In this document: positions 1-64,000 of the stretch, in pieces | Layout of the letters: each line of letters opens with the position of its first letter | Numbering within the stretch: position 1 is the first letter of the stretch | NCBI GenBank assembly: GCA_032433765.1 | Contig: JAVIAB010000102.1 | Span: forward strand, 7,304,007-7,368,006 | Direction of reading: 5' to 3' | Origin: Megaustenia siamemsis | Lineage: Eukaryota > Mollusca > Gastropoda > Stylommatophora > Ariophantidae | DNA length: 64,000 nucleotides | Program-made: the position numbers and the translations under genes | The notes under the pieces: model-generated | Databases searched by the model: none | Told to the model about the DNA's origin: nothing | What the model saw: only the letters and a program-made list of their open reading frames with translations

Positions 1-285
1 TATTATTTTCGGTTCCTCCCTCTTTATCTATATTACTGCCCAGAGACATGTAAGATTGTACATCTAGTAGAGGTATTTCTCCTAATTTTATTTGGTTATT
101 TCCAATTGCATTTATTCTCATAATGTTGGTCTTATCTCTATTAATCTTCAGTCCTAGCTGTTGTGATCTTTCATCAAGTATGCTAATTATATCCTGCATC
201 TGTTGATGGCTGTGTGATAGGAGAGCTATGTCATCAGCAAAGTCTAAATCGTTAGGTTGCTTGGTCAGTGACCACTAGATTTCGT
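1..285 (-). pseudogene. LINE reverse transcriptase fragment (palm motif)
   Basis: Read on the minus strand, this encodes part of a non-LTR reverse transcriptase. The catalytic box reads LDFADDIALLSH (bases about 212-250), followed by the usual helix and thumb-side segment (QQMQDIISILDERSQ). The FADD form of the YxDD box is common in RTE-like LINEs. The fragment runs off the window start and ends in a poly-T run near 287-300, so it is a partial copy. There is no start codon and no intact ORF. What lies before base 1 is unknown. Confidence 0.85.
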
Positions 286-357
286 TTCTTTTTTTTTTTT
301 TAGAGTTATTTTCATAATCTCTTTCTACTGGCCATAGGTTGGATTATGAAAATCCTG

Positions 358-985
358 ATTATGATAAGTTAATAGTTTACTAACAATATTAGTGTCTTAT
401 GTTGGATGCTGTTCTGCTGAACAACTTCTCTTGTGGCTGAACCTGCCAATATTGGACAGACAGATCCACCCGCAGAACGAACAAGATGTATTCATGGTTC
501 CCGGCCTTGTCTCCCATCTCCTGCGTCTTTTGACTTCAAAATTTGATACCAGCACTGCCTCGAAAGTTCGGGAGCCGCGATAGCTCAGTGGTTAGTGAAC
601 TGGACTACAAAGGACAAGAGAAGAGGTAGGGTTCTATCTCAACCGACGGCTTCCGGGTTCACCCAGCCTTAAATGGGTACCGGATTTTTTTCCTTGAAAG
701 TAAAGCGGCACGGGCGTAATACCGACAACATTACCCCAAAAATCATGTGCTGAAGGTCTGTAAATTTATGGTCACTAACACCATATTCCCTATACGCCAC
801 TTGGCGTGACGGGGGCTCTTTACTGTTTACTGTACTGTCTCGAAAGTTGCTGTGCCTTTTTAAAATTTATTTTTCTCCATGTGCTACGAACTGCAGCCAG
901 ATCATCCCAGTTTCTTTCAATGATAAAGAATTCCCTCAAAGAAACCCTGCAAACATCCTTATATCTCAGCCCTCAGGGTTCATAT
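358..985 (-). mobile_element. nLTR-5 LINE 3' fragment, split by a SINE
   Basis: This matches two other copies in the window (50965-51390 and 61840-62230) that encode, on the minus strand, the C-terminal end of a non-LTR ORF2 with a CxxxC...HxxxC-like zinc finger. Here the reading frame is decayed. The copy is interrupted at 571-830 by a SINE-A, and an ungapped paralogue at 61840-62230 shows the empty site. Confidence 0.75.
571..830 (+). mobile_element. SINE-A, full-length tRNA-derived SINE
   Basis: The tRNA-like head carries an A box (TAGCTCAGTGGTTAGTG) and a B-box region (GGGTTCTATCTC, degenerate), then the SINE-A body and the conserved 3' end with the ACGCCACTTGGCGT hairpin. It is flanked by an imperfect duplication: CTGCCTCGAAAGTT on the left and CTGTCTCGAAAGTT on the right. 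This shows target-primed insertion into an nLTR-5 LINE copy. Confidence 0.9.
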
Positions 986-1094
986 CCATCCGTAGTCTTA
1001 GTAAAATGATCAGTTATATTAAACAATTTCCGAACCCAGTTTTGGGGATATATAAAAACAAACTAATATATAAATTGTATAATCAATGATGGAA

Positions 1095-1650
1095 AATGTA
1101 CAACTGAAATAAACAAAATAAGAGGTATGGCAAAAAGTAATTTTAATGCCATGAATAGTATACTAAGATCAAAACAAATAACACCAGGGCTAAAACTAAG
1201 AATAGCAAAATGTTACATCTTCTCAATATTCCTGTATGGTGCAGAAACATGGACATTAGACAAAAAAAAACAGAACAGAAAATTGAAGCCTTTGAAATGT
1301 GGATTTATAGAAGAATGGGTTGAATTGGATGGAAAGAAAAGAAAACAAACGATGAAGTCTTAAAACAACTAAAAATGAAAAGAGTACTACTAAACACAAT
1401 TAGAACAAGACAAATGAAATTTTGGGGGCATTTTAAAAGACACAACAGCCTACAGAAAGTAATCTTTAAAGGGAAAATACATGGTAATAGAGGCAGAGAC
1501 AGACCAAGACTAACATGGACGAGTAACATCAAAAGATGAACAAGTCAGCCTATGGCAATCTGCACGATTAAAGCAAGAGACAGAGTGGAATAGCGCTCCA
1601 TGGTAGCCAACCTTCGATGCGGGGACGGCACTCAATGATGATGAAAATAT
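1095..1650 (+). pseudogene. nLTR-3 LINE ORF2 C-terminal fragment and 3' end
   Basis: The decayed frame (1127-1363 is its longest open part) encodes the region after the reverse transcriptase, with the hallmark YGAETWTLDKK and a following EAFEMW-type stretch. This is typical of RTE-like ORF2 C-termini. Frameshifts and stops break it. The copy ends with the family's GCGGGGACGGCACTCA segment and a short TGATGATGA tail. A reverse-oriented relative lies at 9405-9960. Confidence 0.8.
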
Positions 1651-1900
1651 AAATTGAAATGTTACGTATTGTACTGTCCATTTTTATTTACGTTATGTAG
1701 ATCTACATCACGTATGTGACGGGCACCATATGTACCAACATCTGTCTGACATACTGGATGTTATAGTAAAGATTATATCAGAATTTATTCTAACAAGTAA
1801 GAAGCTTATATATGGTATCACTCAAAGGTTCTCAAAATTGTGTCCGCTTGTGACCCCTTCTTTCCCCTGAAAGTCTTTGGAGGCCACGAATATTCAGGAT
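1651..1900. other. AT-rich spacer, nothing recognised
   Basis: I see no coding frame, repeat unit or RNA gene here. The ORF antisense to 1818-2114 is a shadow of the downstream LINE. Confidence 0.5.
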
Positions 1901-1904
1901 AATC

Positions 1905-2505
1905 ATGAGCGTCTAGAACTATGACAATATCAAAGAAAGCGAACACACAAGATTGTAAAGTTAAATTAATTGGAAACATTCTGACACAAGTGCGTAGATT
2001 CCAATACCTGGGATCAATAATAACATCAGATGGCAGATGCACTGCAGAAATTAGAAGCAGAACAGGACAAACAAAGACAGAATTCCATCGAATTAAAAAC
2101 ATCCTATGTAACAAATTATTGTTAATTAATGTTAGAAAACGTGTCTTAAAGTGCTACATCGAACCTGTTCTACAATATGGAAGTGAGTCATGGATGATAA
2201 GTGAGACAACACAAAGAATATTATAGGCAGCTCAGATGTGGTTTATTAGAAGAATGTTACGAATTCCATGGACAACAAAGATTACAAATGGAGAATTGTG
2301 TAAAAAGCTTTGGAGAAACGAGAAATATTACAGAATAAATGGAAAGAAATGCAGAGGAAAACCAAGAGAAAAAAATATTGAACAGTTTATCTACATGTCA
2401 TAATACAAAATCATCGACTGAAATTATGTCATGTATGACGGGCAGATGAGATATGGAGACCGCCTGCGTCAACCGGCATGGCACCTGATGATGATGATGG
2501 TGAGC
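1905..2505 (+). pseudogene. RTE-like LINE ORF2 C-terminal fragment with TGA tail
   Basis: The open part (1921-2226) encodes the segment after the reverse transcriptase: FQYLGSIITSDGRC, then VRKRVLKCYIEPVLQYGSESW. This is a standard RTE-like ORF2 landmark. It continues in broken frames through WFIRRMLRIPWTTK (near 2240-2280) and ends in TGATGATGATGATGG near 2487-2500. The product would be part of an LTR-less retrotransposon endonuclease/reverse transcriptase polyprotein. It is a pseudogene. Confidence 0.85.
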
Positions 2506-2604
2506 TAGAACAAGCTGCTAGAACGATGTTAAGGGTCTACAGCAAACGAAATGAAGATAAATAAATGTTGTTATCTACATTAGGATGAAGCTATTTTAAT
2601 GTTT

Positions 2605-2738
2605 GTTATTTAATGAGAAGGGAACAACTGGAATATATTGTGGAGAAGAAGAAGATATAAAAAGTAACAGAGATAAATGATAAGAGACAGCTTAAGAGAA
2701 CGGCTTGGTAATTGGGCAGGAAATCAGGGTCAGAGTCT
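2605..2738 (+). mobile_element. nLTR-1 LINE fragment
   Basis: It matches the 3' part of nLTR-1 seen at 13980-14130 (a MRREQLEYIV-type frame, then DSLRERLG). It is cut off directly at the start of the 41-bp satellite. Confidence 0.7.
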
Positions 2739-2739
2739 C

Positions 2740-5700
2740 AATGGGATACCCACTAGGATAGTCCCGCTACAGAAACATCAGCTCAATCTGTCCACAATTA
2801 ATATCACACAAGGAGACATCAGCTCAATCTGTCCACAATTAATATCACACAAGGAAACATCAGCTCAATCTGTCCACAATTAATATCACACAAGGAAACA
2901 TCAGCTCAATCTGTCCACAATTAATATCACCCAAGGAGACATCAGCTCAATCTACCCACAACTAAAAACATCCACGTAGTCAGTTGCTCAATCTGCCCAC
3001 AACTAAAAACATCAAAGGAAGCAGTGGCTCAATGCGCCTAAAACTAAAAACATCCAAGGAGACATCAGTTCAATCTGGCCACAACTAAATACATCCGCGG
3101 AGGCAGTAGCTCAATCTTCCCACAATTAAAAACATCCGCGGAGGCAGTAGCTCAATCTTCCCACAATTAAAAACATCCGCGGAGGCAGTAGCTCAATGTG
3201 CCCACAACTAAAAACATCCGCGGAGGCAGTAGCTCAATGTGCCCACAACTAAAAACATTAAAGGAGACAGTAGCAAAATCTGACTAGAACTAAAAAACAT
3301 CCAAAGAGACATCAGTTCAATCTGGCCACAACTAAATACATCCGCGGAGGCAGTAGCTCAATCTGCCCACAACTAAATACATCCGCGGAGGCAGTAGCTC
3401 AATCTTCCCACAATTAAAAACATCCGCGGAGGAAGTTGCTCAATCTTCCCACAATTAAAAACATCCGCGGAGGCAGTAGCTCAATGTGCCCACAACTAAA
3501 AACATTGAAGGAGGCAGTAGCTCAATCTTCCCACAATTAAAACATCAGCGGAGGCAGTAGCTCAATCTTCCCACAATTAAAAACATCCGCTGAGGCAGTA
3601 ACTCAATCTTCACACAATTAAAAACCTTCGCGGAGGCAGTAGCTCAATGTGCCGACAACTAAAAACATTAAAGGAGGCAGTAGCTCAATGTGCCCACAAC
3701 TAAAAACATTAAAGGAGGCAGTAGCTCAATCTGCCCACAACTAAAAACATCCGCGGAGGCAGTAGCTCAACGTGCCCACAACTAAAAACATTAAAGGAGG
3801 CAGTAGCTCAATCTGCCCACAACTAAAAACATTGAAGGAGGCAGTAGCTCAATGTGCCCACAACTAAAAACATCCGCGGAGGCAGTAGATCAATGTGCCC
3901 ACAACTAAAAACATTAAAGGAGGCAGTAGCTTAATGTGCCCACAACTAAAAACATTAAAGGAGGCAGTAGCTCAATGTGCCCACAACTAAAAACATTAAA
4001 GGAGGCAGTAGCTTAATGCGCCCACAACTAAAAACATGCGCGGAGGCAGTAGCTCAATGTGCCCACAACTAAAAACATTAAAGGAGGCAGTAACTCAATG
4101 TGCCCACAACTAAAAACATTGAAGGAGGCAGTAGCTCAATGTGCCCACAACTAAAAACATCCGCGGAGGCAGTAGCTCAATGTGCCCACAACTAAAAACA
4201 TTGAAGGAGGCAGTAGCTAAATGTGCCCACAACTAAAAACATTGAAGGAGGCAGTAGCTCAATCTTCCCACAATTAAAACATCAGCGGAGGCAGTAGCTC
4301 AATCTTCCCACAATTAAAAACATCCGCTGATGCAGTAGCTCAATCCTCACACAATTAAAAACCTTCGCGGAGGCAGTAGCTCAATGTGCCCACAACTAAA
4401 AACATTAAAGGAGGCAGTAGCTCAATCTGCCCACAACTAAAAACATCCGCGGAGGCAGTAGCACAACGTGCCCACAACTAAAAACATCCGCGGAGGCAGT
4501 AGCTCAATGTGCCCACAACTAAAAACATTAAAGGAGGCAGTAGCTCAATGTGCCCACAACTAAAAACATTGAAGGAGGCAGTAGCTCAATGTGCCCACAA
4601 CTAAAAACATCCGCGGAGGCAGTAGCTCAATGTGCCCACAACTAAAAACATTAAAGGAGGCAGTAGCTCAATGTGCCCACAACTAAAAACATTGAAGGAG
4701 GCAGTAGCTCAATGTGCCCACAACTAAAAACATCCGCGGAGGCAGTAGCTCAATGTGCCCACAACTAAAAACATTGAAGGAGGCAGTAGCTCAATGTGCC
4801 CACAACTAAAAACATTGAAGGAGGCAGTAGCTCAATCTTCCCACAATTAAAACATCAGCGGAGGCAGTAGCTCAATCTTCCCACAATTAAAAACATCCGC
4901 TGAGGCAGTAGCTCAATCTTCACACAATTAAAAACCTTCGCGGAGGCAGTAGCTCAATGTGCCCACAACTAAAAACATTGAAGGAGGCAGTAGCTCAATC
5001 TTCCCACAATTAAAACATCAGCGGAGGCAGTAGCTCAATCTTCCCACAATTAAAAACATCCGCTGAGGCAGTAGCTCAATCTTCACACAATTAAAAACCT
5101 TCGCGGAGGCAGTAGCTCAATGTGCCCACAACTAAAAACATTAAAGGAGACAGTAGCTCAATGTGCCCACAACTAAAAACATTGAAGGAGGCAGTAGCTC
5201 AATGTGCCCACAACTAAAAACATTGAAGGAGGCAGTAGCTCAATGTGCCCACAACTAAAAACATTGAAGGAGGCAGTAGCTCAATGTGCCCACAACTAAA
5301 AACATTGAAGGAGACAGTAGCTCAATCTTCCCACAATTAAAAACATCCGCTGAGGCAGTAGCTCAATGTGCCCACAACTAAAAACATTGAAGGAGGCAGT
5401 AGCTCAATGTGCCCACAACTAAAAACATTGAAGGAGGCAGTAGCTCAATGTGCCTACAACTAAAAACATTAAAGGAGGCAGTAGCTCAATCTGCCCACAA
5501 CTAAAAACATTAAAGGAGGCAGTAGCTCAATCTGCCCACAACTAAAAACATCCGCGGAGACAGTAGCTCAACGTGCCCACAACTAAAAACATTAAAGGAG
5601 GCAGTAGCTCAATCTGCCCACAACTAAAAACATCCGCGGAGGCAGTAGCTCAACGTGCCCACAACTAAAAACATTAAAGGAGGCAGTAGCTCAATGTGCC

Positions 5701-7015
5701 CACAACTAAAAACATTGAAGGAGGCAGTAGCTCAATGTGCCCACAACTAAAAACATCCGCGGAGGCAGTAGCTCAATGTGCCCACAACTAAAAACATTAA
5801 AGGAGGCAGTAGCTCAATGTGCCCACAACTAAAAACATTAAAGGAGGCAGTAGCTCAATGTGCCCACAACTAAAAACATTAAAGGAGGCAGTAGCTCAAT
5901 GTGCCCACAACTAAAAACATCCGCGGAGGCAGTAGCTCAATGTGCCCACAACTAAAAACATTAAAGGAGACAGTAGCTCAATGTGCCCACAACTAAAAAC
6001 ATTGAAGGAGGCAGTAGCTCAATGTGCCCACAACTAAAAACATTGAAGGAGGCAGTAGCTCAATGTGCCCACAACTAAAAACATTGAAGGAGGCAGTAGC
6101 TCAATGTGCCCACAACTAAAAACATTGAAGGAGACAGTAGCTCAATCTTCCCACAATTAAAAACATCCGCTGAGGCAGTAGCTCAATGTGCCCACAACTA
6201 AAAACATTGAAGGAGGCAGTAGCTCAATGTGCCCACAACTAAAAACATTGAAGGAGGCAGTAGCTCAATGTGCCCACAACTAAAAACATTAAAGGAGGCA
6301 GTAGCTCAATCTGCCCACAACTAAAAACATTAAAGGAGGCAGTAGCTCAATCTGCCCACAACTAAAAACATCCGCGGAGACAGTAGCTCAACGTGCCCAC
6401 AACTAAAAACATTAAAGGAGGCAGTAGCTCAATGTGCCCACAACTAAAAACATTGAAGGAGGCAGTAGCTCAATGTGCCCACAACTATAAACATTAAAGG
6501 AGGCAGTAGCTCAATGTGCCCACAACTAAAAACATTAAAGGAGGCAGTAGCTCAATGTGCCCACAACTAAAAACATTAAAGGAGGCAGTAGCTCAATGTG
6601 CCCACAACTAAAAACATCCGCGGAGGCAGTAGCTCAATGTGCCCACAACTAAAAACATTAAAGGAGGCAGTAGCTCAATGTGCCCACAACTAAAAACATT
6701 GAAGGAGGCAGTAGCTCAATGTGCCCACAACTAAAAACATCTGCGGAGGCAGTAGCTCAATGTGCCCACAACTAAAAACATTGAAGGAGGCAGTAGCTCA
6801 ATGTGCCCACAACTAAAAACATTAAAGGAGGCAGTAGCTCAATGTGCCCACAACTAGAAACATCTGCGGAGGCAGTAGCTCAATGTGCCCACAACTAAAA
6901 ACATCCGCGGAGGCAGTAGCTCAATGTGCCCACAACTAAAAACATTGAAGGAGGCAGTAGCTCAATGTGCCCACAACTAAAAACATTGAAGGAGGCAGTA
7001 GCTCAATCTCCCTAC
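2740..7015. repeat. 41-bp satellite array, about 104 copies
   Basis: The unit is 41 bp, read as GGAGGCAGTAGCTCAATGTG followed by CCCACAACTAAAAACATTGAA. The leftmost copies (2770-2990) are diverged, and the array becomes homogeneous to the right. Variation concentrates at two places: GTGCCC / CTTCCC / CTGCCC, and CATTGAAGG / CATTAAAGG / CATCCGCGG / CATCAGCGG. Segments near 5147 and 5967 repeat in the same variant order at 820 bp (20 units), indicating a higher-order duplication. No frame is meaningful. Confidence 0.97.
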
Positions 7016-7164
7016 GATTGAAAGGTAATAACACTCCAAAATAACCCTGAAATCACAATCTGAGGTTTGACACAAAGCTGTCACCAAAAGTTTACAAAAA
7101 TCCAAAACAAACAAAATATTTTGGTAGAAGGTCAAAAGAGAAGTAATAAACTGTAAATGTATAT

Positions 7165-7255
7165 ATTTAATCATGTGCTGAAGGTCTGTAAAATTTGTGG
7201 TCACTAACACCATATTCCCTATACGCCACTTGGCGTGACGGGGGATCTTTACTTT
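7165..7255 (+). mobile_element. SINE-A 3' fragment
   Basis: Only the last third of SINE-A is present, from ATCATGTGCTGAAGGTCTG to the ACGCCACTTGGCGT hairpin and GGGGGATCTTTAC. It is 5'-truncated. Confidence 0.85.
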
Positions 7256-7334
7256 TTTTTTTTAATGATCGTCAACGCCTATGGGCATGGACTTAATGCT
7301 GATGTTGGCCATCGGCCGCTCATTTCAATATAAA

Positions 7335-7560
7335 AATACTGTCTGTAAGAGCGGTTGGCGGAATCGATAACTTGTCTGGCTCCAAACCAGGAAAAGGAAG
7401 GTTCGAATCACGGTAAGGTCAAAAGTTTTTTTGTTTTTTTTTTATATCGTGTGTAAGATAAAAGCTCTGACCAAAACAACTCGCGGTGACAGCACTGGAC
7501 AAGTGGCCTTTATTCTCCGGTTCGATAAGTCCCCTCCTCTCCAGAAATTAGAGAATGATG
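7335..7560 (+). mobile_element. SINE-B, second tRNA-derived SINE family
   Basis: The head resembles a tRNA (GAGCGGTTGGCGGAATCG as A-box region, GGTTCGAATCAC as B box). The body includes CTCTGACCAAAACAACTCGC and GATAAGTCCCCTCCTCTCC. A relative with the same layout is at 24646-24862 (TATAAGTCCCC body motif). The ORF at 7431-7619 is a chance frame through the body. Confidence 0.7.
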
Positions 7561-7628
7561 CAAAGATCATTCTTGTTTTATGTTTTGAAGTCGATGGACA
7601 TTATCTAACATGTAAGTGATCTTCCTAA

Positions 7629-7930
7629 GTGCTCGCACGGGCATCCCAAATATCTACACAGCTGCTCGGACAACATAGGTTACTGTGGCTTGGCCACGTA
7701 AACCGTGTGAGTGATGGCCGTGTGCCAAAAGATAGACTCTACAGACAGCTGGCGAATGGTAAAGGGACTTGGGAGCACCCAGGGCTTAGATTTGTTGACA
7801 TTTGTAGACGTGGCATTAGGTCTCTGAACATGGGCCTTGCGGCATGGGAAGAGATAGCTGCAAACCATAATCTTTGAATACACACTAGGGCTTCGGCTTA
7901 GAGAAGAAGAGGACAGATTCATGGAAAAGG
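7629..7930 (+). pseudogene. LINE ORF2 C-terminal fragment (LGHVNRVSDGRVPKD type)
   Basis: The frame 7629-7877 encodes an ORF2 tail with RLLWLGHVNRVSDGRVPKDR and then LRFVDICRRGIRSLN. This pattern is seen downstream of the reverse transcriptase in many animal non-LTR elements. A diverged reverse-oriented copy is at 58435-59160. The fragment ends before the trinucleotide array. Confidence 0.8.
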
Positions 7931-7997
7931 AGAATATACAGCGAAAGAAAAGAAAACAATAACATTTCTAGAGGTGATGAAAAATCCATAGTTAACT

Positions 7998-8289
7998 ATG
8001 GCTGACGGAGGCTACTATTACAACTACTACTGCTACTGCTACTGTTACTGTTACTGTCTCTACTACTGCTGTTACTACTACAGATACAACAACAACTACT
8101 ACTACTACTGCTGCAACAACTACTGCTACTACTGCTACAACTACTGCTACAACTACTACTACTGCTACAACTACTACTACTGCTACAACTACTGCTACAA
8201 CTATTGCTACAACTACTACTACTGCTACAACTACTGCTACTACTACTACTGCTACAACTACTACTACTGCTACTACTGCTACAACAACA

Positions 8290-8325
<36 letters not shown>

Positions 8326-8751
8326 GCTACTGCTACAACTACTACTGCTGCTACTGTTACTACTTCTGCTACTGCTACTACTACTACTGCTACAACTACT
8401 ACTACTACTACTACTACTACTGCTACAACTACTACTGCTGCTACTGTTACTACTTCTGCTACTGCTACTACTACTACTACTACTGCTACTACTACCACTA
8501 CAACAACTACTACTACTACTACTACTACTACTATCACTGCTGCTACTACTACGACTTTTACTACTACTACTACTACTCCTACAACTACTACTACTCCTAC
8601 AATTACTACTACTATTACTACTGCTACTACTACTACTGCTACGACTACTACTACTACTACTACTACTGCTACAACTACTACTGCTGCTACTGTTACTACT
8701 TCTGCTACTGCTACTACTACTACTACTACTGCTACTACTACCACTACAACA

Positions 8752-8782
<31 letters not shown>

Positions 8783-8915
8783 TCACTGCTGCTACTACTA
8801 CGACTTTTACTACTACTACTACTACTCCTACAATTACTACTACTACTACTACTACTACTCCTACAATTACTACTACTATTACTACTGCTACTACTACTGC
8901 TACTACTACGACTTT

Positions 8916-8955
<40 letters not shown>

Positions 8956-8997
8956 GCTACTACTACAACTTTTACTACTACTACTACTACTCCTACA

Positions 8998-9030
<33 letters not shown>

Positions 9031-9050
9031 GCTGCTACTACTACGACTTT

Positions 9051-9096
<46 letters not shown>

Positions 9097-9175
9097 GCTA
9101 CTACTACAACTTTTACTACTACTACTACTACTCCTACAACTACTACTACTATTACTACTGCTATTACTACTAAAT
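7998..9175. repeat. ACT-rich trinucleotide array, 1.18 kb
   Basis: This is a long imperfect array of ACT with GCT, ACA, GTT and TTT variants. Because the unit is 3 bp, several frames stay open on both strands and give poly-Tyr, poly-Leu or poly-Val ORFs of up to 405 codons, none of them credible. Longer modules recur, such as CTGCTGCTACTGTTACTACT at about 8345, 8430 and 8685. Confidence 0.97.
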
Positions 9176-9395
9176 GGTCTTCTTCTTCTTCTTCTCTTTC
9201 TTTTCTCATTTGTCTTTTAGCGTCGATAGGAGAAATAGTTATGCATTCTTTTGCTCTTCTATTGGTCTCCTCTGCTGTTATGTTTACTAGTGTTTCAAAT
9301 GTTCAATTAATCCGTTTTTTTTCGTAGTGACCTTTGAGACTCATATTCTCTTCTTATTAAAGGCTCGTTGTATTGTGTTTTATTCTTTCTGTCTT
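9176..9395 (-). mobile_element. nLTR-4 LINE 3' fragment
   Basis: It begins with the family 3' end read in reverse (CTTCTTC run, then TTTTAGCGTCGATAGGAG) and continues to GAAGGCTCGTTG-like sequence (AAAGGCTCGTTGTATTG). It matches 23735-24000 and 59165-59900. Confidence 0.75.
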
Positions 9396-9404
9396 ATCAT
9401 GTAT

Positions 9405-9960
9405 CATCATCAACATCATAATCATTGAGTGCCGTCTCCGCATCGAGGTTTGGCTACCATGGAGTGCCATTCCGCTCTGTCTCTTGTTTTGATGGCGCAG
9501 GTTGTCATAAGTTGACTTGTCCATGTTTTGATGCTACTCGTTCATGTTAGTCTTGGTCTGCCTCTGCCTCTTTTACTTTGTCTTTTCCCTTCAAATATTA
9601 CTTTTTGTAGGCTGCTGTGTCTTTTAACATGGCCCAAAAAATCTCATTTGTCTTGTTCTAATTGTGTTTAGTACTTCTCTTTTCATTTTTAGTTGTTTTA
9701 AGACTTTATAATTTGTTATTTTTTCCTTCCATCCAATTCTACCTATTCTTCTATAAATCCACATTTCAAAGGCTTCAATTTTCTCTTCTGTTTTCTTGTT
9801 TGGTGTAGTTGTTTCCGCACCATACAGGAATGTTGAGAATATATAACATTTTGTTATTCTTAGTTTTAGCCTTTGAGTTATTCGTATTAATGTTCGTATT
9901 TTTTTCATGGCATTAAAATTACTTTTGCCATTCCATTTCCCGTGTTTATTTTAGTTTTAC
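9405..9960 (-). pseudogene. nLTR-3 LINE 3' end and ORF2 C-terminus
   Basis: On the minus strand, 9908-9624 encodes LKLRITKCYIFSTFLYGAET and then EAFEMWIYRRIGRIGWKEK. The copy ends in a TCATCATC-type tail (9402-9425 as written on the plus strand) next to GAGTGCCGTCTCCGCATC. It is the reverse-oriented twin of 1095-1650. Confidence 0.85.
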
Positions 9961-10004
9961 ATTTTCTATCACTGGTTATAGTATGCCCAGTATAAATAGT
10001 ATCA

Positions 10005-10400
10005 TCATCATCATGTGCCGTACCGTTTAGCGTATGCGATCATGTACACAATCTTCTATCCACAGTGCATCGTATCAATTCTGTTGTTGACTGTTTTCCA
10101 TGCCATGACACCAAGCTATCCAGTATTTATATATAGTATAGAAAAACCATTTCATATAATTTTTCTGAATGTTTTTTGTGCTGGAAATTTCTCCTAACTT
10201 TTTTCTCAGTTCTTCATTCCTGATCTGATCTCTCAGGCTGTTTCCTGTCATTCGTCTGACACATTTCATCTCAGTGGTGGTTATTTTTCTTGAGTCTATG
10301 GTCCTTGATTGGCATTGGTAGCACAACGTTGGGATGAAGATTATATTGTAGAGTGCTTGTTTTGTCTTTAGAATTATTTTTGTTGGACGGCTGTGGTGAT
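10005..10400 (-). pseudogene. Composite of nLTR-2 3' end and nLTR-4 ORF2 fragment
   Basis: Bases 10005-10130 match the nLTR-2 3' end (ATCATCATCATGTGCCGTACC, TCATGCC motif). From about 10180 the sequence switches to nLTR-4, whose minus-strand frame 10326-10075 contains TTTEMKCVRRMTGNSLRDQI. The switch suggests one element inserted into, or recombined with, another. Neither is intact. Confidence 0.7.
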
Positions 10401-10404
10401 CATC

Positions 10405-10948
10405 ATCATCAAGTACAGGGCCTGCTGGCGTAGGTGATCATGTCTCTCCACAATTTTCGATCACGACAGTTATTTATCATTTATGTTGTTGACCTTCTGC
10501 CAAGCCATTCTCTTAAGTTGTCTGGTATTTTTTCTCTTTAAAAAAAAAAGTAAAGTACCCCCGTCACGCCAAGTGGCGTATAGGGAATATGGTGTTAGTG
10601 ACCATAAATTTTACAGACCTTCGGCACATGATTTTTGGGGTAATGTGGTCGGTATTACGCCCGTGCCGCTTTACTTTCAAGGAAAAAAAATCCGGTACCC
10701 ATTTAAGCCTGGGTGAACCCGGAAGCCGTCGGGTGAGATCGAACCCTACCCTTTGTCCTTTGTAGTCCAGTTCACTAACCACTGAGCTATCGCGGCTCCA
10801 TTTTTTTTTCTCTTTGCTTCCCTCTATCTCTTCGTCCCCCAATTTTCCCAATTGTCACAATATATTCCAGCTGTTCTCCTCTCATTACATGGTCAAAAAA
10901 TGATGAATATTTCTTCCTAATATTAGAAATTAGCTCTCTTTTTGCTTT

Positions 10949-10958
<10 letters not shown>
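10405..10958 (-). mobile_element. nLTR-1 LINE 3' region, split by SINE-A
   Basis: The family 3' end (ATCATCATCAAGTACAGGGCC) starts the copy. It runs to 10540, is interrupted by SINE-A, and resumes at 10800 (CTCTTTGCTTCCCTCTATC) up to GCTTTGGTCTCT near 10953. The next nLTR-1 bases appear only at 11868, so a second insertion of about 0.9 kb also splits this copy. Confidence 0.8.
10541..10799 (-). mobile_element. SINE-A, full length
   Basis: It is complete from the GAGCCGCGATAGCTCAGTGG head (right end) to the ACGCCACTTGGCGT hairpin and T/A-rich 3' end (left end). TTTTTTCTCTTT lies on both sides as the target duplication within an nLTR-1 LINE. Confidence 0.93.

Positions 10959-11018
<60 letters not shown>
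10950..11018. repeat. (CT)n microsatellite
   Basis: About 68 bp of CT with one CTTT interruption. It directly abuts the 3' end of the nLTR-6 fragment, a junction repeated at 20175 and 22541. It therefore looks like that LINE's (GA)n tail. Confidence 0.9.
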
Positions 11019-11021
<3 letters not shown>

Positions 11022-11345
11022 GATGAAGACTCAATCAGAGTAGGATTCCAGACTCTCACATTAAGACAGCTGTCTGTTTAAGTGAATTGATCGACCCCAC
11101 AGACAGAACATCATATTTAGAGTTTGTTAGATCCACTCTGATTGAACACCCGTTAAAACGTTGCACTGTGTTCTGCGCCAGTGGCCCAGTGCATCCAATT
11201 TCAGCCAGCATTTTATTCAGGTTTGCTTTCCTTAGCCTTTGATTATCCCCAATATTCCTGCAAGGCAACAGATGATCTTTTCTGTAGGGGGAGTCTGCCG
11301 TTAGATGGTCGACCCTCCCAGGTTTACGAGCACCATCTGCCCGAG
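11019..11345 (-). mobile_element. nLTR-6 (I-type) LINE 3' fragment
   Basis: It shares GATGAAGACTCAATCAGAGT and GACAGCTGTCTGTTTAAGTG with 20085-20180 and 22583-22660, in the same order relative to a (CT)n tract. No open frame survives. Beyond about 11070 it diverges from those copies. Confidence 0.65.
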
Positions 11346-11354
11346 TCACTAGAG

Positions 11355-11860
11355 GTGACTAACACAGACATGCAAACACAAAGATATGAGATGTGACTAA
11401 CACAGACATGCACACAGCGATACGAGGCATGACTAACACTGACACACATTAAGATATGAGATAGACTAACACTGACACACATCAAGATATGAGATAGACT
11501 AACACTGACACACATTAAGATATGAGATAGACTAACACTGACACACATCAAGATATGAGATAGACTAACACAGACATGCAAACACAAAGATATGAGATGT
11601 GACTAACACAGACATGCAAACACAAAGATATGAGATGTGACTAACACAGACATGCACACAGCGATACGAGGCATGACTAACACTGACACACATTAAGATA
11701 TGAGATAGACTAACACTGACACACATCAAGATATGAGATAGACTAACACTGACACACATTAAGATATGAGATAGACTAACACTGACACACATCAAGATAT
11801 GAGATAGACTAACACTGACACACATCAAGATATGAGATAGACGAACACTGACACACACAG
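11355..11860. repeat. 33-bp minisatellite
   Basis: The unit is about 33 bp: GACTAACACTGACACACATC followed by AAGATATGAGATA, with a variant carrying ACAGACATGCAAACACAAAG. A block of several units (11350-11570) is repeated at about 11595-11830. Since 33 is divisible by 3, minus-strand frames stay open (MCVSVSLSHI repeats), but these are not genes. Confidence 0.95.
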
Positions 11861-11861
11861 A

Positions 11862-12060
11862 TAACACTTTGGTGTCTTTCAGAACGTTTTCATTACTCTT
11901 CTTAACTGTCCATGGTATTCTCAACATTCTTCTGTAAAACCACAGGTTTGCTTACATGTATACTCATCATCATGTACCGGGCCTGCTGGTGTAGGTGATC
12001 ATGTCCCTCCACAACTTTCGATCTCAGCAGCTATTTATCATTTCTGTTGTTGACCTTCTA
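11862..12060 (-). mobile_element. nLTR-1 fragments, continuation and a second 3' end
   Basis: Bases 11868-11945 (TCTTTCAGAACGTTTTCATT to CTTCTGTAAAACCACA) continue the nLTR-1 copy interrupted at 10958. At 11965 a second 3' end begins (TCATCATGTACCGGGCCTGC) and runs to the dispersed repeat at 12060. Confidence 0.75.
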
Positions 12061-12225
12061 TGGGTAGATTAGGGAGAGTAAAAGGCCAAGGCAGGGTACC
12101 CTGAAATAAAACAACCCCACTGCCTTGTGGGTGAGACTTTTTAGTCAAAGGCTAGCGGAGCCAACCGTAAACAAACCGACGGAAGGCAACAGAAAACCAC
12201 CGTCGTAATTTCTTTGGATAATCAT
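12060..12225 (+). repeat. Dispersed repeat R1
   Basis: About 160 bp are shared in inverted orientation with 19490-19655. Shared words include CCGACGGAAGGCAACAGAAA (here) and the antisense form TTTCTGTTGCCTTCC there, plus AGTCTCACCC / GGGTGAGACT. No coding frame is visible. It may be an untranslated part of a retroelement. Confidence 0.7.
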
Positions 12226-12299
12226 GAATCGCTGCTGTTATAACTGTCAGATAATGTGGCAAACTTTATCTTTTTCTCATGCTCATTCGTGCACCGGAG

Positions 12300-13265
12300 T
12301 TCTTGTGGGTTTTTTTTGTGTGGTTTGTTTGTTGTTAGTTTTTTTTTTGTTGTGTTTTTTTGGTGTTTATTTTGTTTCTGTTGTTTTGTTTGTTGTTTTT
12401 TGGTGTTTATTTTGTTTCTGTTGTTTTGTTTGATGTTTTTTGGTGTTTATTTTGTTTCTGTTGTTTTGTTTGTTGTTTTTTTGGTGTTTATTTTGTTTCT
12501 GTTGTTTTGTTTGTTGTTTTTTTGTGTTTATTTTGTTTCTGTTGTTTTGTTTTTGTTTTTTTGTTGTTTATTTTGTTTCTGTTGTTTGTTTATTGTTTTT
12601 TTTGGTGTTTATTTTGTTTCTGTTGTTTTGTTTGTTGTTTTTTTGTGTTTATTTTGTTTCTGTTGTTTTGTTTGTTGTTTTTTGGTGTTTATTTTGTTTC
12701 TGTTGTTGTTTGTTTGTTTTTTTTGGTGTTTATTTTGTTTCTGTTGTTTTGTCTGTTGTGTGTTTTTGGTGTTTATTTTGTTTCTGTTGTTTTGTTTATT
12801 GTTTTTTTGGTGTTTATTTTGTTTCTGTTGTTTTGTTTATTGTTTTTTGGTGTTTATTTTGTTTCTGTTGTTTTGTTTATTGTTTTTTTGTTGTTTATTT
12901 TGTTTCTGTTGTTTTGTTTATTGTTTTTGGGTGTTTATTTTGTTTCTGTTGTTTTGTTTATTGTTTTTTTTGTTGTTTATTTTGTTTCTGTTGTTTTGTT
13001 TGTTGTTTTTTGGTGTTTATTTTGTTTCTGTTGTTTTGTTTATTGTTTTTTTTGGTGTTTATTTTGTTTCTGTTGTTTTGTTTATTGTTTTTTTGGTGTT
13101 TATTTTGTTTCTGTTGTTTTGTTTATTGTTTTTTTTGGTGGTTATTTTGTTTCTGTTGTTTTGTTTGTTGTTTTTTTTTTGGTGTTTATTTTGTTTATGA
13201 TGTTTTTGTTATTTTGTTTGGTTTGTTGTTGTTTTTTTTTTTAATTCTTTGTTTGTTTGTTTTGT
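12300..13265. repeat. T-rich minisatellite, unit about 39-43 bp
   Basis: The unit is GGTGTTTATTTTGTTTCTG followed by TTGTTTTGTTTGTTG and a T-run whose length varies. The changing T-runs shift frame from unit to unit, so three overlapping frames of about 290-314 codons are all open on the plus strand. All encode Phe/Val/Leu/Cys low-complexity sequence. These are composition artefacts. Confidence 0.95.
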
Positions 13266-13540
13266 TTTTTTGGTTGGTAGGGTTGTGCCTTCCAAATTTT
13301 GAGGCGATCTCTGTTTAGCATTAGACTGTGTCTTCCTGGTTGTTTTGGAGAGCTTTGCACCTTGTAGCTGTGGGCAGACTGATCTGCTGTCTCCCCATGG
13401 CGGCCCGTCTTTAGTGTTGCACTCCTGGTGTACATCTCACAATAGACTCAGTGTGACCAGTTTGTTCACGATTATTCCAGCTTGAGAACCGCTGTTTGAA
13501 AACGCCCAACAATTTAAAGTCACACAATTTATCGTATTTA
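13266..13540. other. Unassigned sequence between arrays
   Basis: No repeat or coding match is recognised. The only minus-strand frame here (13435-13241) runs into the T-rich array and is not supported. Confidence 0.4.
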
Positions 13541-13629
13541 TGAGTTGGTATTTTTACATCAATCGTGTAGCTCGTCCATCATACATAATAAAGACCACTC
13601 ATTTCATCCACTTTATTACTTTAGTCTGT

Positions 13630-14205
13630 GTGTACAAAAAGAGATGTTAAAACTATTTAATACAACAGAGAAGAGATGCAGAATGGCTCCGGCAAAAACA
13701 GCTTTCCAAAATATGAGGAAGATACTGTGCAATCCATTGTTGACAATAGAAATAAGAAAAAGAGTTCTTAAATGTTATGTAGAGCCAGTCTTAACATATG
13801 AATGTGCATCATGTACAATAGGACAACAGAAAAGAAAATCACTGGAGTCTGTAGAAATGTGGTTTTACGGAATAATGTTGAGAATACCATGGACAGCTAA
13901 GAAGAGTAATTAAAACGTTCTGAAAGAGACCAAAGCAAAAAGAGAGCTAATTTCCAATATTAGGAAGAAACAATCATCATTTTTGTCCATGTAATGAGAA
14001 GAGAACAACTAGAACATATTGTAACAACTGGGAAACTTGAGGGACGAAGATATAGAGGGAAATAAATAGAAAAGATACCAGACAGCTTAAGAGAATAGCT
14101 TGGCAGATGGTCAACAACAGAAATGATAAATAACTGTCGAGATCGAAAGTTGTGGAGAGACATGATCACCTACGTCATCAGGCCCGGTACTTGATGATGA
14201 TGAAT
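13630..14205 (+). pseudogene. nLTR-1 LINE ORF2 C-terminus and 3' end
   Basis: The frame 13545-13913 includes IRKRVLKCYVEPVLTYECAS and SLESVEMWFYGIMLRIPWTA, the ORF2 segment after the reverse transcriptase. A stop follows at AKKSN. The sequence then continues through the MRREQLE and LREWLGR-type segments in broken frames to CCGGTACTTGATGATGATG at about 14180-14200. It is in the same family as the Polinton-split LINE at 32175-33754. Confidence 0.85.
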
Positions 14206-14309
14206 ACTGGTCTGGAATACATCAGAGCTGTTAGGGCCCGTAACTGCTGCCGCTTGTTTATGGTTCTGTCTCACAAAACGTTCTAGTCTATAACCGTCAT
14301 GTCAATAAA

Positions 14310-15893
14310 TACGCAACACTGCATGTCTTTCTCCTTTTCTCTCACACTCATTATCTCTCACACTCACACATTCTTACTCGTTCTATTCTTTCACTCTCAC
14401 TCTCTTTCTCTCACTTGCTCTTTCATCTCTCACTAACTCTCTTTATTGTTTTCTCACACAATCGCTCTCTTTTACGCTCTCTCACTCACTTTCTCTCAAT
14501 TAGTCACTCTTTCCCTCACTCTCTCACTGTTATTCTCTCGCTCACTGTTACTCTCTCTCTCTCTCACTATTACACTAGTACTCTCTCTCTCTCTCACTGT
14601 TACATTCTGTCACTGTTACTCTCTCTGTCACTGTTACTATCTCTCACTATTACTTTCTCTCACTGTTACACTCTCTCACTGTTACTCTCTCTGTCACTGT
14701 TACCCTCTCTCACTGTTTCTCTATTCTACTCTCTCTCTCACTCTCTTTCTCTCTCACTGTTACTCTCTCTCTCACTGTTACTCTCTCTCTCTCACTGTTT
14801 CTCTATTCCACTCTCTCTCACTCTTTCTCTCTCTCACTGTTACTCTCTCTCACTGTTTCTATATTCCACTCTCTTTCTCTCACTCTTACTCTCTCTCACT
14901 GTTACTCTCTCTCACTGTTTCTCTATTCCACTCTCTCTCTCACTCTTTCTCTCTCACTGTTACTCTCTCTCACTGTTTCTCTATTCCACTCTCTCTCTCA
15001 CTCTTTCTCTCTCTCACTGTTTCTCTATTCCACTCTCTCTTACTCTTTCTCTCTCTCACTGTTACTCTCTCTCACTGTTTTTCTACTCCACTCTCTCTCA
15101 CTCTTTCTCTCTCTCACTGTTACTCTCTCTCTCACTGTTTCTCTATTGCACTCTCTCTCTCACTCTTTCTCTCTCTCTCTCTCACTGTTTCACTATTCCA
15201 CTTTCTCTCACTCTTTCTCTCTCTCACTGTTACTCTCTCTCACTGTTTTTCTACTCCACTCTCTCTCTCACTCTTTCTCTCTCTCTCTCTCACTGTTACT
15301 CTCTCTCACTGTTTCTCTATTCCACTCTCTCTCTCTCACTCTTTCTCTCTCTCTCACTGTTACTCTCTCTCACTGTTTCTCTATTCCACTCTCTCTCTCA
15401 CTCTTTCTTTCTCTCTCACTGTTACTCTCTCTCACTGTTTCTCTATTCCACTCTCTCTCTCACTCTTTCTCTCTCTCTCACTCTTTCTCTCTCTCTATCA
15501 CTGTTACTCTCTCTCACTGTTTCTCTATTCTACTCTCTCTCACTCTTTCTTTCTCTCTCACTGTTACTCTCTCTCACTGTTTCTCTACTCCACTCTCTCT
15601 CTCACTCTTTCTCTCTCTCACTGTTACTCTCTCTCACTGTTTCTCTATTCCACTGTCTCTCTCGCTCTCTTTCTCTCTCACTGTTACTCTCTCACTGTTA
15701 CTCTCTCACTGTTACTCTCTCTCAATGTTACTCTCTCTCTGTCACTGTTTACTCTCTCTCTCTCTCACTGTTATTCTCTATCTCACTGTTACTCTCTCTC
15801 ACTGTTAGTCTCTCTCTCTCTCTGTTTCTCTCTCTGTCTCTCTCACACACTTATTTCTCTCTCTCTCTCTCACCTCATCTACATTTCATAAAA
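14310..15893. repeat. CT-rich array with CTCACTGTTACT modules
   Basis: About 1.6 kb of degenerate (CT)n is organised into recurrent modules: CTCTCTCACTGTTACTCTCT, CTCACTGTTTCTCTATTCCA and CTCTCACTCTTTCTCT. Three plus-strand frames stay open for up to 494 codons (Ser/Leu/His/Tyr). This is only because the pyrimidine strand lacks the purines needed for stop codons. Confidence 0.96.
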
Positions 15894-16017
15894 CAATAAC
15901 CTCATACATCCGGTTTTAATTAGATTGTAATGACCATGACCTTTCCATCCTCAGGCTAAAACCTTGCCTAGCGATGAGGCGTTCACGTTCGAGTACAGGG
16001 TAAGGCTCACCTCAACA

Positions 16018-16424
16018 TTGATAACTTTTGTTTGATAACTTTTGTTTGATAACTTTTCTTTGATAACTTTTGTTTGATAACTTTTATTTGATAAATTTTG
16101 TTTATTAACTTTTGTTTGTTAACTTTTCTTAGATAACTTTTGTTTGATAACTTTTGTTTGATAACTTTTATTTGATAAATTTTGTTTGTTAACTTTTGTT
16201 TGATACATTTTTTTTATTAACTTTTCCCTGATAAATTTTGTTTATTAACTTATGTTTGTTAACTTTTGTTTGATAACTTTTGTTTGTTAACTTTTGTTTG
16301 ATAACTTTTGTTTGATAACTTTTGTTTGATAACTTTTGTTTGTTAACTTTTGTTTGATAACTCTTGTTTGATAAATTTTGTTTGATAAAATTTATTTGAT
16401 AACTTTTGTTTGATAACTTTTATA
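16018..16424. repeat. 14-bp minisatellite GATAACTTTTGTTT
   Basis: About 29 copies, with GATAAATTTTGTTT and GTTAACTTTTGTTT variants. It is preceded by a non-repetitive 100-bp stretch (15900-16015). Confidence 0.95.
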
Positions 16425-16439
16425 CAAACCGAACTGTCA

Positions 16440-16625
16440 ACTTAATATATAACATGAAATAACAAATAGCACTATTTAGACAATGAACAATCTTGAATCT
16501 TGAAATTGTAACACACTTTGAATATCTGAGATCTGTACTGACTAACAATGGAGACTGTCAGAAGGAGATAAAAAGATTATCAATAGCAACAACAATTAAA
16601 CACCGTGAAGAAGAACAAGTGACAC
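16440..16625 (+). mobile_element. LINE ORF2 fragment, 5' part of a split copy
   Basis: Around 16505-16605 the frame encodes VTHFEYLRSVLTNNGDCQKE, the motif just after the reverse transcriptase. The remainder of the same type of ORF2 tail appears at 17425-17800. The minisatellite and SINE-C between them are therefore best read as later insertions or expansions. Confidence 0.65.
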
Positions 16626-16654
16626 GATACCAGCAAGAGCGTTAAGTGACAATT

Positions 16655-17082
16655 ATTGGGAGCATGGGAGCCTCTGTTTGGAGTGTTGGAGCATGGGAGC
16701 CTCTGTTTGGAGTGTTGGAGCATGGGAACTTCTGTTTGGTGTGTTGGAGCATGGGAGCCTCTGTTTGGTGTGTTGGAGCATGGGAGCCTCTGTTTGGTGT
16801 GTTGGAGCAATGGAGCCTCTGTTTGGTGTGTTGGAGCAATGGAGCCTCTGTTTGGTGTGTTGGAGCAATGGAGCCTCTGTTTGGTGTGTTGGAGCATGGG
16901 AGCCTCTGTTTGGTGTGTTGGAGCAATGGGATCCTCTGTTTGGTGTGTTGGAGCATGGGAGCCTCTGTTTGGAGTGTTGGAGCATGGGAGCCTCTGTTTG
17001 GAGTGTTTGAGCAATGGAGCCTCTGTTTGGTGTGTTGGAGCATGGGAGCCTCTGTTTGGTGTGTTGGAGCATGGGAACCTAG
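16655..17082. repeat. 29-bp minisatellite, about 15 copies
   Basis: The unit is CATGGGAGCCTCTGTTTGG followed by TGTGTTGGAG, with a CAATGG variant that adds or removes a base. Because 29 is not a multiple of 3 and the unit has no stop in any phase, several frames on both strands are open across the whole array. None is a supported gene. Confidence 0.96.
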
Positions 17083-17083
17083 T

Positions 17084-17415
17084 TGGTAAAACAAAACCCC
17101 GACTGGGCTACAAACGTTCCGACAGCCCGTGTTCGATTCCCCCTGGAAGCAGTGTGAGTTTGTACTCGTGGTTGGAACAAAAAAATACCTCCGCGGTTTA
17201 CCCAGATGCTACCAGAATTATGTACCAGAATAGTACTCTGGGAGGGTGAGGAATGCCACCTCACATTGTGAGTTTCGATGCTTGAGGCGAGACTGTCCAG
17301 AAGTCTCCGAACACTTCTGGATAAGCGGCCGAGCACATATGGGTGAAAATTCGCGTGCTAAGACACCGAAAGAAGCCTTATACTTTACTTTTACTTTTAT
17401 TGGGGGCATGTATCT
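17084..17415 (+). mobile_element. SINE-C, third tRNA-derived SINE family
   Basis: The head has CCTAGTTGGTAAAAC (A-box region) and GTGTTCGATTCCCCC (B box). The body includes GTGAGTTTCGATGCTTGAGG and ends with TACTTTACTTTTACTTTTAT. Only one copy is in the window, so the borders are approximate. Confidence 0.6.
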
Positions 17416-17424
17416 TCCCGATAG

Positions 17425-17805
17425 CAACATGCGATTGTGAATCATGGACAATCTCGTAAGCAGCAAGGAAGAAAATCGATTCATTAGAAACACAATGATA
17501 CAGAAAAAATCTTAACCTTAGATAATAAAAACGAGCAATGAAGAAATGGTAAAAGATTTAAACATTTAAAAGAACTGGCTTATAAACACGATTGCACATA
17601 GGAAATTAAAATACTATGGTCACGTCAAAAGACACAGCGGGCATGAAGGAACAATAATGGAAGGCGTGGTTCCTGGACGATGCATCAGGGGCAGACCAAG
17701 AAGAAAGTATTTCAAGACAGTAAGGAGACCTTGAACATGACAACAGTATAAGTGGAAGATCTGGCTAACTAGAGACAAGAGAAGGGCAGACGGGTTGTTG
17801 TGAAC
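17425..17805 (+). pseudogene. LINE ORF2 C-terminal fragment
   Basis: Broken frames encode a CESWTIS-like segment, then RKLKYYGHVKRHSGHEGTIM and GRPRRKYFKT, typical of ORF2 tails. It ends at the 28-bp array. It probably belongs with 16440-16625. Confidence 0.75.
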
Positions 17806-17807
17806 TA

Positions 17808-18235
17808 AACGTCAACTTACCTATCCATTAAACCACTTATCAATTTACCTATCCATTAAACCACTTATCAACTTGCCTATCCACTAAACACTTATTAACT
17901 TACCTATCCAATAAACCACTAATCAACTTACCTATCCATTAAACCACTTATCAACTTGCCTATCCACTAAACACTTATTAACTTACCTATCCAATAAACC
18001 ACTAATCAACTTACCTATCCATTAAACCACTTATCAACTTACCTATCCATTAAACCACTTATCAACTTACCAATCCATTAAACCACTTATCAACTTACCT
18101 ATCCATTAAACCACTTATCAACTTACCTATCCATTAAACCACTTATTAACTTACCTATCCATTAAACCACTTATTAACTTACTTACCAATTAAACCACTT
18201 ATTCACTGACCTACCCATTAAACCACTTATCAATT
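17808..18235. repeat. 28-bp minisatellite
   Basis: The unit is TTAAACCACTTATCAACTTA followed by CCTATCCA, about 15 copies. A 27-bp variant has CACTAAACACTTATTAAC. Confidence 0.95.
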
Positions 18236-18299
18236 CATCTATCAATTAATCAATTCATGTATCCTTTAAACAGTTCGTTAAATCATCTTTCTATCCGTC

Positions 18300-18720
18300 C
18301 AATCACTCATAAATCCATCTATCAATCATTGCCTCATTCATTCATTCATTCATTCATTCATTCCATAATTCATCCTTCTATCCTTTGTTAGTTCATTCAT
18401 CCACCTATCATTCGTTCCTTCATTCATCTATAATTCATTACCTCATTCATCCATCTATCATTCTTTCCTTCATTCATTCTTCCATCTATCATTCATCTAT
18501 TATTCATTACCTCATTCATCCATCTATCATTCTTTCCTTCATTCATTCTTCCATCTATCATTCATCTATTATTCATTACCTCATTCATCCATCTATCATT
18601 CTTTCCTTCATTCATTCTTCCATCTATCATTCATCTATTATTCATTCCTTCATTCATTCATCTATCATTCATACATTCAATCATCTATCTCCTATTCATT
18701 CCTTCATTATCCGTCTTTAT
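18300..18720. repeat. CATT/CATC microsatellite with 69-71-bp higher-order unit
   Basis: It starts as pure (ATTC)n near 18333-18365. It then forms a larger unit (CCTCATTCATCCATCTATCA to TATTATTCATTA) repeated three to four times at 18430-18650. The 137-codon Ile/His/Ser ORF is an artefact. Confidence 0.93.
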
Positions 18721-19095
18721 ATCGCAACGTTATACAATACCAAATACTATGGTAGAATATCCATATACTACGATACCTATTTGTACGTAACTTTTTAACG
18801 AAATTATCGTAAAATTGACTACTTATATAAAAAAAAACCTTTATATATGTGGTGCAAAATAAATATTGTTCTAGAAATTTTGTTACAAATATTTGAAAAA
18901 AAGATAATTTGAAAGAAATAAAATTGTAATGTCCGGTTTGCGTGAGGGGATAGTTTTGCCATTTCGTTTAGAAACGGTGATATGACCAATTTAAATGTCG
19001 CAAATTGGTCCGGGTTTTTGGTTTATATTTCATTCCAATTTTGATGTCCCTTCTCATCTTGGCAGACAGTCTGCTTCTGTAGCAAGCAATCATTA
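18721..19095. other. AT-rich unique sequence
   Basis: No repeat or coding content is recognised. It ends near the (TCATCA) tail of the next LINE. Confidence 0.4.
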
Positions 19096-19104
19096 AATGT
19101 CAGG

Positions 19105-19480
19105 ATACCATGTCATCATTATCATCATCAGGTACCGGGCCTCTCTCCACAACTTTCGATCTCGGCAGCTATTTATCATTTCTGTTGTTGACCTTCTGCC
19201 AAGCCATTCTCTTAAGCTGTCTGGTATCTTTCCTCTTTGCTTCCCTCTATCTCTTCGTCCCTCAATTTTTCCAGTTGTTACAATATATTCCAGTTGTTCT
19301 CTTCTCATTACATGGCCAAAAAATGATGATTGTTTCTTCCTAATATTGGAAATTAGCTCTCTTTTTGCTTTGGTCTCTTTCAGAACGTTTTAATTACTCT
19401 TCTTAGCTGTCCATGGTACTTTCAACATTCTTCTGTAAAACCACATTTCTACAGACTCCAGTGATCTTTGTTGGCGATTC
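19105..19480 (-). pseudogene. nLTR-1 LINE 3' end
   Basis: The tail ATCATTATCATCATCAGGTACCGGGCC is followed on the minus strand by the MRREQLEYIVTTGKIEGRRD frame (19308-19093) and upstream VEMWFYRRM-type sequence. It is highly similar to 32175-32530. Confidence 0.85.
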
Positions 19481-19489
19481 AAGATTGTA

Positions 19490-19690
19490 CAAAGAAGTTA
19501 CGGTGGTGGTTTTCTGTTGCCTTCCATCGGTTTGTTTACGGCTCCGTTAGCCTTTGACTAAAAAGTCTCACCCACACGGCAGTGGGGTTATTTTACTTCG
19601 GGGTACCCTCCCTTAGCCTTTTACTCTCCCGAGCTTACCTGCAAGGCAGCAGGTCAGCCACAGGTTGTACTGTTTACTGCATACAGTAGC
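19490..19690 (-). repeat. Dispersed repeat R1, second copy
   Basis: Reverse orientation relative to 12060-12225. Both copies lie next to nLTR-1 fragments, so R1 may be part of a composite or an untranslated region of that family. Confidence 0.65.
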
Positions 19691-19739
19691 AGGTAAAATT
19701 ACCTGACGTGACAAAGACCATGTCATACATCATCTGTAA

Positions 19740-19870
19740 TCAGTAGAGTCACGTGCTGGTCATGTGATGAGAAGAAACAACAAGAGAATCTACAACTAGG
19801 CCCTCAAATGGGAACCAGAGGGTAAAAGAAAAAGAGGCTGACCTACACAAGAGGGTCAACTACACCGCGT
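19740..19870 (+). mobile_element. LINE ORF2 tail fragment
   Basis: It encodes a GHVMRRNNKRIYN-like segment and then KWEPEGKRKRG in broken frame. The same ORF2 tail type is at 56980-57150 (HVLRRDNKRIPKQALQWE). Confidence 0.65.
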
Positions 19871-19999
19871 ATTCGGAGCCACTCGTTCATTTTCCTTCTG
19901 GCCACTGTGCAGTATACAGGGAAGACATTTTTGGTTCTTTTTCTAGTTTGAAATGATTTCGTTTTGGATGCTTCATTATTAGTTGGCTATGTAGGACTA

Positions 20000-20174
20000 G
20001 GTTTATTTACTTAGTCATCATACTTCGCCTACGCACTGGCCACAATAGAATGAGAAATCACATGTTCCCCAAATTCCTCCCTGGAAGAAAAACTATATGG
20101 GGCAACCGATTCGCTTAAACAGACAGCTGACTTCATGAGAGAGCCTGGAATCCTACTCTGATTGAGTCTTGATC

Positions 20175-20215
<41 letters not shown>
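20000..20215 (+). mobile_element. nLTR-6 LINE 3' end with (GA)n tail
   Basis: On the plus strand: ACTTCGCCTACGCACTGGCC, ATGAGAAATCACATGTTCCC, then an internal deletion to CTCCCTGGAAGAAAAACTAT, and CTGATTGAGTCTTGATCGCA running straight into (GA)n at 20175-20213. The same parts occur in reverse at 22541-22870. The pattern supports a (GA)n 3' tail for this family. Confidence 0.75.
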
Positions 20216-20216
<1 letters not shown>

Positions 20217-20512
20217 ACGTAAAAGTTCTAACAATATCAATTTTTTCTAATTGTTTTCATTTCTCGTGCAAAACGTATGACTCCTACCTCACAGCTCTCT
20301 GTTTATATTCATTTCTGAACGGTTTTTTTTTCATCACGGCTGTTCCCTGTAATCCCAAACTGGCATTTTAATTCAAGTAAAGTAAATCTCCAACATGTTG
20401 GTGTAGTTGGTATGTGTTTGTCCCACTTTCATAAAATGAAGAGAAAAAAATTAGCTCCAATATGTCACACCACATACATTTTATGAATTGTTCAGCTTGA
20501 ATGATTTGTATG
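20216..20512. other. Unassigned AT-rich sequence
   Basis: No coding or repeat match is recognised. Confidence 0.35.
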
Positions 20513-20545
20513 GGCCACGATAGCTCAGTGGCTAGTGAACTGGAG
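20513..20545 (+). mobile_element. SINE-A head only
   Basis: Just the A-box portion (GATAGCTCAGTGGCTAGTG) and AACTGGA remain. The rest is replaced by the 3' end of an nLTR-2 LINE starting at 20546. Confidence 0.75.
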
Positions 20546-20814
20546 TCATCATCATAATGTGCCATACCGGTTGGCGTGGGCGATCATGACCTTCCACAAT
20601 CTTCTATCCTCAGTGCATCATATCAGTTCTGTTGTTGACTGTTTTCCATGCCATGACACCAAGCTATCCAGTATTTTCTCTCTTTGTCGTCCGCGATCTC
20701 TCTTTCCCCTTACTTTGCCAGTTGTAACCAAGTACTCCAACTTTCATCTTCTCATGATGTGCCCAAAAATGTCGATTGCTTTTTTCTGATGTTTTTTTTT
20801 AATTAAGAGTTATT
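20546..20814 (-). mobile_element. nLTR-2 LINE 3' end (first half)
   Basis: The tail TCATCATCATAATGTGCCATACC starts it. The minus-strand sequence then follows nLTR-2 (compare 24877-25150 and 52360-52640). It is interrupted near 20800 and resumes at 21200-21298, with TTAATTAAGAGTT on both sides of the insert. Confidence 0.8.
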
Positions 20815-21187
20815 GAGTTATTGAGTTATTTGCGGGTCATCATCATTGCACTCCGAACATGTCCATAGGTGCTCAGATCCCCTCCTCAGCAATTCCCTCA
20901 GTGTCCAGCGACTGACGACTCCAGTTCTATGTTGGTTGATAAGTCTTCTTACACGGCCACCAAGTTTCTCATTTCTGGCCGTGCCCATCTTAACTCCCAT
21001 TTCCATCATCCGAAGAAGTGACGTTGATCTGTGTTTGTCGAAGTCCTGTGCTCTTCAAACATCTCGAAGGGCATTGATGATGTCCGCCCGATCCATCGGT
21101 TGCCCGTCCTCAACGACAGCGCAGCTAGCCAACCTGTCCGCTCTCTCATTTCCCCGTACTCCCGCATGTCCAGGGACATAGACATAG
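20815..21187 (-). pseudogene. I-type LINE RNase H domain fragment
   Basis: On the minus strand, 21180-21100 encodes a YVPGHAGVRGNERADRLA-like stretch, the C-terminal active-site motif of the RNase H domain of I-type and similar non-LTR elements. Downstream sequence covers the region after the domain to a TGATGATGA-type end (20837-20848 on the plus strand). The 13-bp duplication TTAATTAAGAGTT at both borders shows it inserted into the nLTR-2 copy as a 5'-truncated retroposition event. Confidence 0.8.
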
Positions 21188-21199
21188 GTGACCTTACGT

Positions 21200-21298
21200 T
21201 AATTAAGAGTTCCCTTTTTGTGTTGGCCTATATTAGAATTTCCTCATTGGTCTTTTTAGCTGTCCATGGAACTTTTAACATTCTTCTGAGAAATCCCA
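21200..21298 (-). mobile_element. nLTR-2 LINE, second half
   Basis: Continues nLTR-2 from AAGAGTTCCCTTTTTGTGTT to CTTCTGAGAAATCCCATCTC, matching 25125-25225 and 52625-52720. Confidence 0.8.
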
Positions 21299-21378
21299 TC
21301 TCAGAACTGGACAACAAAGGACAAAAGGTCAGGTTCAATCCTGATCGACGGCTTCCGGGTTCACCCAGCCTCAAATCT
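21299..21378 (+). mobile_element. SINE-A, left part of a split copy
   Basis: From AACTGGACAACAAAGGACAA through the B box (GGTTCAATCCTGATC) to CACCCAGCCTCAAAT. The copy resumes at 21954. The insertion point is the TTAA of the SINE-A consensus (CCTTAAATGGG). Confidence 0.85.
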
Positions 21379-21953
21379 TTCAGTACGGAATGTTTTTACC
21401 AATTTAGCGGTAGAGATTTTAAGAGACAAAAGTTTTCATGTTTTTAAATAATCTACATGTGCATATTTATCTAACACTTAACATATTACATATGAATTTT
21501 TAGATAATTAAACAAGGAATAAAGCAAGCCCACATGTGAGAAACAACAGGTAAGAGGAAGACCGAGAGAGACACTGAGAAGAACACTGAGAGGCAAGAGC
21601 AGCAGGAATCGGCTCCTTCAATGAGATAGAGCTGCTTGCACAGAACAGAGACAAATGGCGAGATTTGATAAAATATCTTTAGAAGAATTGAAAACTGCTA
21701 GAATAAAAATTTAGATAAGAGAAGGAGTATCTTGGTCTACGCACTATGTGCCGGTTACGGCTCGAAAGGTCAATAGATAGAAACAAGGAATTAGATTTCT
21801 CCAATACCACGATGATACAAGACAGACACATACAAAAGAATATGGTTGCAGGACAGTTTACAATAATCAAACTGAGAATGACGCACTGTGCGGCTAAACG
21901 TACGTGACCGAAATCGGTGTGACACATAGTGCGTCGAAACATACGGAAAGAGT
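21375..21953. mobile_element. MITE-1, TTAA-target (piggyBac-like) non-autonomous element
   Basis: Ends are imperfect inverted repeats: CTTTCAGTACGGAA on the left and CATACGGAAAGAGTTAA on the right. It lies in a TTAA site inside SINE-A, with the left TTAA mutated to TCAA. The interior holds a LINE 3' fragment at 21525-21780. No transposase is encoded. Assignment to the piggyBac group rests on the TTAA target and general terminal form, which is inference. Confidence 0.7.
21525..21780 (+). mobile_element. LINE 3' fragment inside MITE-1
   Basis: It carries a GRGRPRETLRRT-like frame (GGTAAGAGGAAGACCGAGAG), then CTTGCACAGAACAGAGACAA and CCGGTTACGGCTCGAAAGGTCAATAGATAG. The reverse copy is at 52765-52925. 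Confidence 0.7.
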
Positions 21954-22112
21954 TAAATGGGTACAGGATTGTTTTTTTCTGGGAAAGTAAAGCGTCACGG
22001 GCGTAATACCGACCACATTATCCTAAAAATCATGTGTCGCAAAAAAAAAAATATGGTCACTAATACCATATTCCCTATACGCCACTTGGCGTGACGGGGG
22101 TACTTGACTTTG
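21954..22112 (+). mobile_element. SINE-A, right part of the split copy
   Basis: Runs from TTAAATGGGTACAGGAT to the hairpin ACGCCACTTGGCGT and GGGGGTACTTGAC. Confidence 0.88.
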
Positions 22113-22121
22113 ATTTGAGCG

Positions 22122-22385
22122 TTAACTCTTTCAGTACGGAAGCTTTTTTATCAACGCAACGGAAGAGATTTCAGAGGTAAATTTGTTCATGGTTTTAAGA
22201 ATAAATCTACATATTTTTATATAACACATAACATGTTATATAGGAATAGATAAATGAACAAGGTATTAGATTTGACCATGACCAAGATGATAAAAGACAT
22301 GTAAAAAGAATATGGTTTGATGACAGTGTACACTAATCAAATTAAGAGTGACGCACTGTGCGGCGAAACGTACGCAAAGAGTTAA
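22122..22385. mobile_element. MITE-2, TTAA-flanked
   Basis: 264 bp from TTAA to TTAA, with inverted ends TTAACTCTTTCAGTACG and CGTACGCAAAGAGTTAA. The interior resembles MITE-1 (GAGATTTCAGAGG / GAGATTTTAAGAG, and GTGACGCACTGTGCGGCGAA). It is non-coding. Confidence 0.8.
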
Positions 22386-22540
22386 CTCTTTCTATACGTT
22401 CTGACGCATTGAGCGTCATGCTGATTTTGTTTACATTACTTTTATCATCTTGGTATTGGTGAAATCTAATATCTTGTTCGATTATCTGAAAGTTATTATA
22501 TAATATTTTATGTGTTAGGTAAATATAAATATATAGATTG

Positions 22541-22582
<42 letters not shown>

Positions 22583-23130
22583 AGTCACTCCCTGCGATCA
22601 AGACTCAATGAGAGTAGGATTCCAGACTCTCTCATGAAGTCAGCTGTCTGTTTAAGTGAATCGATTGCCCCCATATAGCTTCTCTTCCAGGGAGGTGGGT
22701 GTGGACCACATTGCTCTTCTCAGGTCTGTGTACTGGGGGCAATCCTGTAGAACATGTTTTGTAGTCATATTGTCCAGTGTACAGTGGCATAGGCTGGTAG
22801 TTCCTATTTTGAATTTGGTGAACATGTGATTTCTCATTCTATTGTGGCCAGTGCGTAGGCGAAGTATGATGACTTGATCCCTCCTTGATAGTTGGTGGTA
22901 TCCGTCACTCTCGTTATGCTTTGGGTGTTCTCGTTTCCATTTTTCATGGTACTGACCTTTGAGGATGGATTTGGCTTCATCATAACTGAGCGGATGGTTC
23001 TCTTGTGGTAATCTCCCTCCCTCTTTAGCTAATTTGTCTGCTCAAAAAAGGACTGATTCTGATAACCATGAAAACCGTCTCTGGAATCTCTTCAATTGAT
23101 TTTATAAAACTTCCGTACGACAAGAGTTAA
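22382..23130. mobile_element. MITE-3, TTAA-flanked, carrying a nested LINE
   Basis: It starts at the TTAA shared with MITE-2 (TTAACTCTTTCTATACGTT) and ends near TTCCGTACGACAAGAGTTAA (23127-23130). It is related to MITE-2 in inverted orientation. The interior is split by an nLTR-6 fragment with its (CT)n tract at 22541-23090. Confidence 0.6.
22541..23090 (-). pseudogene. nLTR-6 (I-type) LINE 3' fragment with (CT)n/(GA)n tail
   Basis: The minus-strand frame 22837-22652 reads HVLQDCPQYTDLRRAMW and then LEEKLYGG, the conserved tail after the RNase H domain in I-type elements. The 3' end merges into (CT)n at 22541-22580. The upstream part (22870-23090) keeps family sequence in broken frames. Confidence 0.8.
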
Positions 23131-23458
23131 TGAAATATTCAATTTTTTAGGCAAGATATCACCAATGATGTATATCAAGGAAACAGCAGAAGAAGATAAA
23201 TGGTCAAAACACTTGCGTGACGGGTCCACTTCTGATGATCAGATTGCCTCCTGCTGCGAAGCTGTGTACAAATAGTCTCCTACTACAAGGAAACAGTTCT
23301 ACAAGGACAAGAAAAACGGGCGCACTACACAATCTTCATTCCAACGTTGTGCTACCAATACCGGACGTGGATGCAAGTAAACAAAAGAGGAAGAAAGAAA
23401 ATATACTTCGAAGCAAAATGTCTTTAAATCATGACAGGAAGCGAACATAGTAAAAGAA
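23131..23458 (+). other. Mixed remnant, including a short nLTR-4 piece
   Basis: Mostly unassigned. Bases 23325-23385 resemble the nLTR-4 ORF2 frame (IPTLCYQY-like, CTTCATTCCAACGTTGTGCT). Nothing is intact. Confidence 0.4.
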
Positions 23459-23709
23459 AAGTAAAGTAACCCCGTCACGCCATGTGACGTATAGGGAATA
23501 TGGTGTTAGTGACCATCAATTTTACACACCTTCAGCACATGATTTTTGGGGTAATGTGGTCGGTACTACGCCCGTGCCGCTTTACTTTCCCAGAAAAAAA
23601 ATCAGGTACCAATTTAAGGCTGGGTGAACCCGGAAGCTGTCGGTTGGGATGGAACCCTACCCCTTGTCCTTTGTAGTCCTGTTCACTAACCACTGAGCTA
23701 TCGCGGCTC
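23459..23709 (-). mobile_element. SINE-A, full length
   Basis: Complete copy, flanked by GCGAACATAGTA on both sides (23440s and 23710s) as target duplication. Confidence 0.93.
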
Positions 23710-23734
23710 AGCGAACATAGTAGACTGAGGAAAA

Positions 23735-24210
23735 TCCATTGTCCCATAGATACAACACTTTTCTTTTTTCTTCTTTCCTTCCTCATCTGCTTTTCAGCGT
23801 CGAGGGGGGATATAATTTGCTGTCTATTGAACTTCAGTTCGCCTCTGCTGCTGTTATGTTTCCTAGTGCTTCTAAAAATCCATCGATCCATCTTTTTCGT
23901 GGTCGACCCTTGGGTCTGGTGTTCTCACAACGTTTGCTGAAGGCTCGTTGTGTTGTGTTTTGATCTTTCTGCCTTGTCAGTGGTCAAACTATCTCTTCTA
24001 TCTGTTGTTTCTTTATATATTGTATGACAAGGGTTGTGCCTAGCTTTTTTCTCAGTTCTTCATTTCTGATTTTATCTCTCAGACTGTTTCCTGTCATTCG
24101 TTTAACACATTTCATCTCTGTAGATGCTATTTTTCTTATTGTTCTTGCATCTAGGGTCCAGGTCTGGCATTGGTAGCACAACGTTGGGAGGAAGATTGTA
24201 TACAACAAAA
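23735..24210 (-). pseudogene. nLTR-4 LINE ORF2 C-terminus and 3' end
   Basis: The 3' end is TTCAGCGTCGAGGGGGGATA as written on the plus strand. Upstream on the minus strand lies TLDARTIRKIASTEMKCVKR and MTGNSLRDKIRNEELRKK (24200-24010). Same family as the better-preserved 26345-27110, but truncated and frameshifted. Confidence 0.85.
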
Positions 24211-24329
24211 GATACAACGCTGCAGATAAAAAATATATGGGACACTGCAAGAATTACAACAAAAAAACAGTAAAACAGTTTAGACAGGAAACGATATTGT
24301 TGATAATGACAATACTTCAGGGAAACGAA

Positions 24330-24572
24330 AGACAGAGACAGAAAAACAGACACACTACAGAAAGAGAGACAGACAGAAAAAAATAAGGACGGACAGACAG
24401 AAATACAAACAGATAGACAGAAAGACAGACAGGCAGAACGACAAAAAGATAGACAAACAAAAAGACAGACAGACAGAAAGACAGACAGAAAGACAGGCAG
24501 AAAGACAGACAGAAAGACAGAAAGACAAAAAGACAGACAAACAGAAAGACAGACAGAAAGACAGACAAACAA
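24330..24572. repeat. (GACA)n / GACAGAAA array
   Basis: An imperfect tetranucleotide array. The antisense strand gives Cys/Leu/Ser/Val/Phe frames of up to 180 codons that are not genes. Confidence 0.95.
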
Positions 24573-24645
24573 ATCACAGGAAGCATCCCGAGAATTAGTT
24601 ACTAAATAAAAGCTAAAGTCAATCTCCACCGCTAAATATGTCATG

Positions 24646-24862
24646 TGCCTGTGCGGCTGGCGGAGGCGGTATCTTGTTCGCCTTCAGACCATAAGAACGT
24701 GGGTTCGAATCCTGGTAGGGTGAGAAGTTTATTTAATATCTGGGGTGAAATCAAAACTCAGACCCGTACACCTCGTGCCGGCTCCATTAGACAAGCGTCC
24801 TTTGGTCCTATAAGTCCCCGCAGCCGCAGCAGGACCCCCCCCCCCCATGTTAATGTTGAAAG
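24646..24862 (+). mobile_element. SINE-B copy
   Basis: Head GTGCGGCTGGCGGAGGCGG, B box GGGTTCGAATCCTGG, and a body with CCTATAAGTCCCCGCAGC. It ends at a C-run (24834-24845). It is the relative of 7335-7560. Confidence 0.7.
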
Positions 24863-24876
24863 GTAGAACAAATCTC

Positions 24877-25490
24877 ATCATCATCATGTGCCATACCGGT
24901 TGGCGTAGGCGATCATGTCCTTCCACAATCTTCTATCTACGGTGCATAGTATCAGTTCTGTTGTTGACTGTTTTCAATGCCATGACACCAAGCTGTCCAG
25001 TATTTTCTCTCTTTGTCGTTCGCGATCTCTCTTTCCTTCTATTTTGCCAGTTGTAACCAAGTATTCCAACTTTCCTCTTCTCATGATGTGCCCGAAAATG
25101 GTGATTGTTTCTTTCTGATGTTTTTTTAGGAGTTCCCTTTTTGTGTTGGCCTCTTTGAGAATGTCCTCATTGGTCTTTTTAGTTATCCAGAAAACTTTCA
25201 ACATTTTTCTGATAAATCCCATCTCTGTGGCCTCTAATCGTCTTTTCATTTGTTTGTCCACTGTCCCTTATTCGCTTCCATAGGTCAGAATTGGTTCTAT
25301 ATAGCACCGATGAACTCTCTTTCTCATTTCTATTGACATAGATTTGTAACATAAGATATTTTTCATTTCCTGAAATGTTATTTTGGCCTGAGCTATTCTG
25401 CTTTTTATTTCTGTGGTGCATCTTCCATTTGATGTTATTATTGTGGCCAATTATTTGACGCGTTGCACTTGTTTCAGACTTGTCCTGTCA
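24877..25490 (-). pseudogene. nLTR-2 LINE ORF2 C-terminus and 3' end
   Basis: The tail ATCATCATCATGTGCCATACC marks the 3' end. On the minus strand, broken frames (25450-25268, 25261-24974) encode ITSNGRCTTEIKSRIAQAK, VHRCYIEPILTYGSE, ATEMGFIRKMLKVFW and GHIMRRGKLEYLVTTGK. This is the longest nLTR-2 copy here. The reverse transcriptase itself is missing. Confidence 0.87.
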
Positions 25491-25664
25491 AATTTATAAA
25501 CAACAAATGAATGGTTTGGCCATTTGGTAACATATAAAGATCGAGACTCGAAAAGACTAGTCTTAAACAAAAGCTTAACACATAACATTATGTCCTTCAA
25601 TGGAATTAGTGTATTTTAGTTAGTTCGTTTGAGTTTACACAACGATTTGATAGAAGAAGGGAAG
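25491..25664. other. Unassigned AT-rich spacer
   Basis: Nothing recognised. Confidence 0.35.
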
Positions 25665-26235
25665 TACCTGAAAGAAAGAAAAAAAGAAAGAAGTAAAGAA
25701 AGAAAGAAACAGAAAGAAAAAAAGAAAAAAGGATAGAAAGAAAGGAAGAAGTAAAGAAAGAAAGAAACAGAAAGAAAGAAAGAAAAAAGGAAAGAAAGAA
25801 AAGAAAGAAAGGAAGAAGTAAAGAAAGAAAGAAACAGAAAGAAAGAAAGAAAAAAGGAAAGAAAGGAAGAAGTAAAGAAAGAAAGAAACAGAAAGAAAGA
25901 AAGAAAAAAGGAAAGACAGAAAGAAGTAAATAAAGAAAGAAACAGAAAGAAAGAAAGAAAAAAGGAAAGAAAGAAAGGAAGAAGTAAAGAAAGAAAGAAA
26001 CAGAAAGAAAGAAAGAAAAAAGGAAAGAAAGAAAGAAGTAAATAAAGAAAGAAACAGAAAGAAAGAAAGAAAAAAGGAAAGAAAAAAAGGAAGAAGTAAA
26101 GAAAGAAAGAAACAGAAAGAAAGAAAGAAAAAAGGAAAAAAAGAAAGAAGCAAAGAAAGAAAGAAACAGAAAGAAAGAAAAAAGGAAAGAAAGAAAGGAA
26201 GAAAAAAGAAAGAAAGAAAATAGCGGAAGGAAGGA
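25665..26235. repeat. GAAA-rich array with about 56-60-bp unit
   Basis: The unit is roughly AAGAAGTAAAGAAAGAAAG, AAACAGAAAGAAAGAAAG and AAAAAAGGAAAG, repeated about ten times. Antisense Phe/Leu/Ser frames of about 250 codons are artefacts. Confidence 0.95.
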
Positions 26236-26344
26236 AGATTTAAAAATGAAAAGTCGGAAGATAGAAGAAATGAATGAAAGAAACAAAGGGAAGAAAAATT
26301 GGGAAGAAAGAAAGAAATTGAGATATAAAAATACAGATATAAAT

Positions 26345-27110
26345 AGATGAAACAAATGAGGACCTGCAAGAACATATCAACATGCTAAACAACACTTGTA
26401 AACAATACAACATGAAGATCAACATAAACAAAACTGAAGTAATGGCAATAGCGAGAAAGAAGGAAAAACTAAACGTCATAATAGATAATATGACCCTGAA
26501 GCAAGTAGACAATTTTAAATATCTGGGTAGCAGGTTAACACAAGACAATAACCAAGAGACAGAGATAGATATAAGGTGTAACAAAGCATGCCAAGTTATA
26601 GGCCAAGTATCAACACTATTGAAAAACAAAGCAATAACTACGGAAGCAAAAAGGGCAATATACAAATCAATTTTTCTTCCAACTCTGTGCTATCAGTGCC
26701 AGAATTGGACGCTGGACTCTAGAACAATAAGAAAGATAACGACCACCGAAATGAAATGTGTCAGAAGAATGACAGGAAACAGCTTAAGGGACAGAGTAAG
26801 AAACACCGACCTGAGGAAGAAACTCGAAATTGAACCAGCCATCGAATACATAAAGAAACAACAGATAAATTGGTTCTACCACATAACAAGACAAGAAGAA
26901 CTAACAATGACTCAAAGAGCCATAAACAAACGCTACGAAAACGCCAGATTAAGAGGAAGACCGAGAAAGAGATGGATAAAGACAATACTAGAGTCACTAG
27001 GAGGGATAACATCAGAAGAGGCCAACAGAAGAGCAAAGAATCGCAGATTGTATCTCCCCTCGACGCCAACGGCAGCAGAGGAAGGATAGAAGAAGAAGAA
27101 GAGTAAATAG
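26345..27110 (+). pseudogene. nLTR-4 LINE ORF2 C-terminal half, best-preserved copy
   Basis: An uninterrupted 235-codon frame (26382-27089) covers the thumb and C-terminal region of an RTE-like ORF2. It opens just after the palm domain with KININKTEVMAIARKKEK, then VDNFKYLGSRLTQDNNQETE, IFLPTLCYQCQNWTLDSRTI, MTGNSLRDRVRNTDLRKK, WFYHITRQEELTMTQRAINK and GRPRKRW. The catalytic reverse transcriptase motifs and endonuclease are absent because the copy is 5'-truncated at the GAAA array. The full element would nick DNA and reverse-transcribe its own mRNA. The 3' end is CCCCTCGACGCCAACGGCAG then an AGAAGAAGAAGAAG tail. It is a recent fragment by its open frame. Confidence 0.88.
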
Positions 27111-27207
27111 AGGGAAGAAAGAAAGAAAGAATTGGGGGGAAGAAAGAAAGTATAGAAATAAAGAAGAAAAGAAAGAAAGAAACAAACAAACAAACAAAAG
27201 AAATAAA

Positions 27208-27240
<33 letters not shown>

Positions 27241-28415
27241 GAAGGAAGAAAGAAAGAAAGAAAGGAAGAAAGAAAGAAAGAAAGAAATGGAGATAGATAT
27301 AAGGAAAACATAATTAGAGGGGAAGAAAGAAAGAAGAAAGTATAGAATGAAAGAAGGCAGAAAAGAAAGAAACAAACAAACAAACAAAAGAAAGAAAGAA
27401 GGAAAGAAAGAAAGAAAATAGCGGAAGGAAAGAAGATTTTAAAAAAATGAAAAGCCGGAAGAAAGAAAAAAATGAATGAAAAAACCATACAATGGGAAGA
27501 AGATAGAGAGAAGAAAGAAAGAAATGGAGATATAAAGGAAAACTAATAAATAGAGGGAAGAAAGAAAGAGTTATGGAAGAAAGAAAGAAGAAAGTATAGA
27601 AGGAAAGAAAGAAAGAAAGAAATGGAGATTTAAGGAAAAAATAATTAGAGGGAAAGAAAGAAAGAAAAAAAGAAAGAAAGAAAGAAAGAAAATAGCGGAA
27701 GGAAGAAAAATAAAACAAAAAAGTCGGAAAAAAGAAAAATGAAAGAAAGCAAGAAACATGCAAATGGAGGAAAATTGGGGGAAGAAAGAAAGAAAGATTT
27801 AAAGGAAAAAAATTAGGGGAAAGAAATGGCGATATAAAGGAAAAAAATTTTTTACAGGGAAGAGATATAGAAGAAAGTATGGAAATGAAGAAGAAAATAA
27901 AGAAAGAAAGAAAGAAAGAAAGAAAGAATTAGGGGGGAAGAAAGATAGAAGAAAGTATAGAAATGAAGAAGAAAATAAAGAAAGAAAGAAAGAAAGAAAG
28001 AAGGAAAGAAAGAAAGAAAGAAAGAATTAGGGGGGAAGAAAGATAGAAGAAAGTATAGAATGAAGAAGAAAAAAATAAGAAAGAAAGAAAGAAAGAAAGA
28101 AAGAAGGAAAGAAAGAAAGAAAGAATTAGGGGGAAGAAAGATAGAAGAAAGTATAGAAATGAAGAAGAAAATAAAGAAAGAAATAATGAAAGAAAGAAAG
28201 AAAGAAAGAAGAAAGAAAGAAGGAAAGAAAGAAAGAAAGAATGAGAGAAAGAAAGAAAGAAAAAAGAAAAAAAAAAAAAAGAAAGAAATGAAGATATAAA
28301 GGAAAAAAATAATTATATGGAAAAAAAGAAAGAAAGAAAGAATAAAGAAAGAAATATAAAAACGGAACGAAACAGAGGAAGGTAAGAAAAAAGGAAAGAA
28401 AGAAAGCGAATAAGT
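27111..28415. repeat. GAAA-rich array, second block
   Basis: (GAAA)n is interrupted by recurrent modules such as AATTAGGGGGGAAGAAAGAT and AGAAGAAAGTATAGAAATGA, at spacings of about 100 bp (27930, 28030, 28125). A/G-rich on the plus strand. All ORFs are artefacts. Confidence 0.95.
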
Positions 28416-28456
28416 AGAAGTCAAATCTGAATCAAAAGTACATTGTAATTAAGTCC

Positions 28457-29134
<678 letters not shown>

Positions 29135-31732
29135 CATCTCTCTCTCTCTCCCCCACATCTCTCTCTCGTCCCACACGTCTCTCGCCCCCCCCCACATCTC
29201 TCTCTCCTCCCCCACATCTCTCTCGCCCCCCCCCCCACATATCTTTCTCGTCCACCACATCTCTCTCTCGTCCCCCACATCTCTCTCTTTCACTCTCGTC
29301 CCCCACATCTCTCTCTTTCACTCTCGCCCCCACATCTCTCTCTTTTTCTCTTTTGCCCTCTCTCTCGTCCCCCACCTCTTTCTCGTCCCCCGCATCTCTC
29401 TCGCTCCCACTTCTCTCTCGTCCCCCACATCTCTCTCTTTCTCTCTCGCCCCCACATCTCTCTCTTTTTCTCTTTCGCCCTCTCTCTCGCCCCCACATTT
29501 CTCTCTTTTTCTCTTTCGCCCTCCACATCGCCCTCCACATTCTCTCTTTTTCTCTTTCGCCTTTCCATCGTCCCCCCACATCTCTCTCTCGCCCCCACAT
29601 CTGTCTCTCTCGTCCCCCACATCTCTCTCTTTCTCTCTCGCCACCCTCCCCAAATCTCTCTTTCTCTCTCGCCCCCAATTCTCTCTCTTTTTCTCTTTCG
29701 CCCTCTCCCCACCCACATCTCACTTTCTCTCTCGCCCCCACATCTCTCTCTTTTTCTCTTTCGCCCTCTCTCTCGCACCCCAAATCTCGCTCTTTTTCTC
29801 TTTCACCCTCTCTCTCGTCCCCACATGTCTCTCTCGTATCCCACATCTCTATCTCTTTCTCTCTTGCCCCCCACATCTCTCTCTTTCTCTGTCGCCTCCA
29901 CATCTCTCTCTTTCTCTGTCGCCTCCACATCTCTCTCTTTCCCTGTCGCTTCCACATCTCTATCTTTCGCCCTCTCTCTCGCCCCCCACATCTCTCTCTT
30001 TCTCTGTCGCCTCCACATCTCTATCTTTCGCCCTCTCTCTCGCCCCCCACATCTCTCTCTTTCTCTGTCGTCTCCACATCTCTCTCTTTCTCTGTCGCCT
30101 CCACATCTCTATCTTTCGCCCTCTCTCTCGCCCCCCACATCTCTCTCTTTCTCTGTCGCCTCCACATCTCTATCTTTCGCCCTCTCTCTCGCCCCCCCCC
30201 CCACATCTCTCTCTTTCTCTGTCGCTTCCACATCTCTATCTTTCGCCCTCTCTCTCGCCCCCCACATCTTTCTCTTTCTCTGTCGCTTCCACATCTCTAT
30301 CTTTCGCCCTCTCTCTCGCCCCCCACATCTCTCTCTTTCTCTGTCGCTTCCACATCTCTATCTTTCGCCCTCTCTCTCGCCCCCCCCACATCTCTCTCTT
30401 TCTCTGTCGCCTCCACATCTCTATCTTTCGCCCTCTCTCTCGCCCCCCACATCTCTCTCTTTCTCTGTCACCTCCACATCTCTCTCTTTCTCTGTCGCCT
30501 CCACATCTTTATCTTTCGCCCTCTCTCTCGCCCCCCACATCTCTCTCTTTCTCTGTCGCCTCCACATCTCTATCTTTCGCCCTCTCTCTCGCCCCCCACA
30601 TCTCTCTCTTTCTCTGTCGTCTCCACATCTCTCTCTTTCTCTGTCGCCTCCCCATCTCTATCTTTCGCCCTCTCTCTCGCCCCCCACATCTCTCTCTTTC
30701 TCTGTCGCCTCCACATCTCTATCTTTCGCCCTCTCTCTCGCCCCCCACATCTCTCTCTTTCTCTGTCGCCTCCACATCTCTATCTTTCGCCCTCTCTCTC
30801 GCCCCCCACATCTCTCTCTTTCTCTGTCGCTTCCACATCTCTATCTTTCGCCCTCTCTCTCGCCCCCCACATCTCTCTCTTTCTCTGTCGCTTCCACATC
30901 TCTATCTTTCGCCCTCTCTCTCGCCCCCCCCCCACATCTCTCTCTTTCTCTGTCGCTTCCACATTTCTATCTTTCGCCCTCTCTCTCGCCCCCCCCCACA
31001 TCTCTCTCTTTCTCTGTCGCCTCCACATCTCTATCTTTAGCCCTCTCTCTGGCCCCCCCCCCCACATCTCTCTCTTTCTCTGTCACCTCCACATCTCTCT
31101 CTTTTTCTGTCGCCTCCACATCTTTATCTTTCACCCTCTCTCTCGCCCCCCACATCTCTCTCTCTTTCTCTGTCGCCTCCACATCTCTATCTTTCGCCCT
31201 CTCTCTCGCCCCCCACATCTCTCTCTTTCTCTCGCGCCTTCCACATCTCTCACTCTTTCTTTCCCGCCCCCAACATCTCCCCCTCTTTCTCTCTCGCCCC
31301 CACATCTCTCTTTTTCTCTTTCGCCCTCTCTCTCACCCCCCCCCCAATCTCTCTCTCTCTTTCTATCGCCCCCACATCTCTCTCTTTCACCCTCGCCCCC
31401 CACATCTCTCTCTTTCTCTTTCGCCCCCACATCTCTCTCTCTTTCTCTTTCGCCCTCTATTTCGCCCTCTCTTTCGCTCCACAAATTTCTCTCTCTTTCT
31501 CTCTCGCTCCCCCACATCTCTCTCTCTTTCTCTCTCTCTTTTTCTCGCCTCCCATTTCTCTCTTTTTCTCTCACCCCCAATATTTATCTCTCTTTCTCTC
31601 TCGTTCTCCTCGCATCTCTCTCTTTCTCTCTCTTTCTCTCTCTCGCCCCAATCTTTCTCTCCCTTTCTCTCTCGCTCCCCCACATCTCTCTCTTTCTCTC
31701 TCTTTCCCTCCCCCACACCCCCTTTCTCTCTT
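29135..31732. repeat. CT-rich array with 61-62-bp core unit, 2.6 kb
   Basis: The central part (29870-31240) repeats CCCCCACATCTCTCTCTTTC, TCTGTCGCCTCCACATCTCT and ATCTTTCGCCCTCTCTCTCG with variable C-runs. Flanks are looser CT/C-run repeats. Pyrimidine bias leaves an 878-codon plus-strand frame and many Arg/Glu/Lys-rich minus frames open. No domain is recognisable, and I regard all as non-coding. Confidence 0.95.
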
Positions 31733-32170
31733 TTTGAATCCACTGTAAAAAAAAAAATTATTTCCATTATTATTTTAAAATCTCTCCTAAACACATGACG
31801 TATCCATCTCCAAATCCCTCCCATTATCAATGTGTTTACTTCTTATCGATTACATTTCTGTAGCAGATCTTCCTCGCTGACTTTTATTAGCCCCAAACAA
31901 CACCCTAAGAATGTCCCCTCAGGCAAGTTATATGTAACATAAGCAGTCTTAATGATTTATCTTCTATTATTTTACTGCATACATCAACACATAAAACACA
32001 GAATGTACTCTGTTTTCATAAGTCCTTACTAGTAACAGTATGTTTAGTCAGCACAATATTGGTTATAATTTGATATTTCTGTCAGATTGGCGTTGTTAAT
32101 CTCAGAGATAAATCATTCACATGTGTAAATATGTTGCATACACACATGTTGTATATACATGTATAAGATG
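31733..32170. other. Unassigned AT-rich sequence
   Basis: Nothing recognised before the (ATC)n tail of the next LINE at 32173. Confidence 0.4.
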
Positions 32171-32172
32171 TA

Positions 32173-33754
32173 TCATCATCATCATCAAGTACCGGGCCTA
32201 CTGGCGTAGGTGATCATGTCTCTCCACAACTGTCGATCTCGACAGTTCTTTATCATTTCTGTTGTTGACCTTCTACCAAGCCATTCTCTTAAACTGTCTG
32301 TTATTGTTTCTCTTTGTTTCCTTCTATCTCTTCGTCCCTCAATTTTTCCAGTTGTTACAATATATTCCAGCTGTTCCCTTCTCATTACATGGCCAAAAAT
32401 GATGATTGTTTCTTCCTAATATTGGAAATTAGCTCTCTTTTTGCTTTGACCTATTTCAGAACATGTACATTTCTCTTCTTAGCTGTCCATGGTACTCTCA
32501 ACATTCTTCTGTAAAACCACATTTCTACAGACTCCAGTGATTTTCTTGTCTGCTGTCCTATTGTTGTTCCCAAACATTTAAATTCATTTACCTGTTTTAA
32601 TATTGTTCCACTTGTCTTTATTTTGCACTGAGGTAATGTCTTTTTCTTTGTTGTTACCATGTCTGTCTTTTTGCTATTAAGGCTGAGTCCTTTATTGTTT
32701 GCTTTCTTCCACTATAATGTCCAACATTTCTTGTAACTCATTTTCACTCTTAGCGATTAATACTGAGTCATCAGCATACATTAGATTATTTATATTATGA
32801 CCTCCAATTGTTATTCCAGGCATGCCCCTTATGGATCTTAAAATAATCTCACTATAAATATTAAACAAATCTGGTGACAGCACACAACCTTGTCTAACAC
32901 CCTGTTTTATTTGTTGAAACATTACCAATTGGTTTCCAGTTCTTATGGTCGCTGTTTGTTGCCAGTACATGTTCTTTATTATTCTTAGATCTTTGCTGTC
33001 TACGTTTATGTTTTCTAAAATGTTGATTATTTCTTGGTGCTTTACTTTGTCAAATGCCTTGGTGTAATCTATGAAACATAGGTATAGATCTGTTTTCACC
33101 TCTATGGCTCTTTCTACTAAAGATCGTATGATATAAATGGCATTGCTTGTTCCTTTATCTCTAACAAAACCACACTGTTCTTTGCTAATTTCTGGACTGA
33201 TTTTGTTTCGCACTCTTCGCATGATGATACTTAGTAATATCTTAGTCATATGACTCATAAGGCTTATTGTGCGATAATCATCGCATTCAATCGCACCCGA
33301 TTTCTTTGGTAGGGCTATGAATATTGATTTGAGCATGTCGTCTGGTATATATCCGCTGTTGTAGATATCATTCAATATTTTTGTTATGATTTCTATTCCA
33401 AAATCACCCATGGCTTCAACCTCTTCTTTAGTTATATTATCTGGTCCAGGAGCTTTACCTGCTTTCATATTGCGCAAGGCGTCTTCCACTTCTTCTCTGA
33501 GTATTTCTGGTCCTTCTCCATTATCCTTAATATTTACTTCCGTTCGTTCATCATTATAAAGATCTTTAATGTATTCTGTCCATCGTTCCCTTATGTTTTC
33601 TTGACCAATCAACAGTTCTCCTTCCTTTGATCTTAGACATAGAGTTTTTGATTGCGTTTTTCTTCCTGTTAATTCCTCAATTTGTTTGTATATAGTTTTA
33701 GCATCCCCTTTTTGTTGCATTTCATTTTCTTTGCATCTCTCTTTTAGCCATGCT
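32173..33754 (-). pseudogene. nLTR-1 LINE ORF2, reverse transcriptase to 3' end, split by the Polinton
   Basis: On the minus strand, 33754-32692 encodes a nearly complete non-LTR reverse transcriptase of about 350 codons. It has fingers with NMKAGKAPGPDNI, motif A region LYLCFIDYTKAFDKVKH, motif B region QGVRQGCVLSPDLFNIYSE and catalytic box LMYADDSVLIA. A stop near 32692 ends the frame. The following C-terminal part (32690-32180) is in broken frames with an internal deletion after FKCLGTT, and ends in an (ATC)n tail. The reading frame enters from the Polinton boundary: its upstream continuation is at 45139-45440. The element would have encoded an endonuclease/reverse transcriptase for target-primed insertion. 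It is dead. Confidence 0.92.
33749..33754. repeat. Target site duplication, left (CATGCT)
   Basis: The six bases CATGCT directly precede the left TIR and recur directly after the right TIR at 45133-45138. Six bp is the standard Polinton/Maverick duplication length. Confidence 0.95.
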
Positions 33755-34938
33755 AGTAGTATAGGTGGCTGTGAACTCAACAGAAAAGTGGAATAACATG
33801 CACCGAAATACAATAGATTTGGCACCGACTTTGCACCGACTTTGCACCGAAAAAAAAAAAAAAATTTTTTCGAATTCGCGATTTTTTCGAACTTCATTAT
33901 TTTTTTGGGGGAAAATTTTTTTTTTTTTGGTGTTCGTCAGTTTGTCGAAATGGTTCACTGAGAGCTTAACTCAGGTAAATTCAATGGAGACTCGGTGCTA
34001 ATCCGGTGATCGTCGCTCCGTGTCCGGTGATCGCCTCGCTCGTGTTAGAAATTTGTGAAAGAGTATTTTAAAAGAGTATGTGATAAATATGTTTCAAAAC
34101 GTTAAGAAATATAGTTAAATGTGATAAAACTGATTTTTAAAAAAGGCGAAATAATAAAAACTATGAAAAAAAAATAAGTTAACATACTGACGGAAAACTA
34201 GTCAAGAAACTGGAATGACATTTTTGTTGACTGGGCTAGTGGTACTTGAGGAATGCTATTGTTAGAATCGCTTACAAGGAATCGTGGTCATTGTTAGGAG
34301 CTGACGGTCATTGTTAGGCATCCGTGTTTAGAGTTAAAGTTAGGTAGAGGCATGTCGGGGACAGCGGTTCTAAAAGGGGGTATCTCGCGGGTCGGATGGC
34401 GGGTCGTCGTGCGGGTGGGGAAAGGTGCCTTTATTGGTTATCATCATGTGTGTGTATTAGGCAACAGGCCAGGCGACATGTAAAAAAAAAAATGCTGACA
34501 AGCAATTATTAGTATCGTTAGCATCGTGTATTCTGACCTTCCCTCCTTGTTTTCTAACACAACTTCCTAGATTTCTGACCATGCCCCTCAACATCCCCCT
34601 TCCTACTATCATCATGTGCCTCAACACTATCATGTGCCACCCTCAACACTATCATCATCTTGTGCCACCCTCATCATCATCATCATGTGCCACCCTCAAC
34701 ATCCCCCTTCCTACTATCAGCATGTGCCTCAACACTATCCACCCTCATCATCATCATCATGTGCCTCAACACCACCATTCATATCATCAAGCCACACAAA
34801 GTATCAATCATCTCTCTCACACATTCATGGTAAACCAAAACAAAACTCGTTCTATATTTTCACAACTTTATTAATACAACAAATATACGACACATATATA
34901 TATTACTGTCCGGTCGTTGATAATTTTAAGCGTCTGGG
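33755..34938 (+). repeat. Polinton left terminal inverted repeat
   Basis: 1,184 bp, inverted with respect to 43951-45132, with only a few substitutions and short indels. The outer end holds three tandem copies of CACCGACTTTG (about 33820-33850), followed by A- and T-runs around TTCGAATTCGCGA. The inner part contains ATCATCATGTGCC modules (34585-34780) and a poly(A) signal for the outward-facing gene. ORFs through the ATC modules are artefacts. Confidence 0.95.
34867..34872 (-). terminator. Poly(A) signal AATAAA for the PC4-like gene
   Basis: TTTATT on the plus strand is AATAAA on the minus strand, 31 bases past the stop codon. The same hexamer in the other TIR serves the protease gene. Confidence 0.6.
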
Positions 34939-35604
34939 TTTCCTCCCTCCTGTTTTGGTGGTACTGTTTGTTAAATGTCTATCAAACACGGGTACATAGG
35001 AAGTGTCATTAGCCTTCAAAACACAACCGCCCTCCATTTTGACAAAACCTTGATCAAAGCTGGAATAGGTAATCGGTGACTCTGCTGAAACACCCGAGGC
35101 ATTCATATTGGGTGCCGGATCTGTCGTCTGATTAACAAGAGTGAGGTTCCCTTGATTAACAAAGGGGGGCGTGTAGTCGATTAGATTCGTGTTAACAAGA
35201 GATGGTATGTAGTTTTGGTGGTTAACGACAGGCGGCGTGTAGTTGATCTGATTAACGAGAGGTGGCGTGTAGCTGATCTGGTTAACAACAGGCGGCGTGT
35301 AGTTGAGGTTAGCATAAGCGGTTAAAATTTCCTCTCGCATCTCGACTAACGTGATAAATTCCTCTCTCGATAGTGTTATCCCAGTTCTGGTAGGAAACTT
35401 AAAAAAACTATCACCGCTATATGTCCTTATATTTATCAATGGTCTGTTACGAAAAACACAAACCGAGACTGCCTTAACGCCATCTTTAGACAATGGAACT
35501 ACAGTCTCATTTCCACGTGACATAAATATGCGCTGATCACTGAGATCAAACGAAATTGGCGTATTCAAGCTACACGACTCCATATTCAAAGAAAAACAAA
35601 CCAC
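34903..35604 (-). CDS. PC4-like ssDNA-binding protein with YTPPxVNQ repeats
   Basis: A 233-residue protein. Residues about 24-96 match the layout of the PC4/Sub1 C-terminal domain: a VSVCVFRNRPLINIR strand pair, a basic turn, TGITLSREEF, then a helix (ITLVEMREEIL). PC4 folds bind single-stranded DNA and act in transcription and replication. Residues 101-152 are five degenerate repeats of about 10-12 residues (YTPPVVNQ type), and the C-terminus is basic (GGRKPRRLK). The gene faces outward and its last 12 or so codons lie in the TIR. A second possible start is Met8. Fold assignment is by eye and needs a profile search. A role in replication or late transcription of the element is inference. It is divergent from the ATPase operon, sharing a 404-bp intergenic region. 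Confidence 0.8.
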   Translation of the reverse strand: MVCFSLNMESCSLNTPISFDLSDQRIFMSRGNETVVPLSKDGVKAVSVCVFRNRPLINIRTYSGDSFFKFPTRTGITLSREEFITLVEMREEILTAYANLNYTPPVVNQISYTPPLVNQINYTPPVVNHQNYIPSLVNTNLIDYTPPFVNQGNLTLVNQTTDPAPNMNASGVSAESPITYSSFDQGFVKMEGGCVLKANDTSYVPVFDRHLTNSTTKTGGRKPRRLKLSTTGQ

Positions 35605-36008
35605 CTGGCAACAGACGTTGGTTATGTGTGTGTGTACACTGCTCGACTGGGGGGTTTTTATACCCGTTTATCGGGTCGAGGACCGTCTATTTATAGCAGC
35701 TAACGCAATACTTTATCAGGCGTGGTAATCAGTCGTGTTGCGACATGTTCAGTGACCTCTGGAACTGACCCAATAGGGGGGTGATGTGTGGGGAAATATG
35801 ATGCGTGTAACAATTCGGTCTCAGGTAACGCGGCTTGAGACTAGGAAACTCCTCCTCCTCCTCCTCCCCCCTGTCGTGTTTATATAGGTTGTGGATTTTA
35901 AAAATAGGTGTTAGTTGAAGGGGGGGGAAACCTCGCGCGCTGACCTAAAATCACTCGTTGTTATTTTCGTCGGGGGCGTAATCACTAAAGTTAGTAGCAC
36001 TTGCGAGG
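35605..36008. promoter_or_regulatory. Divergent promoter region of the Polinton
   Basis: 404 bp between the minus-strand PC4-like gene and the plus-strand series. TATAAAAA on the minus strand (35655-35662) lies about 50 bases from the PC4-like start codon. TTTATATA on the plus strand (35879-35886) lies about 120 bases from the ATPase start. A (CTC)n-like run (35849-35870) and a G-run (35920-35928) flank the latter. There are no other strong motifs. The plus-strand ORF at 35915-36220 overlaps the ATPase out of frame and is not credible. Confidence 0.55.
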
Positions 36009-36626
36009 ATGGATCCCCGATGGAATCATCCCTTCACAGCTCTGATAGCCGGTCCTACCGGGTGTGGGAAAACGGTATTTGTGCAAAAGTTTATACAGAA
36101 CCTTCACGAGCTAGCTGTCCCCGTACCGGAGGAAGTTATATGGTGTTATGGGGAATGGCAGCCGATATACGAGACTATGGGGTCAGTGAGATTTATCGAG
36201 GGTCTACCAGACGTCGATAAATTGGAAGGTGGTAAGAAGAGAAGACTGATCGTCATCGATGACTTGATGTCTGAGACGGACGAGCGGGTAACAAAATTAT
36301 TCACCAAAGGTAGTCATCACAGAGATATTAGTGTGATGTACATTGTTCAAAATCTATTCGGAAAAAATAAAGAACATCGAACCATAAGTCTCAATACGCA
36401 CTATTTAGTCCTTTTCAAGAACCCGAGAGACGGGAGTCAAATTATGAATCTGGGTAAACAAATGTACCCGGGTCGGGTGGGGTACCTCCAAGATAGTTTT
36501 AAGGACGCGACAGCGACTCCTCACGGTTATTTGCTGGTCGATCTTCGTCAGGACACACCTGATAATCTTAGGTTGAGAACAAAAATATTCCCGGGGGAGA
36601 GACAAATCGTCTACGTGCCAAAGTAG
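36009..36626 (+). CDS. ATP: DNA-packaging ATPase (FtsK/HerA, A32-like)
   Basis: A 205-residue P-loop ATPase expected to pump DNA into capsids. Walker A is GPTGCGKT (residues 15-22), and Walker B is LIVIDDL (80-86). Sensor-like VMYIVQNLF (about 108-116) and HYLVLFKNPRDGSQI (about 129-143) follow in the order typical of Polinton and virophage packaging ATPases. Length is near the family norm (about 200-270). It is the first gene of the plus-strand series. The next start lies 7 bases past the stop. No breaks are seen. Confidence 0.95.
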   Translation: MDPRWNHPFTALIAGPTGCGKTVFVQKFIQNLHELAVPVPEEVIWCYGEWQPIYETMGSVRFIEGLPDVDKLEGGKKRRLIVIDDLMSETDERVTKLFTKGSHHRDISVMYIVQNLFGKNKEHRTISLNTHYLVLFKNPRDGSQIMNLGKQMYPGRVGYLQDSFKDATATPHGYLLVDLRQDTPDNLRLRTKIFPGERQIVYVPK

Positions 36627-36632
36627 AGAATC

Positions 36633-36959
36633 ATGTGTGATGAAGCACTTAGACGGCACGGTGAAATGTTGAAATGTATGCGCGCCGCCTCGCCGAGCGG
36701 TTTAAGAGCCATATTAAAAACAGCCTCTCCCAAACTCATTAACTTTTTGTGCGAGTGTTGTCATAACATATTAAAAGGTAATGTTAGACTCACTCAGCGA
36801 CAGAAGTGCGAGCTACGTCGACACAAGAACAAGTTGAGACTTCTCACTAAAAAGAAACCGAGTCTTAAGCGGCGGAAAGAGATTCTACAAACCGGTGGGT
36901 TTATAGGTGCTTTGCTCCGTCCTATATTAAGTATTCTCGGTGGAGTACTAGGTGCGTAA
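36633..36959 (+). CDS. Small basic protein with hydrophobic Gly-rich C-terminus
   Basis: 108 residues of unknown function. The N-terminal part is Cys/His-containing (LINFLCECCHNIL, residues about 35-47). The middle is highly basic (RHKNKLRLLTKKKPSLKRRK). The end is hydrophobic and glycine-rich (GGFIGALLRPILSILGGVLG). The same layout, placed after the ATPase, recurs in other animal Polintons as I know them. A membrane- or DNA-contacting virion component is plausible but inferred. Its stop is separated by 2 bases from the next start, so co-expression is likely. Confidence 0.75.
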   Translation: MCDEALRRHGEMLKCMRAASPSGLRAILKTASPKLINFLCECCHNILKGNVRLTQRQKCELRRHKNKLRLLTKKKPSLKRRKEILQTGGFIGALLRPILSILGGVLGA

Positions 36960-36961
36960 CA

Positions 36962-37327
36962 ATGGCCAAAAAAATGATTTTGGTGGATCCTCGATTCCTC
37001 GAGGGTCTTAAACAGACTACTACCACGTCGTATAGCCCACCCGAGGCGATCGGTGACAACTTGAGAGATTTAGATGATGAAATGCAACGTATCCTATTCT
37101 GCGATGATTTAGCACCCGCCGATAAGGCCAGAGTGTACCAACGTGCCCTGCATCAATATTTAACTAGATTGGAGCAGTATAAACGACGCTCATTGGGCTC
37201 GGTCGATCTCATTCAACACAACACGGCAACAGAAAAAACACATTCCCCACCAACACCATCATTCGAGCTATCACCAGAGCAGACCAAGACACCACCACCA
37301 CCACCACCAGCGGAAACCCAAAGGTAG
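36962..37327 (+). CDS. Conserved Polinton protein of unknown function, Pro-rich tail
   Basis: 121 residues. It starts MAKKMILVDPRFLEGL, followed by an acidic helical segment (DLDDEMQRILFCDDLAPADK, about 38-57) and LYQ-type helices to residue 80. A Ser/Thr/Pro tail ends in a run of Pro (about 110-117). The stop comes just after the CCA run. A different frame continues open from there with a basic, Trp-containing tail to 37427, overlapping the integrase start. The original C-terminus may therefore have been lost to a small indel near 37300-37325. Function is not known. Confidence 0.7.
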   Translation: MAKKMILVDPRFLEGLKQTTTTSYSPPEAIGDNLRDLDDEMQRILFCDDLAPADKARVYQRALHQYLTRLEQYKRRSLGSVDLIQHNTATEKTHSPPTPSFELSPEQTKTPPPPPPAETQR

Positions 37328-37403
37328 GTAATGAAACCACTCCGCCCGTAGCCACGTATAAACTGAGACCTAAAAAAAGAAAGAGCGGAATCCCAACACC
37401 AAA

Positions 37404-38474
37404 ATGGGAACGGTGGAGAAAATATTGAGACGTCGTTACTTTGACCCTAGTCGACCAGGGGCGTATAGTGGTGCAACGGCCCTGCAACGTAACACCAAAC
37501 TGGGACTCGCAAAGATCAAACAATGGCTGAGTCATCAGGATACCTATACCCTTCATAAACCAATTCGTCGCAGATTTGAAAGGCGTCCCATTATAACGAG
37601 TGGCCCCCAACAGCAATATCAGGCAGACCTAATCGATTTGAGACATTTGAAAAAACACAACGACGGATATTCCTATTTGGTTTCTTGCGTGGACGTTTTC
37701 AGTAAATTCGCGTGGTCTGTACCGATACGAACCAAAACGGGGAAATCCTTAGTGGAAGCCGTCGGTAAGATATTTCTCGATGGGAAACCCGCGAGTTTTC
37801 AAACCGATAAGGGGTCAGAGTTTCTGAACAGAACATTTCAGAAATTCCTCGCTGACAACAACGTTCACTTTTTCACTACGCAGAACGAAGATATCAAGGC
37901 CGCCGTGGTGGAACGCTTTAATAGGACTCTGAAACAACGGATGTGGCGATATTTCACGAAATCCAATAAGTTGTCTTATGTCCGAGTCCTCCCCGCCCTA
38001 CTTCGAAGTTATAACCATTCGTATCACAGAAGTATAAAAATGGCACCGGTCGACGTCAACGCAGACAATCAAGAACAGGTATGGAACACGTTGTATAATA
38101 GCAAACGTAACTTTAAATTTGAAAGACCCCTGTACAAGCCCGGTGATCGAGTTAGACTGGTCCTGGGCAGAGCCAATTTTAAAAAGGGTTATGCCCCGGC
38201 TTGGACGGAGGAACTGTTTTCCATCAGTCGAGTAAACGAAACAAACCCCGTTACATATGTGTTGAAGGATGATAAGGGCGATGAGTTAGAGGGGTCATTC
38301 TACACACCGGAAATTCAAAAAGTTGGAGACAAACACGAGTACAGAATCGAGAGTGTCATAACCGAGCGTCGCACATCCTTTGGGCGAAAGGAGTGTTTAG
38401 TCAAATGGTTTGGGTACGATTCCTCATTTAACACTTGGATACCGTCCAAGGACATTGTCAGATACAAAAACTAG
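37404..38474 (+). CDS. INT: Retroviral-type DDE integrase with C-terminal chromodomain
   Basis: A 356-residue integrase catalysing the strand transfer that produces the 6-bp duplication. The catalytic core has D75 (QADLID), D135 (QTDKGSEF) and E170 (VVERFNRT), the last two 35 apart as in the D,D35E signature. An SH3-like segment follows (YKPGDRVRL, about 244-252). The chromodomain is at about 313-355 (HEYRIESVI, CLVKWFGY, TWIPSKDI). The N-terminal HHCC zinc finger is not recognisable, leaving a short helical N-terminus. This copy is intact. Its last 354 bases are duplicated at 40191-40544. The Met at 37404 is the first in frame and overlaps the previous gene's residual frame. Confidence 0.96.
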   Translation: MGTVEKILRRRYFDPSRPGAYSGATALQRNTKLGLAKIKQWLSHQDTYTLHKPIRRRFERRPIITSGPQQQYQADLIDLRHLKKHNDGYSYLVSCVDVFSKFAWSVPIRTKTGKSLVEAVGKIFLDGKPASFQTDKGSEFLNRTFQKFLADNNVHFFTTQNEDIKAAVVERFNRTLKQRMWRYFTKSNKLSYVRVLPALLRSYNHSYHRSIKMAPVDVNADNQEQVWNTLYNSKRNFKFERPLYKPGDRVRLVLGRANFKKGYAPAWTEELFSISRVNETNPVTYVLKDDKGDELEGSFYTPEIQKVGDKHEYRIESVITERRTSFGRKECLVKWFGYDSSFNTWIPSKDIVRYKN

Positions 38475-38476
38475 AG

Positions 38477-38785
38477 ATGCGAGAAGAAGAAGAAGTGGTA
38501 ACTTTTGGTGGAGAGCCCGATTTGCGAGCCGTAAACTCGGGAGTCGGGAGAGACGGCGAATCGCGCTGGTGGGGGTCGATGTTTGGGAAACTATCCCCCT
38601 ACATAGAACTTGTCTTTATTTGTCAAGTGGTAGTTATATATACAGTTGTAGCGGTCTCGCTGTTCAATCTGACCACCGAAAAGCCAGACGCGAAGGAGGG
38701 AAAACTGTGGATAGCCCTACTGAGCAGCTGTTTGGGTTACATGCTACCGAATCCAAACTTGGAGAGGCGACGGCGAAACGAGTAA
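38477..38785 (+). CDS. Small two-helix membrane protein, copy 1
   Basis: 102 residues from the ATG two bases after the integrase stop. A Met 14 codons upstream in the same frame overlaps the integrase and is less likely. An acidic start (MREEEEV) is followed by a hydrophobic helix YIELVFICQVVVIYTVVAVS, a charged linker and a second shorter one (LWIALLSSCLGYMLP), then a basic end (ERRRRNE). Function is unknown. Similar small membrane proteins sit beside capsid genes in other Polintons, so a virion-assembly or membrane role is inferred. The next gene starts 9 bases on. Confidence 0.75.
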   Translation: MREEEEVVTFGGEPDLRAVNSGVGRDGESRWWGSMFGKLSPYIELVFICQVVVIYTVVAVSLFNLTTEKPDAKEGKLWIALLSSCLGYMLPNPNLERRRRNE

Positions 38786-38794
38786 AAAAAAAAA

Positions 38795-39592
38795 ATGAGT
38801 TTTTATGTCACCCTTCCCAGCAATGCATCTATGGAACTTTTTAAGGATAATAACCCAGGTCACTTTTTCGTTAAACTTCCTCAGACCATTGACATTTCAA
38901 CGCAGTATGAGATCGCGCTGGTGGAGATACAGTTTCCGCTAAATTATTTCAATGTAATAGAGGGTGATGTATGGATTCGCTATGAATCTCTCGATAACGA
39001 CGATATTTGCGACACCAGATTTTATTTCAACGTGACATTGGAACCTGGGTTATACACGAAACCCGATGCGTTCATCGGCGCGTTGAACGCGTCGATCGTA
39101 AAAGCGGAGGATGAGTCGTACAGGGGAGAGAAAGGGAAAAAAATGAGATTCATTTACGCAAAAGAGGTGAATAAAGCCATCTTGAAACTTTACGAGAAAG
39201 GAGTCAGTGTTACCATAAGCGATACTTTGAAAAACATGTTAGCCTTCCCCACGACCACAATATCAGACACGGCTCCCGATATCTTCAGCGTGGGTGTAAT
39301 GGACTTGGAAAGTGTTGCGAAGAATGTGTACGTCTACTGCGATCTCGTTTCCCCCAGACCGGTCGGGGATGTGATGGTGCCTCTCCTCAGGAGCGTGCCT
39401 GTTCTCAATAGAAATCACACCTCGGTGTTTCAGATCTACGATAAGCCTCACTACCTACCCCTGAGTAGATTTTCCTTCGATACCGTCGAGATCCTTTTAG
39501 CCAACGAACACGGAAAAACCATTCCATTCACCAGCGGGACGTCGGTGCTAACGGTACACTTTCGAGTCAAGAAGCATCTCGAGCTGGTATAA
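38795..39592 (+). CDS. mCP: Minor capsid (penton, single jelly-roll) protein, copy 1
   Basis: 265 residues. The N-terminus has the features of Polinton and virophage penton proteins: SFYVTLPSNASMELF, NPGHFFVKLP, then YEIALVEIQFP with FPLNY. The C-terminus (FDTVEILLANEHGKTIPF, LTVHFRVKKH) is also typical of the family. The fold is assigned from known relatives, not predicted here. It would form the pentameric capsomers at the icosahedral vertices. The stop overlaps the next start as TAATG. The second copy (40865-41662) differs at two residues, D/A and N/K. Confidence 0.9.
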   Translation: MSFYVTLPSNASMELFKDNNPGHFFVKLPQTIDISTQYEIALVEIQFPLNYFNVIEGDVWIRYESLDNDDICDTRFYFNVTLEPGLYTKPDAFIGALNASIVKAEDESYRGEKGKKMRFIYAKEVNKAILKLYEKGVSVTISDTLKNMLAFPTTTISDTAPDIFSVGVMDLESVAKNVYVYCDLVSPRPVGDVMVPLLRSVPVLNRNHTSVFQIYDKPHYLPLSRFSFDTVEILLANEHGKTIPFTSGTSVLTVHFRVKKHLELV

Positions 39593-40086
39593 TGGTGAAA
39601 CACACTCCCCTTCATAGAGATGTTGAGTTATACGAAGACTTTTACTGCTGTCAGGCCGGCGATGGGATGCCCGTGTTTATAGGAGGTCGAAGTCAGAGCG
39701 GTCGAGGAATCGGTAGTTTCTTCGGTGGAATCGGGAGGGCTATTTTACCCTGGTTAAAAACCGGCGGTAAGGCCTTGCTCAGAGAAGGCTTGGGGACCGG
39801 TCTGCAGGTCGCACAGGACGCATTGGCCGGAAAAAATGTCGGTGAAGCTTTCAAAGAACGAGCTAAGGAGGCCGGTCAGCGGTTGCTACACGGGGCCGTA
39901 GACCACCTGCGTGATAACAACCAATCAGGAAGTGGTTTACGTCAAAGCAGAAAGCGAGTTATGAAGCTACCTCCACCAGGAGAACCCGTTACGAAGAGGA
40001 TAAAACCGACAGCTGGACGGTTCCACCTTCATTCGGTGCACAACAGAGGGAAGAAGACGAGGGTGGCAAAGGATATTTTCGACTAA
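39592..40086 (+). CDS. Basic Gly-rich virion-type protein, copy 1 (intact)
   Basis: 164 residues. The N-terminal quarter is followed by a glycine-rich amphipathic stretch (GRGIGSFFGGIGRAILPWLK, then TGGKALLREGL) and a helical region (QVAQDALAGKNVGEAFKERA). The tail is Lys/Arg-rich (KKTRVAKDIF). The glycine-rich amphipathic segment resembles adenovirus internal-capsid membrane-lytic proteins in general style. A cement or membrane-penetration role is only an inference. It overlaps the penton stop by one base (TAATG), so translation of the two is probably coupled or uses one message. This copy is undamaged. Confidence 0.75.
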   Translation: MVKHTPLHRDVELYEDFYCCQAGDGMPVFIGGRSQSGRGIGSFFGGIGRAILPWLKTGGKALLREGLGTGLQVAQDALAGKNVGEAFKERAKEAGQRLLHGAVDHLRDNNQSGSGLRQSRKRVMKLPPPGEPVTKRIKPTAGRFHLHSVHNRGKKTRVAKDIFD

Positions 40087-40088
40087 TA

Positions 40089-40544
40089 ATGTCCCTCATT
40101 CACCCCAAATCGTGCGAATGTCTTCACTCTGGTTTGGATTTATTTAGCGTCCCACCCACACAGACATCTCTAGACTCTGGCCAGTTTATTGAAAGACCCC
40201 TGTACAAGCCCGGTGATCGAGTTAGACTGGTCCTGGGCAGAGCCAATTTTAAAAAGGGTTATGCCCCGGCTTGGACGGAGGAACTGTTTTCCATCAGTCG
40301 AGTAAACGAAACAAACCCCGTTACATATGTGTTGAAGGATGATAAGGGCGATGAGTTAGAGGGGTCATTCTACACACCGGAAATTCAAAAAGTTGGAGAC
40401 AAACACGAGTACAGAATCGAGAGTGTCATAACCGAGCGTCGCACATCCTTTGGGCGAAAGGAGTGTTTAGTCAAATGGTTTGGGTACGATTCCTCATTTA
40501 ACACTTGGATACCGTCCAAGGACATTGTCAGATACAAAAACTAG
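40089..40544 (+). pseudogene. Chimeric ORF: capsid N-terminus joined to integrase C-terminus
   Basis: A 151-codon open frame made by the duplication. Codons 1-35 are the start of the major capsid gene, and from the TTGAAA junction (40189-40194) the frame continues in phase as integrase residues from about 240 to its stop. It includes the SH3-like segment and whole chromodomain. It has a capsid start codon but no DDE core. It is either an inert by-product or a free chromodomain protein. There is no evidence for expression. Confidence 0.9.
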
Positions 40545-40546
40545 AG

Positions 40547-40855
40547 ATGCGAGAAGAAGAAGAAGTGGTAACTTTTGGTGGAGAGCCCGATTTGCGAGCC
40601 GTAAACTCGGGAGTCGGGAGAGACGGCGAATCGCGCTGGTGGGGGTCGATGTTTGGGAAACTATCCCCCTACATAGAACTTGTCTTTATTTGTCAAGTGG
40701 TAGTTATATATACAGTTGTAGCGGTCTCGCTGTTCAATCTGACCACCGAAAAGCCAGACGCGAAGGAGGGAAAACTGTGGATAGCCCTACTGAGCAGCTG
40801 TTTGGGTTACATGCTACCGAATCCAAACTTGGAGAGGCGACGGCGAAACGAGTAA
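40547..40855 (+). CDS. Small two-helix membrane protein, copy 2
   Basis: Identical in sequence to 38477-38785. It follows the chimeric ORF with the same 2-base gap. Confidence 0.75.
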   Translation: MREEEEVVTFGGEPDLRAVNSGVGRDGESRWWGSMFGKLSPYIELVFICQVVVIYTVVAVSLFNLTTEKPDAKEGKLWIALLSSCLGYMLPNPNLERRRRNE

Positions 40856-40864
40856 AAAAATAAA

Positions 40865-41662
40865 ATGAGTTTTTATGTCACCCTTCCCAGCAATGCATCT
40901 ATGGAACTTTTTAAGGATAATAACCCAGGTCACTTTTTCGTTAAACTTCCTCAGACCATTGACATTTCAACGCAGTATGAGATCGCGCTGGTGGAGATAC
41001 AGTTTCCGCTAAATTATTTCAATGTAATAGAGGGTGATGTATGGATTCGCTATGAATCTCTCGATAACGACGATATTTGCGACGCCAGATTTTATTTCAA
41101 CGTGACATTGGAACCTGGGTTATACACGAAACCCGATGCGTTCATCGGCGCGTTGAACGCGTCGATCGTAAAAGCGGAGGATGAGTCGTACAGGGGAGAG
41201 AAAGGGAAAAAAATGAGATTCATTTACGCAAAAGAGGTGAATAAAGCCATCTTGAAACTTTACGAGAAAGGAGTCAGTGTTACCATAAGCGATACTTTGA
41301 AAAACATGTTAGCCTTCCCCACGACCACAATATCAGACACGGCTCCCGATATCTTCAGCGTGGGTGTAATGGACTTGGAAAGTGTTGCGAAGAATGTGTA
41401 CGTCTACTGCGATCTCGTTTCCCCCAGACCGGTCGGGGATGTGATGGTGCCTCTCCTCAGGAGCGTGCCTGTTCTCAATAGAAATCACACCTCGGTGTTT
41501 CAGATCTACGATAAGCCTCACTACCTACCCCTGAGTAGATTTTCCTTCGATACCGTCGAGATCCTTTTAGCCAAAGAACACGGAAAAACCATTCCATTCA
41601 CCAGCGGGACGTCGGTGCTAACGGTACACTTTCGAGTCAAGAAGCATCTCGAGCTGGTATAA
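40865..41662 (+). CDS. mCP: Minor capsid (penton) protein, copy 2
   Basis: 265 residues and intact. It differs from copy 1 by Asp to Ala in the CDxRFYF segment and Asn to Lys in LLAxEHGK. Being directly upstream of the major capsid gene, this copy keeps the ancestral neighbour on that side, except for its broken Gly-rich partner. Confidence 0.9.
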   Translation: MSFYVTLPSNASMELFKDNNPGHFFVKLPQTIDISTQYEIALVEIQFPLNYFNVIEGDVWIRYESLDNDDICDARFYFNVTLEPGLYTKPDAFIGALNASIVKAEDESYRGEKGKKMRFIYAKEVNKAILKLYEKGVSVTISDTLKNMLAFPTTTISDTAPDIFSVGVMDLESVAKNVYVYCDLVSPRPVGDVMVPLLRSVPVLNRNHTSVFQIYDKPHYLPLSRFSFDTVEILLAKEHGKTIPFTSGTSVLTVHFRVKKHLELV

Positions 41663-42155
41663 TGGTGAAACACACTCCCCTTCATAGAGATGTTGAGTTA
41701 TACGAAGACTTTTACTGCTGTCAGGCCGGCGATGGGATGCCCGTGTTTATAGGAGGTCGAAGTCAGAGCGGTCGAGGAATCGGTAGTTTCTTCGGTGGAA
41801 TCGGGAGGGCTATTTTACCCTGGTTAAAAACCGGCGGTAAGGCCTTGCTCAGAGAAGGCTTGGGACCGGTCTGCAGGTCGCACAGGACGCATTGGCCGGA
41901 AAAAATGTCGGTGAAGCTTTCAAAGAACGAGCTAAGGAGGCCGGTCAGCGGTTGCTACACGGGGCCGTAGACCACCTGCGTGATAACAACCAATCAGGAA
42001 GTGGTTTACGTCAAAGCAGAAAGCGAGTTATGAAGCTACCTCCACCAGGAGAACCCGTTACGAAGAGGATAAAACCGACAGCTGGACGGTTCCACCTTCA
42101 TTCGGTGCACAACAGAGGGAAGAAGACGAGGGTGGCAAAGGATATTTTCGACTAA
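41662..42155 (+). pseudogene. Basic Gly-rich virion-type protein, copy 2 (frameshifted)
   Basis: Same gene as 39592-40086, but one G is missing in the GGGG of copy 1 (about 41862-41864). After about 68 codons the frame changes and stops at 41970. The original frame remains open from 41892 to 42155. The break lies in the glycine-rich segment, so the basic tail is lost. Copy 1 could supply the function. Confidence 0.9.
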
Positions 42156-42157
42156 TA

Positions 42158-43461
42158 ATGTCCCTCATTCACCCCAAATCGTGCGAATGTCTTCACTCTG
42201 GTTTGGATTTATTTAGCGTCCCACCCACACAGACATCTCTAGACTCTGGCCAGTTTATTGAAATTCGTCCGATCGCAGCTTTGTCGCATAGCGCACCGAT
42301 AGAGTTTTTCATTTCTGGAAACAGCGAGGAGTATCTAGATCTTTTCAACACGTTTTTACATCTGCGGGTCAAAATCACCCTCCCGAATGGTGATAGTGTA
42401 CCAGTCGATGCTGAGGTAGGACCGGTCAACAATTATCTTCACAGTCTATTTTCACAAGTCGACGTATCGCTAAACGACACGTTGGTTACACCGTCGGAGA
42501 ATACCTATCCTTTTAGAGCGGTGTTTGAGGCCACGCTAAATTACGGAGAGGATGCGAAAACGGGATACTTGACGGCGCTCTGTTCTACAAAGACACAGCT
42601 GGCCACCATGACGATTTGAAAGAAAATGAGGGTTTTAAAACACGGCGCGATTTGACTTCGGGTAGTAAAGAGGTTGAAATGATGGGTCGTTTGCACTCTG
42701 ATGTCTTTGTGCAGGATCGTTACATGTTAAACAGAGTCGATGTAAAGATAAAACTCACCCCCTCGAAGGATGTGTTCAGCCTCGCGGCTCACGATAGCTC
42801 TGTGGGTTATAAGAGTGTTATCACCTACGCCGCGCTCGTGGTCAGGAAAGCTAAGCTAAACCCCGCGATTTCTCTGGCCCACGAAAAGGCTCTCTTGAGC
42901 GGGAATGCGCGGTACCCGATCAAGAGGGTTACCATCAAGACCTTTTCCATCGCTAGCGGGATGCTTTCCCACAGTCAAGACAATTTATTTTTGTCTCAAA
43001 CACCGACCCGTATAGTGATAGGTCTGATTACGGCCAGTGCTTTTAATGGTGTTTACACAGCTAACCCGTTCAATTTTCAACACTTTGGTCTGATTTATAT
43101 GAACCTGACGGTGGACGGGAAATGTATCTCGGGAAAGCCTCTAACTATGGACTTTGAACGAAATCAATACGCGAGAGCTTTCTTCGGCACAAATCTGGCC
43201 ATGGGTCTGATTGGTAAAGACGCTGGGAATAACGTTGATTATAGAGAATTCAAGGACGGATACTGCCTATTTGGTTTTGACCTCTCGTCCAGCCTACTGG
43301 ACGGCTCCCATTTTGAGCTAGCCACAAGCGGACCCTTGTCGATAGAACTCAAGTTTGCCGCTCCCACCACTACTCCCCTACAAGTTATCGTCTACGCAGA
43401 GTTGGACTCGGTGCTCGAGGTGTCCAAGACAAGGCAGATTCTAACAGACTTCGCCGTTTGA
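42158..43461 (+). pseudogene. MCP: Major capsid protein (double jelly-roll), frameshifted
   Basis: Two adjoining frames make one gene of about 430 codons, a normal length for a Polinton major capsid protein. The first (42158-42619) starts with MSLIHPKSCECLHS and contains SGNSEEYLDLFNTFLHLRVK. The second (open from about 42582, first Met at 42616, stop at 43461) contains GRLHSDVFVQDRYMLNRVDV, PNPFNFQHF-like ANPFNFQHFGLIYMNL and a C-terminal VIVYAELDSVLEV. The frame changes near 42581 through loss of one base or gain of two. This is the only complete-length major capsid gene in the element, so particle formation would need another source, unless the shift is a sequencing error. Confidence 0.9.
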
Positions 43462-43474
43462 GAGAGAGTCGAAT

Positions 43475-43963
43475 ATGAACACGAGGGAGATTTACAACCT
43501 TTTGATGTCGGATATTTTCGTTCGACGTTGTTCCCTTGTTAGTGTCATTCCACGAAACCACTTACCGCCGAGCATCGACCCAACGGCGACCGCGGCCTTT
43601 GTCATAAACACCGACCCTGCCCACGAACCCGGTGAGCATTGGGTGGCCCTATTTTACAACGGTCTCGGCGAATGTGAGTATTTCGATTCCTACGGTTTGC
43701 CTCCCAGACACGTGGATATTTTAAACTTTATAGAGCAAAACTCACACGTTCCATTCGTCTACAACCCGCGGGTGTTGCAAGATTTGTTTAGCAACACGTG
43801 CGGTCTATATTGTGTTTATTATATACTTCTTAAGTGTCGTGGCGCGAAACTTAACAGAATTCTCATGCCTTTTTCATCGAGACAGCACGTAAACGACCGT
43901 ATCATTTATCGTTTGCTCGCCCCGTGGATACTTCGGCTTCGAGGGGCCCGCCCAGACGCTTAA
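43475..43963 (+). CDS. PRO: Adenain-like cysteine protease (virion maturation)
   Basis: 162 residues, a C5/adenain-family maturation protease. Catalytic residues are visible in order: His55 in GEHWVALF, Asp71 in EYFDSYG, Gln102 in LQDLFS, and Cys109 in SNTCGLYCVYY. The length is slightly short of adenovirus proteases (about 200) but normal for Polintons. It would cleave capsid precursors during maturation. It starts 13 bases after the capsid stop. Its last four codons lie inside the right TIR, and a poly(A) signal follows at 44017. Intact. Confidence 0.95.
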   Translation: MNTREIYNLLMSDIFVRRCSLVSVIPRNHLPPSIDPTATAAFVINTDPAHEPGEHWVALFYNGLGECEYFDSYGLPPRHVDILNFIEQNSHVPFVYNPRVLQDLFSNTCGLYCVYYILLKCRGAKLNRILMPFSSRQHVNDRIIYRLLAPWILRLRGARPDA

Positions 43964-45132
43964 AATTATCAACAACCGGACAGTAATATATATATGTGTC
44001 GTATATTTGTTGTATTAATAAAGTTGTGAAAATATAGAACGAGTTTTGTTTTGGTTTACCATGAATGTGTGAGAGAGATGATTGATACTTTGTGTGGCTT
44101 GATGATATGAAGGGTGGTGTTGAGGCACATGATGATGATGATGAGGGTGGATAGTGTTGAGGCACATGCTGATAGTAGGAAGGGGGATGTTGAGGGTGGC
44201 ACATGATGATGATGATGAGGGTGGCACATGATGATGATGTTGAGGGTGGCACATGATAGTGTTGAGGCACATGATGATAGTAGGAAGGGGGATGTTGAGG
44301 GGCATGGTCAGAAATCTAGGAAGTTGTGTTAGAAAACAAGGAGGGAAGGTCAGAATACATGATGCTAACGATACTAATAATTGCTTGTCAGCATTTTTTT
44401 TTTACATGTCGCCTGGCCTGTTGCCTAATACACACACACACATGATGATAACCAATAAAGGCACCTTTCCCCACCCGCACGACGACCCGCCATCCGACCC
44501 GCGAGATACCCCCTTTTAGAACCGCTGTCCCCGACATGCCTCTATCTAACTTTAACTCTAAACACGGAGCCTAACAATGACCGTCAGCTCCTAACAATGA
44601 CCACGATTCCTTGTAAGCGATTCTAACAATAGCATTCCTCAAGTACCACTAGCCCAGTCAACAAAAATGTCATTCCAGTTTCTTGACTAGTTTTCCGTCA
44701 GTATGTTAACTTATTTTTTTTTCATAGTTTTTATTATTTCGCCTTTTTTAAAAATCAGTTTTATCACATTTAACTATATTTCTTAACGTTTTGAAACATA
44801 TTTATCACATACTCTTTTAAAATACTCTTTCACAAATTTCTAACACGAGCGAGGCGATCACCGGACACGGAGCGACGATCACCGGATTAGCACCGAGTCT
44901 CCATTGAATTTACCTGAGTTAAGCTCTCAGTGAACCATTTCGACAAACTGACGAACACCAAAAAAAAAAAAAATTTTCCCCCAAAAAAATAATGAAGTTC
45001 GAAAAAATCGCGAATTCGAAAAAAATTTTTTTTTTTTCGGTGCAAAGTCGGTGCAAAGTCGGTGCCAAATCTATTGTATTTCGGTGCATGTTATTCCACT
45101 TTTCTGTTGAGTTCACAGCCACCTATACTACT
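43951..45132 (-). repeat. Polinton right terminal inverted repeat
   Basis: 1,182 bp, complementary to 33755-34938. The outer end is CCTATACTACT, followed by the target duplication. Compared with the left TIR it has small indels in the ATC modules and in the A/T-runs. Confidence 0.95.
44017..44022 (+). terminator. Poly(A) signal AATAAA for the plus-strand genes
   Basis: 54 bases after the protease stop, inside the TIR. It is the mirror of the signal at 34867-34872. Confidence 0.6.
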
Positions 45133-45138
45133 CATGCT
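45133..45138. repeat. Target site duplication, right (CATGCT)
   Basis: Identical to 33749-33754. Removing the element and one copy joins the LINE frame across the site. Confidence 0.95.
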
Positions 45139-45440
45139 TCTTTTGCTTCATTGCATTTTACTACAATTTCTTAATTTAATCTCTTATACTCATCTTTATT
45201 TTCTTTATTTCTTCTTCTTGTATCCATTAGCTGCAAAATATCTAAGGTCATCCATTTCTTTCTTGAATATGTCCTCACTGGTGGTATGAACTCTTTTGAT
45301 GTTTGTTGCATTGTTCTTTCAGCATTTCCCACTGTTCATCAATGCTTTGTATCTTCTCTTTTGCATTGTACCGGTGTATAAGATGTATACATACATCATG
45401 TTGTTGAGCTGTTGTTATTTTAAGCTACATTGTGATTTAG
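45139..45440 (-). pseudogene. nLTR-1 LINE ORF2, part upstream of the reverse transcriptase
   Basis: On the minus strand, broken frames encode the linker before the reverse transcriptase (an IQSIDEQWEMLKEQCNKHQ stretch at about 45355-45300, then lysine-rich sequence). It joins the RT part at 33754 across the Polinton. It contains several stops, so the LINE was probably already degraded when hit, or has decayed since. Confidence 0.8.
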
Positions 45441-45454
45441 CCAAATGGGAAATG

Positions 45455-45492
45455 GATCATCATCATTATCATCATCATCATCATTGAGTGCC
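45455..45492 (-). mobile_element. nLTR-3 LINE 3' tail stub
   Basis: TCATCATCATCATCATTGAGTGCCG is the nLTR-3 3' end (compare 9405-9440). After GAGTGCCG the 53-bp satellite begins at once, so only the tail remains. Confidence 0.65.
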
Positions 45493-48057
45493 GTAGACCA
45501 CTTTAGCTGTCTGATGGGACCGACAGAACTGTCGTATTCTCGACGTTAGACCACTTTAGCTGTCTGATGGGACCGACAGAACTGTCGTATTCTCGACGTT
45601 AGACCACTTTAGCTGTCTGATGGGACCACCACAACTGTCGTATTCTCGACGTTAGACCACTTCAGCTGTCTGATGGGACCACCAGAACTGTCGTATTCTC
45701 GACGTTAGACCACTTTAGCCGTCTGATGGGACCGGCAGAACTGTCGTATTCTTGACGTTAGACCACTTTAGCCGTCTGATGGGACCGGCAGAACTGTCGT
45801 ATTCTCGACGTTAGACCACTTTAGCCGTCTGATGGGACCACCAGAACTGTCGTATTCTTGACGTTAGACCACTTTAGCCGTCTGATGGGACCGGCAGAAC
45901 TGTCGTATTCTCGACGTTAGACCACTTTAGCCGTCTGATGGGACCGGCAGAACTGTCGTATTCTCGACGTTAGACCACTTTAGCCGTCTGATGGGACCGG
46001 CACAACTATCGTATTCTTGATGTTAGACCACTTTAGCCGTCTGATGGGACCACCAGAACTGTCGTATTCTTGACGTTAGACCACTTTAGCCGTCTGATGG
46101 GACCACCACAACTGTCGTATTCTTGACGTTAGACCACTTTAGCCGTCTGATGGGACCGGCAGAACTGTCGTATTCTCGACGTTAGACCACTTTAGCCGTC
46201 TGATGGGACCGGCACAACTATCGTATTCTTGATGTTAGACCACTTTAGCCGTCTGATGGGACCACCAGAACTGTCGTATTCTTGACGTTAGACCACTTTT
46301 TCTGTCTGATGGGACCGCAGAACTGTCGTGTTCTCGACGTTAGACCACTTTAGCCGGCTGATGGGACCGGCAGAACTGTCGTATTCTCGACGTTAGACCA
46401 CTTTAGCTGTCTGATGGGATCACCACAACTGTCGTATTCTCGACGTTAGACCACTTTAGCCGTCTGATGGGACCACCAGAACTGTCGTATTCTTGACGTT
46501 AGACCACTTTAGCCGTCTGATGGGACCACCAGAACTGTCGTATTCTTGACATTAGACCACTTTAGCCGTCTGATGGGACCACCAGAACTGTCGTATTCCT
46601 GACGTTAGACCACTTTAGCCGTCTGATGGGACCGGCAGAACTGTCGTATTCTCGACGTTAGACCACTTTAGCCGTCTGATGGGACCGGCACAACTATCGT
46701 ATTCTTGATGTTAGACCACTTTAGCCGTCTGATGGGACCACCAGAACTGTCGTATTCTTGACGTTAGACCACTTTAGCCGTCTGATGGGACCACCAGAAC
46801 TGTCGTATTCTTGACGTTAGACCACTTTAGCCGTCTGATGGGACCGGCAGAACTGTCGTATTCTCGACGTTAGACCACTTTAGCCGTCTGATGGGACCGG
46901 CACAACTATCGTATTCTTGATGTTAGACCACTTTAGCCGTCTGATGGGACCACCAGAACTGTCGTATTCTTGACGTTAGACCACTTTTTCTGTCTGATGG
47001 GACCGGCAGAACTGTCGTGTTCTCGACGTTAGACCACTTTAGCCGGCTGATGGGACCGGCAGAACTGTCGTATTCTCGACGTTAGACCACTTTAGCTGTC
47101 TGATGGGATCACCACAACTGTCGTATTCTCGACGTTAGACCACTTTAGCCGTCTGATGGGACCACCAGAACTGTCGTATTCTTGACGTTAGACCACTTTA
47201 GCCGTCTGATGGGACCACCAGAACTGTCGTATTCTTGACATTAGACCACTTTAGCCGTCTGATGGGACCACCAGAACTGTCGTATTCCTGACGTTAGACC
47301 ACTTTAGCCGTCTGATGGGACCACCACAACTGCCGTATTCCTGACGTTAGACCACTTTTTCTGTCTGATGGGACCGGCAGAACTGTCGTATTCTCGACGT
47401 TAGACCACTTTAGCCGTCTGATGGGACCACCAGAACTGTCGTATTCCTGACGTTAGACCACTTTTTCTGTCTGATGGGACCGGCAGAACTGTCGTATTCT
47501 CGACGTTACACCACTTTAGCCGTCTGATGGGACCACCAGAACTGTCGTATTCCTGACGTTAGACCACTTTTTCTGTCTGATGGGACCACCAGAACTGCCG
47601 TATTCCTGACGTTAGACCACTTTAGCCGTCTGATGGGACCACCAGAACTGTCGTATTCTCGACGTTAGACCACTTTAGCCGTCTGATGGGACCACCAGAA
47701 CTGTCGTATTCTCGACGTTAGACCACTTTAGCCGTCTGATGGGACCACCACAACTGTCGTATTCTCGACGTTAGACCACTTTAGCTGTCTGATGGGACCA
47801 CCAGAACTGTCGTATTCTCGACGTTAGACCACTTTAGCCGTCTGATGGGACCGGCAGAACTGTCGTATTCTCGACGTTAGACCACTTTAGCCGTCTGATG
47901 GGACCACCACAACTGCCGTATTCTCGACGTTAGACCACTTTAGCCGTCTGATGGGACCACCACAACTGCCGTATTCTCGACGTTAGACCACTTTAGCCGT
48001 CTGATGGGACCACCACAACTGTCGTATTCTCGACGTTAGACCACTTAAGCTGTCTGA
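45490..48057. repeat. 53-bp satellite array, about 48 copies
   Basis: The unit is GTTAGACCACTTTAGCCGTC, TGATGGGACCGGCAGAACTG and TCGTATTCTCGAC. Main variants are ACCACC for ACCGGC, CTTGAC or CCTGAC for CTCGAC, and TTTTTCTG for TTTAGCCG. A distinctive run (TTTTTCTGTC... then GTGTTCTCGAC and TTAGCCGGCTG) occurs at about 46298 and 46986, 13 units apart, showing a higher-order duplication. Confidence 0.97.
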
Positions 48058-48250
48058 TGGAATCCTGACATCTATGATATAGCGTTATGAAGTTGGTACA
48101 GCTATGTTCATGTATAGAAGCCATTGATAAAAATTCGTTTGTTTATTTATGAAGGCAGTTAACTTCATCTTTGTAGTTCATTAAGTTGGTGCATCTCTTC
48201 AGTAGCTGCCTTGTGATATCATTAGACATGTTTAGTGATCTGTAATCTTG
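48058..48250. other. Unassigned sequence
   Basis: Nothing recognised. Confidence 0.35.
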
Positions 48251-48254
48251 TTTA

Positions 48255-48355
48255 GCAGCTACTTCTTTCCTTCCTCGTTTGCCTTCAGCGTCGAGGGGAA
48301 ATATAATATGAGATCATTTACTTATCTTCTGGCCTTTATTGTTGTTATGTTTCCT
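48255..48355 (-). mobile_element. nLTR-4 LINE 3' fragment
   Basis: CTTTCCTTCCTCGTTTGCCTTCAGCGTCGAGGGGAAATAT matches the nLTR-4 3' end. It is cut at GTTATGTTTCCTGATCATC. Confidence 0.7.
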
Positions 48356-49035
48356 GATCATCACTGAATGCCGATGGAGCGCATTCCTTTCGCATCCTTA
48401 TACTTTTTCATATACTATCACTGGTAATGGCTTATCGTTTATCTCTAGACCGGCCGTACGCTAATCTTACGGTCTGTTGTTTGATGTGCGACGGCGATAA
48501 TTTGACGACTAACTGGATGTCTATATGTTCGGAATTGGAGTCAAAAACGATGGGCTAACATCATCAAGCGCTACACATTAAAAAAAAATATAACGATCAT
48601 AATTTTCAAGAGGACGTGAACTCCCGGTATATGGTGGATAGGCGACGGGAACAATTGAAGGCTATGTATGAAAAGTGTTCCTTGTTGCAGTTTCCTCATA
48701 TTACAAGTCCGGCTTGTTGCAGGAGATACTGAGTTAAGTGTTCTGTGCACACCGTGAGCGGTATGTCTCATCCGTTTTGATCATGTTTCGATATTCCAAT
48801 TGTTTACGATGAATGATGATATCGTATGACAGGGAACAGTTGGCTGTGTTCACTTTCTGCGCGGTTTCGCCTTATATCTTTTGGCGTGTGCTGAGACTGC
48901 TACGATGGGGACTACAGTTACCTTTCTTTATTTGGAAGATGAGATATTAATTCGGATGATTCAGCTGGCACGGGCGGTTAAGCAATTATGGATTTTAATT
49001 CGTTTGCAGTGATACCGGAGCCATCCATAACCAAA
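48356..49035. other. Mostly unassigned sequence
   Basis: A short nLTR-3-like piece (ATCATCACTGAATGCCG) is at 48357-48373. Otherwise no coding or repeat content is recognised. Confidence 0.4.
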
Positions 49036-49039
49036 TAAA

Positions 49040-50960
49040 TAACCAAATACTATCACTGGTATCAAATCCATACACTATCACTGGTATGACATCCGTATAC
49101 TATCACTGGTATCACATCCTTGTACTATCACTGGTATCTCATCCATATACTATCGCTGGTATCACATCCGTATACTTTCCCATATACTATCACTGGTATC
49201 ACATCCTTATACTATCACTGGTATCACATCCGTATACTATCACTGGTATCACATCCTTATACTATCACTGGTAGCACATCCTTATACTATCACTAGTATC
49301 ACATCCGTATACTTTCCCATATACTATCACTGGTATCACATCCTTATACTATCACTGGTATCACATCCGTATACTATCACTGGTATCACATCCTTATACT
49401 ATCACTGGTATCACATCCAGATACTATCACTGATATCACACCCGTATACTTTCCCATATACTATCACTGGTAGCACATTAGTATACTATCACTGGTATCA
49501 CATCCATATACTATCACTGGTATCACATCCGTATACTGTCACATCCGTGTACTATCACTAATATCACATCCATATACAGTCACATCCATATACTATGACT
49601 GGTATCACATCCATATACTATCACTTGTATCACATACATATAATATCACCGGTATCACATCCATATACTATCACTGGTATCACATCCATATAGTGTCACT
49701 TCCTTGTACTATCACTGGTATCACATACACATACTATAACTGGTATCACATCCTTATACCATCACTGGTATCACATTCATATACTATCACTGGTATCACA
49801 TCCATATACTATCACTTGTATCACATACATATAATATCACTGGTGTCACATCCATATTCTATCACTGGTATCACATCCGTATACTATCACTGGTATCATA
49901 TCCATATACTATCACTGGTATAACATCCTTATACTATCACTGGAATCACATACTTATACTTTCACTGGTATCACATTTTTATACTGCCACTGGTATCACA
50001 TCCTTATACTTTCACTGGTATCACATCCTTATACTTTCACTGCTATCACATCCTTATACTTTCACTGGTAACACATCCTTATACAATCACTGATATCACA
50101 TCCATATACTATCACTAGTATCACATCCATATACTATTACTGGTATCAAATCCATATACTATCACTGGTATCAAATCCATATACTGTCACTGGTATCACA
50201 TCCTTATACTATCACTGGTATTAAATTCATATACTATCACTGGTACCACTTCTATATACAATTACTGGTACTAAATTCATATACTATCACTTGTATCACA
50301 TCCATATACAATCACTGGTATCACAGCCATATATTATCACTGGTATCACATCCATATACTTTATCTGGTATCACATCCATATACTATCACTGGTATCACA
50401 TCCATATACAATCACTGGTATCACATCCTTATACTTTCACTGGTATCACATCCATATACAATCACTGGTATCACATCCTTATACTTTCACTGGTATCACA
50501 TCCATATACTATCGTTTGTATCACATTCATATACTATCACTGGTATATCATCCTTATACTTTCACTGGTATCACATCCTTATACTTTCACTGGTATCACA
50601 TCCTTATACAATCCCTGATATCACATCCATATGCTATCACTGGTATCACAATCCTTATACTATCAATGATATCACATTCATATACTATCACTGGTATCAC
50701 ATCCATATACTATCACTGATATCACATCTTTATACTATCACCGATATCACATCCTTATACTTTTACTGGTATCACATCCATATACTATCACTATTATCAC
50801 ATCCATATACTATCACTATTATCACATCCATATACTATCACTGGTATCACATCCATATACTATCATTGGTATCACATCCATATACTATCACTGGTATCAC
50901 ATCCATATACTATCACTGGTATCACATGCATATACTATCACTAGTATCACATCCATATAT
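49040..50960. repeat. 25-bp minisatellite, first block (about 77 copies)
   Basis: The unit is CATATACTATCACTGGTATCACATC, with CCTTATAC and CCGTATAC variants. The array resumes at 51391 after a LINE fragment. Ile/Ser/Thr/Tyr ORFs across it are artefacts. Confidence 0.96.
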
Positions 50961-50964
50961 ATAT

Positions 50965-51390
50965 ATGGCCCTTTTCGTCTTGTCAGACGGTCTAGTGGAG
51001 GCTATTGCGTATTTTTTTGAGGTATTGTTTTTGCCGAACAGCTTCTCTCGTGGCTAATTCTACCAATGTTTGACAAACACACGCGGTCACATAATGAACA
51101 GGTCAGGCTCGCTGGTCCACAGGGTTTACCATCCTTTTTCGTGAGTCTCTTCTCTTCTAAGTCCTGTCTTAGAACAGTCTCAAATGTTGTTATACCGTTC
51201 CTTATACGTGCTCTCCATGATGTGCGATCACTTGCCAGATGTTGCCAGTCGTTTTCACAGATGGAGAAGTCTTTCAGAGATGATTTGCAGATATCTCTAT
51301 ATCGTAGTTTAGGTCTGCCGATTTGTCGTTTTCCGTGTTTTAGCTCACCATATAGTATTTGCCTAGGAATGCGTTTTTCCATTGAATGCG
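50965..51390 (-). pseudogene. nLTR-5 LINE ORF2 C-terminus inserted in the minisatellite
   Basis: The minus-strand frame 51390-51002 is well preserved: EKRIPRQILYGELKHGKRQI, GRPKLRYRDICKSSLKDFSI, WQHLASDRTSWRARIRNG and, at the end, a zinc finger CSLCDRVCLSNIGRISHERSC. This is the ORF2 C-terminal end of a non-LTR element. The frame's first 17 codons come from the minisatellite. The block lies between two parts of the same array, so it inserted there. Confidence 0.88.
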
Positions 51391-51592
51391 ACATCCATAT
51401 ACTATCACTGATATCACATCCATATACTATCACTGGTATCACATCGATATACTATGACTGGTATCACATCCATATACTATGACTGGTATCACATCCATAT
51501 ACTGTGACTGGTATCACATCCATATACTATCACTGGTATCACATCCATATACTGTCACTGGAATCACATCCATATACTATCACTGGTATCAC
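51391..51592. repeat. 25-bp minisatellite, second block
   Basis: About eight further units, with a TATGACTGGTATC variant not common in the first block. Confidence 0.95.
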
Positions 51593-51624
51593 GCAGAAGT
51601 TGTACAATCTCAGTTTTTCCCACC

Positions 51625-51865
51625 CGAGTTCATCATCATCATTGCGCGTCATCACCGCATCAAAGTTTGGCTACCATGGAGCGCCATTCCGCTCTGTCTC
51701 TTGCTTTGATGGTGCAGGTTGTTATATACTGACATGTCCATCTTTTGATGTTACTCGTTCATGTTAGTCTTGCTTGGCATCTGCCTCTTTTAACTTGTAT
51801 TTTCCCCTCAAAGTTTATTTTTAATAAACTGTTGTGTTTTAGCATGGCCCAAAAATCGCATTTAT
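51625..51865 (-). mobile_element. nLTR-3 LINE 3' fragment
   Basis: Begins TCATCATCATTGCGCGTCATC, then TTTGGCTACCATGGAGCGCC as in 9440-9470, and ends near TTAGCATGGCCCAAAAATCGC. Confidence 0.8.
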
Positions 51866-52355
51866 CTACTAAAATATCACTCATAAATAAATATCTTCTT
51901 TAGCGACACGCTTTACATTTTGAGAACTATGTCAAAATATGAAACCACCCACTCACGAAACATCAACTTTAGAATAAGAGGAATGTTACAACACAAGACA
52001 TCTGTGTCCCTTAATATTACTCAATGTTTAAGGTTATAACTAAAATGTCATTTTTGGCCAATAGGCCTTCATCAGAGCCGAAACATCGTTCAAATCTGTG
52101 TCGTCTACTAATCACGTAAAGCTTTTACCATATCATTTTTTTCAATTTTCCCTCACATTTAGCTTAACTGTAGCTTCGTATTTTTATGCATTCATTTGCA
52201 TTTCTTTGCCTTAACCTCCATCTCCTTGGTACTGCGCCTTGCCACGAAAACCAAACGCTAGAGCACACGACCAACTCAGCTACCTAAAAAAATAGCTATC
52301 ATTGGGTATGTCTTTCACGCAGGTGTACTCATGACTATAGCATTGGGTTACCATC
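51866..52355. other. Unassigned, with a CCGAAAC / GGCCTTCATCAG motif
   Basis: At 52050-52090 is GGCCAATAGGCCTTCATCAG followed by AGCCGAAACATCG. This resembles the GACGTTTCGGCC...GGCCTTC pair inside the insertion at 59561-59749. The rest is unrecognised. Confidence 0.35.
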
Positions 52356-52359
52356 ACAA

Positions 52360-52762
52360 GAATCATCATCATCATGTGCCATACCGGTTGGCGTAGACGA
52401 TCATATCTTTCCACAATTTTCTATCTACAGTGTATCGTATCAGTTCCGTTGTTGACTGTTTTCCATGCCATGACACCAAGATATCCAGTATTTTCTCTCT
52501 TTGTCGTCCGCGATCTCTCTTTCCTTTTATTTTGCCAGTTGTAACCAAGTATTCCAACTTTCCTCTTCTCATGATGTGCCCGAAAAATGTTGATTGTTTC
52601 TTTCTCATGTTTTTTTTTTTCTTAAAGAGTTCCCTTTTTGTGTTGGCCTCTTTGAGAATTTCCTCGTTGGTCTTTGTTAGCTGTCCAGGGAACTTTCAAC
52701 ATTCTTCTGAGAAATCCCATCTCTGTGGCCTCTAATCGTCTTTTCATTTGTTTGTCTACTGT
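52360..52762 (-). pseudogene. nLTR-2 LINE 3' end
   Basis: The tail ATCATCATCATGTGCCATACC is followed by the minus-strand frame 52608-52372 (STFFGHIMRRGKLEYLVTTG). It continues to ATCTCTGTGGCCTCTAATCG, highly similar to 24877-25250. Confidence 0.87.
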
Positions 52763-52764
52763 CC

Positions 52765-52925
52765 ATCTGTCTATCTATCTATTGACCTTTCGAGCCGTAA
52801 CCGGCCCATAGGGCGTAGACCAAGATACACCTTCTCCTATATGAATTTTATGTTCTAGCAGTTTTCTTTTAAAGATATTTTATCAAATCTCGCCATCTAT
52901 CTCTGTTCTGTGCAAGCAGTTGGGC
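52765..52925 (-). mobile_element. LINE 3' fragment (same family as 21525-21780)
   Basis: CTATCTATTGACCTTTCGAGCCGTAACCGG through CTCTGTTCTGTGCAAGCAG, antisense to the fragment in MITE-1. Confidence 0.75.
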
Positions 52926-52974
52926 TGTCCATCACAATTGGGAAAAAAAAAATATGTATCTATTTTCCTTTTAG

Positions 52975-53222
52975 GGAGCCGCGATAGCTCAGTGGCCAGT
53001 GAACTGGACTACAAAGGCAAAGAGGTAGGGTTCGATCCCAGCCGACGGCAGCTCCGGTTCACCCAGCCTTTAATGGGTACCGGACTTTTTTTTTCTGGGA
53101 AATTAAAGCGGCACGGGCGTAATACCGACCACATTACCCCAAAAATCATGTTACAAAGGTCTGTAAAATGTATGGTCAAACACCATATTCCCTATACGCT
53201 ACTCGGCGTGACGGGGGTACAA
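52975..53222 (+). mobile_element. SINE-A, full length
   Basis: A box TAGCTCAGTGGCCAGTG, B box GGTTCGATCCC. The hairpin is weakened to ACGCTACTCGGCGT. Confidence 0.92.
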
Positions 53223-53595
53223 TAGTTTTTTTTTAAAATTCTCTTTTTAATACAAGATCCTGCTTCCGAACATATATTGTTCTTAGTTCTTTTTTTTTTT
53301 TTTTTCTCCTGTTGTTGATTATTTGTGATTTTTTTTTCCTGAGTGCTGTAAACATACCATCCTCTGAAATGATTCACTTTGTTGTTGCACCTTGAACTCC
53401 CGTCTCTATTCTGAACCGTAACTTTATCCTCCTGTTTTAGCCCTAGCCCAAAATATTAACGTTGTTTAAATTCTTTACGCCCTTTCGTTTCGGTTTTTTC
53501 TTTTTTCTTTTTTGCAATTGAGACAATAAGATTGTATCAACGGTTCTAAAATTGTTTCTTCTCAGGGCACCATATATTTATTATATAAAATTAAA
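53223..53595. other. Unassigned AT-rich sequence
   Basis: Contains T-runs (53285-53305). No gene or known repeat. Confidence 0.4.
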
Positions 53596-53838
53596 ATTAA
53601 AGTAAAGAGCCAAGTGGTGTATAGGGAATATGGTGTTAGTGACCATAAATTTTACAGACCTTCAGCACATGATTTTTGGGGTAATGTGGTCGGTATTACG
53701 CCCGTGCCCCTTTACTTTCCCAGCAAAAATCCGGTACCCATTTAGAGCTGGGTGAACCCGGAAGACGTCGGTTGGGATCGAACCCTACCTCTTGTCCTTT
53801 GTAGTCCAGTTCATCAACCACTGAGTTATCGCGTCTCC
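53596..53838 (-). mobile_element. SINE-A, full length with damaged 3' hairpin
   Basis: The head (right end) reads CTGAGTTATCGCGTCTCC. The 3' end lacks the CCCCGTCACG segment, leaving GAGCCAAGTGGTGTATAGGG. Confidence 0.9.
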
Positions 53839-54110
53839 CATATTAAATATGTAGGTACAATTTCACACAACCTGTTCTGAAAATAATTTGATAACATTTT
53901 GGCCTTACTAAATCAGTAACCAAAAAGAAAGTGGAGTTAGAAAGTGACTGTGCAATCTCTTTTCTATGAAAGTCGTTTGGAATTGTCGCCTGTATAGCCG
54001 ATTATGGCTTGTACGGAATTAGATATTTTCAGTAGAATTTGCCAGCAGTGAACTTGTGCCCCTTGGGGAATGCTCGGAAAGGAGGTAAAGAGGATGGGGA
54101 CAGTTCCTGA
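53839..54110. other. Unassigned unique sequence
   Basis: No recognised content. Confidence 0.35.
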
Positions 54111-54114
54111 TTGG

Positions 54115-54345
54115 AATAAAAGTGATAGAATAGAAAAGAACAGAATAGAACAGAACAGAATGGAATTGAATTGTATAGCATAGAACAAAATAAAAAAACA
54201 GAACAGAATAGAATAGAACAGAACAGAATAGAATAGAACTGAACAGAAGAGAATATAATAGAACAAAATGGAACAGAAAAGAATAGAAAAAAACGGAACA
54301 GAATAGAACAGAACAGAATAGAACAGAATAAAATGGATAAACAAA
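54115..54345. repeat. GAACA/GAATA pentanucleotide array
   Basis: Imperfect 5-bp units (AGAAT, AGAAC). The opposite strand gives hydrophobic Phe/Ser/Leu frames of up to 159 codons, which I reject. Confidence 0.93.
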
Positions 54346-54579
54346 ATGAAGGCACAATAGTAACAGTCAAGCGATAGAGCTGTCTCAAAGCCATTTGACA
54401 CCAATGTTTTAGTTGCTTCTCTAATTTCAATAACACAATTCATGCACTATTCATGTATGATGCTTTCCCTTTGAATGAAAGGTTATATCATCAATCATGA
54501 TGAGAATACTTTCATCCGTCATGAATGTCACCTTTTTCGTCTGAAACATTTTTCTCCTTCATCTTCTGAAACATAACTT

Positions 54580-55975
54580 TAAAAATAAGTAGGTTACGGA
54601 ACATCAAGTAAAGAAAATTCAGTTACAAATAGGATATTTTAACAATAATTAGGTTACAGAACATCAAGTAAACAAAATTGAGTTACAAATAGGATATTTT
54701 AAAAATAAATAGGTTACGGAACATCAAGTAAAGAAAATTGAGTTACAAATAGGATATTTTAAAAATAAATAGGTTACGGAACATCAAGTAAAGAAAATTC
54801 AGTTACAAATAGGATATTTTAAAAATAAATAGGTTACGAACATCAAGTAAAGAAAATTCAGTTACAAATAGGATATTTTAAAAATAAATAGGTTACGGAA
54901 CATCAAATAAAGAAAATTGAGTTAAAAATAGGATATTTTAAAAATAAATAGGTTATGGAACATCAAGTAAAGAAAACTGAGTTACAAATAGGATATTTTA
55001 ACAATAATTAGGTTACGGAATATCAAAGAACGAAAATTGAGTTACAAATAGGATATATTTTAAAAATAGTTAGGTTACCGAATATCAAGTAAAGACAATT
55101 GAGTTACCAATAGGATATTTTAAAAATAAATAGGTTACGGAACATCAAGTAAAGAAAATTGAGTTACAAATAGGATATTTTAAAAATAAATAGGTTACGG
55201 AACATCAAGTAAAGAAAATTGAGTTACAAATAGGATATTTTAAAAATAAATTGGTTACGGAACATCAAGTAAAGAAAATTCAGTTACAAATAGGATATTT
55301 TAACAATAATTAGGTTACAGAACATCAAGTAAAGAAAATTGAGTTACAAATAGGATATTTTAAAAATAAATAGGTTACGGAACATCAAGTAAAGAAAATT
55401 GAGTTACAAATAGGATATTTTAAAAATAAATAGGTTACGGAACATCAAGTAAAGAAAATTCAGTTACAAATAGGATATTTTAAAAATAAATAGGTTACGG
55501 AACATCAAGTAAAGAAAATTCAGTTACAAATAGGATATTTTAAAAATAAATAGGTTACGGAACATCAAATAAAGAAAATTGAGTTAAAAATAGTATATTT
55601 TAAAAATAAATAGGTTATGGAACATCAAGTAAAGAAAACTGAGTTACAAATAGGATATTTTAACAATAATTAGGTTACGGAATATCAAAGAACGAAAATT
55701 GAGTTACAAATAGGATATATTTTAAAAATAGTTAGGTTACCGAATATCAAGTAAAGACAATTGAGTTACCAATAGGATATTTTAAAAATAATTAGGTTAC
55801 GGAATATCAAGTAAAGAAAATTGAGCTACAAATAGATTTTTTTAAAAATAATTAGGTTACGGAATATCAAGTAAAGAAAATTGAGCTACATATAGGATAT
55901 TTTAAAAATAATTAGGTCGCGGAACATCAAGTAAAGAAAATTGAGTTACAAATAGGATATTTTAAAAATAATAAC
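54580..55975. repeat. 60-bp satellite, about 23 copies
   Basis: The unit is GGTTACGGAACATCAAGTAA, AGAAAATTGAGTTACAAATA and GGATATTTTAAAAATAAATA. Marker variants (ACAATAATTAGG; TATATTTTAAAAATAGTTAG; CAATTGAGTTACCAATAGG) occur in the same order about 660 bp apart (54640/55300; 55050/55715), an 11-unit higher-order duplication. Confidence 0.96.
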
Positions 55976-56019
55976 AATAATAAAGCTAGAAACGTGTTAT
56001 TTCTAAAATTAAGTAAACT

Positions 56020-56020
<1 letters not shown>

Positions 56021-56080
<60 letters not shown>
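56021..56080. repeat. (TA)n microsatellite
   Basis: About 30 units, followed by unrelated sequence. Confidence 0.97.
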
Positions 56081-56083
<3 letters not shown>

Positions 56084-56189
56084 ACGGGAAGTGAGAAAAG
56101 ATGGAAAGGTAGACAGACGAAAAGAAGGTGCTAAACGGAAAGAATCGGGGCTTTGTAAGTCCATCAATATCCGAAAGGGGTACAAGAAA

Positions 56190-56300
56190 TGGGAAGAAAG
56201 AAAGAATGAAAGAAGGAAAGAAAGAAAGAAAGAAAGGAGGAAAAGAAAGAAAGAAGGAAAGGAAGAAAGAAGGAAAAGGGAGGGAGGGAGGGAGGGAGGC
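56190..56300. repeat. Purine-rich GAAA/GGGA tract
   Basis: GAAAG units passing into GGGAGGGAGGGAGGGAGG. A short G-run repeat of the last type can form a quadruplex, but nothing more can be said. Confidence 0.85.
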
Positions 56301-56625
56301 ACCCCAACATGTCCCGGAATCAATAGGACGTCACGTAGTCACACTTTGAGAATCGTCCTCTTGACAGTCTGTCCGCATAACCAATAGTGTGACTATATAT
56401 AATAAAACATCGTGATGGGTGAGGTCACATTCAGCGTGTGGACTCCATGTAGAGACTTTGTCAGTGGTTCCCAAACTTCTCCCGTGCTGTGTATTAGGCA
56501 GGATTACATCCACGCATTCAGTTTTTCTTTATCTTGTACCATCATCATGATGAAAAAAACACAAGCAATTGAGCAAAATACTAAACACTTTTGAAGACAA
56601 CTGCCTAAGAAAAAATACGCTGTGT
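56301..56625. other. Unassigned unique sequence
   Basis: No supported gene. Frames of about 60 codons are at chance level. Confidence 0.35.
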
Positions 56626-56629
56626 ATAC

Positions 56630-56702
56630 AATAGAATGAATTCAAGACTAATATAGAATGAATTCAAGACTAATATAGAATGAATTCAAGACTAATATAA
56701 AG
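56630..56702. repeat. 22-bp minisatellite, three to four units
   Basis: ATAGAATGAATTCAAGACTA plus AT, repeated. A last partial unit (AAGACTAATATAG) lies on the far side of the SINE that follows, so the SINE entered the array. Confidence 0.85.
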
Positions 56703-56957
56703 TAAGTAAAGTAAAGAGCCTCCGTCACGCCAAATGGCGTATAGGGAATATGGTGTTAGTGACCATAAATTTTACAGACCTTCGGCACATGATTTTTGGG
56801 GTAATGTGGTCGGTATTATGCCCGTGCCGCTTTACTTTCCCAGAAAAAAATCAGGCACCCATTTAAGGCTGGGTGAACCGGAGCCGTAGGTTGGGATCGA
56901 ACCCTACCTCTTGTCCTTTGTTGTCCAGTTCACTAACAACTGAGCTATCGCGGCTCA
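56703..56957 (-). mobile_element. SINE-A, full length
   Basis: Complete from GAGCCGCGATAGCTCAG (right) to the hairpin, here ACGCCAAATGGCGT (left). Inserted in the 22-bp repeat. Confidence 0.92.
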
Positions 56958-56974
56958 CTAAGACTAATATAGAG

Positions 56975-57250
56975 ACAAAAGAAATGACCATGAAACCAAA
57001 GATCTCATCTACACTTAAGGAGAGAAGAGGGACATATGTCGGACATGTGCTGAGGAGAGACAACAAGAGGATTCCTAAACAGGCTCTTCAATGGGAAACA
57101 TCAGGATACAGAAAAGGAGGAAGACCTAATAGGGACACTAAATAAAGAACACTTATAAGAGAAGCAAAGTTGGCAGGCATAGACTCGTTAGATAAAATCA
57201 AACATCTCTTCTAGAATAGAGATGGGTGGCAAAAACCACTACAATATGTA
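56975..57250 (+). pseudogene. LINE ORF2 tail fragment
   Basis: A frame at 56990-57145 reads KISSTLKERRGTYVGHVLRR, DNKRIPKQALQWETSG and GGRPNRDTK. It continues in another frame past a stop. Related to 19740-19870. Confidence 0.78.
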
Positions 57251-57305
57251 TGCGACGTCTAACGGTAGGGAAAGAATCCAGAAAACCTTGACTACAATAC
57301 CTATA

Positions 57306-58315
57306 GTTCGTTCAGAAATTCCTGCCCACAGAGTTTATTAATTATCTCGGAAATTGTTTGATTAGTTTTTGAAATTCTTTTTCATGAAATCTTGTGTTTT
57401 TCACCGATCTCCAGATTTTAAAACATTCAAGTACAAAGGTAGTCTGAATTTTGCACAAATCGTTTTTTGTTATATAATTTTAGGGAAATATCAAACCGCG
57501 CGCTCTAAACATTATATTTTACTGTAAATTATTTTAATTTTCTAATATGCAAACCAAAGGCGTGTCCGTATTACATTGAATAGGGAAAACTTTTTCATTT
57601 GATTTTATATCTTCGTCATAGAGATAGGTAAACTTCCTTGCTTGTCCGTCACCTCTGCAGAGTCAAAGTTCTGTCCTATTCATCGATTGAAAGACTTTCT
57701 ATATTTAGAGCTGCTCGTGTTCTGTTTTCCGGTTTTTTGATATCGTAATATAACCGATCCCTTTTAGATTCCTTGCAAAAGTGCATGTACAATAACACAG
57801 TTACTTTTTGCATAGTGATGAATTTACACTTCTCTTCATGGTTTTAAAAATCAAGTAGTCACTTCACAACAGTTTACAAATTATCACACACACAGGTATA
57901 TTCATTAATAGTCAATATTTTGTCAAAATACGCCTCTGAGACAATTTAACAAGAAACGGGAAATGAAATTGCCAACAACAAAAATAACCTCGGGATGGCG
58001 TCCGTCTTACAAGTTAAGAGTGTGAAACGGTGCTAAGATTGTGTGGTGTGCACGTGAAATTTGCCTTTTTAATTGGTGAGTTGATTACAACAAATGTTTG
58101 TATTGTAAAATCCTAAAATTTAGGACAAGCAAGAAAATCATATTTTTATATACCTCAAATAAGCAAAAATCTTTCCTAAATGCATGACAGTAGGGCAAAA
58201 AATCAGACTGAAGGTCGGTGAAAAAATAAGATTTCACGAAAAAGAATTATAGAAATTCATCAAACAGTTTCCGAGATAATTAATAAACTCTGTGGGCACG
58301 AATTTCTGAACGAAC
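57306..58315. mobile_element. 1,010-bp TA-flanked element with long inverted ends
   Basis: The first about 110 bases and the last about 110 are imperfect inverted repeats. They start GTTCGTTCAGAAATTC and share CCCACAGAGTTTATTAATTA and TCTCGGAAAYTGTTTGAT. TA lies on both sides (57304-57305, 58316-58317), consistent with a Tc1/mariner-like non-autonomous element. The interior has no open frame. Superfamily assignment is inference. Confidence 0.75.
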
Positions 58316-58434
58316 TAATTATAGTAGCAGCAGTATTACTAGCTTCAGGCAGTCATAGTTGAATGTGAATTTTACAGCGCCCCTAGGGAGTGTATTTTTT
58401 TCTTTTATTTCGTCGTATAGTCTCTTTTTCTACA

Positions 58435-59160
58435 AATCTGTTTGCTTCTTGTTTGAGTTGAAACTTTAGAGTGTGTTTCCGAAGAATGCAGTCTGCAGCT
58501 ATATCTTCCCATGCTGCAGGGTTTAATGTTCAGTCTTCATGTCAAGTTTTCACACGTCTATAAATCGAAGTTTTGGACGCCTCCTGGTTCTTTTGCCATC
58601 TGCCAGTTGTCCGTAGAGTATGTCTTTTGGTATGCGTCCATCTTTCATACGGTGTATGTGATGTGGCCATGCAAACGTAACCAACGTTGTTTGAACAGCG
58701 TGTAGATGTTCGGGAGGCCTATGAAAGTGAGGACCACCACGTTTATCACTTGTCCGTACAGGTGATACCAAGAATACGGTGCTGGCATCGCGTATAGAAT
58801 GCATTTAACCTTCTCTCTTGCTTTGTATACGTTGTCCGTGATTTGCAGCCATGTAGAAGAATACTGATGATGCAGGCTTTGTAAACTGCGGACTTTGTTT
58901 TAATTATCAATTTGCTGTTTTGCCAAATACGCTTAGAAAGACGGGTGAAGGTGGTAGCAGCTTTACATATGTGGGCGTCAATTTCGGTGTCTAGAGATAG
59001 TTTGTCGTTGATGAAGGACCCCAGTAGCTATACTGCTGTACTACATCATGTTAGTAGTTGTCGACAAAGATGGTAGGTGCTGCTTTGACGTCCTGACCGA
59101 GTACATTCGTTTTCTTCAAACTTATTGTCAGGCCGAAGCCTTTATGATACTTAGGTGGCA
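58435..59160 (-). pseudogene. LINE ORF2 C-terminal region, decayed
   Basis: The minus-strand frame 58804-58550 reads RKDGRIPKDILYGQLADGKR-like (MKDGRIPKDILYGQLADGKR) and RRPKLRFIDV. The antisense of 58860-59150 carries further ORF2 sequence in broken frames. Same type as 7629-7930. Confidence 0.78.
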
Positions 59161-59229
59161 GACCACATTGTTAGCCTTTCAACCTTCTTCTTCCTCTTCT
59201 TTCCTTCCTCATTTGCCTTTCAGCGTCGA

Positions 59230-59491
59230 GTAAAAAAAAAAGTAAAGTACCCCCGTCACGCCAAGTGGCGTATAGGGAATATGGTGTTAGTAACCATAAA
59301 TTTTACAGACCTTCGGCACATGATTTTTGGGGTAATGTAGTCGGTATTACGCCCGTGCCGCTTCACTTTCCCAGAAAAAAATCCGGTACCCATTAAAGGC
59401 TTGGTGAACCCGGAAGCCGTCGGTTGGGATCGAACCCTACCCCTTGTCCTTTTTTGTCCAGTTCACTAACCGCTGAGCTATCGCGGCTCCC
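59230..59491 (-). mobile_element. SINE-A, full length
   Basis: Complete. Flanked by TTCAGCGTCGAG (left) and TTCAGCTTCGAG (right) as target duplication in an nLTR-4 LINE. Confidence 0.93.
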
Positions 59492-59560
59492 TTTTTCAGC
59501 TTCGAGGGGAGATATAATTTGCGATCTTTTGCTCTTCTGTTTGCCTCTGCTGCTGTTATG

Positions 59561-59749
59561 CTAGCAGCAATACTAAAAAAAAGGAGAAAAAAGTGGTATG
59601 GTGACAGTTTTACGTGATAACGAACAAAACAAAAGTCGACGTTTCGGCCAAGTAGGCCTTCAACTGGAACAACAAACACAAAAAAATATATATAACGATA
59701 TGTAAACAAATCTAACTACATGGCGATAATATGCTAGATACTCAAGAAA
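59561..59749. mobile_element. 189-bp insertion with 10-bp target duplication
   Basis: TGCTGTTATG occurs at 59551-59560 and again at 59750-59759. The insert contains TCGACGTTTCGGCCAAGTAGG and CCTTCAACTGG, a motif pair also near 52050-52090. No coding frame. It is probably a 5'-truncated retroelement of an unidentified family. Confidence 0.65.
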
Positions 59750-60065
59750 TGCTGTTATGTTTCCTAGTGCTTATAATATTCCACCCATCCTTCTTTTTCG
59801 TGGTCAACCATTGGGTCTGGTGTTCTCACAACGTTTGTTGAAGGCTCGTTGTGTTGTGTTTTGATCTTTCTGCCTTGTCACGTGGCCAAAACATTTTATC
59901 CGTTGCTTCTTTATATATTCTAATGCGGAACAACAGATAACATGGCTTGGCCACGTGACAAGGCCTTCAGACCTCTTTTCTGATATCTCAGCACAGAGCA
60001 CGAAATCCGTGGCAATGATTCCCCCTCCCCGTTAATGTGTATTAATTGTTGCACACACTAACTTG

Positions 60066-60318
60066 GAAGCCGCGATAGCTCAATTGTTAGTGAACTGGAC
60101 TACAAAGAACAAGAGGTAGGGTTCGATCCCAACCGACTGCTTCCGGTTCAACCAGCCTTTAATGGGTACAGGATTTTTTTCAGGGAAAGTAAAGCGGCAC
60201 GGGCGTAATACCGATCACATTACCCAAAAAAATCATGTACCGAAGATCTGTAAAACTTATGGTCACTAACACCATATTCCCTATACGCTACTTGCCGTGG
60301 CGGGGTACTTTACTTTTA
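60066..60318 (+). mobile_element. SINE-A, full length
   Basis: A box TAGCTCAATTGTTAGTG, B box GGTTCGATCCC. The 3' hairpin is altered (ACGCTACTTGCCGT). Confidence 0.92.
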
Positions 60319-60339
60319 TTTTACTCACTAACTTACATC

Positions 60340-60656
60340 CCTGGACAGCTAAAAAGATCAATGAGGAAGTTCTCAAAGAGGCCAACACAAAAAGGGAACT
60401 CTAAAAAAACATCAGAAAAAAGCAATCAACATTTTTCGGGCACATCATGAGAAGAGGAAAGTTGGAATAGTTGGTTACAACTGGCAAAATAAAAAGAAAG
60501 AGAGATCTCGGACGGCAAAGAGAGAAAATACTGGATAGCTTGGTGTCATGGTATGGAAAACAGTCAACAACAGAACTGATACGATGCACTGTAGATAGAA
60601 GATTGTGGAAGGACATGATCGCCCACGCCAACCGGTACGGCACATCATGATGATGA
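60340..60656 (+). pseudogene. nLTR-2 LINE 3' end
   Basis: Plus-strand match to nLTR-2: CTGGACAGCTAAAAAGATCA, AATCAACATTTTTCGGGCAC, GTACGGCACATCATGATGATG at the end. Stops interrupt the ORF2 frame. Confidence 0.85.
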
Positions 60657-61185
60657 ACTTATATCTCTAGCAAAATGCAAAACGATTGAATCTTGCATTA
60701 ACATAACTCGTTCCCACTTCCACACAGGCAGCCACGTGCTCAGGTGTCTCTCGCCATACACGCAGATATTCTCAGCCTGCAAAGGTACCCTACTGTTTGC
60801 TCGTCGAGAATGTTGGCTCTTCAGATTATATTTTCTCATATCAAAATGTTTGCCCGGACAGCGGCCGCTGGTAGCCTACTCTTTTCAATTGACAATAGTT
60901 CTTTAACGTGCGCTGAGTGACACATGACTTTATATTTTTGCCGTTATCCGACAGGGCTTTCATTTTTATTTTCTTTCGTAATCGTATAGCAGAATGAATG
61001 GAATTCTACTTCTCTAGTATAAACTGTCACTGTTTCCGTTCCAAATTGATCACAAATAAATCCGTTCGAGATCACACACAAGAACACTTGAATTTATTTT
61101 ATACCACGGGCATTGAAATTAATTTACAATTTAAATTTGACTCCCATCGCAAATTGCATCGTGTTGCCAGCATAGTCACGCACAT
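60657..61185. other. Unassigned unique sequence
   Basis: No supported gene or repeat. Frames of up to 76 codons are not convincing. Confidence 0.35.
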
Positions 61186-61374
61186 TCTTTCGAGAATGCA
61201 GGGGAAAAGACCAAGAGGACGACCTTGAAGAAGATGGATAGATCCAGTGACAGAGACATGTAACAACAAAGGAAAATCACTAATTCAGACTGTTCGAGCA
61301 ACTTAAGAACGACAAATGATATAAACCACGACACCTTTTAGGTATCAGTGAGAAAGAGATAAGAAAAGAAGAAG
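61186..61374 (+). mobile_element. LINE ORF2 tail fragment
   Basis: GRMQGKRPRGRP-like frame (AATGCAGGGGAAAAGACCAA), then RWIDPVTETC in a second frame. Typical LINE ORF2 end. Confidence 0.65.
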
Positions 61375-61556
61375 ATCCGACAGGGCTAGGCATCTCTCGG
61401 ATTTCACTACCAAGAGACCATGGGAGTGTAAAGCCAAAGAAAAATCACGCATTCGAAAATAAAAGATCCAACCAACAGCGGCGGGATTCGAACCCAGGAC
61501 TTATTTGTCCAGAGGCCAACGTTTTACCTCAAGACCACCTAGCCATCTAAAGCACT
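61375..61556 (-). mobile_element. SINE-D, tRNA-derived (single copy)
   Basis: On the minus strand the head begins GGCTAGGTGGTCTTGAGGT (A-box region) with GGGTTCGAATCCCGCCGC (B box, 61476-61495). The body runs left to CCTAGCCCTGTCGGA. It has the form of a tRNA-like sequence fused to unrelated DNA. A lone tRNA pseudogene is an alternative. Confidence 0.55.
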
Positions 61557-61577
61557 GTTTAAGTTATATTTATATAT

Positions 61578-61815
61578 GAGCCGCGATCGACTACAAAGGA
61601 CAAGAGGTAGGGTTCGATCCCAACCGACGGCTTCCGGGTTCACCCAGCCTTAAATGGGCACCGGATTTTTTTTCTGGGAAAGTAAAACGGCAAGGGCGTA
61701 ATACCGACCACATTACCCCAAAAAATCATGTGCTGAAGGTCTGTAAAATTTATGGTCACTAACACCATATTCCCTATACGCCACTTGGCGTGACGGGGGC
61801 TCTATACTTTTTCTT
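61578..61815 (+). mobile_element. SINE-A with A-box deletion
   Basis: The head reads GAGCCGCGATCGACTACAAA, missing the A box (TAGCTCAGTGG...CTG). The body and hairpin are intact. It lacks part of the internal promoter, so it should not be transcribed by polymerase III from its own signals. Confidence 0.92.
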
Positions 61816-61839
61816 ATATATATATATGTCTGGCCTTTG

Positions 61840-62235
61840 GCGTCTTGATAGACGGTTGGTAGCAAGCAATCATGATAAGTCAGTAGTTTGGTAAAGCATT
61901 AGTGTCTCATACTGGGTGCTGCTTTACTGAACATCTTCTCTCGTGGCTGAATTTGCCAATCCTAGACGGACAGATCCATCCACAGAACGAGTAAGGTGTA
62001 TTTGCGGTAACTGGCCTTGTCTCTCTTCTCTTGCGCCTTTTGTCTTCTGAATTTGATATCAGCACTGTCTCGAAAATTGATGTGCCATTTTTTTTATTTT
62101 GCTGTCCATGTGCTACGATCCGCCGCCACATTTTCCCAGTTTCTTTCACTGATAGAAAATTCACCCAAGGAAGTCCTGCAAACATCCTTATATCTAATCA
62201 CTGGAAGTTGAAATATTGTACCTATAACAGTTAGA
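61840..62235 (-). pseudogene. nLTR-5 LINE ORF2 C-terminus
   Basis: The minus-strand frame 62185-61907 includes KMWRRIVAHGQQNKKNGTSI, then FETVLISNSEDKRRKRRE and the zinc-finger-like CGWICPSRIGKFSHERRCS. It provides the uninterrupted version of 358-985. Confidence 0.85.
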
Positions 62236-62544
62236 ATTTTGTTTTTACCATGTGTTCCGTGCAGCGGCATACATCCTTCTTAATGAGAATTCAATTTCCA
62301 AAGGTTCTTTTGCTACCTGAACTTGAACGCTAGACCCAATTTTCATTGTCTGTCTCCGGTAGGGCTGAGTTCTAAATATCATAAATATTTTGTTATGAGA
62401 TGATTAGAAAAATACATTTAACGACTGAGTCGAACCAAAAGAGATTGAACATTCTTCAATGCTATAGAGAGCGCTTCAGCCTCTAAGCCACATTGTCTCC
62501 TTACCAGGATCGCTCCCATCTTTTCCATCCAGTAGGAGGGTTGT
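62236..62544. other. Unassigned sequence
   Basis: No gene or repeat recognised. Confidence 0.35.
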
Positions 62545-63840
62545 GTTTCGGATCTTGGTATATCAGGATTGTTTCTTGATCTTGGTATATCAGGATAGTT
62601 TCTTGATCTTGGTATATCAGGAGTGTTTCTTGATCTTGGTATATCGGGAATGTTTCTTGATCTTGATATATCAGGAGTGTTTCTTGATCTTGGTATATCA
62701 GGAGTGTTTCTTGAACTTGATATATCAGGAGTGTTTCTTGATCTTGATATATCAGGATTGTTTCTTGATCTTGGTATATCAGGAGTGTTTTTTGATCTTG
62801 GTATACCAGGATTGTTTCTTGATCTTGGTTTGTATCAGGATTGTTTCCTGATCTTGATATATCAGGATTGTTTCTTGATCTTAGTATATCAGGAGTGTTT
62901 CTTGATCATAGTATATCAGGAGTGTTTCTTGATCTTGGTATATCAGGAGTGTTTCTTGATCTTGTTATATCAGGAGTGTTTCTTGATCATGGTATATCAG
63001 GAGTGTTTCTTTATCTTAATACAGCAGGATTGTTTCTTGGTCTTGATACATCAGGAGTGTTTCTTGATCATGGTATATCAGGAGTGTGTCTTTATCTTAA
63101 TACAGCAGGATTGTTTCTTGGTCTTGATATATCAGGAGTGTTTCTTGATCTTGGTATATCAGGGGTGTTTCTTTATCTTAATACAGCAGGATTGTTTCTT
63201 GATATTGATATAACAGGAGTGCTTCTTTATCTTAATACAGCAGGATTGTTTCTTGATATTGATATATCAGGAGTGTTTCTTTATCTTAATACAGCAGGAG
63301 TGTTTCTTGATCTTGGTATATCAGGAGTGTTTCTTGATCTTGGTATATTAGGATTGTTTCTTGATATTGATATAACAGGAGTGTTTCTTTATCTTAATAC
63401 AACAGGATTGTTTCTTGATATTGATATAACAGGAGTGTTTCTTTATCTTAATACAGCAGGATTGCTTCTTGATCTTGAAATATCAGGATTGCATCTTGAT
63501 CTTGATATACCAGGATTGTTTCTTGATCTTGATGTATCAGGATTGTTTCTTGGTGTATCAGCCTTGTTTCTTGATTTTGGTAAATCAGGATTGTTTCTTG
63601 ATCTTGAAATATCAGTATTGCTTCTTGATCTTGAAATATCAGGATTGCATCTTGATCTTGATATACCAGGATTGTTTCTTGATTTTGGTAAATCAGGATT
63701 GTTTCTTGATCTTGAAATATCAGGATTTCTTCTTGATCTTTATGTATCAGGATTTTATCGTGATCGTAATGTATCAGGATTGTTTCTTGATTGTTGGTAT
63801 ATGAAGATTGTTTCATGATCTTGGTATATCAGTATTGTTT
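62545..63840. repeat. 27-bp minisatellite, about 48 copies
   Basis: The unit is TGTTTCTTGATCTTGGTATA plus TCAGGAG, with TTTATCTTAATACAGCAGG and GATATTGATATAACAGG variants. A 27-bp unit keeps frame, so a 325-codon frame of 9-residue repeats (VFLDLGISG type) is open. There is no start context, signal or flanking exon to support it. The array decays from 63840 to the window end. Confidence 0.95.
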
Positions 63841-64000
63841 CTTGATCTGAGAATATCAGTATTGTTTTTTTCATCCTTGTACTTCTTGATAGTGTTTTTT
63901 TTAAATCTTGGTATAATATGGTATATCATGATTGTACCCGGAACGTGGTCTATTAGAAGTGTTTCCTAATTGTGGTATATTGCTTACTTGCGTTCGCCCG

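Follow-up and report, generated by a model that had tools for sequence, protein, structure and literature searches.

A high-copy Polinton-derived family without DNA polymerase B coexists with polB-only elements and full relatives in the genome of Megaustenia siamemsis

The genome of the snail Megaustenia siamemsis contains a high-copy, recently spread family of elements (family C) that has terminal inverted repeats (TIRs), 6-bp target-site duplications (TSDs) and, among the listed copies, mostly open frames for integrase (INT) and major capsid protein (MCP), and that lacks a gene for DNA polymerase B (polB). This capsid- and integration-only family co-resides with polB-only elements (P) and with full relatives carrying both gene sets (F), a pattern resembling a virus genome divided into two parts. 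Polintons are debated as transposons or viruses, and the polymerase is held to be one of their core genes. No description of paired capsid-only and polB-only Polintons was found in the titles and abstract openings listed by an open-licence library.

The starting point was one copy in a 64-kb stretch of contig JAVIAB010000102.1 (hereafter the window), where the complete insertion occupies positions 33755–45132. The TIRs of 1184 and 1182 bp (left, 33755–34938, plus strand; right, 43951–45132, minus strand) are 98.5% identical with 6 mismatches and 6 gaps. The left TIR starts with AGTAGTATAGG and the right one has the end CCTATACTACT, and the element termini read AGTAGT//ACTACT. The hexamer CATGCT flanks the element on both sides (33749–33754 and 45133–45138), a match with a chance of about 1 in 4096. 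The intact TIRs, the 6-bp target duplication and the recent movement claimed in the original prediction are borne out. The predicted lack of polB also held, as tblastn of the 64-kb window with the polymerases of two relatives as queries gave nothing better than an E value of 0.94.

The predicted integration, packaging, protease and penton genes were all located. A PC4-like gene of 233 residues (34903–35604, minus strand; Pfam PC4, E = 1.1e-7, 31.7 bits, cut-off 25), which had been overlooked, sits between the left TIR and the packaging ATPase. All other genes are on the plus strand. The A32/IVa2-like ATPase (36009–36626) is as much as 79% identical to homologues from metagenomes and has an equivalent place in the related loci L001, L002, L007 and L011; its Pfam matches are weak and below the cut-off, as is the Peptidase_C5 match (E = 4.7e-4, 20.3 bits, cut-off 21.3) of the adenovirus-type cysteine protease at its conserved place (43475–43963), and both assignments lean on gene order. 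The ATPase is followed by two conserved proteins named here p108 (small and basic, 36633–36959; matches in L001, L002 and L011) and p121 (36962–37327; position kept in F and in the sampled C copies), and by an RVE integrase with a C-terminal chromodomain (37404–38474; Pfam rve, 7.8e-13; Chromo, 9.8e-7). Downstream are the first copies of p116 (38435–38785; similar ORFs in L001, L005, L007 and L009), a penton-like minor capsid protein (38795–39592) and p164 (39592–40086; matches in L001, L002, L009 and L010), p116 and p164 again being names coined here. The penton-like protein and a model of the MCP homologue of L001 match adenovirus/virophage-type capsid proteins; the model, which was built on the homologue and not on the broken window protein, matches double-jelly-roll MCPs.

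A direct tandem duplication of 2.07 kb spans 38119–42263, and its two plus-strand units (38119–40194 and 40189–42263) are 99.8% identical with a 6-bp microhomology, TTGAAA, at the breakpoints. Without it the element would measure about 9.3 kb in place of 11.4 kb. Among 41 measurable INT–MCP pairs genome-wide, the spacing is 1942–2096 bp in 38 and 4145 bp in the window copy only. The genes described as tightly packed between 36009 and 43963 are indeed there, but because the segment is duplicated the span includes a second penton-like gene (40865–41662) and a chimeric junction ORF joining the MCP N-terminus to the integrase C-terminus (40089–40544, with a Chromo match). The MCP frame is broken near 42.6 kb, leaving 310 open codons: the N-terminal part (42158–42619; 54% identity to the L001 MCP) stops early and the C-terminal part (42616–43461; 38%) continues in a different frame. 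Neither the duplication nor the frame break had been noticed before. The window copy is therefore a damaged member of family C, and since its MCP is broken it is not packageable as it stands.

At least 114 integrase and 138 MCP copies of the C type are listed at 98–100% identity in the same 2.59-Gb genome, and eight copies were completed, in agreement with the prediction of a lineage without polB as opposed to a single deleted copy. The genome listing scored 114 of 4620 integrase candidates and 33 of 11,313 polB candidates. A listed polB (238 rows) was found within 12 kb of none of the 138 C-type MCPs and of one of the 114 C-type integrases, a scrambled copy (L122) with a polB fragment of 90% identity over 94 residues; at another of these integrase loci (L084) a polB fragment lies nearby but outside the TIR remnant. 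This near absence is only suggestive, because a listed polB lies near just 34 of the 105 F-type MCPs. The direct evidence is provided by 20 left ends and the eight completed copies. PC4 directly precedes the ATPase in 19 of the 20 left ends, and polB occupies that place in none. The completed copies measure 8839–9593 bp, and seven have exact 6-bp TSDs, each a different 6-mer. The PC4-like gene has at least 86 full-length matches in the genome; among the 86 listed, 53 are near a listed C-type INT or MCP and none is near the 105 listed F-type MCPs. The tandem duplication and frame break of the window copy could partly be assembly errors, and numerous C copies are decayed or mis-assembled. For family C as a whole, a deletion remnant or an assembly artefact is contradicted by the differing TSDs, by lengths too short for polB and by the distinct PC4-like gene in the polB slot, and this explanation is extremely improbable.

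Among C copies without indels, pN/pS was 0.17 for penton (18 copies) and 0.34 for the ATPase, in a count that left out 9 ATPase and 9 penton genes with indels among 30 loci; p108 gave 0.74, and the INT value is biased because the copies were picked by INT identity. The low penton and ATPase ratios suggest selection on the capsid genes. The penton ratio bears on the view that C spreads only as an intranuclear DNA transposon by its own integrase, without virions, the capsid genes being leftovers. The high copy number, the broken MCP of the window copy and the indel-bearing ATPase and penton genes fit this view, but about 104 of the 138 listed MCP frames are open (491–493 codons, counted by eye), and together with the penton ratio this makes it improbable.

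Full relatives are abundant in the same genome, with at least 105 F-type MCP matches at 95–99% identity. Their polB, divergent from the ATPase, occupies the slot that C gives to the PC4-like gene, and 34 of the 45 listed full-type polB N-terminal ORFs lie 4.8–5.1 kb from an F-type MCP, on the opposite strand and divergent. C and F are 83–87% identical in DNA over MCP, INT and ATPase. The original prediction was to be doubted if relatives carried polB at one consistent site and the present copy showed a deletion scar. Such relatives exist, but C has no scar, because homology between the window and the one F copy read stops at 36005, 4 bp upstream of the ATPase start, and the PC4-like gene fills the slot. 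The proposed status of a satellite of a full Polinton, non-autonomous yet still packageable, holds in part: full polB-bearing relatives do co-reside, but the window copy itself is unpackageable. The abundance of F, its consistently placed polB and its identity to C favor C being a simple satellite of F alone, with the polB-only elements as unrelated by-products. On the other hand, the one F end read, AGTAGTATA, has only its first 9 letters in common with C, whereas type A-like TIRs occur in 9 of the 21 C copies (see below), and we regard this explanation as somewhat unlikely.

The polB-only elements, which had not been foreseen, have AGTAGT termini and 6-bp TSDs. Type A is complete at three places (10,532, 10,191 and 8,494 bp), with exact TSDs at two and 5 of 6 letters matching at the third. 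Type B elements are palindromes with exact TSDs in 4 of 4, which makes 6 of 7 for both types tested. No window genes were found in the polB flanks that were read, and no listed C or F capsid or INT gene lies near any of 24 close type A rows or 88 listed polB rows. Comparison of C with type A TIRs gave 84–91% identity over 444–683 columns for the window copy and for 8 of the 20 other left ends, so that a type A-like TIR of about 600 bp is present in 9 of 21 C copies; the remaining 12 left ends gave no extended alignment with type A. A type A PolB (C123) keeps DTDS, D-NALYL and KTY, which we take to be PolB motifs, and the genome has many polB genes whose frames are open.

From these gene contents and ends, we consider that C is probably a satellite or segment whose replication is carried out in trans by protein-primed PolB from other elements of the genome. 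C carries capsid, packaging and integration genes of its own and has kept the (AGT)2 termini on which protein-primed replication depends; the (AGT)2//(ACT)2 motif has been given a role in jumping-back replication (PMC8097293). PolB of co-resident elements would act on the C ends in trans, and the integrase and capsids of C or F would mobilize P. If both hold, C and type A would be either the two parts of a split genome or a satellite and its helper. A two-part system of C and type A is plausible. The stronger form, a bipartite integrating virus in which C would be the capsid/integrase part and type A the polymerase part of a former Polinton, with related TIRs, independent integration with 6-bp TSDs and each relying on the other either to replicate or to be packaged and integrated, may be entertained tentatively. 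F could also be the sole helper, making type A irrelevant. Replication of C without PolB, by host polymerases, had been proposed as an alternative and is now less likely. C has no recognisable polymerase or helicase, and many protist elements have no detectable polymerase (Bellas et al., PMC10120064), but the retained (AGT)2 ends and the many co-resident open polB genes speak against this route, which seems quite improbable. Capsid-only, polymerase-only and full forms with like ends in one genome would illustrate how one parent can give rise to satellites and multipartite DNA viruses, and trans-replication, TIR specificity and co-packaging become directly testable.

Among known systems, C shares with Polintons/Mavericks (PMC8097293) the (AGT)2//(ACT)2 ends, the 6-bp TSD, a retroviral-type (RVE) integrase, ATPase, penton, protease and an MCP that is double-jelly-roll by the homologue model. 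It differs in its PC4-like gene, high copy number and many open frames, and at 8.8–9.6 kb it compares with 12.7–24.6 kb reported for intact vertebrate Mavericks. A protein-primed family B polymerase is absent from the element (window tblastn, 20 left ends, eight copies and listed neighbours), and C is therefore classed as a Polinton-derived polB-less element and not as a strict Polinton. The full relatives L007 and L001, the latter on a contig from the bin of an Escarpia endosymbiont, have the order ATPase–INT–p116–penton–MCP–protease in common with the window, p108 being matched in L001 only, and carry polB directly upstream of the ATPase on the same strand, as two overlapping frames in L007. 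C has the hexon/penton set and chromodomain integrase of adintoviruses in common, whereas these are defined by PolB (PMC11071296) with an N-terminal OTU-like domain, and the element holds no PolB. The same source describes genomes with adenovirus-class virion proteins but without PolB and integrase; its available text does not mention a C-like combination with separate polB-only elements. Protist endogenous elements are, like C, capsid-bearing, integrated and polymerase-less, but often have helicase domains, and complementary polB-only elements are not mentioned in the part available (PMC10120064). Bidnaviridae have two segments, common terminal structures and a Polinton-derived PolB (PMC4061559), as would C with type A. 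Their capsid is of parvovirus type and their genome is ssDNA, while the penton-like protein and MCP homologue model here are of adenovirus/virophage type and both parts are Polinton-derived and integrated. The common termini expected of a bipartite genome are seen for type A and those 9 of 21 C copies.

The genome containing the window (2.59 Gb, 155 contigs) holds many polB-less copies that share the gene order of the window element (33755–45132), one of the outcomes that the original prediction had envisaged. In an integrase search in which the best 114 of 4620 candidates were scored, all 114 integrases of this family (family C) were 98–100% identical to that of the window, and 6 contained an internal stop. 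Apart from the window, 29 C loci were fetched. Left ends were examined in 20 of them, and the remaining nine include four visibly rearranged ones (L058, L059, L060, and L065). A PC4-like gene precedes the ATPase gene in 19 of the 20, and the remaining locus (L079) has an inverted ATPase block there. polB was found in one left end (L084), as a fragment lying outside the TIR remnant. At this end, read together with L121, a truncated C TIR is adjoined by a truncated polB piece. The TIR tip was located in 14 of the 20 left ends. Seven of the eight copies whose right ends were taken have exact 6-bp duplications, each different (the exception is L083), and the completed copies are 8839–9593 bp long.

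The original account of the window element stands as to its lack of polB; it overlooked a tandem duplication, which was revealed by sequence comparison. The units (38119–40194 and 40189–42263) differ by 3 mismatches and 1 gap over 2076 bp, have TTGAAA at the breakpoints, and extend from the integrase C-terminus through p116, penton, and p164 to the start of the major capsid protein (MCP) gene. A single unit would give an element of about 9.3 kb. Of the 114 listed integrase copies, 41 are followed within 12 kb by a listed MCP; the integrase–MCP spacing was 1942–2096 bp in 38 of these, 2471 and 5127 bp in two others, and 4145 bp in the window copy alone. The MCP of the window changes frame near 42.6 kb, leaving an open frame of 310 codons, while about 104 of the 138 listed genome copies (counted by eye) have 491–493 codons. 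A LINE-type reverse-transcriptase ORF lies at 32692–33897 (minus strand); its listed frame extends into the left TIR, and the window element therefore sits beside or within a LINE copy.

Relatives with polB, also anticipated, are present in the same genome as family F. In the F copy at C101:14.508–14.519 Mb, the MCP, integrase, p121, p108, and ATPase genes are oriented away from an opposite-strand polB and are 83–87% identical to the window DNA (read in pieces); the homology stops 4 bp upstream of the start codon of the ATPase gene. The polB-side end starts AGTAGTATA (one end of one F copy read). An F-type MCP lies 4777–5143 bp from the polB N-terminal ORF, on the opposite strand in every case, in 34 of the 45 listed; the other 11 have no F-type MCP so placed among the matches listed, and their partners perhaps fall outside these.

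The polB searches used three queries, for which the best 33 of 11,313, 55 of 8804, and 150 of 5697 candidates were scored; the 150 rows of the third query and the 88 of the first and second formed the polB set of a co-occurrence test among the matches listed. The 34 F pairs served as positive control, although only 34 of the 105 listed F-type MCPs pair with polB, so that many pairs fall outside the matches listed. A polB row occurred within 12 kb of none of the 138 listed C-type MCPs and of one of the 114 listed C-type integrases. The latter is a scrambled copy (L122, C124:27008452–27011500) with a 94-residue polB fragment; here protease and the N-terminal fragment of a type A polB are joined with p121 beside the integrase. 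Conversely, no listed C or F capsid or integrase row lay within 12 kb of the 24 close type A rows or the 88 other polB rows. Listed C-type genes were present within 9 kb for 53 of the 86 listed full-length PC4 rows, and none of the 86 was within 12 kb of a listed F-type MCP or any listed polB row.

Two types of polB-only elements (P) were found. Complete type A elements occur on contigs C123 (10,532 bp, duplication GTCATG), C87 (10,191 bp, CCCGTC), and C51 (8494 bp, duplication matching in 5 of 6 letters). Their polB has an open frame of about 1600 codons, interrupted by one stop in the C51 copy; a minus-strand acidic ORF lies upstream (read in C123). No window gene occurs in the type A flanks read (the polB body was read for C123 only, in part). 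The C TIRs of the window and of 8 of 20 left pieces match type A TIRs at 84–91% over 444–683 columns; the other 12 pieces have no such long match. Type B elements are palindromes of two divergent polB genes with termini AGTAGTATA, whose agreement with C ends is limited to roughly the first nine letters. Their target duplications were exact in all four tested (CACATG, CACGGA, AAGGCC, and TGTGTT), and at least 12 distinct divergent pairs are present among 88 listed polB rows (rows, not genes). A C-like tip of 74 bp lies at two of four palindrome centres examined and one of 53–57 bp at a third; the fourth has none. In L095, a 114-bp stretch (3946–4059) with two outward C-type tips at such a centre is possibly a minimal TIR-only element. 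Internal inversions and inverted pairs resembling these palindromes were also seen in C copies (L059, L060, L065, L079, C124:62877108/62882848, and C47:28414502/28420623). These arrangements hint at products of hairpin or template-switch replication.

Outside this genome, relatives with the window's gene order were found on eukaryote-type contigs binned into prokaryote MAGs. In two of them (L001 and L007), polB (Pfam DNA_pol_B_2) is immediately upstream of the ATPase gene on the same strand. A third (L012) has no polB match in the 6.2 kb upstream of the integrase, and its PC4-like ORF scored 19.1 bits, below the cut-off of 25. TATA-binding-protein genes were observed on Polinton-type contigs (L007, 10652–11200, minus strand; L011, 151–753), with a dUTPase also on L007 (12009–12446). 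L002 has two different penton-like genes (2761–4149 and 6423–7703) flanking the MCP–protease block on either side. The genes upstream of the integrase in L003, L008, and L012 have C-terminal tails that look alike by eye, and L008 and L012 carry a RING-finger gene.

The pN/pS values among C copies were 0.17 for penton (18 copies), 0.34 for ATPase (18), 0.74 for p108 (23), and 0.06 for integrase (29 copies, biased by how copies were selected); the integrase value between C and F was 0.13. These sequence data suggest that the C capsid genes were under purifying selection. Copies with indels were excluded (nine each for ATPase and penton, five for p108, and none for integrase), and a considerable share of C copies is thus decayed or mis-assembled.

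C and P are separate, complete, high-copy elements whose gene sets complement each other and whose ends and target duplications are of one class. Replication at C ends would be started in trans by PolB, and P may be served by the integrase and capsid of C or F. The PC4 domain in known proteins binds single-stranded DNA; speculatively, the PC4-like protein of C may aid replication or late transcription. C is plainly derived from a Polinton and is not one in the strict definition, because polB was searched for and is lacking. For a putative split genome, the closest parallel is provided by bidnaviruses, which have two segments, shared termini, and a Polinton PolB (PMC4061559).
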